From: Shinella zoogloeoides
GTDB lineage: Bacteria; Pseudomonadota; Alphaproteobacteria; Rhizobiales; Rhizobiaceae
Direction of reading: 5' to 3'
Length of the DNA stretch: 64,000 nucleotides
NCBI RefSeq assembly: GCF_030733845.1
Contig: NZ_CP132311.1
Location: 2,607,501 to 2,671,500, forward strand
Positions 1-64,000 of the stretch are shown here, piece after piece. Both the position numbers and the translations under genes were made by a program. The notes under the pieces are model-generated. The model did not search any database. It was given only the letters and a program-made list of their open reading frames with translations, and was not told the origin of the DNA. The stretch's first letter is position 1. Each line of letters starts with the position of its first letter.

Positions 1-153
1 ATCTCCACGGAAGTGGGCCGCATGAATGTCGACATGGTTTGGGCCGAAATCGCGGTCGCCGCGGTGGCTGGCTCCGTCTTCTACGGGATCGTCGCGCTCA
101 TCGAGCGGGCTGTCACGTTCTGGCATCCGTCTGTCCGCGGTGGACAGGCGTAA
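1..153 (+). CDS. ABC transporter permease, C-terminal end (partial)
   Basis: This is the last 50 codons of a gene that starts outside the window. The frame from base 1 is open and ends at TAA 151-153. The visible piece holds one hydrophobic stretch (AEIAVAAVAGSVFYGIVALI) followed by a short charged tail with a WHPS motif. That is how the inner-membrane permeases of nitrate/taurine/thiamine-precursor (SsuC/TauC/ThiX) importers end. The next gene, 22 bases downstream, encodes a matching NMT1/THI5-type binding protein, so the two are almost certainly one operon. Too little is present to name the substrate. Confidence 0.75.
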   Translation: MSTEVGRMNVDMVWAEIAVAAVAGSVFYGIVALIERAVTFWHPSVRGGQA

Positions 154-175
154 CAAGAAGAAAGAGGGAACTGAC

Positions 176-1168
176 ATGAAAACGAAGATCGCATCGCTGC
201 TTCTGGCAAGCACCTTCTCGCTTGCCGCGTTCCAGGCCGAAGCCGCCGACAAGGTGACGCTCCAGTTGAAGTGGGTCACGCAGGCCCAGTTCGGCGGCTA
301 TTATGTCGCGAAGGACAAGGGTTTCTACGAGGAGGAAGGCCTCGACGTCGAGATCAAGCCGGGCGGCCCGGACATCGCGCCCGCGCAGGTGATCGCCGGC
401 GGCGGCGCCGACGTCATCGTCGACTGGATGCCCTCCGCCCTTGCCACGCGCGAAAAGGGCGTGCCGCTCGTCAACATCGCCCAGCCCTTCAAGTCGTCGG
501 GCATGATGCTGACCTGTCTCAAGGAATCCGGCGTCACCGGCCCGGAAAACTTCAAGGGCAAGACGCTCGGCGTCTGGTTCTTCGGCAACGAATATCCGTT
601 CCTGTCCTGGATGAGCCACCTGAAGATCCCGACCGACGGCGGGCCGGACGGCGTGACGGTGCTGAAGCAGGGCTTCAACGTCGATCCGTTGATCCAGAAG
701 CAGGCCGCCTGCATTTCCACCATGACCTATAACGAGTATGGCCAGGTTCTCGACGCCGGCATCAAGCCGGAGGACCTCATCACCTTCAAGTATGAGGACC
801 AGGGCGTTGCGACGCTCGAAGACGGGCTCTACGTGCTGGAGGACAAGCTGAAGGACCCGGCCTTCAAGGAAAAGATGGTCAAGTTCGTGCGTGCCTCCAT
901 GAAAGGCTGGAAATATGCCGAGGAGCACCCGGACGAAGCCGCCGAGATCGTTCTCGAAAACGACAGCACCGGCGCGCAGACCGAGGCGCACCAGAAGCGC
1001 ATGATGGGCGAAGTCGCCAAGCTCACCGCCGGCTCGAACGGCGCGCTCGACGAAGCCGATTACAAGCGAACGGTCGCCTCGCTGCTCGCCGGCGGTTCCG
1101 ATCCCGTCATCTCCAAGGAACCGGAAGGCGCCTGGACGCACGAGATCACCGACGAGGCGCTCAAGTAA
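176..1168 (+). CDS. NMT1/THI5-like ABC transporter substrate-binding protein
   Basis: Periplasmic binding protein of about 330 residues. The chosen ATG follows an AAGAGGGAAC ribosome site and opens a clear signal peptide (MKTKIASLLLASTFSLAAF, cleavage near AEA-AD). The mature protein begins with the NMT1/THI5 pattern VTLQLKWVTQAQFGGYYVA and continues KDKGFYEEEGLDVEI, typical of the ThiY/SsuA superfamily. Members bind thiamine pyrimidine precursors, riboflavin-like molecules or sulfonates. The KWxxQAQFGGYYxA start favours a pyrimidine or other heteroaromatic ligand, but this is inference. It lies directly behind the permease of the same importer. An extension to an earlier in-frame ATG at 26 overlaps the permease and lacks a signal peptide, so it was rejected. 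Confidence 0.88.
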   Translation: MKTKIASLLLASTFSLAAFQAEAADKVTLQLKWVTQAQFGGYYVAKDKGFYEEEGLDVEIKPGGPDIAPAQVIAGGGADVIVDWMPSALATREKGVPLVNIAQPFKSSGMMLTCLKESGVTGPENFKGKTLGVWFFGNEYPFLSWMSHLKIPTDGGPDGVTVLKQGFNVDPLIQKQAACISTMTYNEYGQVLDAGIKPEDLITFKYEDQGVATLEDGLYVLEDKLKDPAFKEKMVKFVRASMKGWKYAEEHPDEAAEIVLENDSTGAQTEAHQKRMMGEVAKLTAGSNGALDEADYKRTVASLLAGGSDPVISKEPEGAWTHEITDEALK

Positions 1169-1192
1169 TCCTCATTTCGAGGACAACGATGC

Positions 1193-1213
1193 GTGCGGGG
1201 CCCTGCCCCGCAC
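1193..1213 (+). terminator. Rho-independent terminator after the NMT1-type importer
   Basis: A 9-bp perfect GC-rich stem (GTGCGGGGC / GCCCCGCAC) with a 3-base loop lies 24 bases after the stop codon at 1168 and is followed by GTTTCGTTT. The rest of the 309-base gap to 1478 holds no convincing gene. It should contain the promoter of the downstream efflux operon. Confidence 0.75.
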
Positions 1214-1477
1214 GTTTCGTTTCCGGCAACGAGAAACTGCGGCAGCAAGCCGCAATTGCCATCGAAATGCCAAACGCCTAAAATAATGAGGCACCATTCC
1301 GTTACCTCTTGTAAGGTGAGCGGGCGCCGATTACATAGACGCACGGTGGAACTTGGGACGAGGCGGCGAAGCCCTCCCGCATCCGCGATACTGGCAGGAA
1401 ATAAAGTCCGGCAAGACCAATAAAAAGAACGTCCGGGCCAAGATCATAAAGTCATCCTTTTTGGGAAAGCTCGGCCT

Positions 1478-2686
1478 ATGGCTTCTGGACACAGGAAAGT
1501 CCTCTCTTTTTCCGTCGCCGCTTTCATGACGGTCAATCCGGTTCTCGCCCTCGCCGCCGATGCGGCCACCGGCGATACGGCCGAACAGCAGCAGTCACAG
1601 AACCTCCCGGCAATCGTCGTCACCGCCGCTGAACCGCGTCCCATCGTGGACCGCGTGATCGCGACCGGCTCTGTGCAGGCGGTCGAGGAGGTCTACGTCA
1701 CCCCGCTCGTCGACGGCCTTTCCATCCGCACGCTCGTCGCCGATGTCGGCGACCGGGTCGAGGCGAACGGCACGCTCGCCACGCTGAACGACGATGCCCT
1801 GCTTTTGCAGAAGAGCCAGACCGAGGCGACGCTCGCCAAGGCCGAGGCCGCGCTCGCGCAGATCAAGGCGCAGCTCGTCGAGGCGAAGGCCAATGCCGAT
1901 GAGGCCGTCCGCGTGCGTGAGCGCGCGCAGAGGCTCGTGAAGTCCGGCTCGCAGTCGCAGGCGAACGCCGACCAGGCCATCGCCGCCGCGGACGCCGCCC
2001 TCGCCCGCGTCAATTCGGCCGAACAGGCGATCGCGGTCTCCGAGGCCGACATCAAGGTGGCCCAGTCGCAGATCGACGACATCGACCTGAAGCTCGCCCG
2101 CACGGCGGTGAAGTCCCCGGTCGCGGGCGTGGTTTCCGCCCGCACGGCGAAGATCGGCGCCATAGCCAGCGGTGCCGCCTCGCCGCTCTTCACCGTGATC
2201 CGCGACGGCGAGATCGAGCTGAAGGCCGACGTTTCAGAAGACGCGGTCCTCAAGCTCGCACCGGACCAGAAGGCGACCGTCACGCTCGCCGGCGGCGCGG
2301 CCAAGCTCACCGGCACGATCCGCCTCGTCGAACCGACGCTCGACCCGCAAAGCCGCCTCGGCCGCGTCTATATCCGCTTCGACGAGCCCGGCAAGGCGCG
2401 CGCCGGCATGTTCGCCAGCGCCGAGATCGTCGTCGCGGAAAGACAGGGCATCGCCCTGCCGCTTTCCGCCATCACCACGGCAGACGGCAAGACGGTAGCC
2501 CGCAAGGTCGGGAACGGCATCGTCAAGCTGGTTCCGGTCGAGACCGGCATTCAGGATGGTCAGGTGATCGAGATCGTCAGCGGCCTTGCGGCCGGCGACG
2601 AAGTGGTCGCCAAGGCCGGCGCCTATGTTCGCGATGGCGACCGGGTCAATCCGGTCCATGCCGAGCAGGCTTCGGCCACGAAATGA
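1478..2686 (+). CDS. RND efflux pump periplasmic adaptor (membrane fusion protein)
   Basis: A 402-residue HlyD/AcrA-family adaptor that links an inner-membrane RND pump to an outer-membrane channel. Features in order: an N-terminal export signal (about residues 1-30), a lipoyl-like half domain around VYVTPLVDGLSIRTLVADVGDRVEANGTLATL, a long alanine- and glutamine-rich helical hairpin (about residues 105-205), the second lipoyl half (TAVKSPVAGVVSARTAKIGAI), and a beta-barrel plus membrane-proximal domain (GRVYIRFDEPGKARAGMFASAEI). It sits 99 bases before the RND permease in the same direction, which defines the pair. No local outer-membrane factor is adjacent; a NodT-type lipoprotein lies 33 kb away at 35.7 kb. 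The substrate is not predictable. Confidence 0.9.
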   Translation: MASGHRKVLSFSVAAFMTVNPVLALAADAATGDTAEQQQSQNLPAIVVTAAEPRPIVDRVIATGSVQAVEEVYVTPLVDGLSIRTLVADVGDRVEANGTLATLNDDALLLQKSQTEATLAKAEAALAQIKAQLVEAKANADEAVRVRERAQRLVKSGSQSQANADQAIAAADAALARVNSAEQAIAVSEADIKVAQSQIDDIDLKLARTAVKSPVAGVVSARTAKIGAIASGAASPLFTVIRDGEIELKADVSEDAVLKLAPDQKATVTLAGGAAKLTGTIRLVEPTLDPQSRLGRVYIRFDEPGKARAGMFASAEIVVAERQGIALPLSAITTADGKTVARKVGNGIVKLVPVETGIQDGQVIEIVSGLAAGDEVVAKAGAYVRDGDRVNPVHAEQASATK

Positions 2687-2785
2687 CGTAGAGGCCCTGC
2701 CGCGGCAGGGCTGCTTCCGTAGGAACGGAAGATGATGCCGGGCGGGAGCCCGAACGTCTGGTCTCTCAACAAGGACTTTGGGGAC

Positions 2786-5700
2786 ATGAACTTTTCAGCT
2801 TGGTCCATTCGCAATCCGATTGCGCCGCTGCTCGCGTTTTTCCTGCTGATCTATGTCGGCATCCAGTCGTTCTACGCGCTGCCCATCACGCGCTTCCCCA
2901 ATATCGACGTGCCGATCGTCGCCATTTCGGTGACGCAGAGCGGCGCGGCCCCGGCCGAACTCGAAGTGCAGGTCACCAAGGAGATCGAGGACGCGGTCGC
3001 CGGCATCGAGGGCGTCGACGACATCATGTCGACGGTCACCGACGGCAGCTCCGTCACCTCGGTTCTCTTCGAGATCGAAAAGCCGACGAACCAGGCATTG
3101 CAGGACGTCAAGGATGCGATCGACCGCATCCGCAGCGATCTGCCGGCCTCCGTCGAGGAACCGGTCGTCACCAAGATCGACGTGGAAGGCCAGGCGATCC
3201 AGACCTTCGCCGTCTCCTCGCCCAATATGACGCTGGAAGAGCTGTCGTGGTTCGTCGACGACAAGGTCAAGCGCGCCCTGCAGGGCCAGCCCGGCATCGG
3301 CAAGATCGACCGCTTCGGCGGCGCCGACCGCGAGGTGCGCATCGACCTCAACCCGGACAAGCTCGATTCCTTCGGCATTTCCGCCGCCGACGTGAACCGG
3401 CAAATCCGCAGCATGAATGCCGATGTCGGCTCGGGCCGCGGCCAGATCGCCGGCGCCGAACAGGCGATCCGCACGCTCGGCGACGCACGCTCCGTCGAAA
3501 AGCTCACCAACACGATGATCGCGCTGCCGAACGGCCGTTTCGTGCGGCTCTCCGAGCTTGGCAACATCACCGACACCTATGAGGAGCCGCGCTCCTTCTC
3601 GCGCTTCAACGGCAACCCGGTCGTGACCTTCGCGGTCTTCCGCTCCAAGGGCGCCAGCGAAGTGACGGTCGCCGAATCCGTCGCCAAGTCGCTGGAAAAG
3701 GTGCGCGCGCAATATCCTGACGTCTCGATCAGCCTGGTCGACGATTCCGTCTACTTCACCTACGGCAACTACGAGGCCGCGCTGCACACGCTGATGGAAG
3801 GCGCATTGCTCGCTGTCATCGTCGTCCTGCTCTTCCTGCGCAACTGGCGGGCGACGCTGATCTCCGCCGTGGCGCTGCCGCTGTCGGCGATCCCTACCTT
3901 CTTCGTCATGGACATGCTGGGCTTCTCGCTCAACCTCGTCTCGTTCCTGGCGCTGACGCTCGCCACCGGCATCCTCGTCGACGACGCCATCGTGGAGATC
4001 GAGAACATCGCGCGGCACATCCGCATGGGCAAGACGCCCTACCGCGCCGCCATCGAAGCCGCCGACGAGATCGGCCTCGCCGTCATCGCGACGACCTTCA
4101 CCATCATCGCGGTCTTCGTGCCCGTCTCCTTCATGCCGGGCATTCCGGGCCAGTACTTCATCCAGTTCGGCCTCACGGTCGCGGTGGCGGTGTTCTTCTC
4201 CCTTGTCGTGGCGCGCCTGATCACGCCGGTCATGGCGGCCTATCTCATGCGCTCCGGCGATGCGGACGGCCATGGCGAGGAGAAGGAAGGCGCCTTCATG
4301 CGCGGCTATACCTGGCTCGTCAGCAAGACGACGAGCAAATGGTACGCCCGCTATGCCACACTCCTTGCCGCCATCGTCTTCCTCGTCGCCTCGGTCGGCC
4401 TGCTCTTCACCGTGCCCGGCAGCTTCCTGCCGCCGGAAGACGCCTCGCGCGTCGTGCTCTCCGTCGAGCTGCCGCCGGACGCGATGCTGGAGGATACCGA
4501 CCGCACGACCACGCAAATCTACGATCGCGTCAAGGACATCAACGGCGTGCAGGGCGTCTTCGTGCTCGGCGGTTCCTCGCCGAAGGGCGACCTGGAGCTG
4601 CGGCGCGCCTCCGTGACCGTCATCCTCGACAAGCTCGAACATTCGCTCACCCACAAGCTGGTGAACGACGTCGCCGGCAACATTCCGGTGATCGGCGCCT
4701 ACCTGCCGAAGATCGAGGCGAAGGGCCGCGTGCGCCCGCAGTGGGACATCGAGAAGGAAATCTTCGCCACCCTGCGCGAAATTCCCGACGTACGCATCAT
4801 CAAGCTCAACGACCGCGGCGAGCGCGACCTGGCGTTTAACCTGCTGTCCAACAACGAGGCGGACCTCAACAACACCGTCGCCGTGCTGGAATCCAAGCTG
4901 CGCGCCGATCCGCTCCTGTCCAACGTCAGCTCGGAAGGCTCGCTGCCGCGGCCCGAACTGCAGATCCGCCCGCGTGACGACCGGATGGCCCGCCTCGGCA
5001 TCACCACGGCGCAGATCTCGGAAGTCGTGCGCGTCGCCACCATCGGCGACATCGATTCCCAGCTGAGCAAGGTCTCGCTCGACGACCGGCTGATCCCGAT
5101 CCGCGTGCAGGTCGACCGCGGCTTCCGCGGCGATCTCGCCGCCATCCGCAATCTCAAGATCCAGACGGCGGGCGGCCAGTTCGTGCCGCTCTCCACCGTC
5201 GCGGATATCGATTATTCGGAAGGCCCGAGCTCGGTGAAGCGGCACAACCGCAACCGCGTCGTCTCCATCGGCTCCGATCTCCAGCAGGGCGTGGCGCTCG
5301 ACACGGCAACCGCCCGCTTCAAGGAGATCGCCTCCAGCATCGACATGCCGCCGAGCGTGCAGTTCGCCGAGAGCGGCGACGCGGAAATCCAGGCGGAGAT
5401 GCAGCAGTCCTTCGGCAACGCCATGCTGCTCGGCCTGCTGCTCGTGCTGATGGTGCTGATCCTGCTCTTCAAGGACGTGATCCAGCCCTTCACCATCCTC
5501 TTCTCGCTGCCGCTCGCCATCGGCGGCGTGGCGGCAGGCCTCATCCTGACGCAGAACGCGCTCTCCATGCCCGTTCTCATCGGCATCCTGATGCTCATGG
5601 GCATCGTGACGAAGAACGCGATCCTGCTCGTCGACTTCGCCATCGAGATGATGCACCACGGCATGGAACGGGTGGAAGCGATGATCGAGGCCGGCCGCAA

Positions 5701-6097
5701 GCGTGCCCGCCCGATCGTCATGACCTCCATCGCCATGTCGGCCGGCATGCTGCCCTCAGCGCTCGGCGTCGGCGAAGGCGGTTCGTTCCGCTCGCCCATG
5801 GCGATCGCGGTGATCGGCGGCATCATCGTCTCGACCGTGCTTTCGCTGGTCGTCGTGCCGTCCTTCTTCCTGATCATGGACGACGTGTCGCGCTTCCTCG
5901 GCTGGCTCTTCGGGCGCTTCGTCGGCAAGAAGGACGACGAACTGCTGGCCATGGAGCCGGAGGCCCTCACTCGGCTTGCCGACCAGACCGCGCGAGACGT
6001 CAGCGATCTCGAAAAGCGCATCGAGACGCTGGAAAGGAAGAACGGCGAGCGCAAGCCGTTCAGCGTGGTGCACCATTCGCCGCTCGCGGCCGAATAG
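2786..6097 (+). CDS. RND-family efflux permease (AcrB/MexB superfamily)
   Basis: Inner-membrane proton-driven multidrug or solvent pump of about 1103 residues, normal length for the HAE1 group. The ATG at 2786 begins MNFSAWSIRNPIAPLLAFF, the amphipathic start plus first membrane helix. The frame is also open from 2732, but those 18 codons are not needed. Features: two repeats of one helix, a large periplasmic loop and five to six helices. The TM4 motif (LALTLATGILVDDAIVEIEN) carries the two adjacent aspartates used for proton relay. The second half contains the GxxxKNAILLVDFA motif. A C-terminal cytoplasmic coiled-coil tail (DVSDLEKRIETLERKNGER) is longer than usual. It forms an operon with the adaptor upstream and ends at a strong terminator. 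Confidence 0.93.
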   Translation: MNFSAWSIRNPIAPLLAFFLLIYVGIQSFYALPITRFPNIDVPIVAISVTQSGAAPAELEVQVTKEIEDAVAGIEGVDDIMSTVTDGSSVTSVLFEIEKPTNQALQDVKDAIDRIRSDLPASVEEPVVTKIDVEGQAIQTFAVSSPNMTLEELSWFVDDKVKRALQGQPGIGKIDRFGGADREVRIDLNPDKLDSFGISAADVNRQIRSMNADVGSGRGQIAGAEQAIRTLGDARSVEKLTNTMIALPNGRFVRLSELGNITDTYEEPRSFSRFNGNPVVTFAVFRSKGASEVTVAESVAKSLEKVRAQYPDVSISLVDDSVYFTYGNYEAALHTLMEGALLAVIVVLLFLRNWRATLISAVALPLSAIPTFFVMDMLGFSLNLVSFLALTLATGILVDDAIVEIENIARHIRMGKTPYRAAIEAADEIGLAVIATTFTIIAVFVPVSFMPGIPGQYFIQFGLTVAVAVFFSLVVARLITPVMAAYLMRSGDADGHGEEKEGAFMRGYTWLVSKTTSKWYARYATLLAAIVFLVASVGLLFTVPGSFLPPEDASRVVLSVELPPDAMLEDTDRTTTQIYDRVKDINGVQGVFVLGGSSPKGDLELRRASVTVILDKLEHSLTHKLVNDVAGNIPVIGAYLPKIEAKGRVRPQWDIEKEIFATLREIPDVRIIKLNDRGERDLAFNLLSNNEADLNNTVAVLESKLRADPLLSNVSSEGSLPRPELQIRPRDDRMARLGITTAQISEVVRVATIGDIDSQLSKVSLDDRLIPIRVQVDRGFRGDLAAIRNLKIQTAGGQFVPLSTVADIDYSEGPSSVKRHNRNRVVSIGSDLQQGVALDTATARFKEIASSIDMPPSVQFAESGDAEIQAEMQQSFGNAMLLGLLLVLMVLILLFKDVIQPFTILFSLPLAIGGVAAGLILTQNALSMPVLIGILMLMGIVTKNAILLVDFAIEMMHHGMERVEAMIEAGRKRARPIVMTSIAMSAGMLPSALGVGEGGSFRSPMAIAVIGGIIVSTVLSLVVVPSFFLIMDDVSRFLGWLFGRFVGKKDDELLAMEPEALTRLADQTARDVSDLEKRIETLERKNGERKPFSVVHHSPLAAE

Positions 6098-6120
6098 ACG
6101 CTGCAGCCGCCTGAAACAAA

Positions 6121-6150
6121 CGGCCGGTCCGGCGAAAGCCGGGCCGGCCG
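6121..6150 (+). terminator. Strong terminator after the RND operon
   Basis: A 13-bp stem (CGGCCGGTCCGGC pairing with GCCGGGCCGGCCG, one G-U pair) with a GAAA tetraloop, followed by TTTTC, 24 bases after the stop codon of the pump gene. Confidence 0.85.
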
Positions 6151-6162
6151 TTTTCGTCTTCT

Positions 6163-6176
6163 TTGATCGAAATCAA
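6163..6176. promoter_or_regulatory. Perfect FNR/FixK/NnrR-type box (anaerobox)
   Basis: TTGATCGAAATCAA is an exact match to the classical TTGAT-N4-ATCAA palindrome bound by FNR, FixK, FnrN and NnrR/DNR regulators. It lies about 78 bases upstream of the ATG of the Crp/Fnr gene that follows and just after the terminator of the previous operon. It can therefore only serve the regulator gene or its own promoter. Confidence 0.8.
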
Positions 6177-6253
6177 GTAAGACTTCCCCGACCTCGACTA
6201 TCGTCCTGTCATCGAAATTCGAACGACGCCTGCGGGAGCATGGAGTGAGATCG

Positions 6254-6937
6254 ATGAACAGGCTGATGAAACCCGGTATACGGGAACGCGAGACCCTGCT
6301 GAACTCGGGCCTTCTGTCCGCGCTCGGCGTGGAAAGCGTCGCGGCAATGATGGAGATCGCGGTGATCGGCAACCTGCCGGCGCGCCAGATTCTGTTCCGC
6401 GAGGGCGAGCCCGCCGACATGCTACATTGCGTGCTGTCCGGCTACATCCGCGTCTACAAGCTCGACCCGGACGGACGGGAAGCGGATGTGGAACTCTACG
6501 GCCCCGGCGACCTGATCGGCGCCAGCGTCGTGCTCGATGGCGGCCGCTATGCCGCAACCGCCCAGGCCGCCGAGCCCGCACTGATCGCCCGCTTCGACCT
6601 GAAGCGCGTGCGCGAAATCATCAGCCGCCGCCCGGACCTTGCCGTCGCCTTGGCGAACGCACTCTCCGCCCAGCTTTCCAAAGCCTTTGCCAGCCTTGCC
6701 AACGACCGCCTGCACACGGCGCCGCAACGCGTCGCACGCTACCTGCTCGGCCATTGCCCGGCGGACGGCAAGGCGGCGAGCTTCCGCCTGCCCTACCAGA
6801 AGAGCCTGCTTGCCGGCAGACTCGGCCTTGCACCGGAAGCCCTGTCGCGGGCCTTCTCCATGCTGCGCAGCCACGGCGTCAGCGTGCGCGGCCGTCTCGT
6901 GCATATCGGCGATCCCGAAGCCCTCCGCCGGCTCTGA
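6254..6937 (+). CDS. Crp/Fnr-family transcriptional regulator
   Basis: A 227-residue regulator: a cyclic-nucleotide-type beta-barrel sensor (about residues 35-120, with NLPARQILFREGEPADMLHCVLSG cut by no gap), a dimerisation helix, and a C-terminal helix-turn-helix. The recognition helix reads LAPEALSRAFSML. Its E-x-x-S-R pattern is the residue set used by FNR-type proteins to read TTGAT half sites, matching the box upstream. No N-terminal cysteine cluster is present, so it should not be an iron-sulfur O2 sensor like FNR; an NnrR/DNR-like (NO) or FixK-like role is more likely. The ATG at 6254 has GGAG nine bases upstream; a GTG at 6245 is an alternative. Its target genes are not obvious in the window. 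Confidence 0.88.
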   Translation: MNRLMKPGIRERETLLNSGLLSALGVESVAAMMEIAVIGNLPARQILFREGEPADMLHCVLSGYIRVYKLDPDGREADVELYGPGDLIGASVVLDGGRYAATAQAAEPALIARFDLKRVREIISRRPDLAVALANALSAQLSKAFASLANDRLHTAPQRVARYLLGHCPADGKAASFRLPYQKSLLAGRLGLAPEALSRAFSMLRSHGVSVRGRLVHIGDPEALRRL

Positions 6938-6956
6938 AGAGGTCCGGCCGGCGCGC

Positions 6957-7571
6957 TTACCTGTCGAGGCGGTCGAGATGGCCGGCGGCGATCCGCGATT
7001 CCACCCAGCGCCGCTCGGCGGCGAAGGGGTGCCATTGCCAGCCCTCATGGCCGAAGCCGGCAATGGAGACGCGGTCGCCATCTTCCGCGATATTGTCGAG
7101 CACATGGGCAATGACGATCAGACCGGAGCTCGGCACCACATAGGGCGACGGATCGAAGGCCGCGAGCGCGGCATCGAGCTTGCGATGCGCTGTCGCCGGG
7201 ACGATGCGCAGCCGCTTGCCGGTCGCTTCGGCAAACGTCTTGAAGCCTGCCGTGTAGTCATCGCAGAAATCGTCGAGATCGGGATGGCTGATCGAGAGCG
7301 GGCCGCGCATGGCGGCAAACATTTCCGACGTGCGCACGCACCAGATCTCTTTCGCCCACCGCAGCGGTTCGCTTGCCTTCCACCGCCCGCCCGCAAGCAT
7401 TTCCAGCGCCGGCCGCCCGGTATTGCAAACGGCGATGACATCCGTCCTGTGTCCCCCGGCGCCGGCCGAGCGGCAGAGATTGAAGCGGATCACCATATCG
7501 GCGGCATCGATTGGCCCGGCGAACTTCTCGGAAACAGCGCCATTGCCGACGATGACGATCCTGCGCGGCAT
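6957..7571 (-). CDS. Urease-operon accessory-type protein (GT29/sialyltransferase-like)
   Basis: A 204-residue protein starting MPRRIVIVGNGAVS. It has a Rossmann-like opening (IVIVGNG) followed by DAADMVIRFNLCRSAGAGGHRTDVIAVCN. That sialyltransferase-like motif set (R-F-N, then G-x-x-T/H-R-T-D) is shared with rhizobial proteins annotated as urease operon accessory protein. The C-terminal part holds VSIAGFGHEGWQWHPFAAERRWV. The biochemical role in urease biology is not established and any glycosyltransferase activity is inference from fold. It follows the LprI-like gene by 8 bases, so it is the last gene of a three-gene set. No ureABC structural gene is in the window. Confidence 0.72.
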   Translation of the reverse strand: MPRRIVIVGNGAVSEKFAGPIDAADMVIRFNLCRSAGAGGHRTDVIAVCNTGRPALEMLAGGRWKASEPLRWAKEIWCVRTSEMFAAMRGPLSISHPDLDDFCDDYTAGFKTFAEATGKRLRIVPATAHRKLDAALAAFDPSPYVVPSSGLIVIAHVLDNIAEDGDRVSIAGFGHEGWQWHPFAAERRWVESRIAAGHLDRLDR

Positions 7572-7579
7572 GGAGCGCC

Positions 7580-8008
7580 TCAGTCTTCCGTCTCGTAGAC
7601 GCTCTTCAATTCCGCCGTGCGCTTGCGCGTGAGATCGGCAAGGCAGCCGGAAACCAGCATGGGCTCCATCGAGCCGCCGCGCGCCTCGAAACCCGCCAGC
7701 TCGCACTGGCCGTCGCGATAGCCGATCCAGGATCGCTGGGCGCGCTTCAGCGCATCGACGGCGCCAACATATTGTTCGCCCATGTCCTTGTAGTCCGCAT
7801 CCATCTTCTGCGTCGCTTCCATCGCCTTCTTGTAGGCGGCGTTCAGCTCTTCGTCGGCCTGCGCATAGTCGCGATGCGCGCAGATGTTCAAGTCCATCTG
7901 CGCCACGGCATTGTTGCAATCGACCTCCGGCTCCTCCTGCGCCACGGCAAACGAAGCGGGAAGGAGGAGGATGGCGGCGGCAAGAAGGGTGCGGATACGC
8001 AACGGCAT
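7580..8008 (-). CDS. Lysozyme-inhibitor LprI-like periplasmic protein (DUF1311)
   Basis: A 142-residue secreted protein. A signal peptide (RIRTLLAAAILLLPASFAVA) is followed by the DUF1311 pattern: an early cysteine (VDCNNAVAQMDLNICA), a helix with ADEELNAAYKKAM, then LKRAQRSWIGYRDGQCELAG and a last cysteine in MLVSGCLADLTRKRTAEL. The four cysteines suggest two disulfides. LprI of mycobacteria inhibits lysozyme, but most members have no tested role. In rhizobia a member of this family is commonly found inside the urease operon, which matches the next gene. It lies 60 bases after the DUF1272 gene and is probably co-transcribed with it. Confidence 0.85.
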   Translation of the reverse strand: MPLRIRTLLAAAILLLPASFAVAQEEPEVDCNNAVAQMDLNICAHRDYAQADEELNAAYKKAMEATQKMDADYKDMGEQYVGAVDALKRAQRSWIGYRDGQCELAGFEARGGSMEPMLVSGCLADLTRKRTAELKSVYETED

Positions 8009-8068
8009 GTCAGAATTTCCTCATCATGTTCCTGGTGGATGCTTTGGATCGCCGGGCAATCGCGATCG

Positions 8069-8323
8069 TCACGCCGCTTCAGCCGGCCCGCAGCCTTCGG
8101 CCTTCAGCACCCTCTTGGTGGATGCCGGATATTTTACCAGCAAAGCCGCCGGCCGCACCGGCCGGCGCACGAACTCGCCGCCGCAATTGGGGCAGCGATC
8201 GCCGAGGACCGTTGCCACGCAATCGGCGCAGAACGTGCATTCGAAGGTGCAGATCATCGCCTCCGGGCTTTCCGGCGGCAGGTCGCGGTCACAGCATTCG
8301 CAATTGGGCCTGAGGTCGAGCAT
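8069..8323 (-). CDS. DUF1272 small zinc-binding protein
   Basis: An 84-residue protein beginning MLDLRPNCECCDRDLPP, the signature of DUF1272. It carries at least nine cysteines in CxxC-type pairs (C8/C10/C11, CTFECTFCADC, CPNC), consistent with one or two zinc-ribbon or treble-clef sites. The C-terminal tail is basic and proline-containing. Function is unknown; in Rhizobiaceae this gene often neighbours urease genes. It is the first gene of the trio running leftwards to 6957. A promoter should lie in 8324-8470. Confidence 0.85.
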   Translation of the reverse strand: MLDLRPNCECCDRDLPPESPEAMICTFECTFCADCVATVLGDRCPNCGGEFVRRPVRPAALLVKYPASTKRVLKAEGCGPAEAA

Positions 8324-8477
8324 GGTCTCACCGGATCGGTTCGGGCACGGTCACGGACGCCATGCCATCAGGAAAGGTCACTTTCATCTGCCTGTGTAAA
8401 TCATTTCGGCACGGCCTTCCATCACACATCCGCACCGTCAAACCCGTCCGGACTGCGCAGAAGGCGGCACACGAAAA

Positions 8478-8498
8478 AGCCCGGCACAAGGCCGGGCT
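8478..8498 (-). terminator. Terminator of the liv operon (leftward)
   Basis: An 8-bp perfect stem (AGCCCGGC / GCCGGGCT, 5-base loop) that on the minus strand is followed by a run of five T. A second hairpin, CGGGCGGCG / CGCCGCCCG at 8514-8537, lies between it and the livJ stop, giving a tandem terminator. Confidence 0.8.
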
Positions 8499-8551
8499 GG
8501 AACTCGAAGCGGCCGGGCGGCGTGCGTGCGCCGCCCGTTCCGTGAGAACGA

Positions 8552-9670
8552 TTAGTCGTTCTGGACGTAGGTGTACTTGCCGTCGTCACCCTTCTTCCAG
8601 GTGTACATGACGTAGTCCGGGCGGGTGATGTCGCCCTTCTCGTCGAAGCCGAGTTCGCCGATGGCCGTCTGGAACGGACCCTTCGACTTGATGGCTTCGG
8701 CAACGGCCTGCGTGTCGGTACCACCGGCAGCCTTGGCGCCTTCGGCGATGACCTGTACGGCGGCATAGGCGTAGAGCGTGTAGGCTTCCGGCTCGAAGCC
8801 GGCAGCGCGGAACTTCTCGACGAGGTCCTTGGCAGCCGGGTTCTTGCGCGGATCCGGCGCGAAGGTCATCAGCGTGCCGTCGACGGCGTCGCCGGCAATC
8901 GAAGCCAGTTCGTTGGAGACGATACCGTCACCCGAGATGAAGGTCGCCTTCAGGCCCTGGTCGGCAGCCTGGCGCTCGATGAGACCGAACTCGGTGTGCA
9001 GGCCGCCCCAGTAGACGACCGATACGCCGGCTTCCTTCATCTTGGCGATGAGCGCCGAGAAGTCCTTGTCGCCGACATTGACGCCTTCGTAGATGGCTTC
9101 CGTGACGCCGGCTTCGTTTGCCGCCTTCTTGGTTTCGTCGGCAAGGCCCTGGCCGTACGGGGTCTTGTCGTGCAGGACAGCGAGCTTCGCGTCCTTGAAG
9201 TTCGCGGCGATGAAGGAGCCTGCTACCGCGCCCTGCTGGTCGTCACGACCGCAGGTACGGAAGGTGTTCCACAGGCCGCGCTCGGTGTAGGTCGGGTTCG
9301 TCGAGGCCGGCGAAATCTGCAGCACGCCGTTTTCGGCGTAGATTTCGGAAGCCGGGATGGAAACGCCCGAGTTGAAGTGGCCGACAACGAACTTCACGCC
9401 GTCAGCAACGAACTTGTTGGCGACCGAAACGCCCTGCTTCGGGTCGGACACGTCGTCGCCGAGCACGATCTTGATCTGTTCGCCGTTGATGCCGCCGGCT
9501 GCATTGATGTCGGCAGCAGCCTGCTCGGCACCCTTCTGCAGCTGTGCGCCGAATGCGGCGTTCGGGCCGGTAATCGGGCCGCCGACGCCGATCAGGATGT
9601 CGGCCCAGGCGCTGCCGCTGAACGCGACCATTGCAGCCAAAGCAACAGCCGACATGAGAGACTTCTTCAT
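8552..9670 (-). CDS. livJ: Branched-chain amino-acid ABC transporter substrate-binding protein
   Basis: A 372-residue periplasmic LIVBP-type (Peripla_BP_6) protein. Signal peptide [23 protein letters not shown]. The mature chain opens [20 protein letters not shown] and continues [21 protein letters not shown], the ordinary fold of LivJ/BraC. A Cys in [12 protein letters not shown] is the conserved disulfide partner region of the family. It is separated by 112 bases from the DUF6867 gene of the same operon. It is last in transcription order yet needed in excess, so it may also have its own promoter. Rhizobial homologues carry a broad range of amino acids, so substrate specificity is inference. 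Confidence 0.92.
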
Positions 9671-9782
9671 ATTGTTACTCCCAAAATTTATAGCGGGTTG
9701 GTTTCAACCGGCCGCAACACCCGCATTCATTGCGCCGATATCGTTATGCCGCGGGCCGGAACCGGCTGCGGAGTTCCCTCTG

Positions 9783-10127
9783 TTATTTCGACTTCCAGGA
9801 AAAGGGCGAGGCCTTTTCATAGAGCCAGTAGTAGTTGTTGGTCATCTGCCGCGTCCGGTAGTAGCGGAAACCGAGCGTAGCAAACAACAAAAGCACCAGC
9901 GTGTCCACGACATAGTATTGCACCGTCAGCATGGAGCCGTGGAACAAGGCGTGGTGGACGAAGCGGATCGCGGCGCCCAGCAGCAGGACGTAGACGACCA
10001 GCGTGCCGTAGTTCTGCCAGTTCTCCGCAACGCTCTTGCCGGTGCGCCAGGCCGTCCAGCCGCCCATGATGACGGTGATGAACAGGAACTGCCAGACTGA
10101 CGGTTCTTCGTAGAGAATTCCCTGCAT
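9783..10127 (-). CDS. DUF6867 membrane protein of liv operons
   Basis: A 114-residue protein with three probable membrane segments (VWQFLFITVIMGGWTAW, LVVYVLLLGAAIRFVHHAL, VVDTLVLLLFATLGFRYY) and a short aromatic-rich tail. It matches the small membrane protein that alphaproteobacteria place between livF and the binding-protein gene of branched-chain amino-acid importers. No biochemical role is known; an accessory or assembly role for the importer is inference from its fixed location. It lies 24 bases after livF in the same operon. Confidence 0.85.
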   Translation of the reverse strand: MQGILYEEPSVWQFLFITVIMGGWTAWRTGKSVAENWQNYGTLVVYVLLLGAAIRFVHHALFHGSMLTVQYYVVDTLVLLLFATLGFRYYRTRQMTNNYYWLYEKASPFSWKSK

Positions 10128-10151
10128 CTTAAATACTCCCCTCGACCGTCC

Positions 10152-10873
10152 TCAATGCCGTCCGCCTTCGAGATAGGCGGCGCGCACTTCCGGGTTGGCC
10201 AGAAGTTCCTTGCCCGAACCGCTCATCGTCACCTGGCCGTTGACCATCACATAGGCCCGGTCGGAGAGTTTCAGCGCGGCGAAAGCGTTCTGCTCGACGA
10301 GGAACACGGTCAGGCCCTGCTCCTGGTTCAAGACCTTGATGGCGTCGAAGATCTGCTTGACGATCAGCGGCGCAAGGCCGAGCGACGGCTCGTCGAGAAG
10401 CAGGAGCTTGGGACGGGCCATCAGCGCGCGGCCGATGGACAGCATCTGCTGCTCGCCGCCCGAAAGCGTGCCGCCGCGCTGCGCCTGGCGCTCCTTGAGG
10501 CGCGGGAAGAGCGTGAAGATCTTTTCCACGTCCTCGTTGAAATACTTCAGATTGTCGAGGCTCGCGCCCATCTGAAGGTTCTCGTAAACAGTCATGCGCG
10601 GAAAGATGCGGCGACCCTCGGGCGACTGCGCGATGCGGCGGCGGGCGATGAGATGCGTCGGCTGGCGGGTGATGTCCTCGCCGTCGAAGATGACGGAGCC
10701 GGTACGCGCCTGCGGGCTGCCGCAGATCGTCATCATCAGCGTCGACTTTCCGGCGCCGTTGGCACCGATCAGCGAGACGATCTCGCCCTTCTTCACTTCG
10801 ACATTGACGCCGGCGAGCGCGCGGATATTGCCGTAATAGGTTTCCACGCCCTGGACGCTGAGAAGCGTATCGC

Positions 10874-10877
<4 letters not shown>
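10152..10877 (-). CDS. livF: Branched-chain amino-acid ABC transporter ATPase LivF
   Basis: A 241-residue ATPase. Walker A is GANGAGKST, the signature is LSGGEQQML, Walker B is LLLLDEPSLGLAP and the H-loop region is VFLVEQNA, all typical of LivF. The start overlaps the end of livG by four bases (ATGA), indicating translational coupling. It forms the heteromeric ATPase pair with LivG that energises the LivH/LivM channel. Confidence 0.96.
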
Positions 10878-13188
<2,311 letters not shown>

Positions 13189-13192
13189 GAAA

Positions 13193-14095
13193 TCAAACCT
13201 TCTCGACTTCCGGTCGTCCGAGAATGCCGGACGGCTTGAAGATCAGGACGATGGCGAGGATGGAGAACGTCGCGACGTCCTTGTAGTCGATGGTGAAGTA
13301 GGCGGACCACAGGCTCTCGATGAGGCCGATGAGCATGCCGCCGAGAACCGCGCCCGGCAGCGAGCCGATGCCGCCCAGGACCGCGGCCGTGAAGGCCTTG
13401 ACGCCCGGGATGAAGCCGTCGGTGAAGACGGTCACGCCGTAATACATCAGGTACATGGTGCCGGCGACGGCGGCGAGCGAGGCGCCCATGATGAAGGTCA
13501 CGGAGATCGTCCGGTCGACATCGATGCCGAGCAGCGCCGCCATCTTGCGGTCCTGTTCGGTCGCGCGCTGGGCGCGGCCCAGCGAGGTCTTGTTGACGAT
13601 GTACCAGAACGTCGTCAGCAGGATGACGGTCAGCAGCATGATGATGATCTGCTTGAGCGAGATCGCGATGCCGAAGACGTTGTAGACCGAGGAGACCAGC
13701 GGCGGGATCGGCTTGTTGCGCGGGCCCTGCGTGACCTGGATGAAGTTCGAAAGGGCGATCGACATGCCGATGGCGGTGATCAGCGGCGCGAGGCGGAAGG
13801 AACCGCGCAGCGGCCGGTACGCCACCTTCTCGATCGTCCAGTTCCACAGCGATGCGGTGAGCATCGCCGCGGCGATCATGACCAGCAGCAGCAGGACGAC
13901 CGGAAGGCCGACGAACACGCTCGTCAAGACGAGGAAGGTGATGAGAGCGGCAAATCCACCCAGCATGAAGATATCGCCATGGGCGAAATTGATCATGCCG
14001 ATGATGCCATAAACCATGGTGTAGCCAATGGCTATCAGACCATAAATCGAGCCAAGCGTCAGCCCGTTCACGAGCTGCTGGACGAAATACTCCAT
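13193..14095 (-). CDS. livH: Branched-chain amino-acid ABC transporter permease LivH
   Basis: A 300-residue inner-membrane permease beginning [20 protein letters not shown], the normal LivH start, with about eight helices. The loop [21 protein letters not shown] is the ATPase contact. The ATG at 14095 is preceded by GGGGGATT on the minus strand; an upstream in-frame start at 14215 would add 40 unlikely residues and was rejected. It is the first gene of the operon livH-livM-livG-livF-DUF6867-livJ. Confidence 0.95.
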
Positions 14096-14298
14096 ATATA
14101 TAATCCCCCGGATGCAGTTCCCTGAGGGCCGCATCTCTTGTTTTTGTCGCTCTTTTTTCGAGCTTGTTTGGACAGGGGGATTCCATACCGCTTTCGATAC
14201 AAAAAGGAAGCCCAAAAAGCCGGGATCGACAATTTCTTTAGCGAGAAGCGTTAAATGACATAATTAACGCCACGGAAACCGAAAAATCGGCAGGAAAA

Positions 14299-14323
14299 GC
14301 AGCACTTTTGTGCAAAATGCTGC
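14299..14323. promoter_or_regulatory. Near-perfect palindrome upstream of the liv operon
   Basis: Arms GCAGCA(C)TTTTG and CAAAATGCTGC flank a two-base centre, with one unpaired C in the left arm. The site is about 205 bases upstream of the livH ATG, inside a 286-base gap (14096-14381) that is AT-richer than its surroundings and should hold the liv promoter. It is a candidate operator or protein-binding site; the regulator is unknown. Confidence 0.4.
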
Positions 14324-14381
14324 ACCCGGCCGCAAAGGCGATGTCCCGATTTGAAACACCGCCCTTGCAATGTGAATCAGG

Positions 14382-16808
14382 TCAGCCGCGCATTTTCGCG
14401 CCGGAGGGGTCGAAAAGCGGTTCGGCCTGCAGATGCGCCGTCAGCATTTCACCGAGAAGCTCGATCGACCAGCCGGTTTCGACGTCCGCGATCTCCCTCG
14501 GCACATAGCCGAGCGCGACGGAAACGCCCGCGGCATGGGCATAGCCGCCGGACGTCACCCAGCCGCGCACTTCGCCGTCGAGATAGATCGGCTCGTCGCC
14601 GATTACGTCCGCGTCCCTGGCCGCGACGACGAAGGTGCGCAGCCGCAGCGTGCCGCCCGAACCCCGCTCGGCCGTCGCCGCCGCCCTGCCGATGAAATCG
14701 GCGTCCTTTCGAACGGCCACGAATCGCTCCAGCCCCGCTTCGAGCGGCCCGTAGAGCGGGCGGTATTCGCGCGACCAGCTCCCGTAGGATTTTTCGAGGC
14801 GGAGCGCGTTGAGCGCCCGAAGGCCGAAGAGGCGGATGCCGAATTCGGCGCCGGCCTCCAGGATGAGGTCGTAGAGATAGCGCTGGTGCTGCGGCTTCAT
14901 CCAGACCTCGTAGCCGAGATCGCCGGTATAGCTGACGCGCCCGACGATGGCCGGCGCCATGCCGAGGTCCATCCTGCGCACCGCCATGAAGGGAAAGGCG
15001 CCGGTCGAAAGATCCTGGTGCGTCAGTTTCTGCAGCACGTCCCGCGCCTTCGGGCCGGCGATGGCGAGGCCGACGAGCGCGAGGTTCAACGCTTCGAGCG
15101 TCACCGAGCCGTCCTGCGGAAGATGCCTTTCGAACCAGCGCATATGATAGTCTTCGGCAATGCCGGAGCCGATGAGCAGGAAGTCCCCCTCCCCGAGCTT
15201 CGCAAGCGTGAAGTCGCCGATGAGCTTGCCGTCATCCTTCAGCATCGGCGCGAGCGTCATGCGGCCCGTCGCCGGCATGCGGCAGGTGAGCAGCCGGTCG
15301 AGCCAGGCCTCCGCGCCCCTGCCCTTCACCGCATATTTGGCAAAGCCGGAGGTCTCCATCAGCCCGACGCTCTCGCGCACGGTCCTGGCCTCGGCACCGA
15401 CCGTCTCGAAGTCGGTAGAGCGGCGCCAGGAGAAATGGTCCTCGACGCCTTCGGGCGCGAACCAGAGCGCCTGCTCGAGGCCGTAGGACGCACCGAAGAC
15501 CGCGCCGGCGTCCTTCAGCCGGTCGTAGATCGGCGTCGTCAGCAGCGGACGGGCGGCCGGCAGTTCCTCGTTCGGATAGCGGATCGAGAAACGGCGCGAA
15601 TAGTTCTCGCGCACCTTGGCATTGGTATAGGCGAGCGTCGCATAGTCGCCGTAGCGGGCAACATCCATGGCGAAGACATCGAAGCCGGGATCGCCGTGGA
15701 TCATCCAGTTGGCGAGCGCAAGGCCGACGCCGCCGCCCTGGCTGAACCCGGCCATGACGGCGCAGGCCGACCAGAAGTTCGTCATGCCGCGCACCGGGCC
15801 GACGAGCGGGTTGCCGTCCGGCGAGAAGGTGAAGGGCCCGTTGATCACCTTCCGGATACCGGCCTTGTTGAAGGCGGGGAAGTGGCGGAAGCCGACCTCC
15901 AGTTCCGGCGTGATCCGCTCGATATCCTCCTCCAGCAGCTCATGGCCGAAATCCCAAGGCGTCGTCAGCGGCGACCAGGGACGGCAGGCCTTTTCATAGG
16001 TGCCCATCAGCATGCCGTTGCGCTCCTGCCGGAGATAGATTTCCCCGTCGAAGTCGACGCAATGCATCAGCTCCTTTCCGCGCGTTTTGTTGAACTCGAT
16101 GACCTCGGGCATGTCCTCGGTGATGAGATACATGTGCTCCATGGCGAGGACGGGCAGTTCCAGCCCCACCATGCGGCCGATTTCGCGCGCCCACAGGCCG
16201 CCGCAGTTGACGACGTGCTCGGCGACGATCTCGCCCTTGTTGGTGATGACGCGCCAGCTTCCGTCCTCGCGCTGCACGAGGTCTTCCACCTTGGTGTGCA
16301 GGTAGATCTCCGCGCCGTTCTTCTTCGCCGATTTCGCATAGGCATGGGTCGTGCCGTAGGGATCGAGATGGCCCTCGACCGGATCGAACACCGCGCCGAC
16401 GAACTGGTCGGGATCGATGAGCGGCATCAGGTCATGGGCTTCCTTCGGCGTCAGGAGATGGGCGTCGAGGCCCATGTAGCGTCCCTTGGCGAGGATCGAC
16501 TTCATCCAGTCGAAGCGTTCCTTCGTCGCCGCCAGCATCATGCCGGAGGTCATGTGCAGGCCGATGTCCTGGCCGGAATAGTCCTGGATCTCCTTGTAGA
16601 GCTCGACCGTGTATTTCTGCAGCTTGGCAACGTTGGGATCGCCGTTGATCGTGTGCATGCCGCCGGCCGCATGCCAGGTGGAGCCGGAGGTCAGCTCCGA
16701 ACGCTCGACCAGCACGACATCGGTCCAGCCGAACTTGGTGAGATGATAGAGGACGGAACAGCCGACGACGCCGCCCCCGATGACGACGACCCTTGCATGG
16801 CTCTTCAT
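14382..16808 (-). CDS. Dimethylglycine/sarcosine dehydrogenase-like FAD oxidoreductase with GcvT domain
   Basis: An 808-residue two-part enzyme. Residues about 1-370 form a DAO-type FAD domain (VVVIGGGVVGCSVLYHLTKFGW, then the STWHAAGG motif near the covalent-flavin histidine position). Residues about 420-800 form a GcvT/aminomethyltransferase domain that binds tetrahydrofolate (GLMETSGFAKYAVKG, then RVSYTGDLGYEVWM, then LNALRLEKSYGSW). This architecture is that of mammalian dimethylglycine and sarcosine dehydrogenases and related bacterial proteins. They oxidise an N-methyl group and pass the one-carbon unit to folate. It lies 125 bases from the sox operon on the same strand, suggesting a shared role in N-methylglycine catabolism. 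The exact substrate is inference. Confidence 0.86.
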   Translation of the reverse strand: MKSHARVVVIGGGVVGCSVLYHLTKFGWTDVVLVERSELTSGSTWHAAGGMHTINGDPNVAKLQKYTVELYKEIQDYSGQDIGLHMTSGMMLAATKERFDWMKSILAKGRYMGLDAHLLTPKEAHDLMPLIDPDQFVGAVFDPVEGHLDPYGTTHAYAKSAKKNGAEIYLHTKVEDLVQREDGSWRVITNKGEIVAEHVVNCGGLWAREIGRMVGLELPVLAMEHMYLITEDMPEVIEFNKTRGKELMHCVDFDGEIYLRQERNGMLMGTYEKACRPWSPLTTPWDFGHELLEEDIERITPELEVGFRHFPAFNKAGIRKVINGPFTFSPDGNPLVGPVRGMTNFWSACAVMAGFSQGGGVGLALANWMIHGDPGFDVFAMDVARYGDYATLAYTNAKVRENYSRRFSIRYPNEELPAARPLLTTPIYDRLKDAGAVFGASYGLEQALWFAPEGVEDHFSWRRSTDFETVGAEARTVRESVGLMETSGFAKYAVKGRGAEAWLDRLLTCRMPATGRMTLAPMLKDDGKLIGDFTLAKLGEGDFLLIGSGIAEDYHMRWFERHLPQDGSVTLEALNLALVGLAIAGPKARDVLQKLTHQDLSTGAFPFMAVRRMDLGMAPAIVGRVSYTGDLGYEVWMKPQHQRYLYDLILEAGAEFGIRLFGLRALNALRLEKSYGSWSREYRPLYGPLEAGLERFVAVRKDADFIGRAAATAERGSGGTLRLRTFVVAARDADVIGDEPIYLDGEVRGWVTSGGYAHAAGVSVALGYVPREIADVETGWSIELLGEMLTAHLQAEPLFDPSGAKMRG

Positions 16809-16933
16809 GGAAAACTCCGGCTTTCAGCGGGTTGACGGGAATGCACTGCTGCGGATGAAACGCAGCCTATGTGCTTGCCCGGACGCCTCACAAGCCCGTG
16901 GTGCGAAGCGCCATGTCGCTTCGGATGATTTTG

Positions 16934-17488
16934 TCAGCGCGTGGCGAAGTCCACCGAAAGGTCGAAGCTGCGCGCCATGACCTTGAGGTCGCCGACAAGG
17001 GCCTCGGCGAAAGAGCGCATCACGACGAGATCGAAGCGTGTTTCGCCGGTGCGGGCGAGGTTGACCGACAGGTGATTGCACAGGACGTTCGCCGCGCGGC
17101 CGACCGGAAAGGCATCGGCATGCAGATCGAGGGCAATCCCGTTCGCAAGGATGCGGGCGGCGTCGGGTCCGCAGAGCGTCAGCATCACGCGGCCATGGCT
17201 CTGGTCGACGATATGGGCGAAATCACCGAGCCGGACGGCGAGCTCGGCAACCAGCGTTTCCGGCGCATGCACCTCGGACAGAACCAGCCATTCGCCGGGG
17301 CCGGAAAAACGCGCCTCGAATTCGCCGTCGGAAACAAGGATGCCCGCCGCCTCCGCCGCCCAGCCGGGTGCGGCCAGAACCATCGCGATCGCCGTCGCGC
17401 GATGGACGGCGAGATGGTTCGCCCGCCGCTCGGAAATCGCCCCGATGGTGCCGTCCAGCGCGTGCACCGCCTGATAATCGTATGCCAT
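16934..17488 (-). CDS. soxG: Sarcosine oxidase, gamma subunit
   Basis: A 184-residue GcvT-related small subunit of heterotetrameric sarcosine oxidase. Recognisable pieces are the SGPGEWLVLSE segment, VDQSHGRVMLTLCGPDAARILANG and the terminal RTGETRFDLVVMRSFAEAL. It is the last gene of the soxB-D-A-G run, 9 bases after soxA. Length and order match the Corynebacterium and rhizobial complexes. GcvT-like subunits help channel the methylene product onto tetrahydrofolate. Confidence 0.9.
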   Translation of the reverse strand: MAYDYQAVHALDGTIGAISERRANHLAVHRATAIAMVLAAPGWAAEAAGILVSDGEFEARFSGPGEWLVLSEVHAPETLVAELAVRLGDFAHIVDQSHGRVMLTLCGPDAARILANGIALDLHADAFPVGRAANVLCNHLSVNLARTGETRFDLVVMRSFAEALVGDLKVMARSFDLSVDFATR

Positions 17489-17497
17489 GCCTCTACC

Positions 17498-20452
17498 TCA
17501 CGCCATCAGCTTGCGGTTTTCCGGATCGACGAAGACCGGATCGCAGACTTCCGCCATGGTCTCGACGCCGCGCAACTGGTCCCAGACCACGACCCTCTCG
17601 CCATACCGCTCACGGCCGGATTTCAGGAAGGCAAGCGCGATATGCCCGCCGACCGTCGGCGAGAAGCAGGCGGAGCTGACCCAGCCCTGGTCATTCAGCG
17701 TCGAGGGCTTTGCGCCGTCCTTCAGCAGGTGCGCGCCGGCCCGCATGTCCTTGTCCGCTTCCAGCGCCCTCAGGCCGACGAGCTGCGCGCGGTCCGCCGC
17801 CGTCAGGCCGAAGCGCGTCGAAAGCCGCTTGCCGATGAAGTCCGGCTTGCCGTTCGCCATCATGCGGCCGAGGCCGGCATCGTCGGGCGTGACGCGGCCG
17901 TCGAGTTCGGCATGGGTCACATGGCCCTTCTCGAGGCGCAGCACGTTCAATGCCTCGACGCCATAGGCGCAGATGCCGTGCGCCTGCCCCGCCCGCATCA
18001 GCGCATCGGCGACGGTCTCGCCATAGCCCGCCGGCACGGCCAGTTCATAGGCAAGTTCGCCGGAGAAGGAGATCCGGAAAAGCCGCGCCTTCAGATTGCC
18101 CTTCAGCCGCACCTCGCGGGCGGCGAGGAACGGAACCGCCGCATTCGACACGTCGTCCTCGATGATGGCCTGCAGAATGGTGCGCGCCTTCGGCCCGGCC
18201 AGCGACATCTGCGCCCACTGGTCCGAAACGGAAAGGAACCGCACCTTGAGGTCCGGCCAGAGCGCCTGCGCGGCAAATTCCATATGCGAGAGCACGCCGC
18301 CCGCCATGGCCGTCGTCGTGGTGACGAGGAAATGCTCCTCCGCCAGACGGCTCACCGTGCCGTCGTCATAGACCATGCCGTCTTCGCGCAGCATCAGGCC
18401 GTAGCGCGCCTTGCCGACGGGCAGCTTCAGCATCGGGTTGCAATAGAGCCGATTGAGGAACTCGGCGGCATCCGGCCCGAAAACCTCGATCTTGCCGAGG
18501 GTCGAGACGTCGCAGAGACCGGCATTCTCCCGCACGGTGCGAACCTCGCGGTCGACGCTCTCCCGCCAGGTCTTTTCCCCTGTCCTCGGAAACCAGGACG
18601 AGCGGTACCAGAGCCCCGAATCGATGAAGACCGCGCCGTTGCGCGCCGCCCAGCCGTGCAGCGGCGAGCGGCGGACCGGCATGGCGTGTTCGCCGACGGA
18701 GGTGCCGGCCAGCGCGCCGAAGGAGACGGGCGTGTAGAACGGCCGGAAGGTCGTGGTGCCGACCTCGGCCGGGCTGACGCCGCGCATGGCCGCGAGAATG
18801 CCGATGGCGTTGACATTGCCGAGCTTGCCCTGGTCCGTCGCCATGCCGCCCGTCGTATAGCGCTTGGCATGCTCGACATGGCCGAAGCCCTCGCGCACGG
18901 CCAGGCCGAGATCCCGGGTGTGCACGTCGTTCTGGAAATCGACGAAGGCCTTGGATTTCGCGCCCGGCACATGCCAGAGCGCCGTGAAGGACGGGTCCAC
19001 GTCCGCGCCGACCGAGGGCCGCTCGAAGCCGGCGACGGGGCGGCCGAAGGTCTCCACGATGGCCGACGCCTTGCGCGCGCCGTCCTCGAAGCATTCCGAA
19101 AGCCGGTAGTGCCCCGCCGCGGCACCGGCCATCACGAGGCCGCCCGCTTCCGGCGCGAGGAAGGCCTGCATCGCCTCGGACCAAACCGGCCTGCCGCCGC
19201 GCTGGCAGGCAAGGTGGATGACCGGGCTCCAGCCGCCGGACATGGCGACGGCATCGCAGGCGATCAGGTCCTCGAAGCCGCCGCGATCCGTGACGATCGC
19301 GCGGACCCGCTTGCGGCCCTTCGTATCGACGACGGCGCCGCCGCGAATGAGCCGCACGCCCTCCGGCGCCCGGTCGGCGGCGTCCATGCGGCTATCGACA
19401 AGCGCCGCGATATCGATGCCCTGCGCCGCAAGGTCCGCGGCGGTGCGGTAGCCGGCCGAACCGTTGGTGAAGATCGCCACCGACTTGCCGACGGCGACGC
19501 CGAAGCGGTTGGCATAGCTGCTGGCAGCGCTCGCCGTCAGGATGCCCGGCCGGTCGTTGCCGCCGAAGACCAGCGGCCGCTCCTCCGCGCCGGTGGCAAG
19601 GATCGCCTGCTTCGCCACGATGCGCCACAGGCGCTCGACCGGCCTTGCCGCATCGATGACCGCGCTGTGCTTCTGCACCCGCTCGACGGCGCCGAAGACA
19701 TTGCCGTCGTACCAGCCGAACACGGTGGTGCGCGGCAGCAGCGTGACGTTCGGGCTGTTCCGGAGCTCGTCGATGACCCGCCGGGCGAAGACGAACGGCG
19801 CCTCGCCATCCAGCAGCGTCGTCTCGCAAAGCAGCGCGCCGCCGAGGGCAAAGTCCTGCTCGGCGAGGATGACGCGCAAGCCCGACCGGGCGGCGACCAG
19901 CGCGGCGGCGAGACCTGCCGGGCCGGAGCCGACGACCAGCAGGTCGCAATGCGCCCAGCTCTTCTCGTAGGCGTCGGGGTCGCGCGGCAGGTCCGTGCGG
20001 CCAAGGCCGGCGGCGCGGCGGATCAGCGGCTCGTAGAGCTTTTCCCAGAAGGCGGCGGGCCACATGAAGGTCTTGTAGTAGAAGCCGGCCGACAGGAAAC
20101 GCGACATCCGGTCGTTCACCGCGCCGATGTCATAGGCAAGGCTCGGCCAGCGGTTCTGGCTGGTCGCGGCAAGGCCGTTATAGAGTTCGGCGACCGTCGC
20201 CTTCGTGTTCGGCTCGCGCCGCGCGCCGCTGCCGATGGTGACGAGTGCGTTGGGCTCGGACGGGCCGGCCGTCACGATGCCGCGCGGGCGGTGGTACTTG
20301 AAGCTGCGGCCGACGAGCAGCCTGTCATTGGCCAAAAGCGCCGAGGCGAGCGTATCGCCGGCATGGCCCTTGAAGCTCGCGCCGTCGAAGGTGAAGCCGA
20401 GGGCATGGCTGCGCTCGACGAGGCCGCCGGCGGGAAGGCGATAGGCGGTCAT
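17498..20452 (-). CDS. soxA: Sarcosine oxidase, alpha subunit
   Basis: A 984-residue subunit of normal length. The N-terminal part binds NAD+ (CDLLVVGSGPAGLAAALVAARSG) and starts with a ferredoxin-like segment. The C-terminal 380 residues are a GcvT folate-binding domain (GLCDVSTLGKIEVFGPDAAEFLNRLY ending in the family tail). The complex converts sarcosine, O2 and tetrahydrofolate into glycine, H2O2 and 5,10-methylene-tetrahydrofolate. The stop of soxD overlaps its ATG by four bases. With creatinase at 56 kb it completes a creatine to glycine path. Confidence 0.95.
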   Translation of the reverse strand: MTAYRLPAGGLVERSHALGFTFDGASFKGHAGDTLASALLANDRLLVGRSFKYHRPRGIVTAGPSEPNALVTIGSGARREPNTKATVAELYNGLAATSQNRWPSLAYDIGAVNDRMSRFLSAGFYYKTFMWPAAFWEKLYEPLIRRAAGLGRTDLPRDPDAYEKSWAHCDLLVVGSGPAGLAAALVAARSGLRVILAEQDFALGGALLCETTLLDGEAPFVFARRVIDELRNSPNVTLLPRTTVFGWYDGNVFGAVERVQKHSAVIDAARPVERLWRIVAKQAILATGAEERPLVFGGNDRPGILTASAASSYANRFGVAVGKSVAIFTNGSAGYRTAADLAAQGIDIAALVDSRMDAADRAPEGVRLIRGGAVVDTKGRKRVRAIVTDRGGFEDLIACDAVAMSGGWSPVIHLACQRGGRPVWSEAMQAFLAPEAGGLVMAGAAAGHYRLSECFEDGARKASAIVETFGRPVAGFERPSVGADVDPSFTALWHVPGAKSKAFVDFQNDVHTRDLGLAVREGFGHVEHAKRYTTGGMATDQGKLGNVNAIGILAAMRGVSPAEVGTTTFRPFYTPVSFGALAGTSVGEHAMPVRRSPLHGWAARNGAVFIDSGLWYRSSWFPRTGEKTWRESVDREVRTVRENAGLCDVSTLGKIEVFGPDAAEFLNRLYCNPMLKLPVGKARYGLMLREDGMVYDDGTVSRLAEEHFLVTTTTAMAGGVLSHMEFAAQALWPDLKVRFLSVSDQWAQMSLAGPKARTILQAIIEDDVSNAAVPFLAAREVRLKGNLKARLFRISFSGELAYELAVPAGYGETVADALMRAGQAHGICAYGVEALNVLRLEKGHVTHAELDGRVTPDDAGLGRMMANGKPDFIGKRLSTRFGLTAADRAQLVGLRALEADKDMRAGAHLLKDGAKPSTLNDQGWVSSACFSPTVGGHIALAFLKSGRERYGERVVVWDQLRGVETMAEVCDPVFVDPENRKLMA

Positions 20453-20724
20453 TGCGCGCCTCCCTGCCCGGCCGCGGCATCGGTCACGGCAAACACCTCA
20501 TGGGAAAAATTGTCCCGCTCCACCACCAGCCAGCGCCGGCAGCCGGCGACATGCTGCCAATGCTCGCGGATGCGTCCGCGCGGGTTGGCGCGCACATGCA
20601 CATAGTCGTGCCAGGCCTCGTCGGCGGCCATCGGCGCCGGGCGGACGGGCGTCGCATCGCCGCGGATCGAAAACTCTTCCTTGGGGCGCGTGCCGCAATG
20701 CGGACAGGAAATCAGGCTTGCCAT
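20449..20724 (-). CDS. soxD: Sarcosine oxidase, delta subunit
   Basis: A 91-residue zinc-binding subunit starting MASLISCPHCGTRPKEEFS. It carries the family CPxC pair (C7, C10) and the downstream HVAGCRRWL motif supplying a His/Cys pair for zinc. The Arg-rich NPRGRIREHWQH segment is typical of SoxD. It sits 8 bases after soxB and overlaps soxA by four bases (ATGA), so translation is coupled. Longer in-frame extensions upstream run antisense-like through soxB and were not used. Confidence 0.93.
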   Translation of the reverse strand: MASLISCPHCGTRPKEEFSIRGDATPVRPAPMAADEAWHDYVHVRANPRGRIREHWQHVAGCRRWLVVERDNFSHEVFAVTDAAAGQGGAQ

Positions 20725-20732
20725 GGCTTGTC

Positions 20733-21983
20733 TCAATGCAGGTTCGGCTGGGTGCCGGCACCCGCCTCGTCGATCGGGAAACCGCGCTCGAAACGATCGA
20801 GCCGGAGCGCGCGCGCCACATGATGGCTCTCGCCCCTGGCGATCAGATGCGCGAAGCAGAAGCCGGAGGCGGGCGTCGCCTTGAAGCCGCCATAGCACCA
20901 GCCACAGTTCAGGTAGAGGTTTTCGATGGGCGTGCGGTCGATGATGGGCGATCCGTCCATCGACATGTCCATGACGCCGCCCCAGCTTCGCAGCACCCGC
21001 ACGCGGGAAAGGCCGGGGATCATCGTCACCCCCTCCTCCATGACATGCTCGGCCGTCGCGAGATTGCCGCGCTGGGCATAGGAGGAATAGCCGTCGATCT
21101 CCGCGCCGAAGACCAGCCCGCCCTTGTCGGACTGGGAAATGTAGAAGTGTCCCGCGCCATAGGTGATGACATGGTCGATGCAGGGCTTCAGCCCTTCCGT
21201 GACGAAGGCTTGCAGGACGTGGCTTTCGATCGGCAGCTTCAGTCCGGCCATCGCGCCGACGCGCGAGGTGTTGCCGGCGGCGGCCAGCGCCAGCTTGTTG
21301 CAGCCGATGAAGCCCCTGGTCGTCTCGACACCCGTCACCACGCCGTTTTCGCGGCGGATGCCGGTGACCTCGCAATTCTGGATCAGATCGACGCCATGCC
21401 GGTCGGCACCGCGCGCAAAGCCCCAGGCGACCGCATCGTGCCGCGCCGTGCCCGCGCGCCGTTGCAGCAAGCCGCCGACGATCGGGAAGCGGGCATGGTC
21501 GAAATTGAGGAAGGGCAGCATCTTCTTCAGCGTCTCGCGGTCGAGCTGTTCCGCCGCCACGCCCTCCATCATCATGGCGTTGCCGCGCCTGACATAGTGA
21601 TCGCGCTGGCTGTCGTTATGATAGAGGCTGATGATGCCGCGCTGCGAGAGCATGACATTGTAGTTGAGGTCCTGCTCCAGCCCTTCCCAGAGCTTCAGCG
21701 AGAACTCGTAGAAGGGCTCGTTGCCGGGCAGCATGTAGTTCGAGCGCACGATGGTCGTGTTGCGCCCGACATTGCCGGAGCCGAGATAACCCTTTTCAAG
21801 CACCGCCACATTGCGCAGGCCGAATTCCTTGGCGAGGTAATAGGCCGTCGCCAAGCCATGCCCGCCGCCGCCGACAATGATCACGTCATAATGCGGCTTC
21901 GGCTGTGGCTCCCGCCAGGCGGGCTTCCAGCCGAGGTTTCCGGCAAGGGCTTGTTTGAAGATAGAAAAGGCGGAGTAGCGCAT
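20733..21983 (-). CDS. soxB: Sarcosine oxidase, beta subunit
   Basis: A 416-residue catalytic subunit, the standard length. It begins MRYSAFSIFKQALAGN and then DVIIVGGGGHGLATAYYLA, the FAD-binding motif. The flavin subunit carries the covalent FMN and noncovalent FAD in known complexes. The ATG at 21983 is chosen because it matches the family start; the frame remains open upstream to 22226 over the promoter region and part of the divergent cysQ. It is the first gene of soxB-D-A-G. The 172-base gap to cysQ (21984-22155) holds both promoters. Confidence 0.95.
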   Translation of the reverse strand: MRYSAFSIFKQALAGNLGWKPAWREPQPKPHYDVIIVGGGGHGLATAYYLAKEFGLRNVAVLEKGYLGSGNVGRNTTIVRSNYMLPGNEPFYEFSLKLWEGLEQDLNYNVMLSQRGIISLYHNDSQRDHYVRRGNAMMMEGVAAEQLDRETLKKMLPFLNFDHARFPIVGGLLQRRAGTARHDAVAWGFARGADRHGVDLIQNCEVTGIRRENGVVTGVETTRGFIGCNKLALAAAGNTSRVGAMAGLKLPIESHVLQAFVTEGLKPCIDHVITYGAGHFYISQSDKGGLVFGAEIDGYSSYAQRGNLATAEHVMEEGVTMIPGLSRVRVLRSWGGVMDMSMDGSPIIDRTPIENLYLNCGWCYGGFKATPASGFCFAHLIARGESHHVARALRLDRFERGFPIDEAGAGTQPNLH

Positions 21984-22155
21984 GCGAAATCCCGGATCAG
22001 TTGGCCCACATTCGCATATGCAGCACAAACGGCAAGACGGGGCAGCGCCGCAGCCCCGCACAAGTGCGACTCTTTCCACATCGCCCAGCTGGCACGCGAC
22101 ATTGCTTTCGTCCCGGCGCGCGGCTAAGCCAGGGGCAGGAAAGGCCGGGAAACCC

Positions 22156-22977
22156 ATGCAGGCAGACCTTGCGGAATTGAAACAGGTGATGGAGAGCGCC
22201 GCGCTTGCCGCAGGCCGCGCCATCATGGCGATCCACAGCGCCGGGCCCGACGTGCACTACAAGCCGGACAGTTCGCCGGTGACAGAGGCCGACGAAGAGG
22301 CCGAACGGCTGATTCTCGCTGCGCTTGGGCGCTATTTTCCCGCGATCCCGGTCGTGGCGGAAGAGGCGGTCGCCGCCGGCATCATCCCGGACATTTCCGG
22401 CGGCCTGTTCTTCCTCGTCGATCCTCTTGACGGCACCAAGGAATTCATCGCCGGCCGCAGCGAATTCACCGTCAACATCGCCCTCATCCGCAACGGCGCG
22501 CCGATCGCCGGCATCGTGCTCGCGCCGGCCCTCTCGTCGGGTTTCGTCGCGGTTGAAAACCGCGCGGAACGTTTCGCGGTGACGGACGATTTCGCCATCG
22601 GCGAAAGACAGGCGATCGGCTGTCGCGGCCGCGGCAAGGCGCTGACCGCCGTCGCCAGCCGTTCGCACGATACGCCGGAGACGGCGCGGTTCCTCGACGA
22701 TCACGGCATCGACGCCTGCACCGCCATCGGCTCATCGCTGAAATTCTGCCTCGTCGCCGAGGGCCTTGCCGACGTCTATCCCCGCTTCAGCCGCACCATG
22801 GAATGGGACACGGCAGCGGGCGACGCGATCTTGCGCGCCGCCGGCGGCGAAACCCGCACCCTCGACGGCGCACCGCTCGCCTACGGCAAGCGCAACCAGG
22901 CGCACGATGCCGACTTTGCCAACCCGAACTTCATCGCCGCCGGCGCCGGCTGGAGCACGGCCGCCCAAAAAAGATGA
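22156..22977 (+). CDS. cysQ: 3'(2'),5'-bisphosphate nucleotidase
   Basis: A 273-residue inositol-monophosphatase superfamily enzyme that removes the 3' phosphate from PAP, the by-product of sulfate activation. Motifs: VAEEAV (metal-binding Glu), DPLDGTKEFIAGRSEFTVNIALI (the DPxDGT metal motif in the exact CysQ form) and SRTMEWDTAAGDAILRAAGG (second metal motif). The ATG at 22156 (MQADLAELKQV) gives the usual length; the open frame upstream to 21982 overlaps the sox promoter. It is transcribed alone, divergent from soxB. Confidence 0.93.
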   Translation: MQADLAELKQVMESAALAAGRAIMAIHSAGPDVHYKPDSSPVTEADEEAERLILAALGRYFPAIPVVAEEAVAAGIIPDISGGLFFLVDPLDGTKEFIAGRSEFTVNIALIRNGAPIAGIVLAPALSSGFVAVENRAERFAVTDDFAIGERQAIGCRGRGKALTAVASRSHDTPETARFLDDHGIDACTAIGSSLKFCLVAEGLADVYPRFSRTMEWDTAAGDAILRAAGGETRTLDGAPLAYGKRNQAHDADFANPNFIAAGAGWSTAAQKR

Positions 22978-22997
22978 CCCCGCCTTGCAGCGGGGTC
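22976..22997 (-). terminator. Terminator of the leftward RND operon, overlapping the cysQ stop
   Basis: An 8-bp stem (GACCCCGC / GCGGGGTC, 6-base loop). On the minus strand it is followed within three bases by a run of six T that lies inside the last cysQ codons. It serves the minus-strand RND gene ending at 23011, and the stem may also stop cysQ transcription. Confidence 0.7.
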
Positions 22998-23010
22998 GGA
23001 AGTCGTCGGC

Positions 23011-26000
23011 TCATGCTGCCGGAACGGGCTCGGGCTCAGGCGCCGAGAGGTTTTCGTCCCTCTTCTCTTCCGGCTTGATGCGGAACCAGGCGATGTAGAG
23101 CGCCGGCAGGAAGAGCAGCGTCAGCACCGTGCCGACGATGATGCCGCCCATCATGGCATAGGCCATCGGCCCCCAGAACACTTCGCGCGAGATGGGGATG
23201 AGCGCGAGGCTCGCCGCCGCCGCCGTCAGCATGATCGGCCGCATGCGATGTTCGGTCGCCTCGCGCACCGCATCCCAGGCATGCATGCCCTCCCGCCTCA
23301 AATCCTCGATCTGCACGACGAGGATGACGGAATTTCGGATCAGGATGCCGATCAGCGCAAGCACCCCGAGGATCGCGACAAAGCCGAGCGGCGCACCGCT
23401 GCCGATAAGCGCGATGACCACCCCAATCAGCGCCAGGGGCGCCACCGCGAAGACGAGGAACAGCCGCGAGAAGCTCTGGAGCTGAAGCATCAGGATCGTC
23501 GCCATGGCAAACAGCATGAGCGGCACGACGGCGACGATCGGCGCCTGGCTGTTGGCGCTCTCCTCGACCGAGCCGCCGACGGCGATGCTGTAGCCGGACG
23601 GCAGGTCCTGGCCGAAGGCGGAAACGTCCTTTTCCATCTGCGAGACGATCGTCGCCGGCTGTACGCCACCGGTGACGCTGGCCTTGACGGTGATGGTCGG
23701 CTGGCGCGAACGGCGCCAGACGACGGGCTGCTCCATCTCGTAGCGGAAGTTCGCGACGGCGGCGAGCGGCACCGAGGTGCCGTTTGCCGTCGGAAGCTGC
23801 ATCTGGCGCAGCGTCTCGATGGATTCGCGCTCGCTCGCCCGCGCCCTACCGATGACGTCGATCAGATAGACGTCGTCGCGGATCTGGGTGACCGTCGTGC
23901 CGCCGACGACGCCGTTGAGCGCGGAGGAAATGTCCTGCGAGGTCACGCCGAGCTGGCGCGCCTTGTCCTGCAGCACATCGACCTTCACCACGCGCGCCGG
24001 CTCGTTCCAGTCATAGACGATGTCGCCGAGGCGGTCGTTCCTGCCGAGGAGTTCGCCGAAGGCGAGTGCCTGCGCGCGCACTTCCTGGATGTCCGGCCCG
24101 CTGATGCGGTACTGGATCGGCCGGCCGACCGGCGGACCGATATCGAGCAGTTTGACGAGCGCGTCCGTGCCGACGAAGGTGTCGCGCAGATAGGTTTCAA
24201 GATCCGCCTTCAGGCGGTCGCGGGCCTCCAGGTCCTTGCTGACGATGATGGTCTGGCCGAAGGCCGGCGACGGCGGCTGCACGTCGAAGGAAAGCAGGAA
24301 GCGCACGGCGCCTTCGCCCACATAGGAGGACCAGCGCTCGATATCCGGGTTGCCCTTCAGCTTGTCTTCCTCGAGCTTGGCGATCTGCGCATTGGTCTCG
24401 GCAATGGAGGCGTTCTGCGGCAGCGCCCAGTCGATGACCAGTTCCGGCCGGTCGGAGGACGGGAAGAACTGCTCCTGCACGAAGCGCATGCCGAAGACCG
24501 AGACGGCGAAGATCAGCACCGTCGCGACGATCGTCGTCCATTTCCAGCGCATGCAGACGTCGAGGATGCGCGCGAAGCCGCGGGCGACCCAGCCCTTCTG
24601 CTCGTGGTGCTTCTTCATGCTCTTCGGCAGGATCGTGACGCCAAGCAGCGGCGTGAAGATGACCGCGACCACCCAGGACACGACGAGCGAAATGGCGATG
24701 ACGACGAAGAGGCTGAAGGTGAACTCGCCGGCCGCGCTGTTGTTGAGGCCGATCGGGATGAAGCCCGCCACCGTGACCAGCGTGCCGGTCAGCATCGGGA
24801 AGGCGGTGGAGGTGTAGACGTAGGTCGCCGCCTTGCGCAGCGAATCGCCCATTTCCAGCCGCGCCACCATCATCTCGACGGCGATCATGGCGTCGTCGAC
24901 GAGCAGGCCGAGCGCGATGATCAGGGCCCCCAGCGACACGCGCTGCAGGGAGATGCCGTCGTAATACATGAAGACGAAGGTGATGCCGAGCGTCAGCGGA
25001 ATGGACAGCGCCACGACGAGGCCGGCACGAAGGCCGAGGCTGACGAAGCTGACGATGAGGACGATGGCGACCGCTTCGAACAGCGCCCGCGTGAAGCCGG
25101 ACACCGCCTCCTCGACGACCTTCGGCTGGTCGGAAACGAGATGCACGTCAACGCCGACCGGCAGCTCGTGCGACAGGAGTTCGATCTCCTTTTCCACCGC
25201 CGCGCCGAACTCCAGAAGGTTGGAGCCCTGCTTCATGCCGATCGCAAGGCCGATCGCCGGTTCGCCGTTGAAGCGGAACAGCGCCGACGGCGGATCCTGG
25301 TAGCCGCGGGTGATGGTGGCGATGTCGGAAAGGCGGAAGAAGCGGTTGTTGACGCGCAGGTTCACCTCGCGAAGGCTTTCTTCCGAGGAGAACTGGCCGC
25401 CGACGCGCACGCTGACGCGCTCGCCGCCCGCCTGCACCACGCCGGACGGGGCGATCGCGTTCTGCGCCTGAAGGGTCGAGACGACCTGCTGCGTGGAAAT
25501 GCCGAGCGCGGCAAGCTGGCGCGTCGAGAACTCGAGATAGATCACCTCGTCCTGCGCGCCGACGAGATCGACCTTGCCGATATTCGGCACGGTGAGGACG
25601 CGCGTGCGGGCATCCTCCACATAGTCGCGAAGCTGGCGCGGCGTCAGGCCGTCGGCGGTGAAAGCGTAGATATTGCCGAAGACGTCGCCGAAGCGGTCGT
25701 TGAAGGCCGGGCCGATGACGCCGGAGGGGAAATCGCCCCTGATATCGTTGATCATGTTGCGCACCGTCAGCCAGGTCGGCGCGACGTCGCGTGCGCGGGT
25801 CGTCGGCTTCAGGTTGACGAAGACCAGCGTCTGGCCGGGCGTCGTCACGCTGCGGCTGAAATCGAGCGATTCCAGCTCTTCCAGCTTGCGCTCGATACGT
25901 TCCGTCACCTGCCGCGTCGTCTCCTCGACGGATGCGCCGGGCCAGGCCGCGCTGATCGTCATCGTCTTGATGACGAAGGACGGATCCTCCTCGCGGCCGA

Positions 26001-26103
26001 GGTTCTGGTAGGTAAAGAAACCGAGCAGCGCGAAGACGATCATGAAGTACCAGACGAGCGATGCATGATCGAGCGCCCAGTCAGAAAGGTTGAACTTCTT
26101 CAT
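23011..26103 (-). CDS. RND-family efflux permease
   Basis: A 1030-residue RND pump. The start MKKFNLSDWALDHASLVWYFMIVFALLGF is the amphipathic segment plus first helix. TM4 carries LIIALGLLVDDAMIAVEMM with the paired aspartates, and the second half has ILIRNSVILVVQIED. The divergence from the pump at 2.8 kb (Val/Arg-rich TM4, IRNSVILV instead of TKNAILLV) puts it in a different RND branch. That branch usually occurs with two adaptor genes, as it does here. Its ATG overlaps the preceding adaptor by four bases. No outer-membrane channel is in this operon. Confidence 0.93.
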   Translation of the reverse strand: MKKFNLSDWALDHASLVWYFMIVFALLGFFTYQNLGREEDPSFVIKTMTISAAWPGASVEETTRQVTERIERKLEELESLDFSRSVTTPGQTLVFVNLKPTTRARDVAPTWLTVRNMINDIRGDFPSGVIGPAFNDRFGDVFGNIYAFTADGLTPRQLRDYVEDARTRVLTVPNIGKVDLVGAQDEVIYLEFSTRQLAALGISTQQVVSTLQAQNAIAPSGVVQAGGERVSVRVGGQFSSEESLREVNLRVNNRFFRLSDIATITRGYQDPPSALFRFNGEPAIGLAIGMKQGSNLLEFGAAVEKEIELLSHELPVGVDVHLVSDQPKVVEEAVSGFTRALFEAVAIVLIVSFVSLGLRAGLVVALSIPLTLGITFVFMYYDGISLQRVSLGALIIALGLLVDDAMIAVEMMVARLEMGDSLRKAATYVYTSTAFPMLTGTLVTVAGFIPIGLNNSAAGEFTFSLFVVIAISLVVSWVVAVIFTPLLGVTILPKSMKKHHEQKGWVARGFARILDVCMRWKWTTIVATVLIFAVSVFGMRFVQEQFFPSSDRPELVIDWALPQNASIAETNAQIAKLEEDKLKGNPDIERWSSYVGEGAVRFLLSFDVQPPSPAFGQTIIVSKDLEARDRLKADLETYLRDTFVGTDALVKLLDIGPPVGRPIQYRISGPDIQEVRAQALAFGELLGRNDRLGDIVYDWNEPARVVKVDVLQDKARQLGVTSQDISSALNGVVGGTTVTQIRDDVYLIDVIGRARASERESIETLRQMQLPTANGTSVPLAAVANFRYEMEQPVVWRRSRQPTITVKASVTGGVQPATIVSQMEKDVSAFGQDLPSGYSIAVGGSVEESANSQAPIVAVVPLMLFAMATILMLQLQSFSRLFLVFAVAPLALIGVVIALIGSGAPLGFVAILGVLALIGILIRNSVILVVQIEDLRREGMHAWDAVREATEHRMRPIMLTAAAASLALIPISREVFWGPMAYAMMGGIIVGTVLTLLFLPALYIAWFRIKPEEKRDENLSAPEPEPVPAA

Positions 26104-27173
26104 AGGCTTGCCTCGTCTTCGATCTTTATCTTCTGGCCTTCTTCGAGGCTGTTCACCCCGGCGGTGACGACGCGGTCGCCGTCCTTCAGCCCGCTTGCCA
26201 CGGGCAGGTAGCGGCCGACGGCGGCGCCCGTCTCGACCGGCGCCAGATGCACCTCGCCCTTGCCCGCATCGACGAGCCAGACATGCGGCTTGCCGTCCTT
26301 CTGCAACACAGCCGTCTCCGGCACCATGATGGCCGTCAGGTCCGGTCCTTCGAGTTCGGCGGTGATCGTCGTGCCGAGGCGAACGGTCTCCGGCGGGTTC
26401 TCCAGCGCGATCTTGACGCGCCGCGTGCGGGTCACCGCATCGGCGGACGGCGCGACCTCGCGCACGCTCCCCTTGACGGTGATGGCGGGGTTGATCTGCA
26501 GGGAGACCGTGAACCGGCTGCCGATGGCAATGGCCTCGGCCGTTTCCGGAATATCGACCACCGCGTCCCGCTCGTCCGGGCGGGCGACCGTGACGATGGC
26601 CTCGCCGGGCGAAACGGTCTGCCCGACCTCGGCGCCGGTCGCGACGACGACGCCGTCGAATTCGGCGAGGATCTGCGTGTAGGAAAGCTGCTCCTCAGCC
26701 TTCACCAGCGCCGTGCGGGCGCGGATGAGGCCGGCATCGGCCGCCTCGCGTGACTGCTCGGCGCTTTCCACGGCAGCCTTCGCCGCCGCATTCGATTGCA
26801 GCAGCGTCTTCTGCCGCTCCTCGGCGGCAACCGCGCTAGCAAGCGTCGCCTCGGCGCTGGAAAGCTCCGCGCGGGCGGAACGGACCGCAAGCTCATAGGC
26901 CGTCGCATCCAGCACGGCGAGCACATCGCCCTTCTTCACGAGATCGCCGACATGGACGCCGCGCGAGACGAGGCGTCCGGCAACGCGCGAGCCGAGCGCA
27001 GCCTGCACCCTCGCCTGCACCGTGCCGGCAAAACGCGTGCCGGGCAGCGCGGTGGGCGTGACGACGACCGAGAGCACCGGCCGCGGCGGCGCGGCAGTCT
27101 CTTCTTCCTTGTTGCAGCCGGCGAGCGTCATGGCGGCAAGGACAGCCATGGCCAGCGGGAGGGATGTCCTCAT
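26100..27173 (-). CDS. RND efflux adaptor lipoprotein (second adaptor)
   Basis: A 357-residue HlyD/AcrA-type adaptor. The start MRTSLPLAMAVLAAMTLAGC gives a lipoprotein signal with lipobox LAGC, so the mature protein should be anchored by a lipidated Cys20. It contains a lipoyl half (SRGVHVGDLVKKGDVLAVLDATAYE), a short helical hairpin, the second half (ILAEFDGVVVATGAEVGQTVSPG) and a C-terminal barrel region ending KIKIEDEASL. Its ends overlap both neighbours by four bases, so it is the middle gene of a tightly coupled three-gene operon. Confidence 0.9.
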   Translation of the reverse strand: MRTSLPLAMAVLAAMTLAGCNKEEETAAPPRPVLSVVVTPTALPGTRFAGTVQARVQAALGSRVAGRLVSRGVHVGDLVKKGDVLAVLDATAYELAVRSARAELSSAEATLASAVAAEERQKTLLQSNAAAKAAVESAEQSREAADAGLIRARTALVKAEEQLSYTQILAEFDGVVVATGAEVGQTVSPGEAIVTVARPDERDAVVDIPETAEAIAIGSRFTVSLQINPAITVKGSVREVAPSADAVTRTRRVKIALENPPETVRLGTTITAELEGPDLTAIMVPETAVLQKDGKPHVWLVDAGKGEVHLAPVETGAAVGRYLPVASGLKDGDRVVTAGVNSLEEGQKIKIEDEASL

Positions 27174-28240
27174 TGGGCAGTTCCTTCGGTCGCGGTGACG
27201 GTCTGGCCGGGCCGCAGCAGCTTGGTGCCGTCGGCGACATAGGTCTCCCCTTCCTCGATGCCTCCGGAAACGAGCGCGACGCCCGTCTCGAAGGACAGCA
27301 CCTCGACCGGGCGCAGGCTGACCGTGTTCTTCGCCTTGTCGACGATCCACAGCGCCGGCTTGCCGTCGATGCCGGAGAGTGCCTGCCACGGCACGACCGC
27401 GACACGGCGCGGCGCAAGCGCCCCGACACCGACGACGGACGCGCCGAGCGTCATTTCCGGCGGCGTCTGGTCCATGGCGATCTTCACCCGCACCGTGCCG
27501 GTCTGGCTGTCGATGGTCGGCGAGACCTCGCGCACAGTGCCGGTCGTGCGCACCTTGTCGTCGCTCAGCAGCGTGACGACCACGCCGTCCTTGGCGGGTT
27601 GAGCGAAGAACAGCGATTCGTAGACGTTGAAGACTGCGTCGCGCGGGCCGGTATCGGCGATGGTGAACATGGTCTGCGCCGCCTGGGCGACTTGGCCGCT
27701 CTCGGCAAGGCGTGCCGTGACGATGCCATCGGCGGGCGCGCGCAGCTCCGTATAGGAGAGCACTTCCTTGGCCGTGTCGCGCTGGGCGATCGCCGCCTCG
27801 CGGGCGCTTTCGGCCGTGCGCAACGCCGTCTCGGCATCGTCGAAATCACGCCGCGTGCTGATGCCGTCGTTCAAGAGCGATTTCTGCCGGTCGAAATTGG
27901 CGCGGGCGAGCTTGAGCTGGGCTTCGGCCGCGCGCACGCCCGCCTCGGCAGCCTCGACATCCGCCTTCTGCTCCTCGGGATCGAGCCGGGCCAGAACCTG
28001 GCCTTGCCTGACCGCATCGCCCACATCGACGAACCAGCCGGTGATGCGCCCGCCGACACGGAAGGAGAGGTCCGTCTCCACCCGCGCCACCACCTCGCCG
28101 GTGATGGTGACCGATTGCTTGCGTTCCTCGAAATGCACCGGCGCGACATGCACCGGCCGCGCCGCACCATCGGCAAGAGCCGGCAAGGCGGCGGCGGAAA
28201 GCAAAAGCGCCGCCAGCATCAATTTGCCCGATCGGGTCAT
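27170..28240 (-). CDS. RND efflux adaptor (first adaptor)
   Basis: A 356-residue membrane fusion protein with a cleavable signal (KLMLAALLLSAAALPALA). The lipoyl and hairpin segments (FRVGGRITGWFVDVGDAVRQGQVLARLD, then the alanine/glutamate helices) are clear. The ATG at 28240 is preceded by TGGAGACGAGA; a GTG at 28252 is in frame but would remove the ribosome site. It is the first gene of adaptor-adaptor-pump. Two adaptors with one pump suggests a mixed or alternative adaptor ring. No regulator gene is adjacent. Confidence 0.9.
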   Translation of the reverse strand: MTRSGKLMLAALLLSAAALPALADGAARPVHVAPVHFEERKQSVTITGEVVARVETDLSFRVGGRITGWFVDVGDAVRQGQVLARLDPEEQKADVEAAEAGVRAAEAQLKLARANFDRQKSLLNDGISTRRDFDDAETALRTAESAREAAIAQRDTAKEVLSYTELRAPADGIVTARLAESGQVAQAAQTMFTIADTGPRDAVFNVYESLFFAQPAKDGVVVTLLSDDKVRTTGTVREVSPTIDSQTGTVRVKIAMDQTPPEMTLGASVVGVGALAPRRVAVVPWQALSGIDGKPALWIVDKAKNTVSLRPVEVLSFETGVALVSGGIEEGETYVADGTKLLRPGQTVTATEGTAQ

Positions 28241-28264
28241 TCTCGTCTCCACTGTTGCAGAAAC

Positions 28265-28279
28265 CCCATTTAATATGGG
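28265..28279. promoter_or_regulatory. Inverted repeat in the promoter of the two-adaptor RND operon
   Basis: CCCAT-N5-ATGGG (15 bp) lies 25 bases upstream of the first adaptor ATG, within an AT-rich patch. Position and symmetry suit an operator of a TetR- or MarR-like repressor, but no such gene is next to it, so this is a weak candidate. Confidence 0.3.
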
Positions 28280-28391
28280 TCCTCATTATATCGCGAAGAA
28301 CAGTCTGGCAAGCCGCCGCACCATCAGGCGTTGAACATGCCGCAGCCTGAATGTGGCGGAGTCCGAAGAAAAAGCCAATCAGGAGGGCCCT

Positions 28392-28433
28392 ATGACAGAA
28401 AAATATAATAAGTCATATTTTTCATTGACCTAG
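28392..28433 (+). other. Possible 13-codon leader ORF enclosing a 9-bp inverted repeat
   Basis: An AGGAGGG ribosome site at 28381 is followed, five bases on, by ATG and a 13-codon frame rich in Lys, Tyr, Asn and Ser that ends at TAG 28431-28433. Inside it GAAAAATAT (28398-28406) and ATATTTTTC (28415-28423) form a perfect inverted repeat with an 8-base spacer. The surrounding 544-base gap (28241-28784) holds no ordinary gene. This could be a leader peptide, an AT-rich protein-binding site, or chance. Confidence 0.25.
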
Positions 28434-28736
28434 CCCGGCGCCATCCGCCCGGCCAAAACAACAAAGCCGCCGGCAGCCTCGAAACCTCTGCGGGTCTCTA
28501 TGGCGCTGCACGACGGCTTTACCGGAGCGTCATTCGTTGGACGCTTCTATCTCGGTCCCCTCTGGACCTGCTGTTGGAAAAGCAGGAAGCGTGCCAGTTT
28601 CAGGAAGTTCCGAATCCAAAAGTGATTTCATATTACTAAAGATTTTCCTGATGCATGCCGCAACGGGATGGACACGCCGAGGCTGTTCAATTCCTGTGCA
28701 ACGTCCGAATCCGGCGCAGCGCCTCGCCCAACAAAA

Positions 28737-28758
28737 AGGCGGCCGTCACCGGCCGCCT
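28737..28758. terminator. Bidirectional terminator next to the chemoreceptor gene
   Basis: A 9-bp perfect stem (AGGCGGCCG / CGGCCGCCT, loop TCAC) flanked by AAAAA on the left and GCGTTTTTT on the right, so it works in both directions. It lies 27 bases after the stop of the minus-strand chemoreceptor gene. Confidence 0.85.
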
Positions 28759-28784
28759 GCGTTTTTTAACCGGCTGGAGAAGGC

Positions 28785-31097
28785 TCAGAACTCCTGCCAA
28801 TCCTGCGCCGCGGCCGCGGCCTGTCCGCCGCCGAAGGCGGTGGCGAGCTTGTTGCCGAGTGCCCGTGCACCCGAGGCGACCGGGCGGTGTTCGGCGGGCG
28901 TTGCCGCCACCGCGCGCATGCCGCCTGCGCCCGCCCCCAGCCGGAACTGCGCGATGAGCGTGTTCAGCGCCGCCGCCTCGGTGGCAAGCGCATGGCTCGC
29001 CGCCGTCTGTTCCTCCACCATGGCCGCGTTCTTCTGCGTGCCCTGGTCGATGGAGTTCACCGCCGCGCTGATCTCGTTGAGGCCCGTCGACTGCTCGCGC
29101 GCCGAACGCACGATCGCCGCGACATTCTGATCGATCTCCTGAACCTGGTTGACGATTTCCGAGAGCGACGAACCGGTCTCGCCGACCAGCGTCACGCCGA
29201 GATTCACCTGCTCTCCCGACTTGGTGATGAGCGCCTTGATTTCCTTGGCGGCATTGGCCGAGCGTTGCGCAAGCTCGCGCACCTCCTGCGCGACGACCGC
29301 AAAGCCCTTGCCGGCCTCCCCTGCCCGCGCCGCCTCGACGCCGGCATTCAGTGCCAGAAGGTTTGTCTGGAAGGCAATCTCGTCGATGACGCCGATGATG
29401 TTGGAGATTTCGCGCGATGAATTCTCGATGCCGCTCATCGCACTCACGGCGCGGCGCACGACCTCGCCCGACTTTTCGGCGCCTGCGCGGGTGCGCTCGA
29501 CGAGCTGGCCGGCGTCTTCCGCCCGCTTGGTGGCGTCCTTGAGCGAGGTGGTGATTTCCTCCAGCGCCGCGGCCGTTTCCTCGACGGATGCCGCCTGCTG
29601 CTCGGTGCGCTTGGCAAGATCGTCGGAAGCGGAGCGGATTTCGGCGGAGCCGGCCTGGATGGCATTGGCATTGCTGCCGACCGAGCGGAGCGCCGATTGC
29701 AGCTTTTCGACCGAGGCGTTGAAGTCGTGGCGTACCTCGTCGAGCGACCCCGCAAAGGCCTCATGGATCCGGTGCGTCATGTCGCCGTCGGCGAGCTTCT
29801 GCAGGCCCTGGGCCAGCGCCTCGACGGCAACGCGCGTCTGGCGTTCGCGCTCGGCGGTTTCCTCGGCGCGCTGGCGGCGCTCGTCTTCCGAAAGCGCGCG
29901 GTTCTGTTCCGCCTCGCCCTCGAGGCGAACCTTGGCGAGCGTCGCATCGCGCAGCACGGCAAGCGAGCGGGCCATTTCGCCGATCTCGTCCTGGCGCTCG
30001 GATTCCGAGAGATCGACATCCGTGCGGCCGCGGGCGATTTCGCTCGTCGCGACGATGACCTTGTCGAGCCGCTTGCGGAAACGGGCAGCGAGCAGCCAGC
30101 CGATCACGATCATCAGGCCTGCCGCGATAGCAATGACGATGATCGAGGTAAGCGCAAGGTTGGAAAGGCTGGCGAACAGGACCGATTTCGGCACCGATAC
30201 GACGGCGAACCAGACGGCGCCCGGGCTCAGGTTGACGGGAACCGCGACCGCCATGGAAGCGACGCCGGCCGCATCCGTCAATTCGAACGCCTTTCCAGGA
30301 TTTTCAATCAGGCGCTGCCAGGTGGCGACGTCAAGGCCGGAATCCTTCAGCGGCTTTCCGAGCGCTGCCTTGTCGGGATGGCTGATGACGCTGCCGCTGC
30401 TGCTCAGGAGCGCGACGTAACCTTCGCCAAGCGGCTTCAACCTGGCAATGTCGGCCGCCAGCGCATCGAGTGCAACGTCCGTGCCCGCCATTCCCTTGAA
30501 CGCGCCATCGTACAGCAACGGCGTCACGAACGAGGTCATCAGCGTGTCCTTGCCGCCGACGCTGTATACATAGGGCTCGGAGAGGTAATCCTTGCCGGTT
30601 GTCTTCGGCACCTGATAGTAGTCGCCCGGTCCCGGCTTGTCGTAGTCGACCAGGGCCTCGATCGTCATGCCGCCGTTCGAACGGATCGTATAGGGCACAT
30701 AGCGGCCGCTCGCATCGTGGCCGGGCTTGTCCTTGTATTCGGCGTCCCTGCCGTCGAAGGCGTCTGGCTCCCAGGCTGTGTAGACACCGACGGCAATGGG
30801 CGTGTCCGTCAGCAGTCGTTTCATCATCATGTCGAACTGTTCGCGGCTCGGCTGCGCGCCGTCCTTCATCGCGAAAAGAGCCGAACGCATGTTCCAGCTC
30901 AACGTCTTCACCTGCGCGAAGGTCGTCTTCACCTCGCCGGCGCTGGCTTCCGCCGCGTTCACCATTTCCGAAATCGACCGCTCCTCCACGGTGCGGTAGG
31001 ACAGCCAGAGCAGGACGCCCGCCGTCGCCACGGTCGTGGCAACACCGGCCGCCACGATGGCGAACATGTTTCGGGCAGTCGCAGTCTTTGGCAGCAT
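28785..31097 (-). CDS. Methyl-accepting chemotaxis protein with dCache-type sensor
   Basis: A 770-residue transmembrane chemoreceptor. Order: first membrane helix ([22 protein letters not shown]), a periplasmic double-Cache domain of about 260 residues ([31 protein letters not shown] is the ligand-domain signature), second helix ([20 protein letters not shown]), HAMP, and a cytoplasmic signalling hairpin with the highly conserved tip ([27 protein letters not shown]). The protein ends in DWQEF, a WxxF-type CheR-binding pentapeptide, so it can recruit the methyltransferase. The ATG at 31097 has GAGGAG upstream. dCache domains of this type usually bind small amino acids or organic acids; the ligand is not predictable. 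It is monocistronic. Confidence 0.94.
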
Positions 31098-31351
31098 AAA
31101 CGTCTCCTCGCATCCGGGCGCGCCGGCAATCATCGGAAATGGCGGACATGCCGACGACGCGGCGAAAAAGAGACGAAGTCATTTCGCGAGGGGAAGCGTA
31201 AGCGGATGCTGGTTTATGAAACGATAAAATTCGAATGATCGAGCGCAGGAACAGAATGGGTGGATAAACGCTATATCTGAAACGGCGGTTTTTCAGCGTG
31301 GCGAGGCGACCCGGCCGCTTCGCAATGCTTGTCACCCGTCGTTCAGGAAAA

Positions 31352-31368
31352 GTGAACAATCCGTTCGC
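31352..31368 (+). promoter_or_regulatory. Shared palindrome (site 1) of the quinone-detoxification locus
   Basis: GTGAACAATCCGTTCGC lies 112 bases upstream of the first ring-cleaving dioxygenase gene. The same 17-bp element, GTGAACAATCCATTCAC when read in the direction of transcription, lies upstream of the fused gene at 34745-34761; 15 of 17 positions agree. The second copy is a perfect GTGAA-N7-TTCAC palindrome. The 383-base gap (31098-31480) otherwise holds only promoters. Confidence 0.6.
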
Positions 31369-31480
31369 CGGACCCGGCCTTCCGGGAGCGTAGGCAAGGG
31401 GCGATATTCGCTTCAACGCAAGGCCCCAAGAGCGGGGCACGCACAAGGACAGTCCGGACCCTTCCGGAGAGGAGTTTCTC

Positions 31481-32434
31481 ATGACCCTGCAGCTTACAGG
31501 CATCCACCACCTGACCGCGATCACGGCGAACGCGCCGGAAAACCTGCGCTTCTACACGCAGACGCTCGGCCTGCGCCTCGTCAAGAAGACCGTCAACCAG
31601 GACGATACCAGCGCCTACCATCTCTTCTATGCCGACGGGCTCGCCTCGCCCGGCACGGACCTGACCTTCTTCGATTGGCCGGTCGGCCACGAGCGGCGCG
31701 GCACGCACAGCGTTTCCCGCACGGGCCTGCGCATTGCCAGCCTTTCGACGCTCGAATGGTGGAAAGCCCGCTTTGCCGACCTCAAGGTCAAGGCCGGCGA
31801 TATCCGAGATGTCGGCGGCCGTGCCACGCTCGATTTCGAGGATGGCGAAGGCCAGCGCTTCCGCCTGACCGTCGACAATGCCGGCGCACCGTCCAATCCG
31901 TGGGAAAAGAGCCCGGTTCCGGCCGAACACCAGATCAAGGGCCTCGGCCCCATCACGCTGAGCGTGCCTGACATCCGCAACACGGAGACCGTTCTCGTCC
32001 ACGTCATGAACATGGCGCAGACCTCGACCTACCCGAACCCGGATGGCGCGGGCGACGTCCACGTCTTCTCGATGGGCGAAGGCGGTCCGGCAGCCGAGCT
32101 GCATGTCGCCGTCGAACCGGACATGCCGGCAGCCCATCAGGGTGCGGGCGCCGTACACCACGTCGCCTTCCGCGCACCTGACGTCGAGGCGCTGCATGCC
32201 TGGACGGAGCGCCTGCGCGGTTTCCGCCTGCCCTCCAGCGGCGAGGTCGAGCGCTTCTACTTCCGCTCGCTCTACTTCCGCGAGCCGAACGGCATCCTGT
32301 TCGAGATCGCCACGGATGGTCCCGGCTTTGCCGTGGACGAGCCGCTCGAAACGCTCGGCGAGAGCCTGTCGCTGCCGCCCTTCCTCGAGCCGCGCCGCAC
32401 GCAGATCGAGGCCAGGCTGAAGCCGCTCGCCTAA
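31481..32434 (+). CDS. Ring-cleaving dioxygenase, VOC family (MhqO-like)
   Basis: A 317-residue two-domain vicinal-oxygen-chelate protein. The start GIHHLTAITANAPENLRFYTQTLGLRLVKKT carries the first metal-binding His pair. The second half has GAVHHVAFRAPDVEAL and the acidic ligand in NGILFEIATDGPGFAVDEP. It belongs to the group of B. subtilis MhqO, a hydroquinone or catechol ring-cleaving dioxygenase induced by quinones. A paralogue is fused to a hydrolase at 33.1-34.7 kb in the convergent unit. The ATG at 31481 follows GGAGAGGAG. It probably forms an operon with the FMN reductase downstream, although a hairpin lies between them. The true substrate is untested. Confidence 0.88.
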   Translation: MTLQLTGIHHLTAITANAPENLRFYTQTLGLRLVKKTVNQDDTSAYHLFYADGLASPGTDLTFFDWPVGHERRGTHSVSRTGLRIASLSTLEWWKARFADLKVKAGDIRDVGGRATLDFEDGEGQRFRLTVDNAGAPSNPWEKSPVPAEHQIKGLGPITLSVPDIRNTETVLVHVMNMAQTSTYPNPDGAGDVHVFSMGEGGPAAELHVAVEPDMPAAHQGAGAVHHVAFRAPDVEALHAWTERLRGFRLPSSGEVERFYFRSLYFREPNGILFEIATDGPGFAVDEPLETLGESLSLPPFLEPRRTQIEARLKPLA

Positions 32435-32445
32435 GCTGAACCGAA

Positions 32446-32472
32446 CCCCGGCGCGACGACCGTCCGCCGGGG
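32446..32472 (+). terminator. Intergenic hairpin after the dioxygenase gene
   Basis: An 8-bp stem (CCCCGGCG / CGCCGGGG, 11-base loop) followed by TTTT. It lies between the dioxygenase and the FMN reductase and could lower expression of the second gene. Confidence 0.6.
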
Positions 32473-32502
32473 TTTTCTCTATCCATCGACGGGAGACATA
32501 TG

Positions 32503-33060
32503 ATGACGAAACTGGTGGCAATCTCGGGCAGCCTGCGCAAGGGCTCCTTCAACACGGCGCTGCTGCGCGCCGCCCTCGACATGGCGCCCGCCGGCACCAG
32601 CATCGTGGAGGGTTCGATCCGCAGCATTCCGCTTTACGACGGCGACGTGGAAGCCGCCGACGGCGTTCCGGAGGCCGCCACGCGCCTGAAGGACCTCGTC
32701 GCTGATGCGGACGGCGTCATCCTCTTCACCCCGGAATACAACAACGGCATTCCCGGCGTCTTCAAGAACGCCATCGACTGGATGAGCCGCCCCTCCTCCG
32801 ACATTGCCCGCGTCTTCGGCGGCAAGCCCTTCGCCATCACCGGCGCCTCGCCAGGCAATTTCGGCACGCTGCTCTCGCAGGAAGCCTGGCTGCCCGTCAT
32901 GCGCACGCTCGGCACGGTGCCGTGGTTCGGCGCCAAGCTGATGGTCTCGCGCGCCGGCACCGTCATCCAGGACGGCCGGATCGCCGACGAAGCGACCGAA
33001 AGGAAGCTGCGCGATTTCGTTGCAGGCTTTGCCGCCTTCGTCGCAGAATACAAGCGATAG
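32503..33060 (+). CDS. NADPH-dependent FMN reductase / quinone reductase
   Basis: A 185-residue flavodoxin-like reductase. The FMN phosphate loop is GSLRKGSFNTALLRAAL and the second flavin motif is TPEYNNGIPGVFKNAIDWMSRP, as in ChrR/YieF and azoreductase-like NAD(P)H:quinone reductases. These enzymes reduce quinones by two electrons, avoiding semiquinones. Two ATGs are adjacent at 32500 and 32503; the second is better spaced from GGGAG. Its place between two ring-cleaving dioxygenases supports a pathway quinone to hydroquinone to ring cleavage. Confidence 0.9.
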   Translation: MTKLVAISGSLRKGSFNTALLRAALDMAPAGTSIVEGSIRSIPLYDGDVEAADGVPEAATRLKDLVADADGVILFTPEYNNGIPGVFKNAIDWMSRPSSDIARVFGGKPFAITGASPGNFGTLLSQEAWLPVMRTLGTVPWFGAKLMVSRAGTVIQDGRIADEATERKLRDFVAGFAAFVAEYKR

Positions 33061-33081
33061 GCTCAGCCCCATCGAATCGGA

Positions 33082-33105
33082 AGGGCGCGTCCTGCGACGC
33101 GCCCT
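33082..33105. terminator. Convergent-gene terminator
   Basis: A 10-bp perfect stem (AGGGCGCGTC / GACGCGCCCT, loop CTGC) followed by TTTTC, 21 bases after the reductase stop and 22 bases from the end of the convergent fused gene. Confidence 0.85.
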
Positions 33106-33126
33106 TTTTCGTTTCAGCCACCGGCA

Positions 33127-34683
33127 TCAGCCGATGACGCGTTCCTTGTAGGCCTTCGCCAGCTCCAGGTCGGCCCCGCCGATCTCGTGCCCGGCGGCGA
33201 GCAGCCGGTGCTCGACCGTGGCGCCGCGCGCCTTGAGGTGCCGTTCGAGGTCGCCCGCAAAGCGGCCATAGGGATCCGACTCGCCGCTCGCCATCAGCAC
33301 GTTCGTGCCGGGCAGGTCCGTTGCCGGAACGGTCTCCAGCACGTTCATGCCCCGCAGCAGCACGGCGTTGCGGATGATGCCGGGATGCAGCAGCATGACC
33401 GCACCGATCATGTTCGCGCCGTTGGAGTAGCCGACGAACAGCGTCTTGTCGGGGTCAAGGCCATAGGCCGCGTTCGCTCCTTCCATGAAGGCCGCAAAGG
33501 CTTCCGCCTCGCTGACGATGTCCTTCTGGTCGAAGGTCGTCATGCTCAGCCGGCGGAAGAAGCGCGGATGGCCTTCATCGACGCTGCGCCCGCGCGGGCT
33601 GACGAGCACGGCATTCGGCGCAAGCCGTGCGCCGAAGGGCAGAAGGCTGGTCTCGTTGCCGCCGGTGCCGTGCAGCAGCACGACGGCGGTGCCGTCAGGA
33701 TTTTCCGGGCGGTGCATCCGATGGATGAAGGGCAGGTCTCGTTCACTCATTCTCTCGTCTCCAGGTAGCGAGAATTGCGGAAGCCGCGCCCGGACATCCT
33801 CCGGGTCGGCACGAAAATGCTTCGGGATGAACAGCGTGTGCCCGAGCGTTTCCAGCGGCTCGTCGACCGTCATGCCAGGGCCGTCCGTCGCATATTCGAC
33901 GAGGGAACCGCCGGGTTCTCGGACATAGAGCGAGTAGAAATAGCTGCGGTCATGCATGTTCGTGTCGCCCGCATCCTCGGCGGCGAGCCGGCCGGCCATC
34001 GCCTCCACGCTGGCCCGGTCGGGCGCACGCAGCGCGATATGGTCGATCGTCCCGGTACCGGGCGCGGACGTCCAGAAACCGCTGGCATTGCGGATGTCGA
34101 GCACGTCGCCCGCCTCCCCGCCAAGCCGGATGACACCGTCGGCCTCGGCGACCTTGCGGAAGCCGAAATGCCCGCCGATGAAGGCCGTCGTTTCCGCCGG
34201 CTTCTCCGACAGGATCGTCGCGCCGCGAATGCGCTGGATCGCGTCCCCCGCCGCGATGCCCCTTGTGACATGCGGCGCCGGACCGCTGACATCCGCCTCG
34301 CCGACGAGCTTGACGATGATGCCGTCCGGATCCTTGAAGCGCAGCACCGGTTCGCCGAACTCCTGCGCCGGACCGGTCATGGCGACGTTGTGCGTCAGCG
34401 CCCGCGTCAGCCAGAAGCCGATCGCCTCCGGCCGGATGGCGAGGGCGATCTCCGACGGTTGGCCGAGCCCGACCCGGCCGGGAGACCCATCCTCCCAGGC
34501 AAGGAAGGTGATCAGCGAGCCGGGGCTGGCCGCCGCATCGCCATAAAAAAGATGGAGCTGGTCAGCGTCCTCGTATCCCGCCGTTCGCTTGACGAGCCTG
34601 AGGCCGAGAAAGCCGACATAGAAATCGACGTTCGCCTGGATCTTCCGGGTAATCGCCGTGATGTGATGGATGCCGCTGGTCAT
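33127..34683 (-). CDS. Fused ring-cleaving dioxygenase (VOC) - alpha/beta hydrolase (MhqO-MhqD like)
   Basis: A 518-residue two-enzyme protein. Residues 1-305 are a VOC ring-cleaving dioxygenase paralogous to the 31.5-kb gene (GIHHITAITRKIQANVDFY; metal ligands near H6, H215, E264). Residues 312-518 are a phospholipase/carboxylesterase-type hydrolase with GYSNG nucleophile S420, D470 (SGESDPYG) and H499. In B. subtilis these are separate genes, mhqO and mhqD. At the junction an ATG (33750) is preceded by GGAGACGAGAGA, a plausible ribosome site. In the alternative frame the dioxygenase would end after ATWRRENE at a TGA (33743-33745) overlapping that ATG. So the fusion may result from one missing base near 33776-33784. 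Start 34683 has GAAAGGAGGT upstream. Confidence 0.85.
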   Translation of the reverse strand: MTSGIHHITAITRKIQANVDFYVGFLGLRLVKRTAGYEDADQLHLFYGDAAASPGSLITFLAWEDGSPGRVGLGQPSEIALAIRPEAIGFWLTRALTHNVAMTGPAQEFGEPVLRFKDPDGIIVKLVGEADVSGPAPHVTRGIAAGDAIQRIRGATILSEKPAETTAFIGGHFGFRKVAEADGVIRLGGEAGDVLDIRNASGFWTSAPGTGTIDHIALRAPDRASVEAMAGRLAAEDAGDTNMHDRSYFYSLYVREPGGSLVEYATDGPGMTVDEPLETLGHTLFIPKHFRADPEDVRARLPQFSLPGDERMSERDLPFIHRMHRPENPDGTAVVLLHGTGGNETSLLPFGARLAPNAVLVSPRGRSVDEGHPRFFRRLSMTTFDQKDIVSEAEAFAAFMEGANAAYGLDPDKTLFVGYSNGANMIGAVMLLHPGIIRNAVLLRGMNVLETVPATDLPGTNVLMASGESDPYGRFAGDLERHLKARGATVEHRLLAAGHEIGGADLELAKAYKERVIG

Positions 34684-34744
34684 GGGGCACCTCCTTTCGA
34701 AAGCACCCAATCAGGATTTGGCAGCCCGCGCCAGCGGGCGCGAG

Positions 34745-34761
34745 GTGAATGGATTGTTCAC
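34745..34761 (-). promoter_or_regulatory. Shared palindrome (site 2) of the quinone-detoxification locus
   Basis: A perfect GTGAA-N7-TTCAC palindrome 62 bases upstream of the fused gene's ATG. It is a near copy of the element at 31352-31368, which stands before the other transcription unit of the same locus. This argues for one regulator controlling both; its gene is not recognisable in the window. Confidence 0.65.
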
Positions 34762-34837
34762 AAAATGAGACCGGCCCCGCTGAAAGGCGAGGCCGGCCGT
34801 AAACGGCACGCAACGGCCGCTTCGTGGGGATTGTGGT

Positions 34838-35056
34838 TCAGGCGGCCGCGCTATTGGCCGGGGACATCGCCCGCGCCGAGGCGGACGGATCGTTGAGAAG
34901 GCGGCGGATCGCCAGGCGCACTTCGTCTGCCGACGAGAAGCGTTGGGAATCCAGATCCCAAACGGAATATTTGACGGCCACGAACTTCAGCCGATCCTCA
35001 TCCGGAACGACGACGCCGACGGCTTCACCACCGATTTCGATAACCTGCTTTTGCAT
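34838..35056 (-). CDS. Small hypothetical protein
   Basis: A 72-residue protein beginning MQKQVIEIGGEAVGVVVPDED. The ATG at 35056 has CAGGAG seven bases upstream, and the composition (VKYSVWDLDSQRFSSADEVRLAIRRLL) looks coding, with a beta-rich first half and an amphipathic helix. I do not recognise a named family; similar short proteins are common in Rhizobiaceae. It has no obvious operon partner apart from a possible micro-ORF upstream at 35127-35222. Confidence 0.6.
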   Translation of the reverse strand: MQKQVIEIGGEAVGVVVPDEDRLKFVAVKYSVWDLDSQRFSSADEVRLAIRRLLNDPSASARAMSPANSAAA

Positions 35057-35126
35057 AACAACTCCTGCCGCACCCGAGGGCACAGCCAATTCAATCTTGC
35101 GCTAAATTCGATGAGGGGAAATCAGA

Positions 35127-35222
35127 TCACATTCGGCAGAGGGCCGTATGCGCTTTCCCTGTAATCGTTTCACGACAGGAGTACGCCACACGCACGGAGG
35201 CGATGCAGTTGATATGGTACAT
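35127..35222 (-). CDS. Possible 31-residue micro-ORF
   Basis: ATG at 35222 lies 7 bases behind AGAGGAG and opens a 31-codon frame (MYHINCIASVRVAYS...) ending at TGA, 70 bases before the next minus-strand start. The ribosome site is good but the sequence has no clear coding signature, so it may be a leader. The remaining gap 35223-35711 is AT-rich, has no convincing gene, and should hold divergent promoters, including that of the efflux lipoprotein. Confidence 0.3.
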   Translation of the reverse strand: MYHINCIASVRVAYSCRETITGKAHTALCRM

Positions 35223-35711
35223 GACACACTCCTCTGGTTGGCGCTGACGCTAAAAAATAACTGCGTCAGGGATAGACCGGAATAAGACGCATGCGGTCTT
35301 CATGCGATGCTGCAACACATAAGCGGCTCTCCCTTTTTTGTCAATGGAATCTGCAGGTTTTTGGAAAAAATTGCTTCCGGATTTGTGTGACAATTCGAAT
35401 CGCAAAATATTGTTCGCTGATGCAGCATTTTTCAGGAAAATATGTCGCGAAGACGGACATTCCGGGGAAATGCCGTGACGCAATCTGGCGGCGCAGCAAA
35501 AATCGGCCAACTTTCGCATAGCGGGCAAAAAAACATCCCCGCAGAACGGATCGCGTTGCATGGCGGACACACACCGCCGGCGAACGGGGAAAAAAACGTT
35601 GTGGGACCATTCTTTTTTAAGGAGGAGGCTCGATCTCGGCGTTAAACATAAATAAAGAGTGAATCAGAGATTTCTTGCGTTAATATGCCCAAAGGCCGAC
35701 AGGATAGACCC

Positions 35712-37136
35712 ATGAATTTCACCAGGACGCTTTTTCCGCTGAGCATGCTTCTCCTGTCAGGCTGCGTCGTCGGCCCCGACTACCAGAAGCCTGACACGGC
35801 GCTTCCGGCAAAGTTTTCCGAAAGCAGGGCGGCGAGCGCCGAAAACGTGGCGCTCAATCCGTGGTGGGAATCCTTCCGCGACAAGCGTCTCAACGGCCTC
35901 GTCCACCAGGGCATGGCCGAGAACCTCACCGTTCAGCAGGCGCTGGAGCGCATCACGGCGGCCGAAGCCAATGTCGTCGTTGCCGGCGCGGGCGGACTTC
36001 CGAGCATCGGCGCCTCTGCGGACGGCGACGTGAGCGGCCAGGACGGCAGCTATCTGCGCCGCTCCACCGGACGCGACCATTCCGAATCGAAGTCGATCTC
36101 GGCCGGCGTGAGCGCGTCGTGGCTGCTCGACTTCTTCGGCCAGTACCGCCGGTCCAAGGAAGCGGCGAACGCCTCGCTCGACGCCGCCTATGACGACGTC
36201 AGCGTTGCACGCCTCGCCTATCTCTCGGACCTCGTGTCGAGCTACATCAATGCGCGCTACTATCAGGAAGCGCTCGCGCTCAGCCGCAAGAACCTAGTTT
36301 CGCGCCGCGAGACGCTGAAGCTTACCAACGAGATCAAGGAAGCGGGCGCCGCCTCCAGCCTCGACGTGCTGCAGACCGAAGGCCTCGTCAACCAGACGCT
36401 GGCTGACCTGCCGGCACTGGAAACCGGCTTCCATCAGGCGGCGAACCATATCGCGACCCTGCTCGGCGTGCCGGCCAGCACCATCACCTCCAGCCTGATC
36501 AAGGGCTCGGCCCAGCCGATGCCGCGCTACGCGACCAAGACGGGCATTCCGGCGGACCTCATCCGCAACCGTCCCGACATCCGCGCGGCCGAGCGTCGCC
36601 TGCAGGCGGCAACGGCGCAGATCGGCGTCGCCGAATCGCAGCTCTATCCGAGCATCGAGCTTGGCGGCTCGATCGGCGTGGCGCGCAACTTCAATGCCGT
36701 GACCGGCAGCCTGTCGAGCTGGTCCTTCGGCCCGACGCTGAACCTGCCGATCTTCAACGGCGGCGCGCTGAAGGCGCAGGTCAAGATCGCCCGCTCGGAA
36801 GCCGAGCAGCAGTACCTGACCTGGAAGGCCACCGTGCTGAACGCGGTCGAGGAAGTCGAGAACGCCCAGACGGCGCTCATCCGCGACGGCCAGACGGTCG
36901 CGGCCCTGCGCAAGGTCGTCAATTCCTACGAGCAGACGCTGAACCTCGCCCGCGAAAGCTATCGCGGCGGCGCCAGCACGATCCTCGACGTGCTCGATGC
37001 CGAACGCAACGTCGCCTCGGCCCGCCTGTCGCTCGCTTCCGCCATCCGCCAGCTTGCCCGCGACTATGTCGCGCTCAACGTGGCAATCGGCGGCGGCGCG
37101 GAAATCGGCGCGGCGACGACGGTCGCCAGCAAGTAA
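35712..37136 (+). CDS. NodT-type outer-membrane efflux lipoprotein
   Basis: A 474-residue TolC-like outer-membrane factor. The signal MNFTRTLFPLSMLLLSGC carries lipobox LSGC, followed by VVGPDYQKP, the hallmark of the NodT/OprM lipoprotein branch. The two halves repeat the beta-strand and coiled-coil plan; NRPDIRAAERRLQAATAQIGVAESQLYP is the family's best-conserved segment. The ATG at 35712 is chosen over an in-frame ATG at 35685 because it opens the signal. It is unlinked to a pump gene and could serve either RND system in this window. Confidence 0.93.
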   Translation: MNFTRTLFPLSMLLLSGCVVGPDYQKPDTALPAKFSESRAASAENVALNPWWESFRDKRLNGLVHQGMAENLTVQQALERITAAEANVVVAGAGGLPSIGASADGDVSGQDGSYLRRSTGRDHSESKSISAGVSASWLLDFFGQYRRSKEAANASLDAAYDDVSVARLAYLSDLVSSYINARYYQEALALSRKNLVSRRETLKLTNEIKEAGAASSLDVLQTEGLVNQTLADLPALETGFHQAANHIATLLGVPASTITSSLIKGSAQPMPRYATKTGIPADLIRNRPDIRAAERRLQAATAQIGVAESQLYPSIELGGSIGVARNFNAVTGSLSSWSFGPTLNLPIFNGGALKAQVKIARSEAEQQYLTWKATVLNAVEEVENAQTALIRDGQTVAALRKVVNSYEQTLNLARESYRGGASTILDVLDAERNVASARLSLASAIRQLARDYVALNVAIGGGAEIGAATTVASK

Positions 37137-37161
37137 GCCGGAGCCAAAGACGAATAGCAGA

Positions 37162-37188
37162 ACGGCGGCCCCTAGACCGGGCCGCCGT
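37162..37188. terminator. Bidirectional terminator between efflux lipoprotein and GntR gene
   Basis: A 10-bp perfect stem (ACGGCGGCCC / GGGCCGCCGT) with a 7-base loop, followed by TTTTC on the plus side. The TAG stop of the minus-strand GntR gene lies inside the loop. Confidence 0.8.
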
Positions 37189-37864
37189 TTTCATTTTGGA
37201 AGAAGCCTTCGAGGGCGGCGGCGGTGCGCCCGTAATGCTCGCGAAGCGCCGCAGCGGCCCCTTCCCCGTCGCGCGCCAGGGCACGCTCCATCAGCCGCCG
37301 GTGCTCTCCCTCCACGTCGCGCGCCGCGCCTGCCAGGCTGACCGACAGCCGCCGGTAGCGATCCGCGCGTGAAAACAGCTTCTCGCAGATTTCGAGCAGG
37401 ATCGGCGACCCGCAGGCCGAGATCAGCGCGGCATGGAAAGCCGCATGCCGCGCCTCCCAATCCTCCCGCATCGCCGAGGGAATGTCGTCACGCGCCTGCG
37501 GGATGCGCACCATGAGATGGTGGGCGGCAATCACCCTTGCTTCCCAGTCCGCATCGCCCCTCGCCACAGAAAGCCGCAGCGCCTCGCTTTCGCAGAGCTG
37601 GCGCGCTGCCGTGATGTCGCGCAACTCCTCCAGCGACAAGCGCGCGACGCTGTAGCCGCGATGGTCGTCGAGCACCGTGAGGCCTTCCGCGGTCAGACGC
37701 GTCAGCGCCTCGCGCACGGGCGTCACGCTCATGCCGCACAGCGCCTGAAGATCGGCAAACCGCAGGCGATCGCCCGGCTTGAAGTTTCCCGCGCGGATAG
37801 CCTGCCGGATCGTCTCGTAGGCCTCGCCCGCCAGCGTTCGCGTCCCCACCCGCTTCTCGCCCAT
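37172..37864 (-). CDS. GntR-family regulator, FCD (FadR) type
   Basis: A 230-residue repressor-type regulator. The winged helix-turn-helix (about residues 10-75) contains IRAGNFKPGDRLRFADLQALCGMSVTPVREALTRLTAEGL, cut here only by the family order. The C-terminal FCD domain has the metal-binding histidines in EARHAAFHAAL and EGEHRRLME. It is divergent from a fumarylacetoacetate-hydrolase-family gene with a 108-base gap containing a perfect 14-bp palindrome. It very likely controls that gene and responds to an organic acid related to the pathway. Confidence 0.9.
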   Translation of the reverse strand: MGEKRVGTRTLAGEAYETIRQAIRAGNFKPGDRLRFADLQALCGMSVTPVREALTRLTAEGLTVLDDHRGYSVARLSLEELRDITAARQLCESEALRLSVARGDADWEARVIAAHHLMVRIPQARDDIPSAMREDWEARHAAFHAALISACGSPILLEICEKLFSRADRYRRLSVSLAGAARDVEGEHRRLMERALARDGEGAAAALREHYGRTAAALEGFFQNENGGPV

Positions 37865-37893
37865 CGTTCTCGCCTACCTTATAAAATCTGAAA

Positions 37894-37907
37894 GATTTTC
37901 GAAAATC
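37894..37907. promoter_or_regulatory. Perfect 14-bp palindrome, candidate GntR operator
   Basis: GATTTTCGAAAATC lies in the divergent gap between the GntR-family gene and the FAH-family gene, 30 bases from the GntR start and next to a TTGACT -35-like hexamer. Size and symmetry suit a dimeric FCD-type regulator acting on both promoters. Confidence 0.55.
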
Positions 37908-37972
37908 ATTGACTCGATGTAAAACCGGATGAAAGGTGCGTGCAACCGAAATCGGCGTGAATGGAGGAATGA

Positions 37973-38812
37973 ATGAAACTGGTGCGCTTTGGCGCGGCGG
38001 GCGCGGAAAAGCCCGGAATGATCGATGCGGACGGCAAGGTCCGCGACCTCTCGGGCCTGGTGAGCGACATTGCCGGCAGCGTGCTCGGCCGTGCGGAACT
38101 GGCGCGCCTGCGCGCCATCGACCCCATGAGCCTGCCGCTTGCGCCCGAGGGGAGCCGTTTCGGCGCCTGTGTCGGCCGGGTCGGCAACTTCATCGCGGTC
38201 GGCCTAAACTATGCGGACCACGCCGCCGAAAGCGGCATGGCGGTGCCGAGCGAACCTGTGCTCTTCAACAAGGCCCCCTCCTGCATCGTCGGCCCTGACG
38301 ATACGATCCTCATTCCGCGCGGTTCGGAAAAGACCGACTGGGAAGTGGAGCTTGCCGTCGTCATCGGCGAGCGCGCCTCCTATGTCTCGGAGGCCGAGGC
38401 GCTGGATTATGTGGCGGGCTATTGCGTCTGCAACGACGTGTCCGAGCGCGCCTTCCAGATCGAGCGCGGCGGCCAGTGGACCAAGGGCAAGGGTTGCCCG
38501 ACCTTCGGCCCGATCGGCCCCTGGCTGGTGACGAAAGACGAGGTGGACACGAGCGATCTTGCCATGACGCTCAGCGTCAATGGCGAACTTGTGCAGAACG
38601 GGTCGTCCAGCACCATGGTCTTCAAGGTGCCGTTCCTCGTCCACTACATTTCGCAGTTCATGATTCTCGAACCCGGCGACGTAATCACCACCGGCACCCC
38701 GCCCGGCGTCGGCATGGGCATGAAGCCGCCGCGCTACCTGAAGCCCGGCGACCGCATGGAAGTCTCCATTGCCGGTCTCGGCGTGCAGCGCCAGGTCGTT
38801 GCCGCGGGTTGA
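37973..38812 (+). CDS. Fumarylacetoacetate hydrolase family protein
   Basis: A 279-residue enzyme of the FAH superfamily. The core motif FIAVGLNYADHAAESG is followed by the metal-binding acidic set in TDWEVELAVVIGERA, then GYCVCNDVSERAFQ and TKGKGCPTFGPIGPWLV, and the C-terminal GDVITTGTPPGVGMG. Relatives act on 2,4-dioxo- or acylpyruvate-type acids or 2,4-diketo-3-deoxy sugar acids; many are mislabelled ureidoglycolate lyase. The exact substrate is not predictable. It is a single gene with its own GntR regulator and terminator. Confidence 0.9.
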   Translation: MKLVRFGAAGAEKPGMIDADGKVRDLSGLVSDIAGSVLGRAELARLRAIDPMSLPLAPEGSRFGACVGRVGNFIAVGLNYADHAAESGMAVPSEPVLFNKAPSCIVGPDDTILIPRGSEKTDWEVELAVVIGERASYVSEAEALDYVAGYCVCNDVSERAFQIERGGQWTKGKGCPTFGPIGPWLVTKDEVDTSDLAMTLSVNGELVQNGSSSTMVFKVPFLVHYISQFMILEPGDVITTGTPPGVGMGMKPPRYLKPGDRMEVSIAGLGVQRQVVAAG

Positions 38813-38836
38813 TGCGGGAGCATGGTCATATAAGCG

Positions 38837-38859
38837 AGAGGGGCCTCAAGGGCCCCTCT
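38837..38859 (+). terminator. Terminator after the FAH-family gene
   Basis: A 9-bp stem (AGAGGGGCC / GGCCCCTCT, loop TCAAG) followed by TTCGT, 24 bases after the stop codon. It also closes the convergent small gene that ends at 38873. Confidence 0.75.
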
Positions 38860-38872
38860 TTCGTGTCGGCGA

Positions 38873-39034
38873 TCAGTGAACGGTCGTAGGCGACGCTTCG
38901 CCCTCGAGAATGCGGAAGGCCTCGTCCAGCGCGGCCACGAGGATATCCGTCAATTCGTCCGAATCGTTTTCGAGGAGGAAGAGCGCGACCGTTGCATTGT
39001 CCGGATCGCTGTAGCGCTCGAGGTCTTTCGACAT
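38873..39034 (-). CDS. Small acidic hypothetical protein (53 residues)
   Basis: ATG at 39034 opens a 53-codon frame: MSKDLERYSDPDNATVALFL, then a Leu/Asp/Glu-rich helix (ENDSDELTDILVAALDEAFRILE) and a short tail. GC-rich third codon positions and strong acidity support real coding. It is preceded by GGGACAATGAC, a weak ribosome site. The family is unknown. It ends 13 bases from the terminator of the convergent FAH-family gene. Confidence 0.6.
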   Translation of the reverse strand: MSKDLERYSDPDNATVALFLLENDSDELTDILVAALDEAFRILEGEASPTTVH

Positions 39035-39143
39035 GTCATTGTCCCTTTCCAGCCGGCACCATCCCGGTTAACGGAAAGCTTAGGGACGCAGGCTTGCGTC
39101 TGGCTTGTGCCGGAAAGACACAGGTTGCGCAAGGAGAAAACCG

Positions 39144-39779
39144 TCAACCGCACCAGGACTGGTGCCGCCCCGTCCAGGGCCTGGCAAGCCCTTCGCGCAC
39201 GAGCCTGTGGCCGATCGACTGGCCATTGCGCAGCACGAGATGCGGCGCTGCGCCGGCCCGTCCGGACCCACCCTTCGCCGCCGCCAGCGTGACATTGCCT
39301 TCGTTCAGTATCTCGCGCAGGCGCAGCTTCGCATCCCCGCCGCGCGAGCGCTCCGCATCGCAGCGCGCCTCAGCAATCGCCGGCGCATCGACGTCGGCAA
39401 GCCGCACCTTGCGGCCGGCATAAAGGATGGTGCTGCCGTCGAGCACGCAGTAATCGGTCTGCGTCGTGCAGATGAACCATTTTCCGGAAAAGGCAGGCAG
39501 CTTCTCCTCCACGGCAAGCGTCTCGCCTACCGCCTCGGAGGGACGCGGCTTCGGCCGCACGCGCACGACCTCGCGTTCCGCCTTCTTCTCCTTGCGCTCG
39601 ATGGAGGCCGTGCGGATTGCCGCGGCGCCCGTTTCCGGCCCCGGTGGGAGGTTCTCCATATAGAGAATGCCGCCGACAACGGCCGCGCCCAGCACATACC
39701 AATGCGCCATGCCGCCGCGCGAAGCGGCCGAACGCCGCGTTCCCGAACTCTTCTTCCGCCTGGTCGTCTTTTTCGCCAT
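39144..39779 (-). CDS. Thermonuclease (SNase-like) family protein with N-terminal membrane anchor
   Basis: A 211-residue protein. A Lys/Arg-rich start (MAKKTTRRKKSSGTRRSAAS) precedes one membrane segment (HWYVLGAAVVGGILYM), a linker, and a C-terminal staphylococcal-nuclease-like fold. The domain contains VRLADVDAPAIAEARCDAERSRGGDA and ends GHRLVREGLARPWTGRHQSWC, the normal SNase close. Compared with nucleases of known activity, the acidic catalytic residues are only partly evident, so activity is uncertain. The ATG at 39779 has CAGGAGA upstream. It is probably monocistronic. Confidence 0.8.
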   Translation of the reverse strand: MAKKTTRRKKSSGTRRSAASRGGMAHWYVLGAAVVGGILYMENLPPGPETGAAAIRTASIERKEKKAEREVVRVRPKPRPSEAVGETLAVEEKLPAFSGKWFICTTQTDYCVLDGSTILYAGRKVRLADVDAPAIAEARCDAERSRGGDAKLRLREILNEGNVTLAAAKGGSGRAGAAPHLVLRNGQSIGHRLVREGLARPWTGRHQSWCG

Positions 39780-40002
39780 CGCCTGTCTCCTGGCGGGACA
39801 GTGCAACGATCTCTTGAACATATGGTTACCGAACGATGGAACGGCATCGATCGCCGTCGACGGGCATGCCTTGCCCTGCCCTTCCGGGCCAAAAGCGCCC
39901 TCTCCGTTCATCAAGGAGTCGTGAAGAAAAATTATGCCGTTGGCGCGGAACCGGCAGGCCGATTCGTCCATTCATGCGGCGATTTTCGAATGAGGCATCG
40001 AT

Positions 40003-40248
40003 ATGAAACCGACCACTTGGGAACAGGGCCTGACCGTGAAGATTGCGGAAGGCACACGGCTGCACCTCGTACAGGACGCCCGAAACGCGGCCTATCTCCT
40101 GGCGGAAAAATGGCCCGTCACCTACGGCCGCGCCTATCAACGGGCACTCGCCTACTGCGCCAGGGCAATGGAGGGCCGCTGCAGCCCGGGCCGGGCACGC
40201 CTGGCATTCATCGCTGCGGCGCGAGAGGCCGAGGTCGTAGTGACGTGA
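40003..40248 (+). CDS. DUF982 family protein
   Basis: An 81-residue protein of the rhizobial DUF982 family. It has the typical WPVTYGRAYQRALAYCARAMEG core followed by ARLAFIAAAREAEV. Members are small, often present in many copies per genome, and of unknown function. The start codon lies 13 bases after a GAGGCATC stretch, which is a poor ribosome site. It marks the left edge of the scarred region 40.25-42.5 kb. Confidence 0.85.
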   Translation: MKPTTWEQGLTVKIAEGTRLHLVQDARNAAYLLAEKWPVTYGRAYQRALAYCARAMEGRCSPGRARLAFIAAAREAEVVVT

Positions 40249-40313
40249 TGATTTTCTCGGGAGAAAAAATGGTAGGGGAAGCAGTCTGGGGCGAACTCGT
40301 CTCGGAAGCAAAT

Positions 40314-40465
40314 TTCCCTGATAGTGGCCGATTTACAGGGAATATGTCTGTTTTAACCGCATATCATGCATCCGGCAGATATATTTTCGCGGGAAATCAG
40401 TTTCTTAACGATCGAATTCCCTAAAACATTAAACAGGGAATTTTCGATAGGAAACTGGGAATTTT
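40314..40465. repeat. Cluster of GGGAA/TTCCC motifs in an AT-rich gap
   Basis: Within 152 bases there are six copies of a GGGAA core in both orientations: TTCCCTG (40314), CAGGGAA (40336), GGGAA (40391), AATTCCCT (40415), CAGGGAA (40434) and CTGGGAATTTT (40455). Adjacent copies form inverted repeats (TTCCCTG-N15-CAGGGAA; AATTCCCT-N11-CAGGGAATT). The stretch lies in a 429-base gap (40249-40677) without a gene and is clearly AT-richer than its neighbours. It resembles degenerate dispersed repeats found near recombinase genes in rhizobia, which is inference from memory. Confidence 0.5.
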
Positions 40466-40677
40466 GGACTAGATATTCGATCTGAAGCTAGGGAGTAAAT
40501 CGAAGGGCCTCGTCGCGACTTACGATCAGGCATATATTCCTGCGGCTTGTGCCATTCCGCAAATTACGCGAATGGCTGCCGCCGAACTCTCGAAGGGAAT
40601 ACTCGCCGGGCCAATGCTGGAAATCGCGTCCAGAGGAGTGCGAAGCTTTACTCAAAGTCCAGCAGGCGGGCACCCGG

Positions 40678-40911
40678 TCAGATAGCCAGCTTCGATCGGA
40701 TCTGGTCCAGCGTCTCGGCGATCTCGAACCGCTCGCCGTTGACGTGGATGAAGCAGCCAGCACCGTGTATCGGGGTTATCGCCCCGACCTGAAGAATGTT
40801 GACATAAAGCGGCGTGTCGTCAATTTGGGTGACGGACAGCCAAATGCCTTCCTGCTTCGCAACCCCATACATGAATGCCTCACAGAACTCTGTTCGCCCG
40901 AACATAAACAT
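40678..40911 (-). CDS. Small hypothetical protein
   Basis: A 77-residue protein. After a short lead (MFMFGRTEFCEAFMYGVAKQ) the core reads WLSVTQIDDTPLYVNILQVG, then GAGCFIHVNGERFEIAETLDQI. This two-strand plus helix pattern resembles the small FlbD-like fold (T-x-x-D-x-x-P-L-Y-V-N, then a VxGE strand and a terminal helix), but this is only a pattern similarity. Start uncertain: ATG at 40911, 40905 or the in-frame Met at residue 14. No operon context. Confidence 0.5.
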   Translation of the reverse strand: MFMFGRTEFCEAFMYGVAKQEGIWLSVTQIDDTPLYVNILQVGAITPIHGAGCFIHVNGERFEIAETLDQIRSKLAI

Positions 40912-40982
40912 CCTGCAACGTTAAGGCGCAGGAGTCGAGGAAGTGGGTTGTAAAGATTCCATTAAGGTTAAATCCGGACACG

Positions 40983-41063
40983 TCATAGCCACTGCCATGC
41001 TGCCCAGAGGATGCAGTAGACTGCCACCCCGATAACGAGACACATCACGAAGTCTCGAGCCAT
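40983..41063 (-). CDS. Putative 26-residue single-pass membrane microprotein
   Basis: ATG at 41063 is preceded, seven bases back, by GGGGGTG and opens MARDFVMCLVIGVAVYC, continuing ILWAAWQWL to TGA at 40983. The whole chain is one hydrophobic helix with a short charged N-terminus and a Trp-rich end, the plan of known membrane microproteins. The codons use GC-rich third positions only in part. No family is recognised; coding is inferred from the ribosome site and membrane-helix character. Confidence 0.4.
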   Translation of the reverse strand: MARDFVMCLVIGVAVYCILWAAWQWL

Positions 41064-41160
41064 GACGTGCACCCCCGCGCCCTGACAAGGCTTCAAGGAT
41101 GCGCCGTCTATTCGAACAAGTCGAGACGGGTGTTGTGTCGCCGCCTAGTCGCGCGGGGTT

Positions 41161-41406
41161 TCAGGATCCGTAGGCGCCCTTATTGGGATGGCGCGGCGCT
41201 TCTGAATTTACCGCCGTCTGGCCTTCCTTGAGGTTCGGCTTGCCAGCGGTGCCGGACACACGTTCGGCGTCGCCGTTTCCCTTGGTCGGCGTCGGCTGCC
41301 TGTGCTCCCTTGCCGAGGGATGTGTTCCGTCAGAGATACTGCCGGGGTGAGGGTCTTCGACGACCGGCATCGGCGTTGTTGTTTTGCTGCTATCGGGCTT
41401 TGTCAT
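41161..41406 (-). CDS. Small low-complexity hypothetical protein
   Basis: An 81-residue hydrophilic, Pro/Thr/Gly-rich and probably disordered protein beginning MTKPDSSKTTTPMPVVEDPHP. AAGGAGAACCACC stands directly before the ATG at 41406, a strong ribosome site. The middle (REHRQPTPTKGNGDAERVSG) and tail (RHPNKGAYGS) have no domain. Similar short disordered proteins occur in Rhizobiaceae, sometimes stress-related, but no function can be given. Confidence 0.6.
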   Translation of the reverse strand: MTKPDSSKTTTPMPVVEDPHPGSISDGTHPSAREHRQPTPTKGNGDAERVSGTAGKPNLKEGQTAVNSEAPRHPNKGAYGS

Positions 41407-41621
41407 GGTGGTTCTCCTTATCCGCGAAGAATGCGGCCACGCCCTTCCCAGTTCCGCCCCTATTCCCGCAGGTGATCAGATGCTCTCTCTGCATCCTCGG
41501 TGGAGGGTAGAGACAGGGGCTTTACTTGGGCTGACAAAATGTCACCAACGCAAGATCACGCCTTTCTCCTTGGTAGTCCTCCGGTAGTGCGTTGCTGGTA
41601 TGGCGAACGCAGCTTTCAAAA

Positions 41622-42079
41622 TCAGTTTCCTTCGTGTGTACCGCAGCAGTGAGTATCGCGAATGCGCCACACCTTGTTGTCACCGTCCCACCGCGCGAAC
41701 GGCACCTGCCGGATTTCCTCAACCAGCTTTCGCGAGTAGGGCGTCCTGATGCGGAACCCGTTCTTGTCGACACTCAGATATGGGCTGAGGATCAGCTCGA
41801 AGTCGAAGGCGTCCCTGCCCTTTCTTCTGCGAACGGATCGGCGCGGGATTCGTCCTTAGCTTTCCAGCGGTCGAAGCGCCGTAGGGCTGTCTCTCCAGGG
41901 ACGAGCCAAGCTTTGCGCCGATCGCTCCAACGGGCACGGGGAAATTCCTGCCGGAAACGCTAGACCATCATCCGGTCAAACGGAAACGAGACGGCGACAC
42001 GCTCGTCGCCGTCTTCACCGTCAACTATCTCGGATTCGGCATCGTCGCCCATCATCTCATCCGATGGCGCATCCACCAT
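41622..42079 (-). pseudogene. Broken gene with HARP-like tryptophan/arginine repeats
   Basis: On the minus strand ATG 42079 opens MVDAPSDEMMGDDAES and runs through VSFPFDRMMV to an in-frame TAG (41960-41962). The same frame then continues as RFRQEFPRARWSDRRKAW, LVPGETALRRFDRWKAKDES and RADPFAEE. Near 41815-41830 the sense moves to another frame: DAFDFELILSPYLSVDKNGF, RIRTPYSRKLVEEIRQVPFA and RWDGDNKVWRI, then stop at 41622. The two similar modules (F/P-x-A-R-W-(S)D...K-x-W) resemble the HARP-type modules of helicase-associated proteins. One nonsense codon and one frameshift mean it is a pseudogene unless the sequence contains errors. Confidence 0.65.
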
Positions 42080-42082
42080 TCG

Positions 42083-42281
42083 TTAGTGCTTGGTATGCCG
42101 GTCGCCACGGTGACCTTCGCCCGGCTTGGCCTTCGTTCTTGGCCTTGCGGCGACGATCGGCAGACACGGAGCGGCTGAAAGCGACGCTTTCCTTGAACTG
42201 GCCCTTCTCGTCTCGGCGAACATAGCGTTTGTCGGTCCCTGTATCGATGGTCTCACGCTTCTCCCCGCCGAATATAGCCAC
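42083..42281 (-). pseudogene. Frameshifted small rhizobial gene (IDTGTDKRYVRRDEKGQF family)
   Basis: ATG 42281 gives MAIFGGEKRETIDTGTDKRY, then VRRDEKGQFKESVAFSRSVS and ADRRRKAKNE. After that the frame needs a one-base shift to continue AKPGEGHRGDRHTKH and a TAA at 42083-42085. The joined protein (about 66 residues) matches a short, basic rhizobial family I recall with the IDTGTDKRYVRRDEKGQFKES opening and a KPG-G-RGD tail. The extra base is a G near 42121-42128. It ends three bases before the start of the broken gene at 42079, so the two once formed a coupled pair and both are now disrupted. Confidence 0.6.
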
Positions 42282-42541
42282 GGCAGCATTTCGAAGCCGT
42301 AATCCGCGGGGCAGGTATCGCGCTTGGACGCAGCGTCCTCGTTGCGGAAGACCTTGCCGCCGGTCGTTTGATATCGCTCATTTGCCGGGCGAAGCTCGGT
42401 CACATGGGGCTACGACCTGATCTACCGGATCGTCAACCAGGATCATCCGAACGTGCGCGTGCCAGGAACTGCATTTTGCGAGAAGTGCGAGAGTTCATGC
42501 GAACGACGAATGGATGACGCCCTGCGAGCGACGCCGGGCCT

Positions 42542-43498
42542 TTAACTAGAACCGAACCTAAGCGCACCCGGGGTCATCGCGATCGCTTGCGCTGATTGCT
42601 GGTCCTGTTGCCTGGCGACTCCGAGCAGCCACTTATGGAAGTTTTGCCCGAACGGCTTTTCGAGGGCGGTCCTGTCCCAAGCCAGATAGTAGCTTTCCGA
42701 AAGCTTCATGCGGATATCGAAAGGCACGACCAGGCTGCCGGCGGCGATTTCGTCCTGTACCATGGAAACCTGCGCGAGAACAAATCCCCTACCGTTGGCC
42801 GCCGCGTCGATGGCGCTGCTTGAGAGGGTGAAGGAAAGGCTGGAAATAGTCTGCCGGCCGTCGGCATTGATGAGGCTCGCCCAGTCCTTCCATTGTGGCG
42901 AGGCCTTGTAGTCTGCTTCCCATTCCACATTGAGCAGGGGAAAGGTGAGGATATCCTGCGGACAGCTCGGAGCCCCGTTTGCAATGAGCGCGGGCGAACA
43001 GACCGGCACGACCCAGTCGGTGAACAAAGCCGCCACATGTTCGTGGGCGTAGGAGCGCCGGCCGTAGGTGATACGGAAATCCACCTCCTCCGCGCCGAGA
43101 CGGGGCTCCTGCTCCTGGCCGAGGATGCGCACGTTCGAGCCCGGGCAGAGCGACTGCCAATCGAAGATCTTGCGGCTGACCCAACGGCTGGCGACCGAGG
43201 ACAGGGCGCTGAGCACTATGCTGCTTTCGTTGCGCGCACGCGTCAGTACATTGGCGGCATGGGAAAGCTGCTCAAACCCCTTCGCAACCTCGCGATAATA
43301 GAGCCGCCCCCAGGAAGATAATTCCACCCGCCGGCCGCGCCGCTCCAGAAGCGTTAATCCAAGACATTGCTCCAGATTGCGCACCAACTGGCTGACGGCT
43401 CCCGGCGACACGCCCAGGTCTTCCGCGGCAGCACTCACCGAGCCGCATCGTCCAATGGCTTCAAAGGCCTGCAAGCCGCGCAAGGACGGGTTCGACAT
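42542..43498 (-). CDS. LysR-family regulator (GcvA-like) divergent from the Rieske operon
   Basis: A 318-residue LysR regulator. The N-terminal helix-turn-helix (LRGLQAFEAIGRCGSVSAAAEDLGVSPGAVSQLVRNLEQ, given here as family order) is of the GcvA/AmpR type. The effector domain contains VDFRITYGRRSYAHEHVAALF, as in GcvA-like proteins. ATG 43498 has GGGAGG upstream; a longer start at 43633 would cover the divergent promoter. The 124-base gap to the Rieske gene carries a T-N11-A palindrome at 43530-43544. It is the likely activator of the 43.6-51.4 kb operon, with a substrate or intermediate as inducer. Confidence 0.92.
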   Translation of the reverse strand: MSNPSLRGLQAFEAIGRCGSVSAAAEDLGVSPGAVSQLVRNLEQCLGLTLLERRGRRVELSSWGRLYYREVAKGFEQLSHAANVLTRARNESSIVLSALSSVASRWVSRKIFDWQSLCPGSNVRILGQEQEPRLGAEEVDFRITYGRRSYAHEHVAALFTDWVVPVCSPALIANGAPSCPQDILTFPLLNVEWEADYKASPQWKDWASLINADGRQTISSLSFTLSSSAIDAAANGRGFVLAQVSMVQDEIAAGSLVVPFDIRMKLSESYYLAWDRTALEKPFGQNFHKWLLGVARQQDQQSAQAIAMTPGALRFGSS

Positions 43499-43529
43499 CG
43501 TTACGCATTCCTCCCGCGACGCATCCCAA

Positions 43530-43544
43530 TTTAGATTTTCTAAA
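43530..43544. promoter_or_regulatory. LysR-type T-N11-A box
   Basis: TTTAGATTTTCTAAA is a perfect palindrome (TTTAG-N5-CTAAA) containing the LysR consensus T-N11-A at 43531-43543. It lies 32 bases before the LysR start and 79 bases before the Rieske start, where a shared activator site is expected. Confidence 0.6.
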
Positions 43545-43622
43545 ATAGAACGCAGCAGCTGGCAACTTGTTGGCGCCGGGAAAACAACGAACATTCGCTT
43601 ATCAAAACGCAAGGAGAGCGAG

Positions 43623-44669
43623 ATGTTTCTCAAGAATGCCTGGTACGTCGCGGCCTGGGATCACGAGGTAAGCCGCGAGCTTAAGCCCGTCACCATCCTC
43701 GGCGAAAAGATCGTTCTTTACCGCCTGCAGAATGGTCAGGCCGCCGCGCTGGAAGATGCCTGTCCCCATCGCAAGCTGCCGCTCTCCATGGGCCGTATCA
43801 AGGGCGACGATGTTGAGTGCGGCTATCACGGCCTGACCTTCGACTGTTCGGGCACCTGCACGCGCGTTCCGGGTGCGGAGCGCATTCCCCATGTCGCCAA
43901 GGTGCGCTCCTACCCGGTCTACGAGCGCTACGGCCTGCTCTGGATATGGATGGGTGAAGCCGACAAGGCGGACCCGAAAGACATTTTCGAGGTCGAGTAT
44001 TTCGACGATCCGGCCTGGGGCATTAATCGCGGCGAGTCGATGACGCTCAACTGCAACTACCTCTACATGACCGACAACCTGCTCGATCCGTCTCACGTTG
44101 CCTGGGTCCACCAGTCGTCCTTCGCAAGCTCGGCCTGCGAGGAAACGCCGCTGGAGACGACCGTCAAGGACGACGGCGTCACCGTTTGGCGCTGGATGAT
44201 CGACTCCGAACCGGCGCCCTTTTATGCCCCCTTCCTGCAGTTCGAGGGCAATACGGACCGCAAGCAGCACTATGAGGTCCGCTATCCGAGCAACGCCATC
44301 ATCAAGGCGATCTTCGCGCCGGCCCACACGGGCGGCGAAGGCCGCGCGCTGCCGGAAAACACCTTCCTCATGGACAGCTACAACTTCATGACGCCGGTCG
44401 ATGAGAACCGCACCAAATATTACTGGTTCCAGATGCGCAATTTCGCGCCTGATGACGCTGAAGTCTCTGCGCGTTTTGCTACATCCGTACGTGGCGCCTT
44501 CGAGGAGGACCGCGTGGTCTTGGAGGCCGTGCATCACGGTATGGCCAACAAGCAGACGCCGAACCTCGACCTGAAGATCGACGTCGGCCCGATGCGCTTC
44601 CGCCGCAAGCTCGCCCAGATGATCGCCGCCGAAGCGCAAGCCGGGCCTGCCACCGCGGCGGCTGAGTAA
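43623..44669 (+). CDS. Rieske non-heme iron oxygenase (VanA/demethylase type)
   Basis: A 348-residue oxygenase component. The [2Fe-2S] Rieske motif is C47-P-H49 and C66-G-Y-H69 with 16 residues between. The mononuclear iron site is in DNLLDPSHVAWVH, giving D155, H158 and H163. Length and the MFLKNAWYVAAWDHEV start place it among single-component-type O- or N-demethylases such as vanillate, dicamba and toluenesulfonate monooxygenases, which release methyl groups as formaldehyde. AAGGAGAGCGAG precedes the ATG. The reductase follows 11 bases on, and formaldehyde-oxidation genes follow in the same direction. Substrate unknown; see findings. Confidence 0.92.
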   Translation: MFLKNAWYVAAWDHEVSRELKPVTILGEKIVLYRLQNGQAAALEDACPHRKLPLSMGRIKGDDVECGYHGLTFDCSGTCTRVPGAERIPHVAKVRSYPVYERYGLLWIWMGEADKADPKDIFEVEYFDDPAWGINRGESMTLNCNYLYMTDNLLDPSHVAWVHQSSFASSACEETPLETTVKDDGVTVWRWMIDSEPAPFYAPFLQFEGNTDRKQHYEVRYPSNAIIKAIFAPAHTGGEGRALPENTFLMDSYNFMTPVDENRTKYYWFQMRNFAPDDAEVSARFATSVRGAFEEDRVVLEAVHHGMANKQTPNLDLKIDVGPMRFRRKLAQMIAAEAQAGPATAAAE

Positions 44670-44680
44670 GGATCGCCCGA

Positions 44681-45778
44681 ATGCTGGACGCCGCGGCCTC
44701 GCGCTTCCGCCCCTTCGAAGTGATCTCGAAAGTGCGCGAAAGCACCACCATCACATCTTTCCGACTTGCCCCTCTCGACCGGCAGCACTGGCGGCCGTTC
44801 GAGGCCGGACAGTTCCTCACGATACGGGTTCCCGATAGGAAGGGTGGCCATGTCCTGCGCAACTATACGGTCTCCTCGTCGCCGCGCGAGGAAGGCACGT
44901 ACCGGATTACTGTGAAGCGTGAGGGCGCACCGTCGCAGGGCGTTCCGGCAGGTGTGAGTTCGTGCTGGCTGCATGACGAGATCGAGCCCGGCGCCGTCGT
45001 CGAAATCGACCTGCCGCGCGGCGCCTTCAAGCTGGACACCGCGAGTAGTCGGCCAGTCGTGCTGCTCTCCGGCGGCGTCGGGCTGACGCCCACGGTCTCG
45101 ATGCTTGATGTGCTGGCACGGGAAAGCAACCGACCCGTCTGGTTCATCCACGCCTGCGACAGCGGGGCCGTCCATGCCCTGCGCGGCGAGGTCGAACGGC
45201 TTGCCGCCCTCAGGTCCGGCATCACCGTGCATTTCTGCTACCGCTTCGCAGACAGCGCCAACCTCGACACGATGAGATGCCATTCCGAAGGCTTCCTGAC
45301 GCGCGCCACGCTTCAAGAGCTTCTGCCGCTCGACGATTACGACATCTACATGTGCGGCCCGCCCCCCTTCATGCAGGCGCTTTATGGCATCCTCACCGGC
45401 CTCGGCGTCCGCAAGGAGCGTATTGCCTATGAGTTCTTCGGCCCGGCAAGCCTTCTCACGGAGGCCGCGCAGACAACACCGCAACCCGTGAAACCGGCGG
45501 CCGACCAATCCCCCGCAGGCGACGGACCTCATATCGTTCTTCAGAAATCCGGGCGCAGGCTCGCCTGGGACGGCACGAGTGAATCCATCCTCGCCTTCCT
45601 GGAGGCACAGGGCATCGAGCCGGAATTCTCCTGCCGGGCGGGGGTCTGCGGAACCTGCGAACAGGGCCTCGTCTCCGGAGAGGTCGACTATTTCGACGAG
45701 CCGCTCGACGTGATCCCGAAGGATCGGGTGCTGCTGTGCTGTACCCGACCGAAATCCTCGCTCGTGCTCGATCTGTAG
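44681..45778 (+). CDS. Flavin/[2Fe-2S] reductase partner of the Rieske oxygenase
   Basis: A 365-residue electron-transfer protein. An FNR-type FAD domain (R60-N-Y62-T with VLRNYTVSSSP) and an NAD domain (LLSGGVGLTPTVSMLDVL, then MCGPPPFMQ) resemble flavohemoglobin and GbcB/CntB/Stc4-type reductases more than FMN-type VanB. A linker of about 40 residues leads to a C-terminal plant-type ferredoxin domain with C318, C323, C326 and C353. It would move electrons from NAD(P)H to the Rieske centre. The GbcB/Stc-like form hints at a betaine-like N-methyl substrate, but this is inference. Confidence 0.92.
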   Translation: MLDAAASRFRPFEVISKVRESTTITSFRLAPLDRQHWRPFEAGQFLTIRVPDRKGGHVLRNYTVSSSPREEGTYRITVKREGAPSQGVPAGVSSCWLHDEIEPGAVVEIDLPRGAFKLDTASSRPVVLLSGGVGLTPTVSMLDVLARESNRPVWFIHACDSGAVHALRGEVERLAALRSGITVHFCYRFADSANLDTMRCHSEGFLTRATLQELLPLDDYDIYMCGPPPFMQALYGILTGLGVRKERIAYEFFGPASLLTEAAQTTPQPVKPAADQSPAGDGPHIVLQKSGRRLAWDGTSESILAFLEAQGIEPEFSCRAGVCGTCEQGLVSGEVDYFDEPLDVIPKDRVLLCCTRPKSSLVLDL

Positions 45779-45838
45779 CGACTGTGAACAAGAGGCTGCG
45801 GCCTGAATCCGGGGTGCCTCGCACCCCAAGGAGAACCC

Positions 45839-46948
45839 GTGACGAAAATGCTCCGAGACGAAATTCCGCTCAATCCGCATGTCGCCGGGCTGCCGCCCTA
45901 TAATGCCGGCATGAATATCGCCGCCGCGCAGAAGCATAGCGGCCGGCAAGACATCGCCGCTCTTGCCAGCAACGAGAACCCGGACGGCTGCTCGCCGAAG
46001 GTCGCCGCCGCTCTCGCCGGCCTCAATCCGGCGCGGTACTGCGATCCGGCCTGCACGGCGCTGCGCACGGCCCTCAGCCACAAGCTCGATGTTCCCGCGG
46101 ACCGCATCGTCGTCGGCAACGGCTCGGAGGAGATGATCGCTGCGGTATGCCGCGCCATTCTTCGTCCTGACGCCTTCGTCGCGACGCTCTGTCCCGGCTT
46201 CGGCCTGCACGAGATCGAGGCGCTTGCCAACGGCGCGCGGATCGAGAAGGTTGCCATGCGGGCGGACCTGGATTTCAACATTCCCGCGATCGTTGCCATG
46301 CTTGCGCGCAAACCGGCGATCTTCTTCCTCTCGTCGCCGTCCAATCCTGTCGGGCCGGCGCTCGACCGTGACGGCCTCGCGCGCATTCTCTCGGCGGTTC
46401 CACCACAAACGCTGCTCGTGCTGGACGAGGCCTATTTCGAGTTCACCGACGACGATACACCCGACGGACTTGCCTCCCTTACAAGGACCGATCTCGCCTG
46501 GGTGGTGCTGCGGACCTTTTCCAAGGCCTACGGGCTTGCCGGCCTGCGCGTCGGCTATGCCGTGACGTCGGACCTGCGCCTGGCGCGCGCCATGACCGCC
46601 GCCAAGACACCGTTCAACGTCAATGCCGCCGCGCAGACCGCCGCCCTTGCCGCGCTGGATGACGAAGCGTGGATGCGCGCATCGGTCACCGCACTGAAGC
46701 GGGAACGGCAGCGGGTCTCCCAGCGCGTCGCGACCCTCGGCTTTCGCGTCGCCGGATCGCAGACGAACTTCCTCTTCATCGATGTCGGATGGGACAGCCG
46801 GGCGGCCTTGGATCACTTCCTGTCGAAGGGGATCATCATTAAGCCGTGGAAGGAAGCCGGCTACGAAACCTTCATCCGCGTGACGATCGGCAGCCGCTCA
46901 GAAAACGACCGTTTCATCGAGGCGCTTGCCGCTCTCGCCAAGGAGTGA
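45839..46948 (+). CDS. HisC-like PLP aminotransferase
   Basis: A 369-residue fold-type I aminotransferase of the histidinol-phosphate family. Motifs: LASNENPDGCSP, VVGNGSEEMI, FLSSPSNPVGPALD, LDEAYFEFTDDDTP, and the PLP lysine in RTFSKAYGLAGLRVGYAV. Such enzymes also act on aromatic and other amino acids outside histidine synthesis; its place in a catabolic operon argues against a biosynthetic role. The GTG at 45839 is chosen because AAGGAG lies five bases upstream, while the ATG at 45848 is badly spaced. A short hairpin (GGGGTGC/GCACCCC) precedes the ribosome site. Confidence 0.88.
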   Translation: MTKMLRDEIPLNPHVAGLPPYNAGMNIAAAQKHSGRQDIAALASNENPDGCSPKVAAALAGLNPARYCDPACTALRTALSHKLDVPADRIVVGNGSEEMIAAVCRAILRPDAFVATLCPGFGLHEIEALANGARIEKVAMRADLDFNIPAIVAMLARKPAIFFLSSPSNPVGPALDRDGLARILSAVPPQTLLVLDEAYFEFTDDDTPDGLASLTRTDLAWVVLRTFSKAYGLAGLRVGYAVTSDLRLARAMTAAKTPFNVNAAAQTAALAALDDEAWMRASVTALKRERQRVSQRVATLGFRVAGSQTNFLFIDVGWDSRAALDHFLSKGIIIKPWKEAGYETFIRVTIGSRSENDRFIEALAALAKE

Positions 46949-47016
46949 CGCCCGCAGCGCCGCTCCAATTGAACAAGACAGAACAGCGGCCGATCCACGG
47001 CCCAAGGGAACGAACC

Positions 47017-49029
47017 ATGAGCGCAAACGCAAGTCTGCCCAAAGCGAACCGGGAGCCAAATCGCATGTCCCCATCGACGCCATCCGGCCTGTTTTCCGGC
47101 GACTATTCCGCTCTGCGCGCCCGGTTCCTCGCCGCCGCGCGCACGGCCGGGGCGAGCCTCGTCGAATATCTGCACCCGTTGCACGGCCCCGATGGCGAGC
47201 GGCTTGCAACCGATGTCGCCTATCTCGGACGCAACGATGCCCGCAAGCTCATGGTGCTGATTTCCGGCACCCATGGGGTCGAAGGCCCGTTCGGCTCGGC
47301 CTGTCAGACCGCCTGGCTCTCCCAGAACACACCCTGGCAGCTTCCCGACGATACCGCCGTCCTCGCAATCCACCTGATCAACCCCTGGGGCACCGCATGG
47401 TCGCGCCGGGTGAATGAAGACAATGTCGACCTCAACCGCAACTTCATCGACTGGCAGAAGGCGCCGCCGAAAAACGAGCGCTATGGCACGCTGCACGGCG
47501 CGCTCGTCTGTCCAGCGCTGGAAGGGCCGGCGCATGACACGGCCATGGAGGCCTATGAAGAGGTCAAGCGGCGTTCCGGCGGCTATGCCGGCCTTGCTCC
47601 GATCATCGAAGCCGGTCAGTACGATTTTCCGGATGGATTGTTCTATGGCGGCGACGGCCCCGTCTGGTCCAACCGCACCCTGATCGACATCCTCACGACC
47701 TTGGCGCAGCAGGCGAGCGAGGTGGTCGTTTTCGACCTGCACACAGGCGCCGGTCCCTATGGCTATCCGGCGCTGCTCTCCGTCGCCGAAAGCGAGCATG
47801 CCGGCCTGGATTGGGGACGCGGCATCTTCGGCCCTGCCCTTTCCATCGTCGTCACCGGCGCAAACGCGACCACGGATACCGGCATTGCCGCGACCGCGAC
47901 CGGTTATGTCTCAGCGGCCGTGCGAACCGCGCTGCCGAAGGCGCGTGTCCTGCCGCTGGTCGTCGAATGCGGCACGCTTGATGGCGCCACCGTTTCAGAC
48001 GCGGTGCAGGCCGACAACTGGCTTCATCTGTTCGGCAAGGTCGATACGCCGCTCGGCGGCAGGATAAAGAAAACCCTGCGCGCCGCCTTCATTCCCGAAG
48101 ACGCAGATTGGCAGCGTGCATGCCTTGCCGCGTCGCTGCGCCATTTCGACCGCGCCTTCGCCGACCTCAAGGCGGTCGGCGGTGCCGGTCCGGAAAAAAC
48201 GGTTCCGGCGGCAGCGGCCGTGACCATCGTCGCCCATCCGGACGTCAACGGCCCGAGGCTTGCCGAACGGCCGGCGATCGAGGTGCACGGCATCCACAAG
48301 CGTTTCGGCATCCTGCCCGTGCTGAACGGCGTCAGCGTCTCCGCGCAGCCGGGTGAGGTCGTGTCGATGATCGGCTCCTCCGGTTCGGGGAAAAGCACCT
48401 TTCTGCGATGCATCAACCTCCTAGAACAACCGAACGACGGACGCATCGTCATCGACGGCGAGGAAATCCGCATGAAGAAGACGGCGGACGGCAGTGCCGT
48501 CCCGGCCGACATGCGGCAGGTCGAGCGCATCCGCTCGCGGGTCGGCATGGTGTTCCAGAACTTCAATCTCTGGCCGCACATGACCGTGCTCGAAAACATC
48601 GTCGAGGCGCCGCTGCATGTGCTGAAGGAAGAGCGGCAGGCGACCGTCGATCATGCCCATGCGTTGCTGAAGAAGGTCGGCCTCTCCGACAAGCATGCTC
48701 AATACCCCGGCCAGCTTTCGGGCGGCCAGCAGCAGCGCGCCGCCATCGCCCGCACGCTTGCGATGCGCCCGAAACTCATCCTGCTCGACGAACCGACCTC
48801 CGCGCTCGATCCCGAGCTGGTCGGCGAGGTACTGCGGGTGATCCGGCAACTGGCCGAAGAAGGAAACACGATGATCCTCGTGACGCACGAAATGCAGTTC
48901 GCGCGCGAGGTCTCGCACAAGATCCTCTTCCTCCATCAGGGAAAGGTGGAGGAAGAGGGTGCCCCAGCGGAGGTGTTCACCAATCCGCGCTCAGAACGCA
49001 TGCGCCAGTTCCTGGCCCGGACGTTCTGA
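47017..49029 (+). CDS. Fusion of DUF2817 (M14-type) hydrolase and amino-acid ABC transporter ATPase
   Basis: A 670-residue two-domain protein. Residues about 25-395 are a DUF2817 zinc-carboxypeptidase/deacylase-like domain with [12 protein letters not shown] (ligands H86, E89), [13 protein letters not shown] (H242) and VVECGT (E317, the catalytic-Glu position). Residues about 424-670 are a GlnQ/HisP-type ATPase with Walker [10 protein letters not shown] (453-461), signature LSGGQQQR, Walker [15 protein letters not shown] and LVTHEMQF. The two are normally separate genes. A linker of about 30 residues ([20 protein letters not shown]) joins them and contains an A6 tract at 48194-48199, where a one-base slip would give GTGA-overlapping genes. 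AAGGGAAC precedes ATG 47017. The binding protein and permeases follow, so the ATPase half is in context. Confidence 0.85.
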
Positions 49030-49082
49030 CAACCGCCGGCCTCAACCACCCGACAACAAAGCTCAACATGGGGAACCAAAAC

Positions 49083-49880
49083 ATGAAGCTGAAAACTCTG
49101 CTGCTCGCCGCCTGTTTCGCCGCTGGCATCACCGCCGCCCAGGCCGCCGAAGGTGAATTGTCCATCGGAACAGAGGGCGCCTATCCGCCATGGAGCATGG
49201 CCGATGCCGCCGGCAATGTCACCGGCTTCGATGCCGATGTCGGCAACCTGCTCTGCGCCAAGCTGGAGATGAAGTGCCAGTTCGTCGTGCAGGCCTTCGA
49301 CGGCCTGATTCCGGCCCTGAAGGCCAAGCGTTTCGACATCATCATTTCGGGCATGTCGATCACCGAGGATCGCAAGAAGGAGATCAACTTTTCGATCGGT
49401 TACGCCGAACTCGCCAACATGTTCGTCGTACCGAAGACCTCGACACTCGTCGGCATCACCGATCTCGATGGACTTATCACGGCGCTGGACGGGAAGAAGG
49501 TGGGCGTGCAGGCCGGCACGACCCATGCGCACTACCTCGAGAAGAAGGTGCCAAACGCCGACCTAAAGACCTATGACACGCTCGACCAGATGCAGATCGA
49601 TATTGCCAGCGGCCGTATCGATGCAGCATTCGCAGATCGATCGGCGCTCGACGACTTCCTGAACAAACCCGAAGGCAAGGATTTTCAGTTGGTCGACGTC
49701 AACGTTCCGAGTTCGTCTGACCCGACATTGGGTGAAGGCATTGGTGTTGGAATCGCCCAGGAAAACACCGAGCTGAAGGCCCGCATCGACACGGCGCTTT
49801 GCGAACTGGTCTCCGACGGTTCGATCGGCAAGGCGAGCCAGACCTGGTTCAAGACGGACATCTCCCGCCCCTGCAAGTAA
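49083..49880 (+). CDS. Polar amino-acid ABC transporter substrate-binding protein
   Basis: A 265-residue periplasmic binding protein. Signal MKLKTLLLAACFAAGITAAQA, then ELSIGTEGAYPPWSMADAAGNVTGFDADVGNLL, the SBP_bac_3 opening, and FDGLIPALKAKRFDIIISGMSITEDRKK. This is the lysine/arginine/ornithine/histidine and opine-type cluster, whose ligands are basic or modified amino acids. The ATG at 49083 has GGGGAACC upstream. It follows the fused ATPase gene by 53 bases. The ligand is probably the operon's substrate, which remains unknown. Confidence 0.92.
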   Translation: MKLKTLLLAACFAAGITAAQAAEGELSIGTEGAYPPWSMADAAGNVTGFDADVGNLLCAKLEMKCQFVVQAFDGLIPALKAKRFDIIISGMSITEDRKKEINFSIGYAELANMFVVPKTSTLVGITDLDGLITALDGKKVGVQAGTTHAHYLEKKVPNADLKTYDTLDQMQIDIASGRIDAAFADRSALDDFLNKPEGKDFQLVDVNVPSSSDPTLGEGIGVGIAQENTELKARIDTALCELVSDGSIGKASQTWFKTDISRPCK

Positions 49881-49957
49881 CGCCAACATGGTGTCTCCCG
49901 GATATCGTCCGGGGACATTGCCTCCGACAGGACAACAGACAGGTTTGGGCAGGTCCG

Positions 49958-50665
49958 ATGGAATTTGGATTATGGCAGGTATGGGAGGGCGGCTGGATCG
50001 CCGCAATCCTGCGCGGCGCGGCGATCACCATCGCGGTCGGTGTCGCGAGCATGGCATTCGGCATTGTCATCGGCATTGCCTGCGGCCTGATCAAATGGGC
50101 GCGGCTCTTCCCGCTGACGCTGGCGGTGGATTTCTACACGTCGATCGTGCGCGGCGTGCCCGAACTCCTGATCATCTATCTTCTCTTCTTCTCCTCCGTC
50201 GAATTCGTGGGACAGATCGCCGCCGCCTTCGGCTATGAGGGGCTGGCCGGCAACGGCTACGCCTTCATCATCGCCGTCATCGCGATCGCGGCCATATCGG
50301 GCGCCTACTCCACCGAGGTCGTGCGCGGCGCGCTTGCCGCCATTCCCGGCGGCCATATCGAGGCCGCCCGCGCGCTCGGCATTCCCGGCAGGCGCATCTT
50401 TCGCCGGATCATAGCACCGCAGATGCTGAGGATTGCCGTGCCCGGCATGAACAATGTCTGGCAGACGACCATCAAGGATACCGCCCTCGTCTCCGTCGTC
50501 GGCCTGCAGGAACTGATGCGTGCTGCCTTCGTCGGCGCCGGCTCCACGCGCCATCCCTTCATTTTCTACTTCATCGCGGCTGTCGTCTATCTCGTCATCA
50601 CGCTGGTCAGCCAGGGTGGTTTCGACCGGATCGAGCGCCTTCTGCGCCCCCGCACGAGGACATAG
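49958..50665 (+). CDS. Polar amino-acid ABC transporter permease (HisQ type)
   Basis: A 235-residue inner-membrane permease, with AGRRIFRRIIAPQMLR-like loop (EAARALGIPGRRIFRRIIAPQ) as ATPase contact and five helices. The VRGVPELLIIYLLFF segment is typical of the HisM/ArtM/OccQ type. The ATG at 49958 follows GGGCAGGTCCG. It is the first of two permeases and ends four bases before the next start. Earlier in-frame codons overlap the binding-protein gene. Confidence 0.93.
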   Translation: MEFGLWQVWEGGWIAAILRGAAITIAVGVASMAFGIVIGIACGLIKWARLFPLTLAVDFYTSIVRGVPELLIIYLLFFSSVEFVGQIAAAFGYEGLAGNGYAFIIAVIAIAAISGAYSTEVVRGALAAIPGGHIEAARALGIPGRRIFRRIIAPQMLRIAVPGMNNVWQTTIKDTALVSVVGLQELMRAAFVGAGSTRHPFIFYFIAAVVYLVITLVSQGGFDRIERLLRPRTRT

Positions 50666-50668
50666 GCC

Positions 50669-51355
50669 ATGGATCTCGATCTCATCCAGCTTGCCGTTCC
50701 GACCCTTGCCAAGGGATTGTGGCTGACCGCCGTCCTGACGCTTGCCGCCGTCGCCATCGGCTTCAACCTCGGCCTTGCGCTCGCCGTCATGCGGCTTTCG
50801 AAAAACCGATTCGTGAGCGGTTTCGCCAAGGGCTACAGCACCGTCTTCCGGGGAACGCCGTTGCTCGTCCAGCTCTTCCTCTTCTACTACGGCCTCGGCC
50901 AGATTGCCTTCGTGCGCGACAACCCCGTCCTCTGGTGGGTCATCGGCGACGGCGTTCATTGCGCCGTGATGGCATTGGCGCTCAACACCGCCGCCTATAC
51001 GTCGGAAATCCTGCGCGGCGGCCTCCTGTCGATCCCGGGCGGCCTCGTCGAGGCGGCGCAGGCCTGCGGCATGTCGCGGCTCCTGTGTTTTCGCCGGATC
51101 ACGTTCCCACTGGCCATAAGGCAGGCCTTGCCGGCCTATGGCAACGAGCTCGTGCTCGTCGTCAAAGGAACGAGCCTCGCCTCGACCATCACCGTGCTGG
51201 AAATCACCGGCCATGCGAAACGCCTGATGAGCCAGACCTATGCGATCCTTGAGGTCTTCGCCATCGCCGGCATGCTCTACCTCCTGATCAATCTGGTGTT
51301 GATCACCCTTGTTCGGCTGCTGGAAGCCAGCCTGACGCGCTACGTGCCGAGGTAG
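50669..51355 (+). CDS. Polar amino-acid ABC transporter permease (HisM type)
   Basis: A 228-residue second permease: [20 protein letters not shown] start, [19 protein letters not shown], and the EAA loop [22 protein letters not shown]. Together with the previous gene it builds the channel of an importer for opine- or basic-amino-acid-like molecules. It starts three bases after the first permease's stop. The dehydrogenase gene begins 41 bases after its stop, so the operon probably continues into formaldehyde oxidation. Confidence 0.93.
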
Positions 51356-51396
51356 CCAAATCTCTGAAACGACGGATACTCTGGAAGGAAAACACC

Positions 51397-52524
<1,128 letters not shown>

Positions 52525-52641
52525 GCGCGGATTCAGGACCGCCGGCACTGCAGCAATCCATTCAACGCACCGTCGCGCCAGCGCCGGCGGTGCCTGTGAT
52601 CGGCCGCGCATACCGCGCCGGCCATGAAGGAGGAGAAGCCC

Positions 52642-53214
52642 ATGCCAAGCATCGCGATACATCCATCCCTCGACAGCGGGTTCAAGGCGACGAATGCCGC
52701 CTTTTCCGGCGGCACGCTCGTCTGCAATTGCGCGAGCAATACCGTGAAGGTTCGCATCAAGGGCGATATCGCCCATAACCATGCCTGCGGCTGCACCAAA
52801 TGCTGGAAGCCTGACGGCGCGGTTTTCTCGGTCGTCGCCGTCGCGCCGACCGAGAATGTCGAAGTGCTTGAAAACGGCGACAAGCTCGCCGTCGTGGACC
52901 CGGCTGCCCTCATCCAGCGGCATGCCTGCCAGGCGTGCGGCGTGCATCTCTACGGCCCGGTCGAGCGCGACCATCCGTTCAAGGGCCTGTCCTTCGTGCA
53001 TCCGGAGCGTTTCGAAGAGAGCGGCTGGGCGAAGCCTGGATTTGCGGCCTTCGTCTCCTCGATCATCGAGAGCGGCTACGACCCGGCGCAGATGGACAGC
53101 GTTCGGACCCGGTTGCGCGAACTCGGTCTCGCGCCCTACGACTGCCTCAACCCCGCCTTGATGGACTACATCGCCACCTGGACGGCGAAGAAAAACGGCA
53201 CGCTTCACGCCTAA
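52642..53214 (+). CDS. gfa: S-(hydroxymethyl)glutathione synthase
   Basis: A 190-residue Gfa-type protein: [20 protein letters not shown] start, the zinc cysteines in [20 protein letters not shown] and [14 protein letters not shown], and the [17 protein letters not shown] segment. It speeds the combination of glutathione and formaldehyde to the substrate of the dehydrogenase upstream. The ATG at 52642 has AAGGAGGAGAAG upstream; an ATG at 52624 in frame is less well placed. It is 117 bases after the dehydrogenase gene and probably co-transcribed. Confidence 0.93.
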
Positions 53215-53277
53215 TGCCCTGAACCTCCCAAGATCAGCCTCTCCCTCTTTCCCGATGCCATCGACAGGATCTGTCCA

Positions 53278-54687
53278 ATGCACCGTCTGAAGCCCGAATT
53301 CACCGCAGAAGTCCGCAACATCGTCGGCGAGGGAAACTTCAGGGAGGGAGAGGCGGTCGCCATGATCGATTACGGCGTGGCGCCGGAAAATCTCGACGCC
53401 GGCGCCGTCGTCCTCCCCGGCACGACCGAGGAGGTTGCCGCCATCGTCCAATGCTGCCGCGCCCACGGCGTCCCGCTTGTCACGCATGGCGGTCGAACCG
53501 GGCTCGTGGGCGGCGGTCTGTCGAAAACGGGAGAACTGGTGCTCTCCACCGCCCGGCTCAATCGCATCCTGCATCTCTGCCCCGTCGAGCGTGTTGCGGT
53601 GGTGGAAGCCGGCGTGACGCTGCAGGCGCTGCAGATGGCGGCCGCGGAGCATCGCCTTGAACCGGGGATCGATCTACCGTCCCGCGGCTCGGCGACGATC
53701 GGCGGCATGACTTCAACGAATGCCGGCGGGATTTCTGCCTTCCGGTTCGGCGTCATGAGGCATCGCATTCTGGGGCTGGAGGCCGTGCTTGCGGATGGCT
53801 CGATCTATTCCGACCTCACCCGCGTTGTGAAAAACTCCGCTGGCTATGATCTGAAACATCTGTTTGTCGGCGCGGAAGGCACGCTCGGCGTGATAACGCG
53901 GATTGCCGTCAAGCTGGAGCCCCAGCCTTTGGCCACTGCAACGGTCCTGTTCGGCCTGGCCTCGGTGGATGCAGCACTCGAGACGGTTCGCCGGGGACTG
54001 GATGCAGAATACGGCCATCTGCGCGCGGCCGAAGCGATCTGGGACAGGTATTTCCGACTGACCTCCCGCCACCATCGCTGGTCGGCTGCGGACTACGCTA
54101 CGGATCACCCCGTCAACCTTCTGATGACGCTTGGCGGCGTCGACGAGACCGCCTTGCAATCGGAGCTCGCACGCGTCTATGAAGTCGTGACTGCCACTCA
54201 ACCCGACACCTCGGCCGTGATCGCATTCTCGGGCGCGCAGGAGGCAGATCTCTGGCGGCTTCGCGAGGACACAGACCTCATCTATCGGCAGCATCCGGGT
54301 GCACCATCCTACGACGTCTCCATTCCCCTCTCGCAGGTGGCGTCCTATCTCGAACGGTGCCTTGCCGATCTGAAGGCGATTGATGCCGCATTCGACCCCT
54401 ACGTCTTTGGCCATCTTGCCGACGGAAACCTCCACATCGTGCTCAACAGCACCGGCAGCGACATTTCGGCGGAAAAGGCGAGTGCCGTCGATGAGGCAAT
54501 CTACCGGAGCATCAGAGAGCTGGGTGGGTCGTTTTCTGCCGAACACGGGATCGGCGCGAAGCGAGTGGTGTCGCTATCGGCTCTGTCCCACCCGGCCAAG
54601 CTCGCCCTGATGCACCGGATCAAGGGCTCGCTCGACGCGCCGGCGCTTCTTAATCCAGGCAAGGTGCTCAAGGCAGTCATGGCCTGA
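53278..54687 (+). CDS. FAD-linked oxidase, D-2-hydroxyacid dehydrogenase type (GlcD/DLD like)
   Basis: A 469-residue flavoenzyme of the FAD_binding_4 plus FAD-oxidase C group. The N-terminal FAD domain holds PGTTEEVAAIVQCCRAHGVP, LVTHGGRTGLVGGGLS and GSATIGGMTSTNAGG, and the C-terminal domain ends SFSAEHGIGAKRV. Relatives oxidise D-lactate, D-2-hydroxyglutarate or glycolate. Here it may oxidise a 2-hydroxyacid formed after transamination in the pathway, which is inference. It begins 63 bases after gfa and is convergent with the GlxA-type regulator, so it ends this rightward operon. Confidence 0.9.
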   Translation: MHRLKPEFTAEVRNIVGEGNFREGEAVAMIDYGVAPENLDAGAVVLPGTTEEVAAIVQCCRAHGVPLVTHGGRTGLVGGGLSKTGELVLSTARLNRILHLCPVERVAVVEAGVTLQALQMAAAEHRLEPGIDLPSRGSATIGGMTSTNAGGISAFRFGVMRHRILGLEAVLADGSIYSDLTRVVKNSAGYDLKHLFVGAEGTLGVITRIAVKLEPQPLATATVLFGLASVDAALETVRRGLDAEYGHLRAAEAIWDRYFRLTSRHHRWSAADYATDHPVNLLMTLGGVDETALQSELARVYEVVTATQPDTSAVIAFSGAQEADLWRLREDTDLIYRQHPGAPSYDVSIPLSQVASYLERCLADLKAIDAAFDPYVFGHLADGNLHIVLNSTGSDISAEKASAVDEAIYRSIRELGGSFSAEHGIGAKRVVSLSALSHPAKLALMHRIKGSLDAPALLNPGKVLKAVMA

Positions 54688-54722
54688 ATAATTGCCAGTT
54701 CGCCACTCGCCACATCCAACTC

Positions 54723-55799
54723 CTAACGATAGGTGCCGTTCGGAGAAGGGAACCTCTCAAACAATATGTTTTTGACGCGGCTCCGCATCTTATTGGGCGT
54801 CATGCCGAAATTGGCCCGAAAACGCCTGCAAAAATGCGAGCTGTTTGCAAAGCCGACGTCGAGCGCAATCTCAATCACGGTCTTGGATGTTCGCTCGACC
54901 AGTTGCGCGGCCTTTTTCATACAGATCTTCTCGTAGGCAGCAGCAGGTGAAACGCCAGTCTTGCTCTGAAATATCCGTTCCAGCTGCCGCCTGGAAAGAC
55001 CGACGCGGTCCGCGATCGTCTCGATTTCAAGCCTGTCGTCCATGTTTTCCTCCATACAGAGGAGCGCCACACGAATGCGGTCGTCGCAGTGAACGGGCAG
55101 AGCGATCGGCGTCCGGCTCTGCAAATCCGAACCTTCTCTGCGCCGATCGAGTTGAAGGATTTCCATGGCATTGCGTTCTGCGCTCTCGCCGACATGCCGC
55201 CGGACCAGCAGTGCGGCAAGATCGGCCACAGCGCTTCCTCCGGCGCACGTCGTTACCTTTCCGTCCTCGACGAAGAGCCGTTGTGAGGTAAGTCGAATCG
55301 CCGGGAAGCGTGCCTTGAATTCGGAATGATGCAGCCAGCTGATACAGGCCGTCTTGCCGTCCAGCAATCCGGAATCGGCAAGAACGAAGCTGCCTGTGCA
55401 GGCACCGATCAGCCTGACACCCTTCTGGAGGGCGCGCTGAAGAAAACTGACGGATTCGGATGGCAATTGTTCCTCAACGCCCAAAAGGCCGCCAATCACG
55501 ACGATATAGTCGAAACGCTCCGGATCACCGAGACTTGTGGTCGGAACAACCTGAACACCGCAGCTTGATCGGATCATATGTGTGTTCGGGCTCAGGACAT
55601 CCCAGTCGCACATGCGACGGCCCGATTTGTCCTCTACGTCGCTGGCGAGCCGCAGGGTATCAACGAATAGTGCAAAGGCGCTCATGGTGAATTGCCGGGC
55701 GAGGAGAAAGCCGACCCTCAGTCGCTTGCCGGGTCCACCATCGGAGCCGTGGTTCTTGCCGCGTCCGGCGACGACATATCCAATTCCACGCTCCAGCAT
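54723..55799 (-). CDS. GlxA-family transcriptional regulator (DJ-1/PfpI + AraC domains)
   Basis: A 358-residue regulator. The N-terminal DJ-1/PfpI-like domain contains VGFLLARQFTMSAFALFVDT and GVRLIGACTGSFVLADSGLL with the reactive-type Cys. The C-terminal AraC helix-turn-helix pair reads IADRVGLSRRQLERIFQSKT and ALDVGFANSSHFCRRFRANF. This architecture is that of GbdR, SouR, CdhR and ArgR-like regulators of glycine betaine, sarcosine, carnitine and arginine catabolism in pseudomonads. It is divergent from creatinase, so it probably activates creatine catabolism. ATG 55799 has GGGGAGAG upstream. Confidence 0.92.
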   Translation of the reverse strand: MLERGIGYVVAGRGKNHGSDGGPGKRLRVGFLLARQFTMSAFALFVDTLRLASDVEDKSGRRMCDWDVLSPNTHMIRSSCGVQVVPTTSLGDPERFDYIVVIGGLLGVEEQLPSESVSFLQRALQKGVRLIGACTGSFVLADSGLLDGKTACISWLHHSEFKARFPAIRLTSQRLFVEDGKVTTCAGGSAVADLAALLVRRHVGESAERNAMEILQLDRRREGSDLQSRTPIALPVHCDDRIRVALLCMEENMDDRLEIETIADRVGLSRRQLERIFQSKTGVSPAAAYEKICMKKAAQLVERTSKTVIEIALDVGFANSSHFCRRFRANFGMTPNKMRSRVKNILFERFPSPNGTYR

Positions 55800-55916
55800 C
55801 GGCTCTCCCCGCTTCCAAAACGACGGCCGATCGCGGCCCTCTCTTGCTGGAAACCTATAGAAGGAGATACCGCGACGGAAATTTCCTTCGCAAATGACGG
55901 CATTAGCAATCTGCAC

Positions 55917-55951
55917 GAAGTTCGAATTCCTTATGCCCGCATTGGAACTTC
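55917..55951. promoter_or_regulatory. Spaced inverted repeat in the regulator/creatinase divergent promoter
   Basis: GAAGTTC (55917-55923) and GAACTTC (55945-55951) form a perfect 7-bp inverted repeat with a 21-base spacer, in the 232-base gap between the GlxA-type gene and creatinase. It is a candidate binding site; AraC-type proteins more often use direct repeats, so confidence is low. Confidence 0.35.
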
Positions 55952-56031
55952 TAATTTTCCAGCAGCCACGAAGCTTCCTACCCTCAGTTTCGTCGAACAG
56001 GGCGATTGGCCGCCAAGAAGGAGTTTTTCAC

Positions 56032-57267
56032 ATGAACATGTTTGCGCGAGGGATGCCGAACCAGCTCCTACGATTGCAGGAAATGCACAATGGCGAGAAG
56101 GTACAGTCGACTTTCTCGGCAGGCGAAATGGAGCGGCGACAAAATGCGATGCGTGGCATTTTGGAGGAGTTGAAACTCGATGCGGCGGTACTGACCTCCT
56201 ATCACAATATCTGCTATTTCTCCGATTTCCTCTATTGCTCCTTTGGCCGGCGATATGCCTTCGTCATCACGCCGGAAAAGGCGACTTCGGTCTCCGCCGG
56301 TATCGATGCAGGCCAGCCCTGGCGCCGCACCTTTGGCGACAACATCACCTATACCGACTGGCAGCGTGACAACTTCTTTCACGCTCTGCAGCAGCTTTTG
56401 CCGAATGTCTCGCGCATTGGCATCGAATTCGATCAGGTCAATCTCGATCTGCGTCGACTGCTGGAAGAAGCCTTCCCCAGTGTCGAGTTCGTCGATATCG
56501 GCTCGCCGACCATGTGGTTGCGCACGATCAAGTCGCCCGAGGAGATCGTGCTCATCAAGGCAGGGGCCGCGACGGCCGATATCGGAGGCGCCGCTGTGGC
56601 GAAGGCCGTGCACGAAGGCGTGCCGGAATACGAAGTTGCGCTTGCCGGCACGCAGGCCATGGTCCGCCATATCGCGGACCGTTTTCCCCATGCCGAACTG
56701 ATGGACACATGGGTTTGGTTTCAGTCGGGCATCAACACCGACGGGGCACACAATCCGGTGACGTCGCGCCGCGTCCAGAAGGGAGACATTCTTTCTTTGA
56801 ACTGCTTCCCGATGATCGCCGGCTATTATACGGCGCTCGAACGCACACTGTTCCTCGACCATGCGAGCGACGAGCACCTGCGCATCTGGGAGATCAACTG
56901 CGCCGTTCATCGTCGCGGCCTTGAATTGCTGAAGCCGGGTGCGCGTTGCGGCGATGTGGCGACCGAACTCAACGAGATCTACCGCGAGCACGGCCTGCTC
57001 GGCTACCGTTCCTTCGGCTACGGTCATTCCTTCGGCGTGCTTTCGCATTATTACGGCCGCGAGGCCGGGGTAGAGTTGCGCGAGGATATTAACACCGTGC
57101 TGCAACCGGGTATGGTCGTCTCAATGGAGCCGATGCTGACCATTCCGGATGCCCTGCCGGGGGCCGGCGGCTATCGCGAACACGACATTCTCGTGATGAC
57201 GGAAACCGGCAGCGAAAACATCACGGGCTTCCCCTTCGGTCCGGAGCATAATATCATCCCCGCCTGA
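56032..57267 (+). CDS. Creatinase (creatine amidinohydrolase)
   Basis: A 411-residue M24-fold enzyme that hydrolyses creatine to sarcosine and urea (EC 3.5.3.3). It aligns with Pseudomonas putida creatinase almost throughout (STFSAGEMERRQ, TSYHNICYFSDFLYCSFGR, GQPWRRTFGDNITYTDWQRD, DTWVWFQSGINTDGAHNPV, NCFPMIAGYYTALERTLFLD). The catalytic set H232, E262, E358 and H376 of that enzyme corresponds to H240, E270, E366 and H384 here. The M24 metal ligands of peptidases are replaced, as expected for creatinase. ATG 56032 has AAGGAG upstream; the open frame reaches back to 55894 over the promoter. Sarcosine would be used by soxBDAG at 17-22 kb. Confidence 0.95.
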   Translation: MNMFARGMPNQLLRLQEMHNGEKVQSTFSAGEMERRQNAMRGILEELKLDAAVLTSYHNICYFSDFLYCSFGRRYAFVITPEKATSVSAGIDAGQPWRRTFGDNITYTDWQRDNFFHALQQLLPNVSRIGIEFDQVNLDLRRLLEEAFPSVEFVDIGSPTMWLRTIKSPEEIVLIKAGAATADIGGAAVAKAVHEGVPEYEVALAGTQAMVRHIADRFPHAELMDTWVWFQSGINTDGAHNPVTSRRVQKGDILSLNCFPMIAGYYTALERTLFLDHASDEHLRIWEINCAVHRRGLELLKPGARCGDVATELNEIYREHGLLGYRSFGYGHSFGVLSHYYGREAGVELREDINTVLQPGMVVSMEPMLTIPDALPGAGGYREHDILVMTETGSENITGFPFGPEHNIIPA

Positions 57268-57287
57268 CCCGTATGCGGGCAACTTGG

Positions 57288-57311
57288 AACGGGCCGCCCG
57301 ATCGGCCCGTT
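57288..57311 (+). terminator. Terminator after creatinase
   Basis: A 9-bp perfect stem (AACGGGCCG / CGGCCCGTT, 6-base loop) followed by TCCTTTT, 21 bases after the creatinase stop and 26 bases before the start of the LysR gene, which should reduce read-through into it. Confidence 0.7.
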
Positions 57312-57336
57312 TCCTTTTGGAAGCGGTACCACGCTC

Positions 57337-58212
57337 GTGAGAAACATCCCGACCGACCTTCTTCGTACTTTCCTTGCGGTTATCGATTTGCGCAGCCATA
57401 CGCGCGCCGCCGAGCAGCTCGGCCGTACCCAGCCGGCCATCAGTCTGCAGATGAAGAAGTTGCAGGAACTGCTCAACGTTTCCCTTTTTGCCAAGGACGC
57501 CAGCGCGCAGCCGACCGAGGCGGGCGAACTCGTGGCGAGCTACGCTCGTCAGATGTTAACGCTGAACGACGAGATGGTGCTGCGCCTCTCCCGACGCGAC
57601 CAGCATGGCAAAATCCGCCTCGGCATTCCCAATGACTATGCCGACCATTTCCTGCCGAAGCTGATGCCACGCCTTGCCCGCAGCGGCCACGATTTCCGCT
57701 TCGAGGTCGTCTGCGACCTTTCCCATATCCTGCTGCAAGGCCTGCGTAGCGGTCTGTACGATCTCGTTGTGGCGATGACGCCGGACGGGCCGGCAGAAGG
57801 CGCGTTCATGACCTGGAAGGAGCCGCTCGCCTGGGTGGGCGACGACGAGACCTCCATTGTTGCGGACAGTGGAGGAAATCTGCGCATCGTCTGCTATCCG
57901 GAGGGTTGCCTCTACCGTCGGGCGATGCTGACGGCCCTGCAGCGAGACGGTCGTGGTTATGAACTCGTATATACGAGCCCTAGTCTTTCGGGCCTCGAGG
58001 CCGCAGTCGGTTCCGGTTTCGGCAACACCGTGCTCGCCCGTCGCATCGTGCCGGCCAAGTTATCGACGCTTGACGACGCCCTTGGCCTTCCCAGGCTCAC
58101 GGACGTCGTCGTCGGCATCTATCTGAGTTCCGACCGCAAACGCTCCCCGGTGGCAGAGAGCTTTGCTGCGCATTTTGCCGACGCTTTTCTCGCCGACACA
58201 CGGGACGGGTGA
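57337..58212 (+). CDS. LysR-family regulator next to the creatine transporter
   Basis: A 291-residue LysR protein. The helix-turn-helix (LRTFLAVIDLRSHTRAAEQLGRTQPAISLQMKKLQ, family order) is intact and the effector domain begins GKIRLGIPNDYADHFLPKLM. It starts with GTG at 57337, 70 bases after creatinase, and runs towards the transporter operon, ending exactly where the permease stop begins (TGATCA at 58210-58215). It probably controls the transporter or creatinase genes, but no target site is obvious in 62469-62752. Confidence 0.9.
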   Translation: MRNIPTDLLRTFLAVIDLRSHTRAAEQLGRTQPAISLQMKKLQELLNVSLFAKDASAQPTEAGELVASYARQMLTLNDEMVLRLSRRDQHGKIRLGIPNDYADHFLPKLMPRLARSGHDFRFEVVCDLSHILLQGLRSGLYDLVVAMTPDGPAEGAFMTWKEPLAWVGDDETSIVADSGGNLRIVCYPEGCLYRRAMLTALQRDGRGYELVYTSPSLSGLEAAVGSGFGNTVLARRIVPAKLSTLDDALGLPRLTDVVVGIYLSSDRKRSPVAESFAAHFADAFLADTRDG

Positions 58213-59031
58213 TCAGGTCCGTCGCATTCGACGGATGAGGTTCAGCACTAGAAACAGGGCGATGGAGACGGTGGTCAGCAGGCTTGCCGCCGCCATGATC
58301 GTCGGGTTGATCTGGTCCCGAATACCGGAGAACATCTGTACCGGCAGCGTGCGCTGCTCGGCCCCCGTGAGGAATAGGGCGACAATAACCTCGTCGAAGG
58401 AAACAGCGAAGGCAAGCAATGCGCCGGAGACGATGCCGGGGAGGATGAGAGGCAGCGTGACGGCGAAGAACACGCTGATCGGCCCTGCGCCAAGACTCGC
58501 GCCTGCCCGTGTGAGATTGGAATCGTAGGTGGAAAGCGCCGAAAGCACCGTAACGACCACGAAGGGAATGGAGAGCGCGGCATGGGCGAGCACCAGTCCC
58601 GTGCGCGTGTTGGTGAGCCCGAGCGTGCCGAAGAACATGTAGGCGCCAACGGCGACGATGACGACGGGCATGATCATGGGCGAGATCATCAATGCCATGA
58701 CGGCTTTACGCGCCGGAAACCCGGGTCGGCTGATGCCGAGTGCGGCCAGCGTGCCGAGAAGCGTGGCGAGCGCCGTACTGAAGACAGCCGCGACCACGCT
58801 GTTCAAAAGGCTCTGTGTCCAGCGCGGGTTCTCAAAGAAATCCGAGTACCAGCGCCACGAATACTCCTGGATCGGAAAGGTAAAGAACGGATCCTTCGAA
58901 ACCGACAACGGAAACACGACAAAGAGCGGTCCGATAAGGAAAACGAGAACGGCAAAAGCGAAAGTGACGACGGCGAAACGGCAGAGCCGTTCGCTTCGGG
59001 TTGCGTAAGCAGGAAGCCACATGGTTCTCAT
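58213..59031 (-). CDS. ABC transporter permease, PotC type
   Basis: A 272-residue inner-membrane permease of the spermidine/putrescine class. Features: YSWRWYSDFFENPRWTQSLLNS, the EAA-loop segment LTRAGASLGAGPISVFFAVT and six helices. It is the last gene of the leftward operon binding protein-ATPase-permease-permease. Its ATG overlaps the upstream permease stop by four bases (ATGA). By position beside creatinase it likely imports creatine or a related guanidino compound, which is inference. Confidence 0.93.
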   Translation of the reverse strand: MRTMWLPAYATRSERLCRFAVVTFAFAVLVFLIGPLFVVFPLSVSKDPFFTFPIQEYSWRWYSDFFENPRWTQSLLNSVVAAVFSTALATLLGTLAALGISRPGFPARKAVMALMISPMIMPVVIVAVGAYMFFGTLGLTNTRTGLVLAHAALSIPFVVVTVLSALSTYDSNLTRAGASLGAGPISVFFAVTLPLILPGIVSGALLAFAVSFDEVIVALFLTGAEQRTLPVQMFSGIRDQINPTIMAAASLLTTVSIALFLVLNLIRRMRRT

Positions 59032-60275
59032 CCAAGCTTGATACGTTCCGCACCGACGAGGCGCAGGAACAGGAGGTAGATGGAGAGCGTCATGACAAGG
59101 AGCACGCAGGCGAGCGCAGCGGCCATGCCCCAGTTCAGGTCGCGGTTTATGTAGGTGGCGATGAAGTTTGACATCATCTGGTCACGCGGCCCGCCGACCA
59201 GTGCCGGCGTGATATAGTAGCCGAGCGACAGGATGAAGGTCATCAGGCAACCGGCGGCGACGCCTGGTAGCGTCTGCGGTGCATAAACCCGCCAGAAGGC
59301 GAAGAACGGTGGTGCGCCAAGTGAGCGCGCGGCGCGCATCTGCCCCTCCGGAATGGATTTCATCACGCTGAGAATCGGGAGAATTGTGAAGGGTAGCTGT
59401 ATATGGGTCATGGCCGTCACCGTACCGAAGCGTGTCAGCATCAGCTGTAGTTTTTCCGTGGTGAGCCCGAGTGCCAGCAGCGCCTGGTTTATGATGCCGT
59501 CTGTCTGCAGCAACACGACCCAGGCGGTGGTGCGTACCAGAAGTGAGGTCCAGAGCGGTAAAAGCACCATCAGGAGTAGGAAGCCAGCAATGCGAGCGGG
59601 TGCAAGCGAGATGACGTAGGCCGTCGGAAAGCCGAGCAGAAGCGTTGCGAAGGTCACCAGCCCGGCAATCCAGAGTGTGCGGCCGAGGATGCCGAGAAAC
59701 ACAGCTTGGTCCTCTGGTGCCCGAACGATGGCACCGGATGCATCCTGCCAAAAATCGACGGCTGTCAGAAGGTAGTACGGGGTGACGGCATTGGCGTTGC
59801 GCTTAAGGATCGCCCAGAGATCCGGGCTCGCCCAGACAGGGTCGAGCGCTGCAAATTGCGGCGCAAGGGGACCATCCCGTAGTTTGCCGAGATGCCGAAC
59901 GATCGACATGACGCGGCTGCGCATGCCCGCGCTCTCATAGTTTAACCGCTTGCCGAGTGCGGCAGCGGTGTTGTTTTCCTTTGCCCGTGTAAGATCGGCC
60001 ACCAGCGCAACGTAGACGCCTTCGCCGGGTGTGGCTTGTCCGTCCCAGCCATCAAGCGCGATTATCGTTTGCGGCAGAACATCACGCACTTCCGGATTGC
60101 TCACCGCCGTCGTCAGGAAAACGCCGATCGGGGCAGCGAAGGTTACAAGCAGAAACAGGAGCGCCGGCAATGCCAGCGCGAGTGCCCGGAGCCGGTTGGG
60201 TCTTTCCGCACGGCGTAGCGCCACACCCAGATTGGCCTCGGCGGCGAGAGGGGCAAGAGACATGGTCTGCGTCAT
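59028..60275 (-). CDS. ABC transporter permease, PotB type with large periplasmic loop
   Basis: A 415-residue permease. It is longer than E. coli PotB (about 285) because a loop of about 150 residues (from VSNPEVRDVLPQ to DFWQDASGAIVRAPEDQ) follows the first membrane helix; this form is common in alphaproteobacterial polyamine/opine-type importers. The core has GFPTAYVISLAPARIAGFLL and the ATPase contact MRAARSLGAPPFFAFWRVYAPQ. ATG 60275 has CGAGGTAGTC upstream; a GTG-type start at 60299 is less likely. It is two bases from the ATPase gene's stop. Confidence 0.92.
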   Translation of the reverse strand: MTQTMSLAPLAAEANLGVALRRAERPNRLRALALALPALLFLLVTFAAPIGVFLTTAVSNPEVRDVLPQTIIALDGWDGQATPGEGVYVALVADLTRAKENNTAAALGKRLNYESAGMRSRVMSIVRHLGKLRDGPLAPQFAALDPVWASPDLWAILKRNANAVTPYYLLTAVDFWQDASGAIVRAPEDQAVFLGILGRTLWIAGLVTFATLLLGFPTAYVISLAPARIAGFLLLMVLLPLWTSLLVRTTAWVVLLQTDGIINQALLALGLTTEKLQLMLTRFGTVTAMTHIQLPFTILPILSVMKSIPEGQMRAARSLGAPPFFAFWRVYAPQTLPGVAAGCLMTFILSLGYYITPALVGGPRDQMMSNFIATYINRDLNWGMAAALACVLLVMTLSIYLLFLRLVGAERIKLG

Positions 60276-60277
60276 GA

Positions 60278-61414
60278 CTACCTCGTCAGCGTTCGGCAAT
60301 CAGCCGCGAAACAGGTCATCTCGATTTGGCTTTCCGGCTGGATGGCTGCACCAGACGCCGAAGGCAAGGACGCAACGAGGCGATCTCCGCCGAAGGCTTC
60401 GAGTGTCAACCGCACTCGGTCGCCAAGAAAGGTTTTGTCGAGCACGCGGGCACGGATGCGGTTTTCGGCAGTGCTGCGTTCCGCATGGTTGAGACCAAGT
60501 CGCTCCGGGCGGAGTGACATGGTGAGGTTCGATCGGGCCTGGCCCGAGGCGCCCGTTGTCAGAAGCCGGGTTCCGTCCGCCATTCGCACTACGTTGAAGC
60601 CGTCTTCCGTCCCGACAAACTCACAGGAAAGCGTGTTGTTGTCGCCGATGAAGCCGGCGACGAAACGGTTATCAGGCCGGTCGTAGAGCGTGACCGGATC
60701 GGAAAGCTGCTGGATTTTGCCTTCGTGGAAGACAGCAATCCGGTCGGACATGGTAAGCGCCTCGGACTGGTCGTGCGTCACATAGACCATGGTGATGCCG
60801 AGGCGTTGCTGGATTTTTCGGATTTCCACCTGCATGTGCTCGCGAAGCTGTTTGTCGAGCGCGCCGAGCGGCTCGTCCATCAGGATGAGCTTCGGGTTGA
60901 AAACCATGGCGCGGGCCAGCGCCACGCGCTGCTGCTGTCCGCCTGAAAGTTGCGCTGGACGACGCTCGCCAAGGCCCGTGAGCTTGACCATTGCTAGCGC
61001 TTCCTCGACACGACGCGTTGCATCGCCCCCCCTGACACTTCGATAGCGAAGAGGAAAGCCGACATTTTCAGCGACCGTCATATGCGGAAAGAGTGCGTAG
61101 TTCTGGAAGACGAAACCGATATCGCGACGCTCGGGCGGCAGGCGCTCCACGGCTTGTCCTTCGAGCAGGATGCGTCCGCTTGTCGGCTGCTCGAACCCGC
61201 CGAGCATCATCAGAGTGGTTGTCTTTCCAGACCCGGAAGGCCCTAGCATGGTGAGGAATTCACCACGTCGCACAGTAAGGTTCAGGTCTTCGACAACAAG
61301 CGTGCGCCCATCATAGGTTTTTTGGACTTGCTCGAAAGCGACCATTGTCTCGGCAGCATTCTTGGTTGGCGGCGCTTCGTCGAAGCGCCCCCTTTCCAGG
61401 ATCATAGTGTTCAT
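60278..61414 (-). CDS. ABC transporter ATPase, PotA type
   Basis: A 378-residue ATPase with Walker A GPSGSGKTT, signature [15 protein letters not shown], Walker B LILMDEPLGALD and H-loop VTHDQSEAL, plus a C-terminal TOBE regulatory domain (about residues 290-378, SLRPERLGLN). It energises the two permeases downstream. The gene begins ten bases after the binding-protein stop, so all four form one operon. Confidence 0.95.
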   Translation of the reverse strand: MNTMILERGRFDEAPPTKNAAETMVAFEQVQKTYDGRTLVVEDLNLTVRRGEFLTMLGPSGSGKTTTLMMLGGFEQPTSGRILLEGQAVERLPPERRDIGFVFQNYALFPHMTVAENVGFPLRYRSVRGGDATRRVEEALAMVKLTGLGERRPAQLSGGQQQRVALARAMVFNPKLILMDEPLGALDKQLREHMQVEIRKIQQRLGITMVYVTHDQSEALTMSDRIAVFHEGKIQQLSDPVTLYDRPDNRFVAGFIGDNNTLSCEFVGTEDGFNVVRMADGTRLLTTGASGQARSNLTMSLRPERLGLNHAERSTAENRIRARVLDKTFLGDRVRLTLEAFGGDRLVASLPSASGAAIQPESQIEMTCFAADCRTLTR

Positions 61415-61424
61415 CCGCCGCTCC

Positions 61425-62468
61425 TCAGTTGGAAAGCCAGGTCGTGAAGCGCTTGCGGATTTCGTCGCCGTGGTCTGCCCAAAACGCGTTGTCGAGCGTA
61501 AGCGAGGCGGTCAGATTGGCGGGGCTTGTCGGCAGGTTCTTCGCATCTTCGGGCGCCACCTCGGCGGCCGCGCTCGTGCGGACCGGACCATAGGGTATGT
61601 ACTTCGCGATACCCGCCAGAACCTTGGGTTCTACAGCGAAGCGGATGAAGGCGAGTGAACCTTCCAAATCCTTGGCCCCCTTGGGAATGACCCAATAGTT
61701 GGAATCGAGGATCTGATTGTCCCAGACGATGCTGAAGTTGCGACCTTCCTTGTTGGCATTGAAGATGCGCCCGTTCCACGCGGTCGTCATGGCTACTTCG
61801 CCGGAGGCGAGGAGTTGCGGTGCTTGCGCGCCTGCTTCCCACCAGACGATTTGGCTCTTGATAGTGTCGAGTTTGGCAAAGGCGCGATCGACACCTTCAG
61901 GTGTTGCGAGCGTCGCATAGACATCCTGCGGCGCTACGCCGTCGGCAAGGAGTGCGAATTCAAGATTGGTCGCGGGATTTTTCCAAAGACCACGCTTGCC
62001 GGGAAAGTTGGCAAGATCGAAGAGATCAGCAAGCCGCGTCGGCGGCTTTTCCAGCTTGTCCTGATCGTAGGAGAGGATAGTCGCATAGACGATTGTCCCG
62101 ACGCCACAATCCGATGTGGTGCCGGCGAGCCAGTCCGACTTCGGGCCGATTTTTTCCCAGTCGATTGTTTCGAAAAGACCTTCGTCACAGCCTTGGAGCA
62201 AGGTCGGCGCGTCGACGTCCACCACGTCTATCGTCGTGTTGCCGCTGTCGATCATCGCCTTGATCTTGGCAATTTCGCCGCCGTACTCCTGCTCGGAAAT
62301 CTGTCGGCCGGTTTCCTCGCTGTAGGCACCGAATACGGCCTTTCGCTGGGCATCCTGATAAGCGCCACCGAAGCTCATGACCGAAAGCGGCTCGGCCGCG
62401 AGTGCCACGCCGAGCGTCAAGCCATAGGCAAGCGTTGTCGCTGCCAGAAACATTTGTGTTCTGAACAT
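61425..62468 (-). CDS. ABC transporter substrate-binding protein, PotD type
   Basis: A 347-residue periplasmic binding protein. Signal MFRTQMFLAATTLAYGLTLG with cleavage near ALA-AE, then LSVMSFGGAYQDAQRKAVFGAYSEETG, the polyamine/spermidine-like opening. Pocket residues lie in VDVVDVDAPTLLQGCDEGLFE and GSVVTTAWNGR-like VAMTTAWNGRIF. It is the first gene of the leftward operon; upstream gap 62469-62752 (284 bases) contains no gene and should hold its promoter. Creatine is a plausible ligand because creatinase is next to the transporter, but binding is not shown. Confidence 0.9.
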   Translation of the reverse strand: MFRTQMFLAATTLAYGLTLGVALAAEPLSVMSFGGAYQDAQRKAVFGAYSEETGRQISEQEYGGEIAKIKAMIDSGNTTIDVVDVDAPTLLQGCDEGLFETIDWEKIGPKSDWLAGTTSDCGVGTIVYATILSYDQDKLEKPPTRLADLFDLANFPGKRGLWKNPATNLEFALLADGVAPQDVYATLATPEGVDRAFAKLDTIKSQIVWWEAGAQAPQLLASGEVAMTTAWNGRIFNANKEGRNFSIVWDNQILDSNYWVIPKGAKDLEGSLAFIRFAVEPKVLAGIAKYIPYGPVRTSAAAEVAPEDAKNLPTSPANLTASLTLDNAFWADHGDEIRKRFTTWLSN

Positions 62469-62752
62469 TGGAATTCCTCTCTGGAGACAGATTTGATCTA
62501 CCCGTCGTGACGCCCGTCTTGCTTGCGAGCTATGAGGAAAGCCTATGTTGCGACATGCCGCGGCGCAAATAAGTAGCTGTCATGTGAGCATGAGCGCCGC
62601 TTATCGGAGCCGCAGGCTAATGCCCGGACCCCACCACAAACTCACGCCGCAGATCGCGGACAGTCGCTGCTCCATATGTGAGCGAACCGGTGCATGCAGA
62701 GGCTTCTGCGAAGACAGACGGCAGGCGTGAACACAACCAATCATGTCAACAT

Positions 62753-64000
62753 CTAAGCAACAGAGGTGAGCGCCCCAGAAACCCCTCGCTGCTCCTCATG
62801 CGGCTTTTGTTTCCTGTTGCGCTTAAAAGGCCCATGGGGAATTTCGGGCGGGGCGAAGCTGTCGGCAGCGGCACGGTCCCATCGATCGTGCCAGTCCGCC
62901 AGTTCGCGGATCTCCCCGCCTGACACAAGGAACCCCTCGGGCAGGTAGGGGTAGGCTTCGTTGCCGTCCAGGAATTCGTTGTCCTTCTGCCGGAACATGA
63001 AGTGGTAGGGCATGAAATCGCTCGGATTGCCGAGGCCGGCGGCGCCTGCGATTTCCCCAAGCGCGCGCATCGTATTGCGATGGAAGCGAGCGACGCGGTC
63101 GCTCTTGTCGCCGAGGTCGATCGCACGCTGGCGTGTCGGATCCTGGGTGGCGATCCCCACCGGGCAGCGGTTGGTATGACAGGATTGAGCCTGTATGCAC
63201 CCGATCGCGAACATGAAGCCACGCGCGGCATTGCACCAGTCTGCACCGAGGGCCAGCGTGCGGGCGATGTCAAAGGCGGAGACAATCTTTCCGGCGGCAA
63301 CGATCTTCACCTGTTCGCGAATGCCTGCGCCGCGGAGCGTATTGTGAACGAAGGACAAGCCTTCCAGCATCGGCATCCCGACCCGATTGGCGAACTCTAC
63401 GGGGGCCGCCCCCGTTCCGCCTTCCGCACCGTCAACGACAATGAAGTCGGGAACAATGCCCGTCTGCAACATCGCCTTGACCATGCTCATGAATTCGCGG
63501 CGATGCCCGATGCAAAGCTTGAAGCCGACGGGCTTTCCGCCGGAAAGCTCCCGCAGCTGGCCGACGAACGCCATCAGCTCCAGAGGTGTCGAGAACGTGC
63601 TGTGTGCCGCGGGCGATATACAGTCTACACCCATCGGAATGCCGCGCGCTTCGGCAATCTCGGGTGAGATCTTCGAGGCCGGCAGCATGCCGCCATGTCC
63701 CGGCTTGGCGCCCTGGCTCAGCTTGATCTCGATCATCTTGATCTGGGGATCGGCCGCGAGTTGGGCGAATTTCTCCGGAGAGAACCGGCCCTGCTCGTCC
63801 CGGCAGCCGAAATAGCCCGATGCAATCTGGAAGATCAGGTCGCCGCCGCCTTGCCGATGGTAGCGGCTGATGCTGCCCTCTCCCGTATCATGGGCGAAAC
63901 CGCCTTTCTTTGCGCCGGTGTTGAGGGCAAGTATCGCACTGGCTGAGAGTGCGCCGAAGCTCATGGCCGAGATATTGTACAGGCTGGCTTCGTAGGGCTG
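62753..64000 (-). CDS. FMN-binding glutamate-synthase-like protein (GlxD/MgsC type), partial
   Basis: The frame is open to the right edge of the window, so about the last 415 residues of a roughly 440-residue protein are seen. It contains the glutamate-synthase alpha/beta-barrel (HDTGEGSISRYHRQGGGDLIF, IEIKLSQGAKPGHGGMLPA, IVVDGAEGGTGAAPVEF) and the iron-sulfur cysteines in GCIQAQSCHTNRCPVGIATQ. Stand-alone proteins of this kind are GlxD of rhizobial glxBCD and MgsC, the catalytic subunit of N-methylglutamate synthase. No amidotransferase domain is present. The immediate upstream genes are outside the window. A basic tail (KRNRKQKPHEEQR) follows the barrel. Confidence 0.9.
   Translation of the reverse strand, partial: QPYEASLYNISAMSFGALSASAILALNTGAKKGGFAHDTGEGSISRYHRQGGGDLIFQIASGYFGCRDEQGRFSPEKFAQLAADPQIKMIEIKLSQGAKPGHGGMLPASKISPEIAEARGIPMGVDCISPAAHSTFSTPLELMAFVGQLRELSGGKPVGFKLCIGHRREFMSMVKAMLQTGIVPDFIVVDGAEGGTGAAPVEFANRVGMPMLEGLSFVHNTLRGAGIREQVKIVAAGKIVSAFDIARTLALGADWCNAARGFMFAIGCIQAQSCHTNRCPVGIATQDPTRQRAIDLGDKSDRVARFHRNTMRALGEIAGAAGLGNPSDFMPYHFMFRQKDNEFLDGNEAYPYLPEGFLVSGGEIRELADWHDRWDRAAADSFAPPEIPHGPFKRNRKQKPHEEQRGVSGALTSVA

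Follow-up and report, generated by a model that had tools for sequence, protein, structure and literature searches.

A Rieske oxygenase gene block linked to histidine utilisation in Shinella zoogloeoides and its relatives, with a probable role in methylhistidine demethylation

A 64,000-nucleotide stretch of the Shinella zoogloeoides genome (hereafter the window) carries a block of genes around a Rieske oxygenase, and good evidence ties this block to histidine catabolism. It probably serves to extend the substrate range of histidine utilisation (hut), via the demethylation of ring-N-methylated histidine. What is observed, and described below, is which genes the block contains and how far they are conserved, their linkage to hut among relatives, a palindromic box, metal-site residues and predicted folds; from these we infer the substrate, the order of steps, all the activities and the regulation. 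The sequence by itself would be compatible with a methyl group at the tau, pi or N-alpha position. An initial annotation had proposed that a methylated amino-acid-like substrate is imported and oxidatively demethylated, with disposal of the formaldehyde. Conservation and context support this core idea, the activities being predicted, whereas the tie to hut, the wider range of taxa and the optional status of FrmA and Gfa had been missed.

ORF and family assignment places ten plus-strand genes after a divergent LysR gene (42542-54687; Table 1). The initial count of same-strand genes was nine, although its own list named ten; the gene content of that list, from the Rieske oxygenase to the terminal oxidase, is confirmed, as are the divergent regulator and the palindromic box at the left end.

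Table 1. Genes and sites of the block, in positions of the window
Feature	Position	Strand	Basis or remark
LysR-family regulator, GcvA-like, divergent	42542..43498	-	GcvA model 223.3 bits, below cut-off 288
Palindromic LysR box TTTAGATTTTCTAAA	43530..43544	.	pattern TTTAG-N5-CTAAA
VanA/DdmC-type Rieske non-haem iron oxygenase	43623..44669	+	Pfam Rieske and VanA_C
Reductase, FAD/NAD/C-terminal 2Fe-2S domains	44681..45778	+	GbcB model 122.8 bits, cut-off 500
HisC-like PLP aminotransferase	45839..46948	+	TIGR01141 283.6 bits, cut-off 276.55
Fusion of DUF2817 (M14 carboxypeptidase-like hydrolase) and amino-acid ABC-transporter ATPase	47017..49029	+	single 670-aa frame
Periplasmic amino-acid binding protein, LAO/HisJ/NocT family	49083..49880	+	
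ABC permease, HisQ/ArtQ type	49958..50665	+	
ABC permease, HisM/ArtM type	50669..51355	+	
FrmA, S-(hydroxymethyl)glutathione dehydrogenase, accessory	51397..52524	+	TIGR02818 591.8 bits, cut-off 543.95
Gfa, S-(hydroxymethyl)glutathione synthase, accessory	52624..53214	+	TIGR02820 309.5 bits, cut-off 234.55
FAD-linked D-2-hydroxyacid dehydrogenase	53278..54687	+	Pfam FAD_binding_4 and FAD-oxidase_C

Conservation was assessed in 80 named loci, the best 80 of at least 562 relatives (at least 593 stretches), and in 40 control loci with VanA-type paralogues, taken from 61 rows at 35-45% identity and mostly picked for room on the contig. The controls are all from the order of the window, whereas the best 80 come from other orders as well, and three of the 40 are shorter than 20 kb. 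Identity cut-offs for the hut genes were 45 (HutH), 60 (HutU), 45 (HutI), 40 (HutF) and 40 (HutG), so a 26% HutG-like match in L161 is uncounted; a 39% reductase match in control L209 falls just below the cut-off of 40. The named loci overlap with the G-numbered genomes (L102 = G398, L118 = G469, L119 = G338, L134 = G400).

The Rieske gene shows a recurrent association with hut: one or more hut enzyme genes occur in the flanks of 15 of these best 80 orthologue loci (of at least 562 relatives), against none of the 40 paralogue loci. Their distances to the Rieske gene range from 0.05 to 7.8 kb, and 13 of the 15 loci hold two or more; in five, either the nearest hut enzyme gene is more than 6 kb away or a single hut gene lies at 3.9 or 7.8 kb. 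Within the order of the window, hut enzyme genes are found at 6 of 20 orthologue stretches versus 0 of 40 paralogue loci (p 0.0008), and hutH is encoded by all 17 order-level orthologue genomes, deep-branch ones included, versus 142 of 280 other genomes (p 2e-5) and 24 of 39 paralogue-only genomes (p 0.002), these p-values being optimistic because the rows are related. For this comparison hutH was called at E 1e-100 or better rather than at the curated cut-off, and paralogue-only genomes are those without a match of at least 51%. Co-occurrence with hutH at the family level is not significant (14/14 vs 152/185, p 0.13).

The linked loci range from complete to minimal forms. The whole block, together with its formaldehyde genes, comes after hutIHGU in Gemmobacter lutimaris and Pseudorhodobacter wandonensis; L122 and L124 have it directly behind hutIHGU-FrmA-Gfa. 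The Rieske gene keeps company with hutF, I, H, G, U and C in G416, G266, G027, G165 and G375, where the markers score over their curated cut-offs. At the other extreme, the Rieske gene lies 50 bp from hutU in L153, behind hutIHGU-HutD in L154 and 2.5 kb behind hutU in L151, all three loci being devoid of reductase, HisC or FAD dehydrogenase matches, which suggests that demethylation alone suffices for entry into hut. HisC, the FAD dehydrogenase and DUF2817 are each missing from some Rieske-hut loci; since the smallest form is Rieske plus hut, transamination need not precede demethylation. On the tree, the hut label changes 13 times over many branches, from L078 (62% identical) to L106 of Mycoplana (94%), a number inflated by the loss of hut from view on short contigs.

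The window itself has no hut genes adjoining the block, the linkage being found in relatives only. The genome nevertheless has the hut module, with HutH (724.2 bits) and HutU (975.9 bits) over their curated cut-offs; hutIHGU, hutF and hutC lie at 1.228-1.236 Mb of contig C2 and the block at 2.65 Mb, 1.4 Mb apart. Among the first 20 loci listed (L096-L115), mostly the most identical ones, only L106 has a hut enzyme gene, and 65 of the best 80 of at least 562 loci have none within the fetched flanks (loci of 4.4-21 kb, 20 of them under 15 kb). This last figure, together with a binding-protein family that also serves arginine, lysine and opines and close solved relatives of the oxygenase that are O-demethylases, would fit another methylated amino acid (for instance methylated lysine or arginine, or an aromatic amino acid with an O-methyl group), with the hut neighbours reflecting shared regulation or chance; we think this unlikely in view of the lack of hut at every paralogue locus, the presence of hutH in every orthologue genome of the order and the membership of the Rieske gene in hut gene strings of several families.

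The oxygenase has the hallmarks of VanA-type Rieske enzymes, namely the C-x-H/C-x2-H cluster, the bridging Asp, the 2-His-1-Asp site and the VanA_C domain. C47, H49, H69, D155, H158, H163 and D296 are kept in all 134 aligned Rieske sequences and C66 in 133 of them, with metal roles that we presume by homology, and many further residues fixed in the clade (e.g. K51, E218 and Q270) differ in the 37-45% paralogues. Its AF2 model (pLDDT 93) best matches DdmC (TM 0.88). The nearest solved relatives are demethylases, namely DdmC and the guaiacol O-demethylase 7qwt, each about 31% identical, while the N-demethylase NdmA is more distant and SxtT/GxtA, which are hydroxylases, fall structurally between the two. 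We predict that it demethylates N-methylhistidine or a methyl-imidazole derivative, although an O-methyl substrate is compatible with the sequence alone, the best solved relatives being O-demethylases. The reductase, present in 58 of the best 80 of at least 562 loci, is its presumed electron donor. In the Microvirga locus L143 two of three Rieske matches are short pieces and the stretch across them contains stop codons, pointing to one intact copy and a remnant.

The VanA_C domain and separate reductase, along with fold and metal-site residues, are shared with DdmC, 7qwt and VanAB, and some sources name the homologues vanillate O-demethylase, others ring-hydroxylating dioxygenase. Still, it is very improbable that the block represents an already described demethylase operon for vanillate, dicamba, stachydrine or glycine-betaine: neither the Rieske protein nor the reductase reaches the cut-off of any NCBIfam model, DdmC and 7qwt are only about 31% identical to the oxygenase, and instead of the aromatic-acid neighbours of VanAB there are an amino-acid importer, other amino-acid genes and, in relatives, hut genes. 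The initial annotation had named identity with a vanillate or stachydrine pathway as fatal to its proposal, and its remark that it could name no known pathway with this combination agrees with the listed titles and abstract beginnings of open-licence papers in PubMed Central, in which none is described.

GbcA, Stc2 and CntA carry out Rieske demethylation of methylated amino-acid-like compounds (glycine-betaine, stachydrine and carnitine), and the reductase of the block is distantly GbcB-like, at a score below the GbcB cut-off (Table 1). This precedent for quaternary amines, known from another Rieske group, raises the case that the histidine is methylated on its alpha-amino group (hercynine or N-alpha-methylhistidine) and demethylated stepwise before hut, as hut linkage would suit any methylated histidine. 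We give this little credence: the enzyme is of the VanA_C type and of a different subgroup, its Ring_hydroxyl_A score is 20 bits against a cut-off of 24.9, no GbcA model is among its matches, and hercynine would need three demethylations, yet there is a single Rieske gene at the simplest loci. Moreover, ergothioneine catabolism, a hut-like branch for modified histidine, is encoded elsewhere in the genome: its marker enzymes, thiourocanate hydratase and thiohydantoin desulfurase, score over their cut-offs at C2 2.18 Mb with a HutH-like lyase, 0.47 Mb from the block, and none of its genes is among those of the block, so this route was rejected for it.

A chemical analogy to the ring-N-demethylation favoured here is offered by the caffeine N-demethylases NdmA and NdmB, Rieske enzymes that remove N-methyl groups from an N-heteroaromatic ring to yield formaldehyde. 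They match the Rieske protein of the block structurally, but at about 20-22% identity; to our knowledge their substrates are xanthines and their context has no amino-acid importer or hut genes. Similarly, we know of no oxygenase or DUF2817 hydrolase in the classical hut system (HutH, HutU, HutI, HutF, HutG and HutC), nor of its accepting methylated histidine, whereas in some relatives the Rieske gene adjoins or sits inside hut and would feed it.

FrmA and Gfa occur in only 13 and 9 of the best 80 of at least 562 loci, respectively, which led us to reject them as core genes; neither occurs in the 40 paralogue controls. Their scarcity, the suitability of HisC and the FAD dehydrogenase for imidazole lactate and pyruvate, and the hydroxylase activity of SxtT/GxtA could mean that the Rieske enzyme oxidises an unmethylated imidazole (imidazole propionate or lactate, by ring or side-chain hydroxylation), with the formaldehyde genes as bystanders. 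This we deem improbable, as FrmA and Gfa recur together in seven of the best 80 (L099, L100, L110, L122, L124, L129 and L136) while both are absent from the controls, the nearest solved relatives are demethylases, and imidazole lactate and pyruvate reach histidine without an oxygenase.

The DUF2817-ATPase fusion is in-frame in all 35 adjacent pairs among the best 80 of at least 562 loci, which rules out chance or a local artefact; in eight further loci of this set, no ATPase gene adjoins that for DUF2817. Its DUF2817 domain has the M14 fold, with the His/Glu...His Zn site, the Asn-Arg pair and the catalytic Glu of M14/aspartoacylase-like enzymes, and its Foldseek matches include aspartoacylase-family proteins and the dipeptide hydrolase CphZ; a sequence search at E 0.001 gave no PDB match, and among the listed titles of open-licence papers in PubMed Central none bore on it. 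Among 199 family genomes the domain (E 1e-60) occurs in five, all with the Rieske orthologue; co-conservation of aminotransferase, fusion and transporter apart from the Rieske pair, which the initial annotation had held would tell against it, is thus not seen in these genomes as far as DUF2817 is concerned. An M20 amidohydrolase adjoins the Rieske-HisC-FAD dehydrogenase set of L168, from which DUF2817 is absent.

The SBP_bac_3 protein, two BPD_transp_1 permeases and HisP-like ATPase constitute an importer of the PAAT (LAO/HisJ) type. The binding protein retains an Asp aligned with Asp161 of LAO, a position at which the nopaline-binding protein has Ser. The HisC-like protein, over the TIGR01141 cut-off (Table 1) but short of PRK05166 (430.6 vs 540), shares only 30-33% identity with the two further matches that its own genome contains; it is found in 50 of the best 80 of at least 562 loci and is predicted to be an imidazole-pyruvate/histidine transaminase. 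The FAD dehydrogenase, found in 37 of the same best 80, has D-2-hydroxyglutarate and D-lactate dehydrogenases as nearest named PDB relatives and is predicted to act on imidazole lactate; the direction of both steps is our guess.

A divergent LysR gene of the same family (>38% identity) lies within 500 bp in 58 of the best 80 of at least 562 loci. With the window these give 59 LysR-Rieske intergenic regions, 50 of which contain TTTAG-N5-CTAAA, against four copies in the remaining 1.10 Mb of sequence from these loci; in the 5.18-Mb genome of the window it occurs at a single place, versus five per strand for a control pattern. The regulator would switch the gene set on through this box.

Taken together, the proposed route would begin with the basic-amino-acid ABC importer taking up histidine that is N-methylated on the ring (at tau or pi), either free or as its N-acyl or beta-alanyl derivative, with the carboxypeptidase/aspartoacylase-like metallohydrolase DUF2817 on the transporter ATPase freeing the amino acid. 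The Rieske oxygenase and reductase would oxidise the N-methyl group to formaldehyde, leaving histidine for degradation by HutH and HutU, while FrmA and Gfa, where present, would remove the formaldehyde by the glutathione route. The HisC-like transaminase and FAD 2-hydroxyacid dehydrogenase may return imidazole lactate and pyruvate, methylated or not, to histidine.

Synteny is conserved in relatives, with FrmA and Gfa as optional members, and not in Rhizobiaceae alone: the block extends to Paracoccaceae, with partial forms in Comamonadaceae, Methylobacteriaceae and others. In a deeper branch (L074, L077 and L080-L082, 52-61% identical) the neighbours differ, and the substrate may do so too.

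Turnover of animal proteins and dipeptides commonly yields methylhistidines, which serve as indicators of meat intake and of muscle breakdown; no bacterial gene for their demethylation is described in the listed titles and abstract beginnings of open-licence PubMed Central papers. More tentatively, with the chances slightly short of even, we propose that bacteria have a so far undescribed pathway for methylhistidines, whether free or conjugated, in which a Rieske N-demethylase clade acts on methylated imidazole, a hydrolase-fused transporter ATPase unpacks the conjugate, and coupling to hut occurs in separate alpha- and betaproteobacterial lineages. Example substrates would be 3-methylhistidine from actin, anserine, balenine and N-acetyl-methylhistidine. 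If this is true, a clade that goes by vanillate O-demethylase or ring-hydroxylating dioxygenase, where it is named at all, would gain a substrate, and DUF2817 a likely role in unpacking amino-acid conjugates.

The block consists of a divergent LysR gene followed on the + strand by genes for a Rieske oxygenase, a reductase, a HisC-like aminotransferase, a DUF2817-ABC ATPase fusion, a binding protein, two permeases, FrmA, Gfa and an FAD-linked 2-hydroxyacid dehydrogenase. The gene identities proposed in the initial annotation hold, but its count of nine does not, as ten + strand genes were found. The Rieske protein combines a Rieske with a VanA_C domain and retains the expected metal-binding residues, seven of them in 134/134 aligned sequences and C66 in 133/134. 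DUF2817 and the ATPase form a single open frame in all 35 relatives where the two domains are adjacent; eight more relatives have DUF2817 without an adjacent ATPase.

This block is a real, conserved catabolic module, apparently undescribed so far. Among the best 80 orthologue loci of at least 562 relatives, with Rieske proteins 65-96% identical to that of the window, the reductase is present in 58, LysR in 60, HisC in 50, DUF2817 in 43, the FAD dehydrogenase in 37, FrmA in 13 and Gfa in nine. At equal thresholds, 40 loci around VanA-type Rieske paralogues gave no match to any of these block genes; one of them had a reductase match at 39%, below threshold. The DUF2817 part occurs in 5/199 genomes of the family, and all five encode the Rieske orthologue. 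Versions of the block that include DUF2817 come from Rhizobiaceae, Phyllobacteriaceae and Paracoccaceae; Methylobacteriaceae, Comamonadaceae and Burkholderiaceae have partial forms. FrmA and Gfa are accessory to the block; the genome encodes two further FrmA copies with 99-100% protein identity, and contig C4 carries a duplicate, 96.6% identical in DNA, of 1809 bp from the FrmA-Gfa region. In Microvirga arabica, a broken Rieske remnant lies beside LysR, with an intact copy 3.6 kb downstream.

Positions of the features discussed (L numbers, loci from relatives or the same genome; G000, the genome of the window; C2 and C4, its contigs; the window itself is G000:C2:2607501-2671500)
Feature	Location	Strand	Basis or remark
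LysR gene, divergent	window 42542-43498	-	ORF and family searches
Palindrome TTTAGATTTTCTAAA	window 43530-43544		pattern TTTAG-N5-CTAAA
Ten genes of the block	window 43623-54687	+	ORF and family searches
FrmA copy	window 51397-53214		FrmA-Gfa region
FrmA copy	L225 (G000:C4)
FrmA copy	L226 (G000:C2 1.707 Mb)
Genes right of the block	window 54723-62468
Glutamate-synthase-like protein	window 62753-64000
Second box	L164 3933; L169 3729; L173 3808		Caballeronia/Paraburkholderia
Rieske remnant and intact copy	L143 4457-4770, 8412-9425		Microvirga arabica
PhyH-family oxygenase	L076 12036-12803; L078 6783-7586; L156 2985-3668; L168 2488-3261
hutIHGU, hutF, hutC	G000:C2 1.228-1.236 Mb
Further HutH-like gene	L219 (G000:C2:3136108-3137571)
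Ergothioneine-type locus	L218 (G000:C2:2175001-2195000), 6717-13782

The palindromic box between the LysR and Rieske genes is the single occurrence of its pattern in the entire 5.18-Mb genome. The same pattern recurs in 50 of 59 LysR-Rieske intergenic regions, with only four places elsewhere in these loci (1.10 Mb) and none in the 40 control loci (0.78 Mb). Because the box is conserved, a local LysR-operator pair is well supported as a sequence-based prediction, and we infer that LysR activates the block through it. In three Caballeronia/Paraburkholderia loci a second box precedes, by about 180-250 bp, a further gene for a binding protein from the family of the block's own, as if one LysR served a second importer too.

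Orthologues of the Rieske gene sit near or within clusters of histidine-utilization (hut) genes. In five relatives' genomes (G416, G266, G027, G165 and G375) it occurs together with hutF, I, H, G, U and C, and the hut marker proteins of these stretches exceed curated cut-offs. At least one hut enzyme gene, 0.05 to 7.8 kb from the Rieske gene, lies in the flanks of 15 of the best 80 orthologue loci (two or more in 13), versus 0/40 paralogue loci, all of which come from the window's order; the order-matched comparison gives 6/20 versus 0/40, and the Fisher values (p 0.002 and 0.0008, respectively) are indicative only, since the rows are related. Gemmobacter lutimaris, whose HutH and HutU exceed the cut-off, and Pseudorhodobacter wandonensis have the entire gene set of the window behind hut genes: hutF (reverse), hutI, hutH, hutG, hutU, FrmA and Gfa come first, then LysR (reverse), Rieske, reductase, HisC, FAD dehydrogenase, DUF2817-ABC, binding protein and two permeases. 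In Mycoplana dimorpha (L106; Rieske protein 94% identical), the divergent LysR gene stands between the Rieske gene and hutF, which is 1.3 kb from Rieske, with hutI, H, G and U further out. Elsewhere the Rieske gene is separated from hutU by 50 bp (L153), follows a HutD gene that itself comes after hutU (L154), or lies 2.5 kb behind hutU (L151); these three loci gave no reductase, HisC or FAD dehydrogenase match, and HisC is present in 10/15 hut-linked loci.

Against the histidine link, the flanks of the other 65 best loci contain no hut enzyme gene, and among the first 20 (L096-L115, 86-96% identical) only L106 has one. The hut label turns up on many branches of a tree built from 104 Rieske proteins and requires 13 changes there, a number inflated by short contigs on which hut genes may be out of reach. 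In four hut-linked loci the Rieske gene also has an oxygenase of the PhyH family (Fe/2-oxoglutarate type) close by, possibly a second demethylase, e.g. for the other ring isomer; PhyH matches occur in eight of the best 80 loci, two of these hut-linked.

Co-occurrence across genomes was scored with a Rieske orthologue taken as 51% identity or more and hutH as E 1e-100 or better, the orthologue sets including some deep-branch members. At the order level, hutH is present in 17/17 orthologue genomes versus 24/39 paralogue-only genomes (p 0.002) and 142/280 others (p 2e-5); in the family sample, 14/14 versus 152/185 other genomes is not significant (p 0.13). The window's genome has its own hut genes on contig C2. 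A further HutH-like gene, with an amino-acid ABC transporter nearby, scores 458 bits, below the cut-off of 539.

A further point against the histidine link is that a deeper Rieske branch (L074, L077, L080-L082) has different neighbours and may act on another substrate. In L077, L080, L081 and L082, the Rieske proteins are 52-58% identical and other amino-acid ABC transporters lie alongside; by their sequences, L077 and L081 have putative creatininase-like and aminopeptidase/dioxygenase-like neighbours. These Rieske proteins are perhaps related demethylases for another substrate. Right of the block in the window lie a GbdR-like AraC regulator, an M24 creatinase/ectoine-hydrolase-like protein, a second LysR and a spermidine/putrescine-type ABC transporter. 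In one Pseudaminobacter genome (L067, the same as L118), M24 (69%), LysR2-like and Pot-like genes adjoin the Rieske block, with a creatininase-family gene among them. An FMN-binding glutamate-synthase-like protein, presumably of the GlxD type, runs past the right edge of the window.

Where named, the Rieske homologues are labelled in their sources as vanillate O-demethylase, ring-hydroxylating dioxygenase or Rieske protein. Among the matches listed from open-licence papers in PubMed Central, taken by title and abstract start, there was no description of a Rieske enzyme or bacterial gene for methylhistidine breakdown. Hercynine is a less probable substrate, as the Rieske sequence is VanA-type and the genome has a separate ergothioneine-type locus, which encodes a thiourocanate hydratase (1048.5 bits versus a cut-off of 930) and a thiohydantoin desulfurase (602.9 versus 440); an amidohydrolase-like ORF and a HutH-like lyase are also found there. 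The histidine link is the result that alters the reading of the block: the destination of the module is most likely histidine catabolism, and its predicted substrate is most likely ring-N-methylhistidine.
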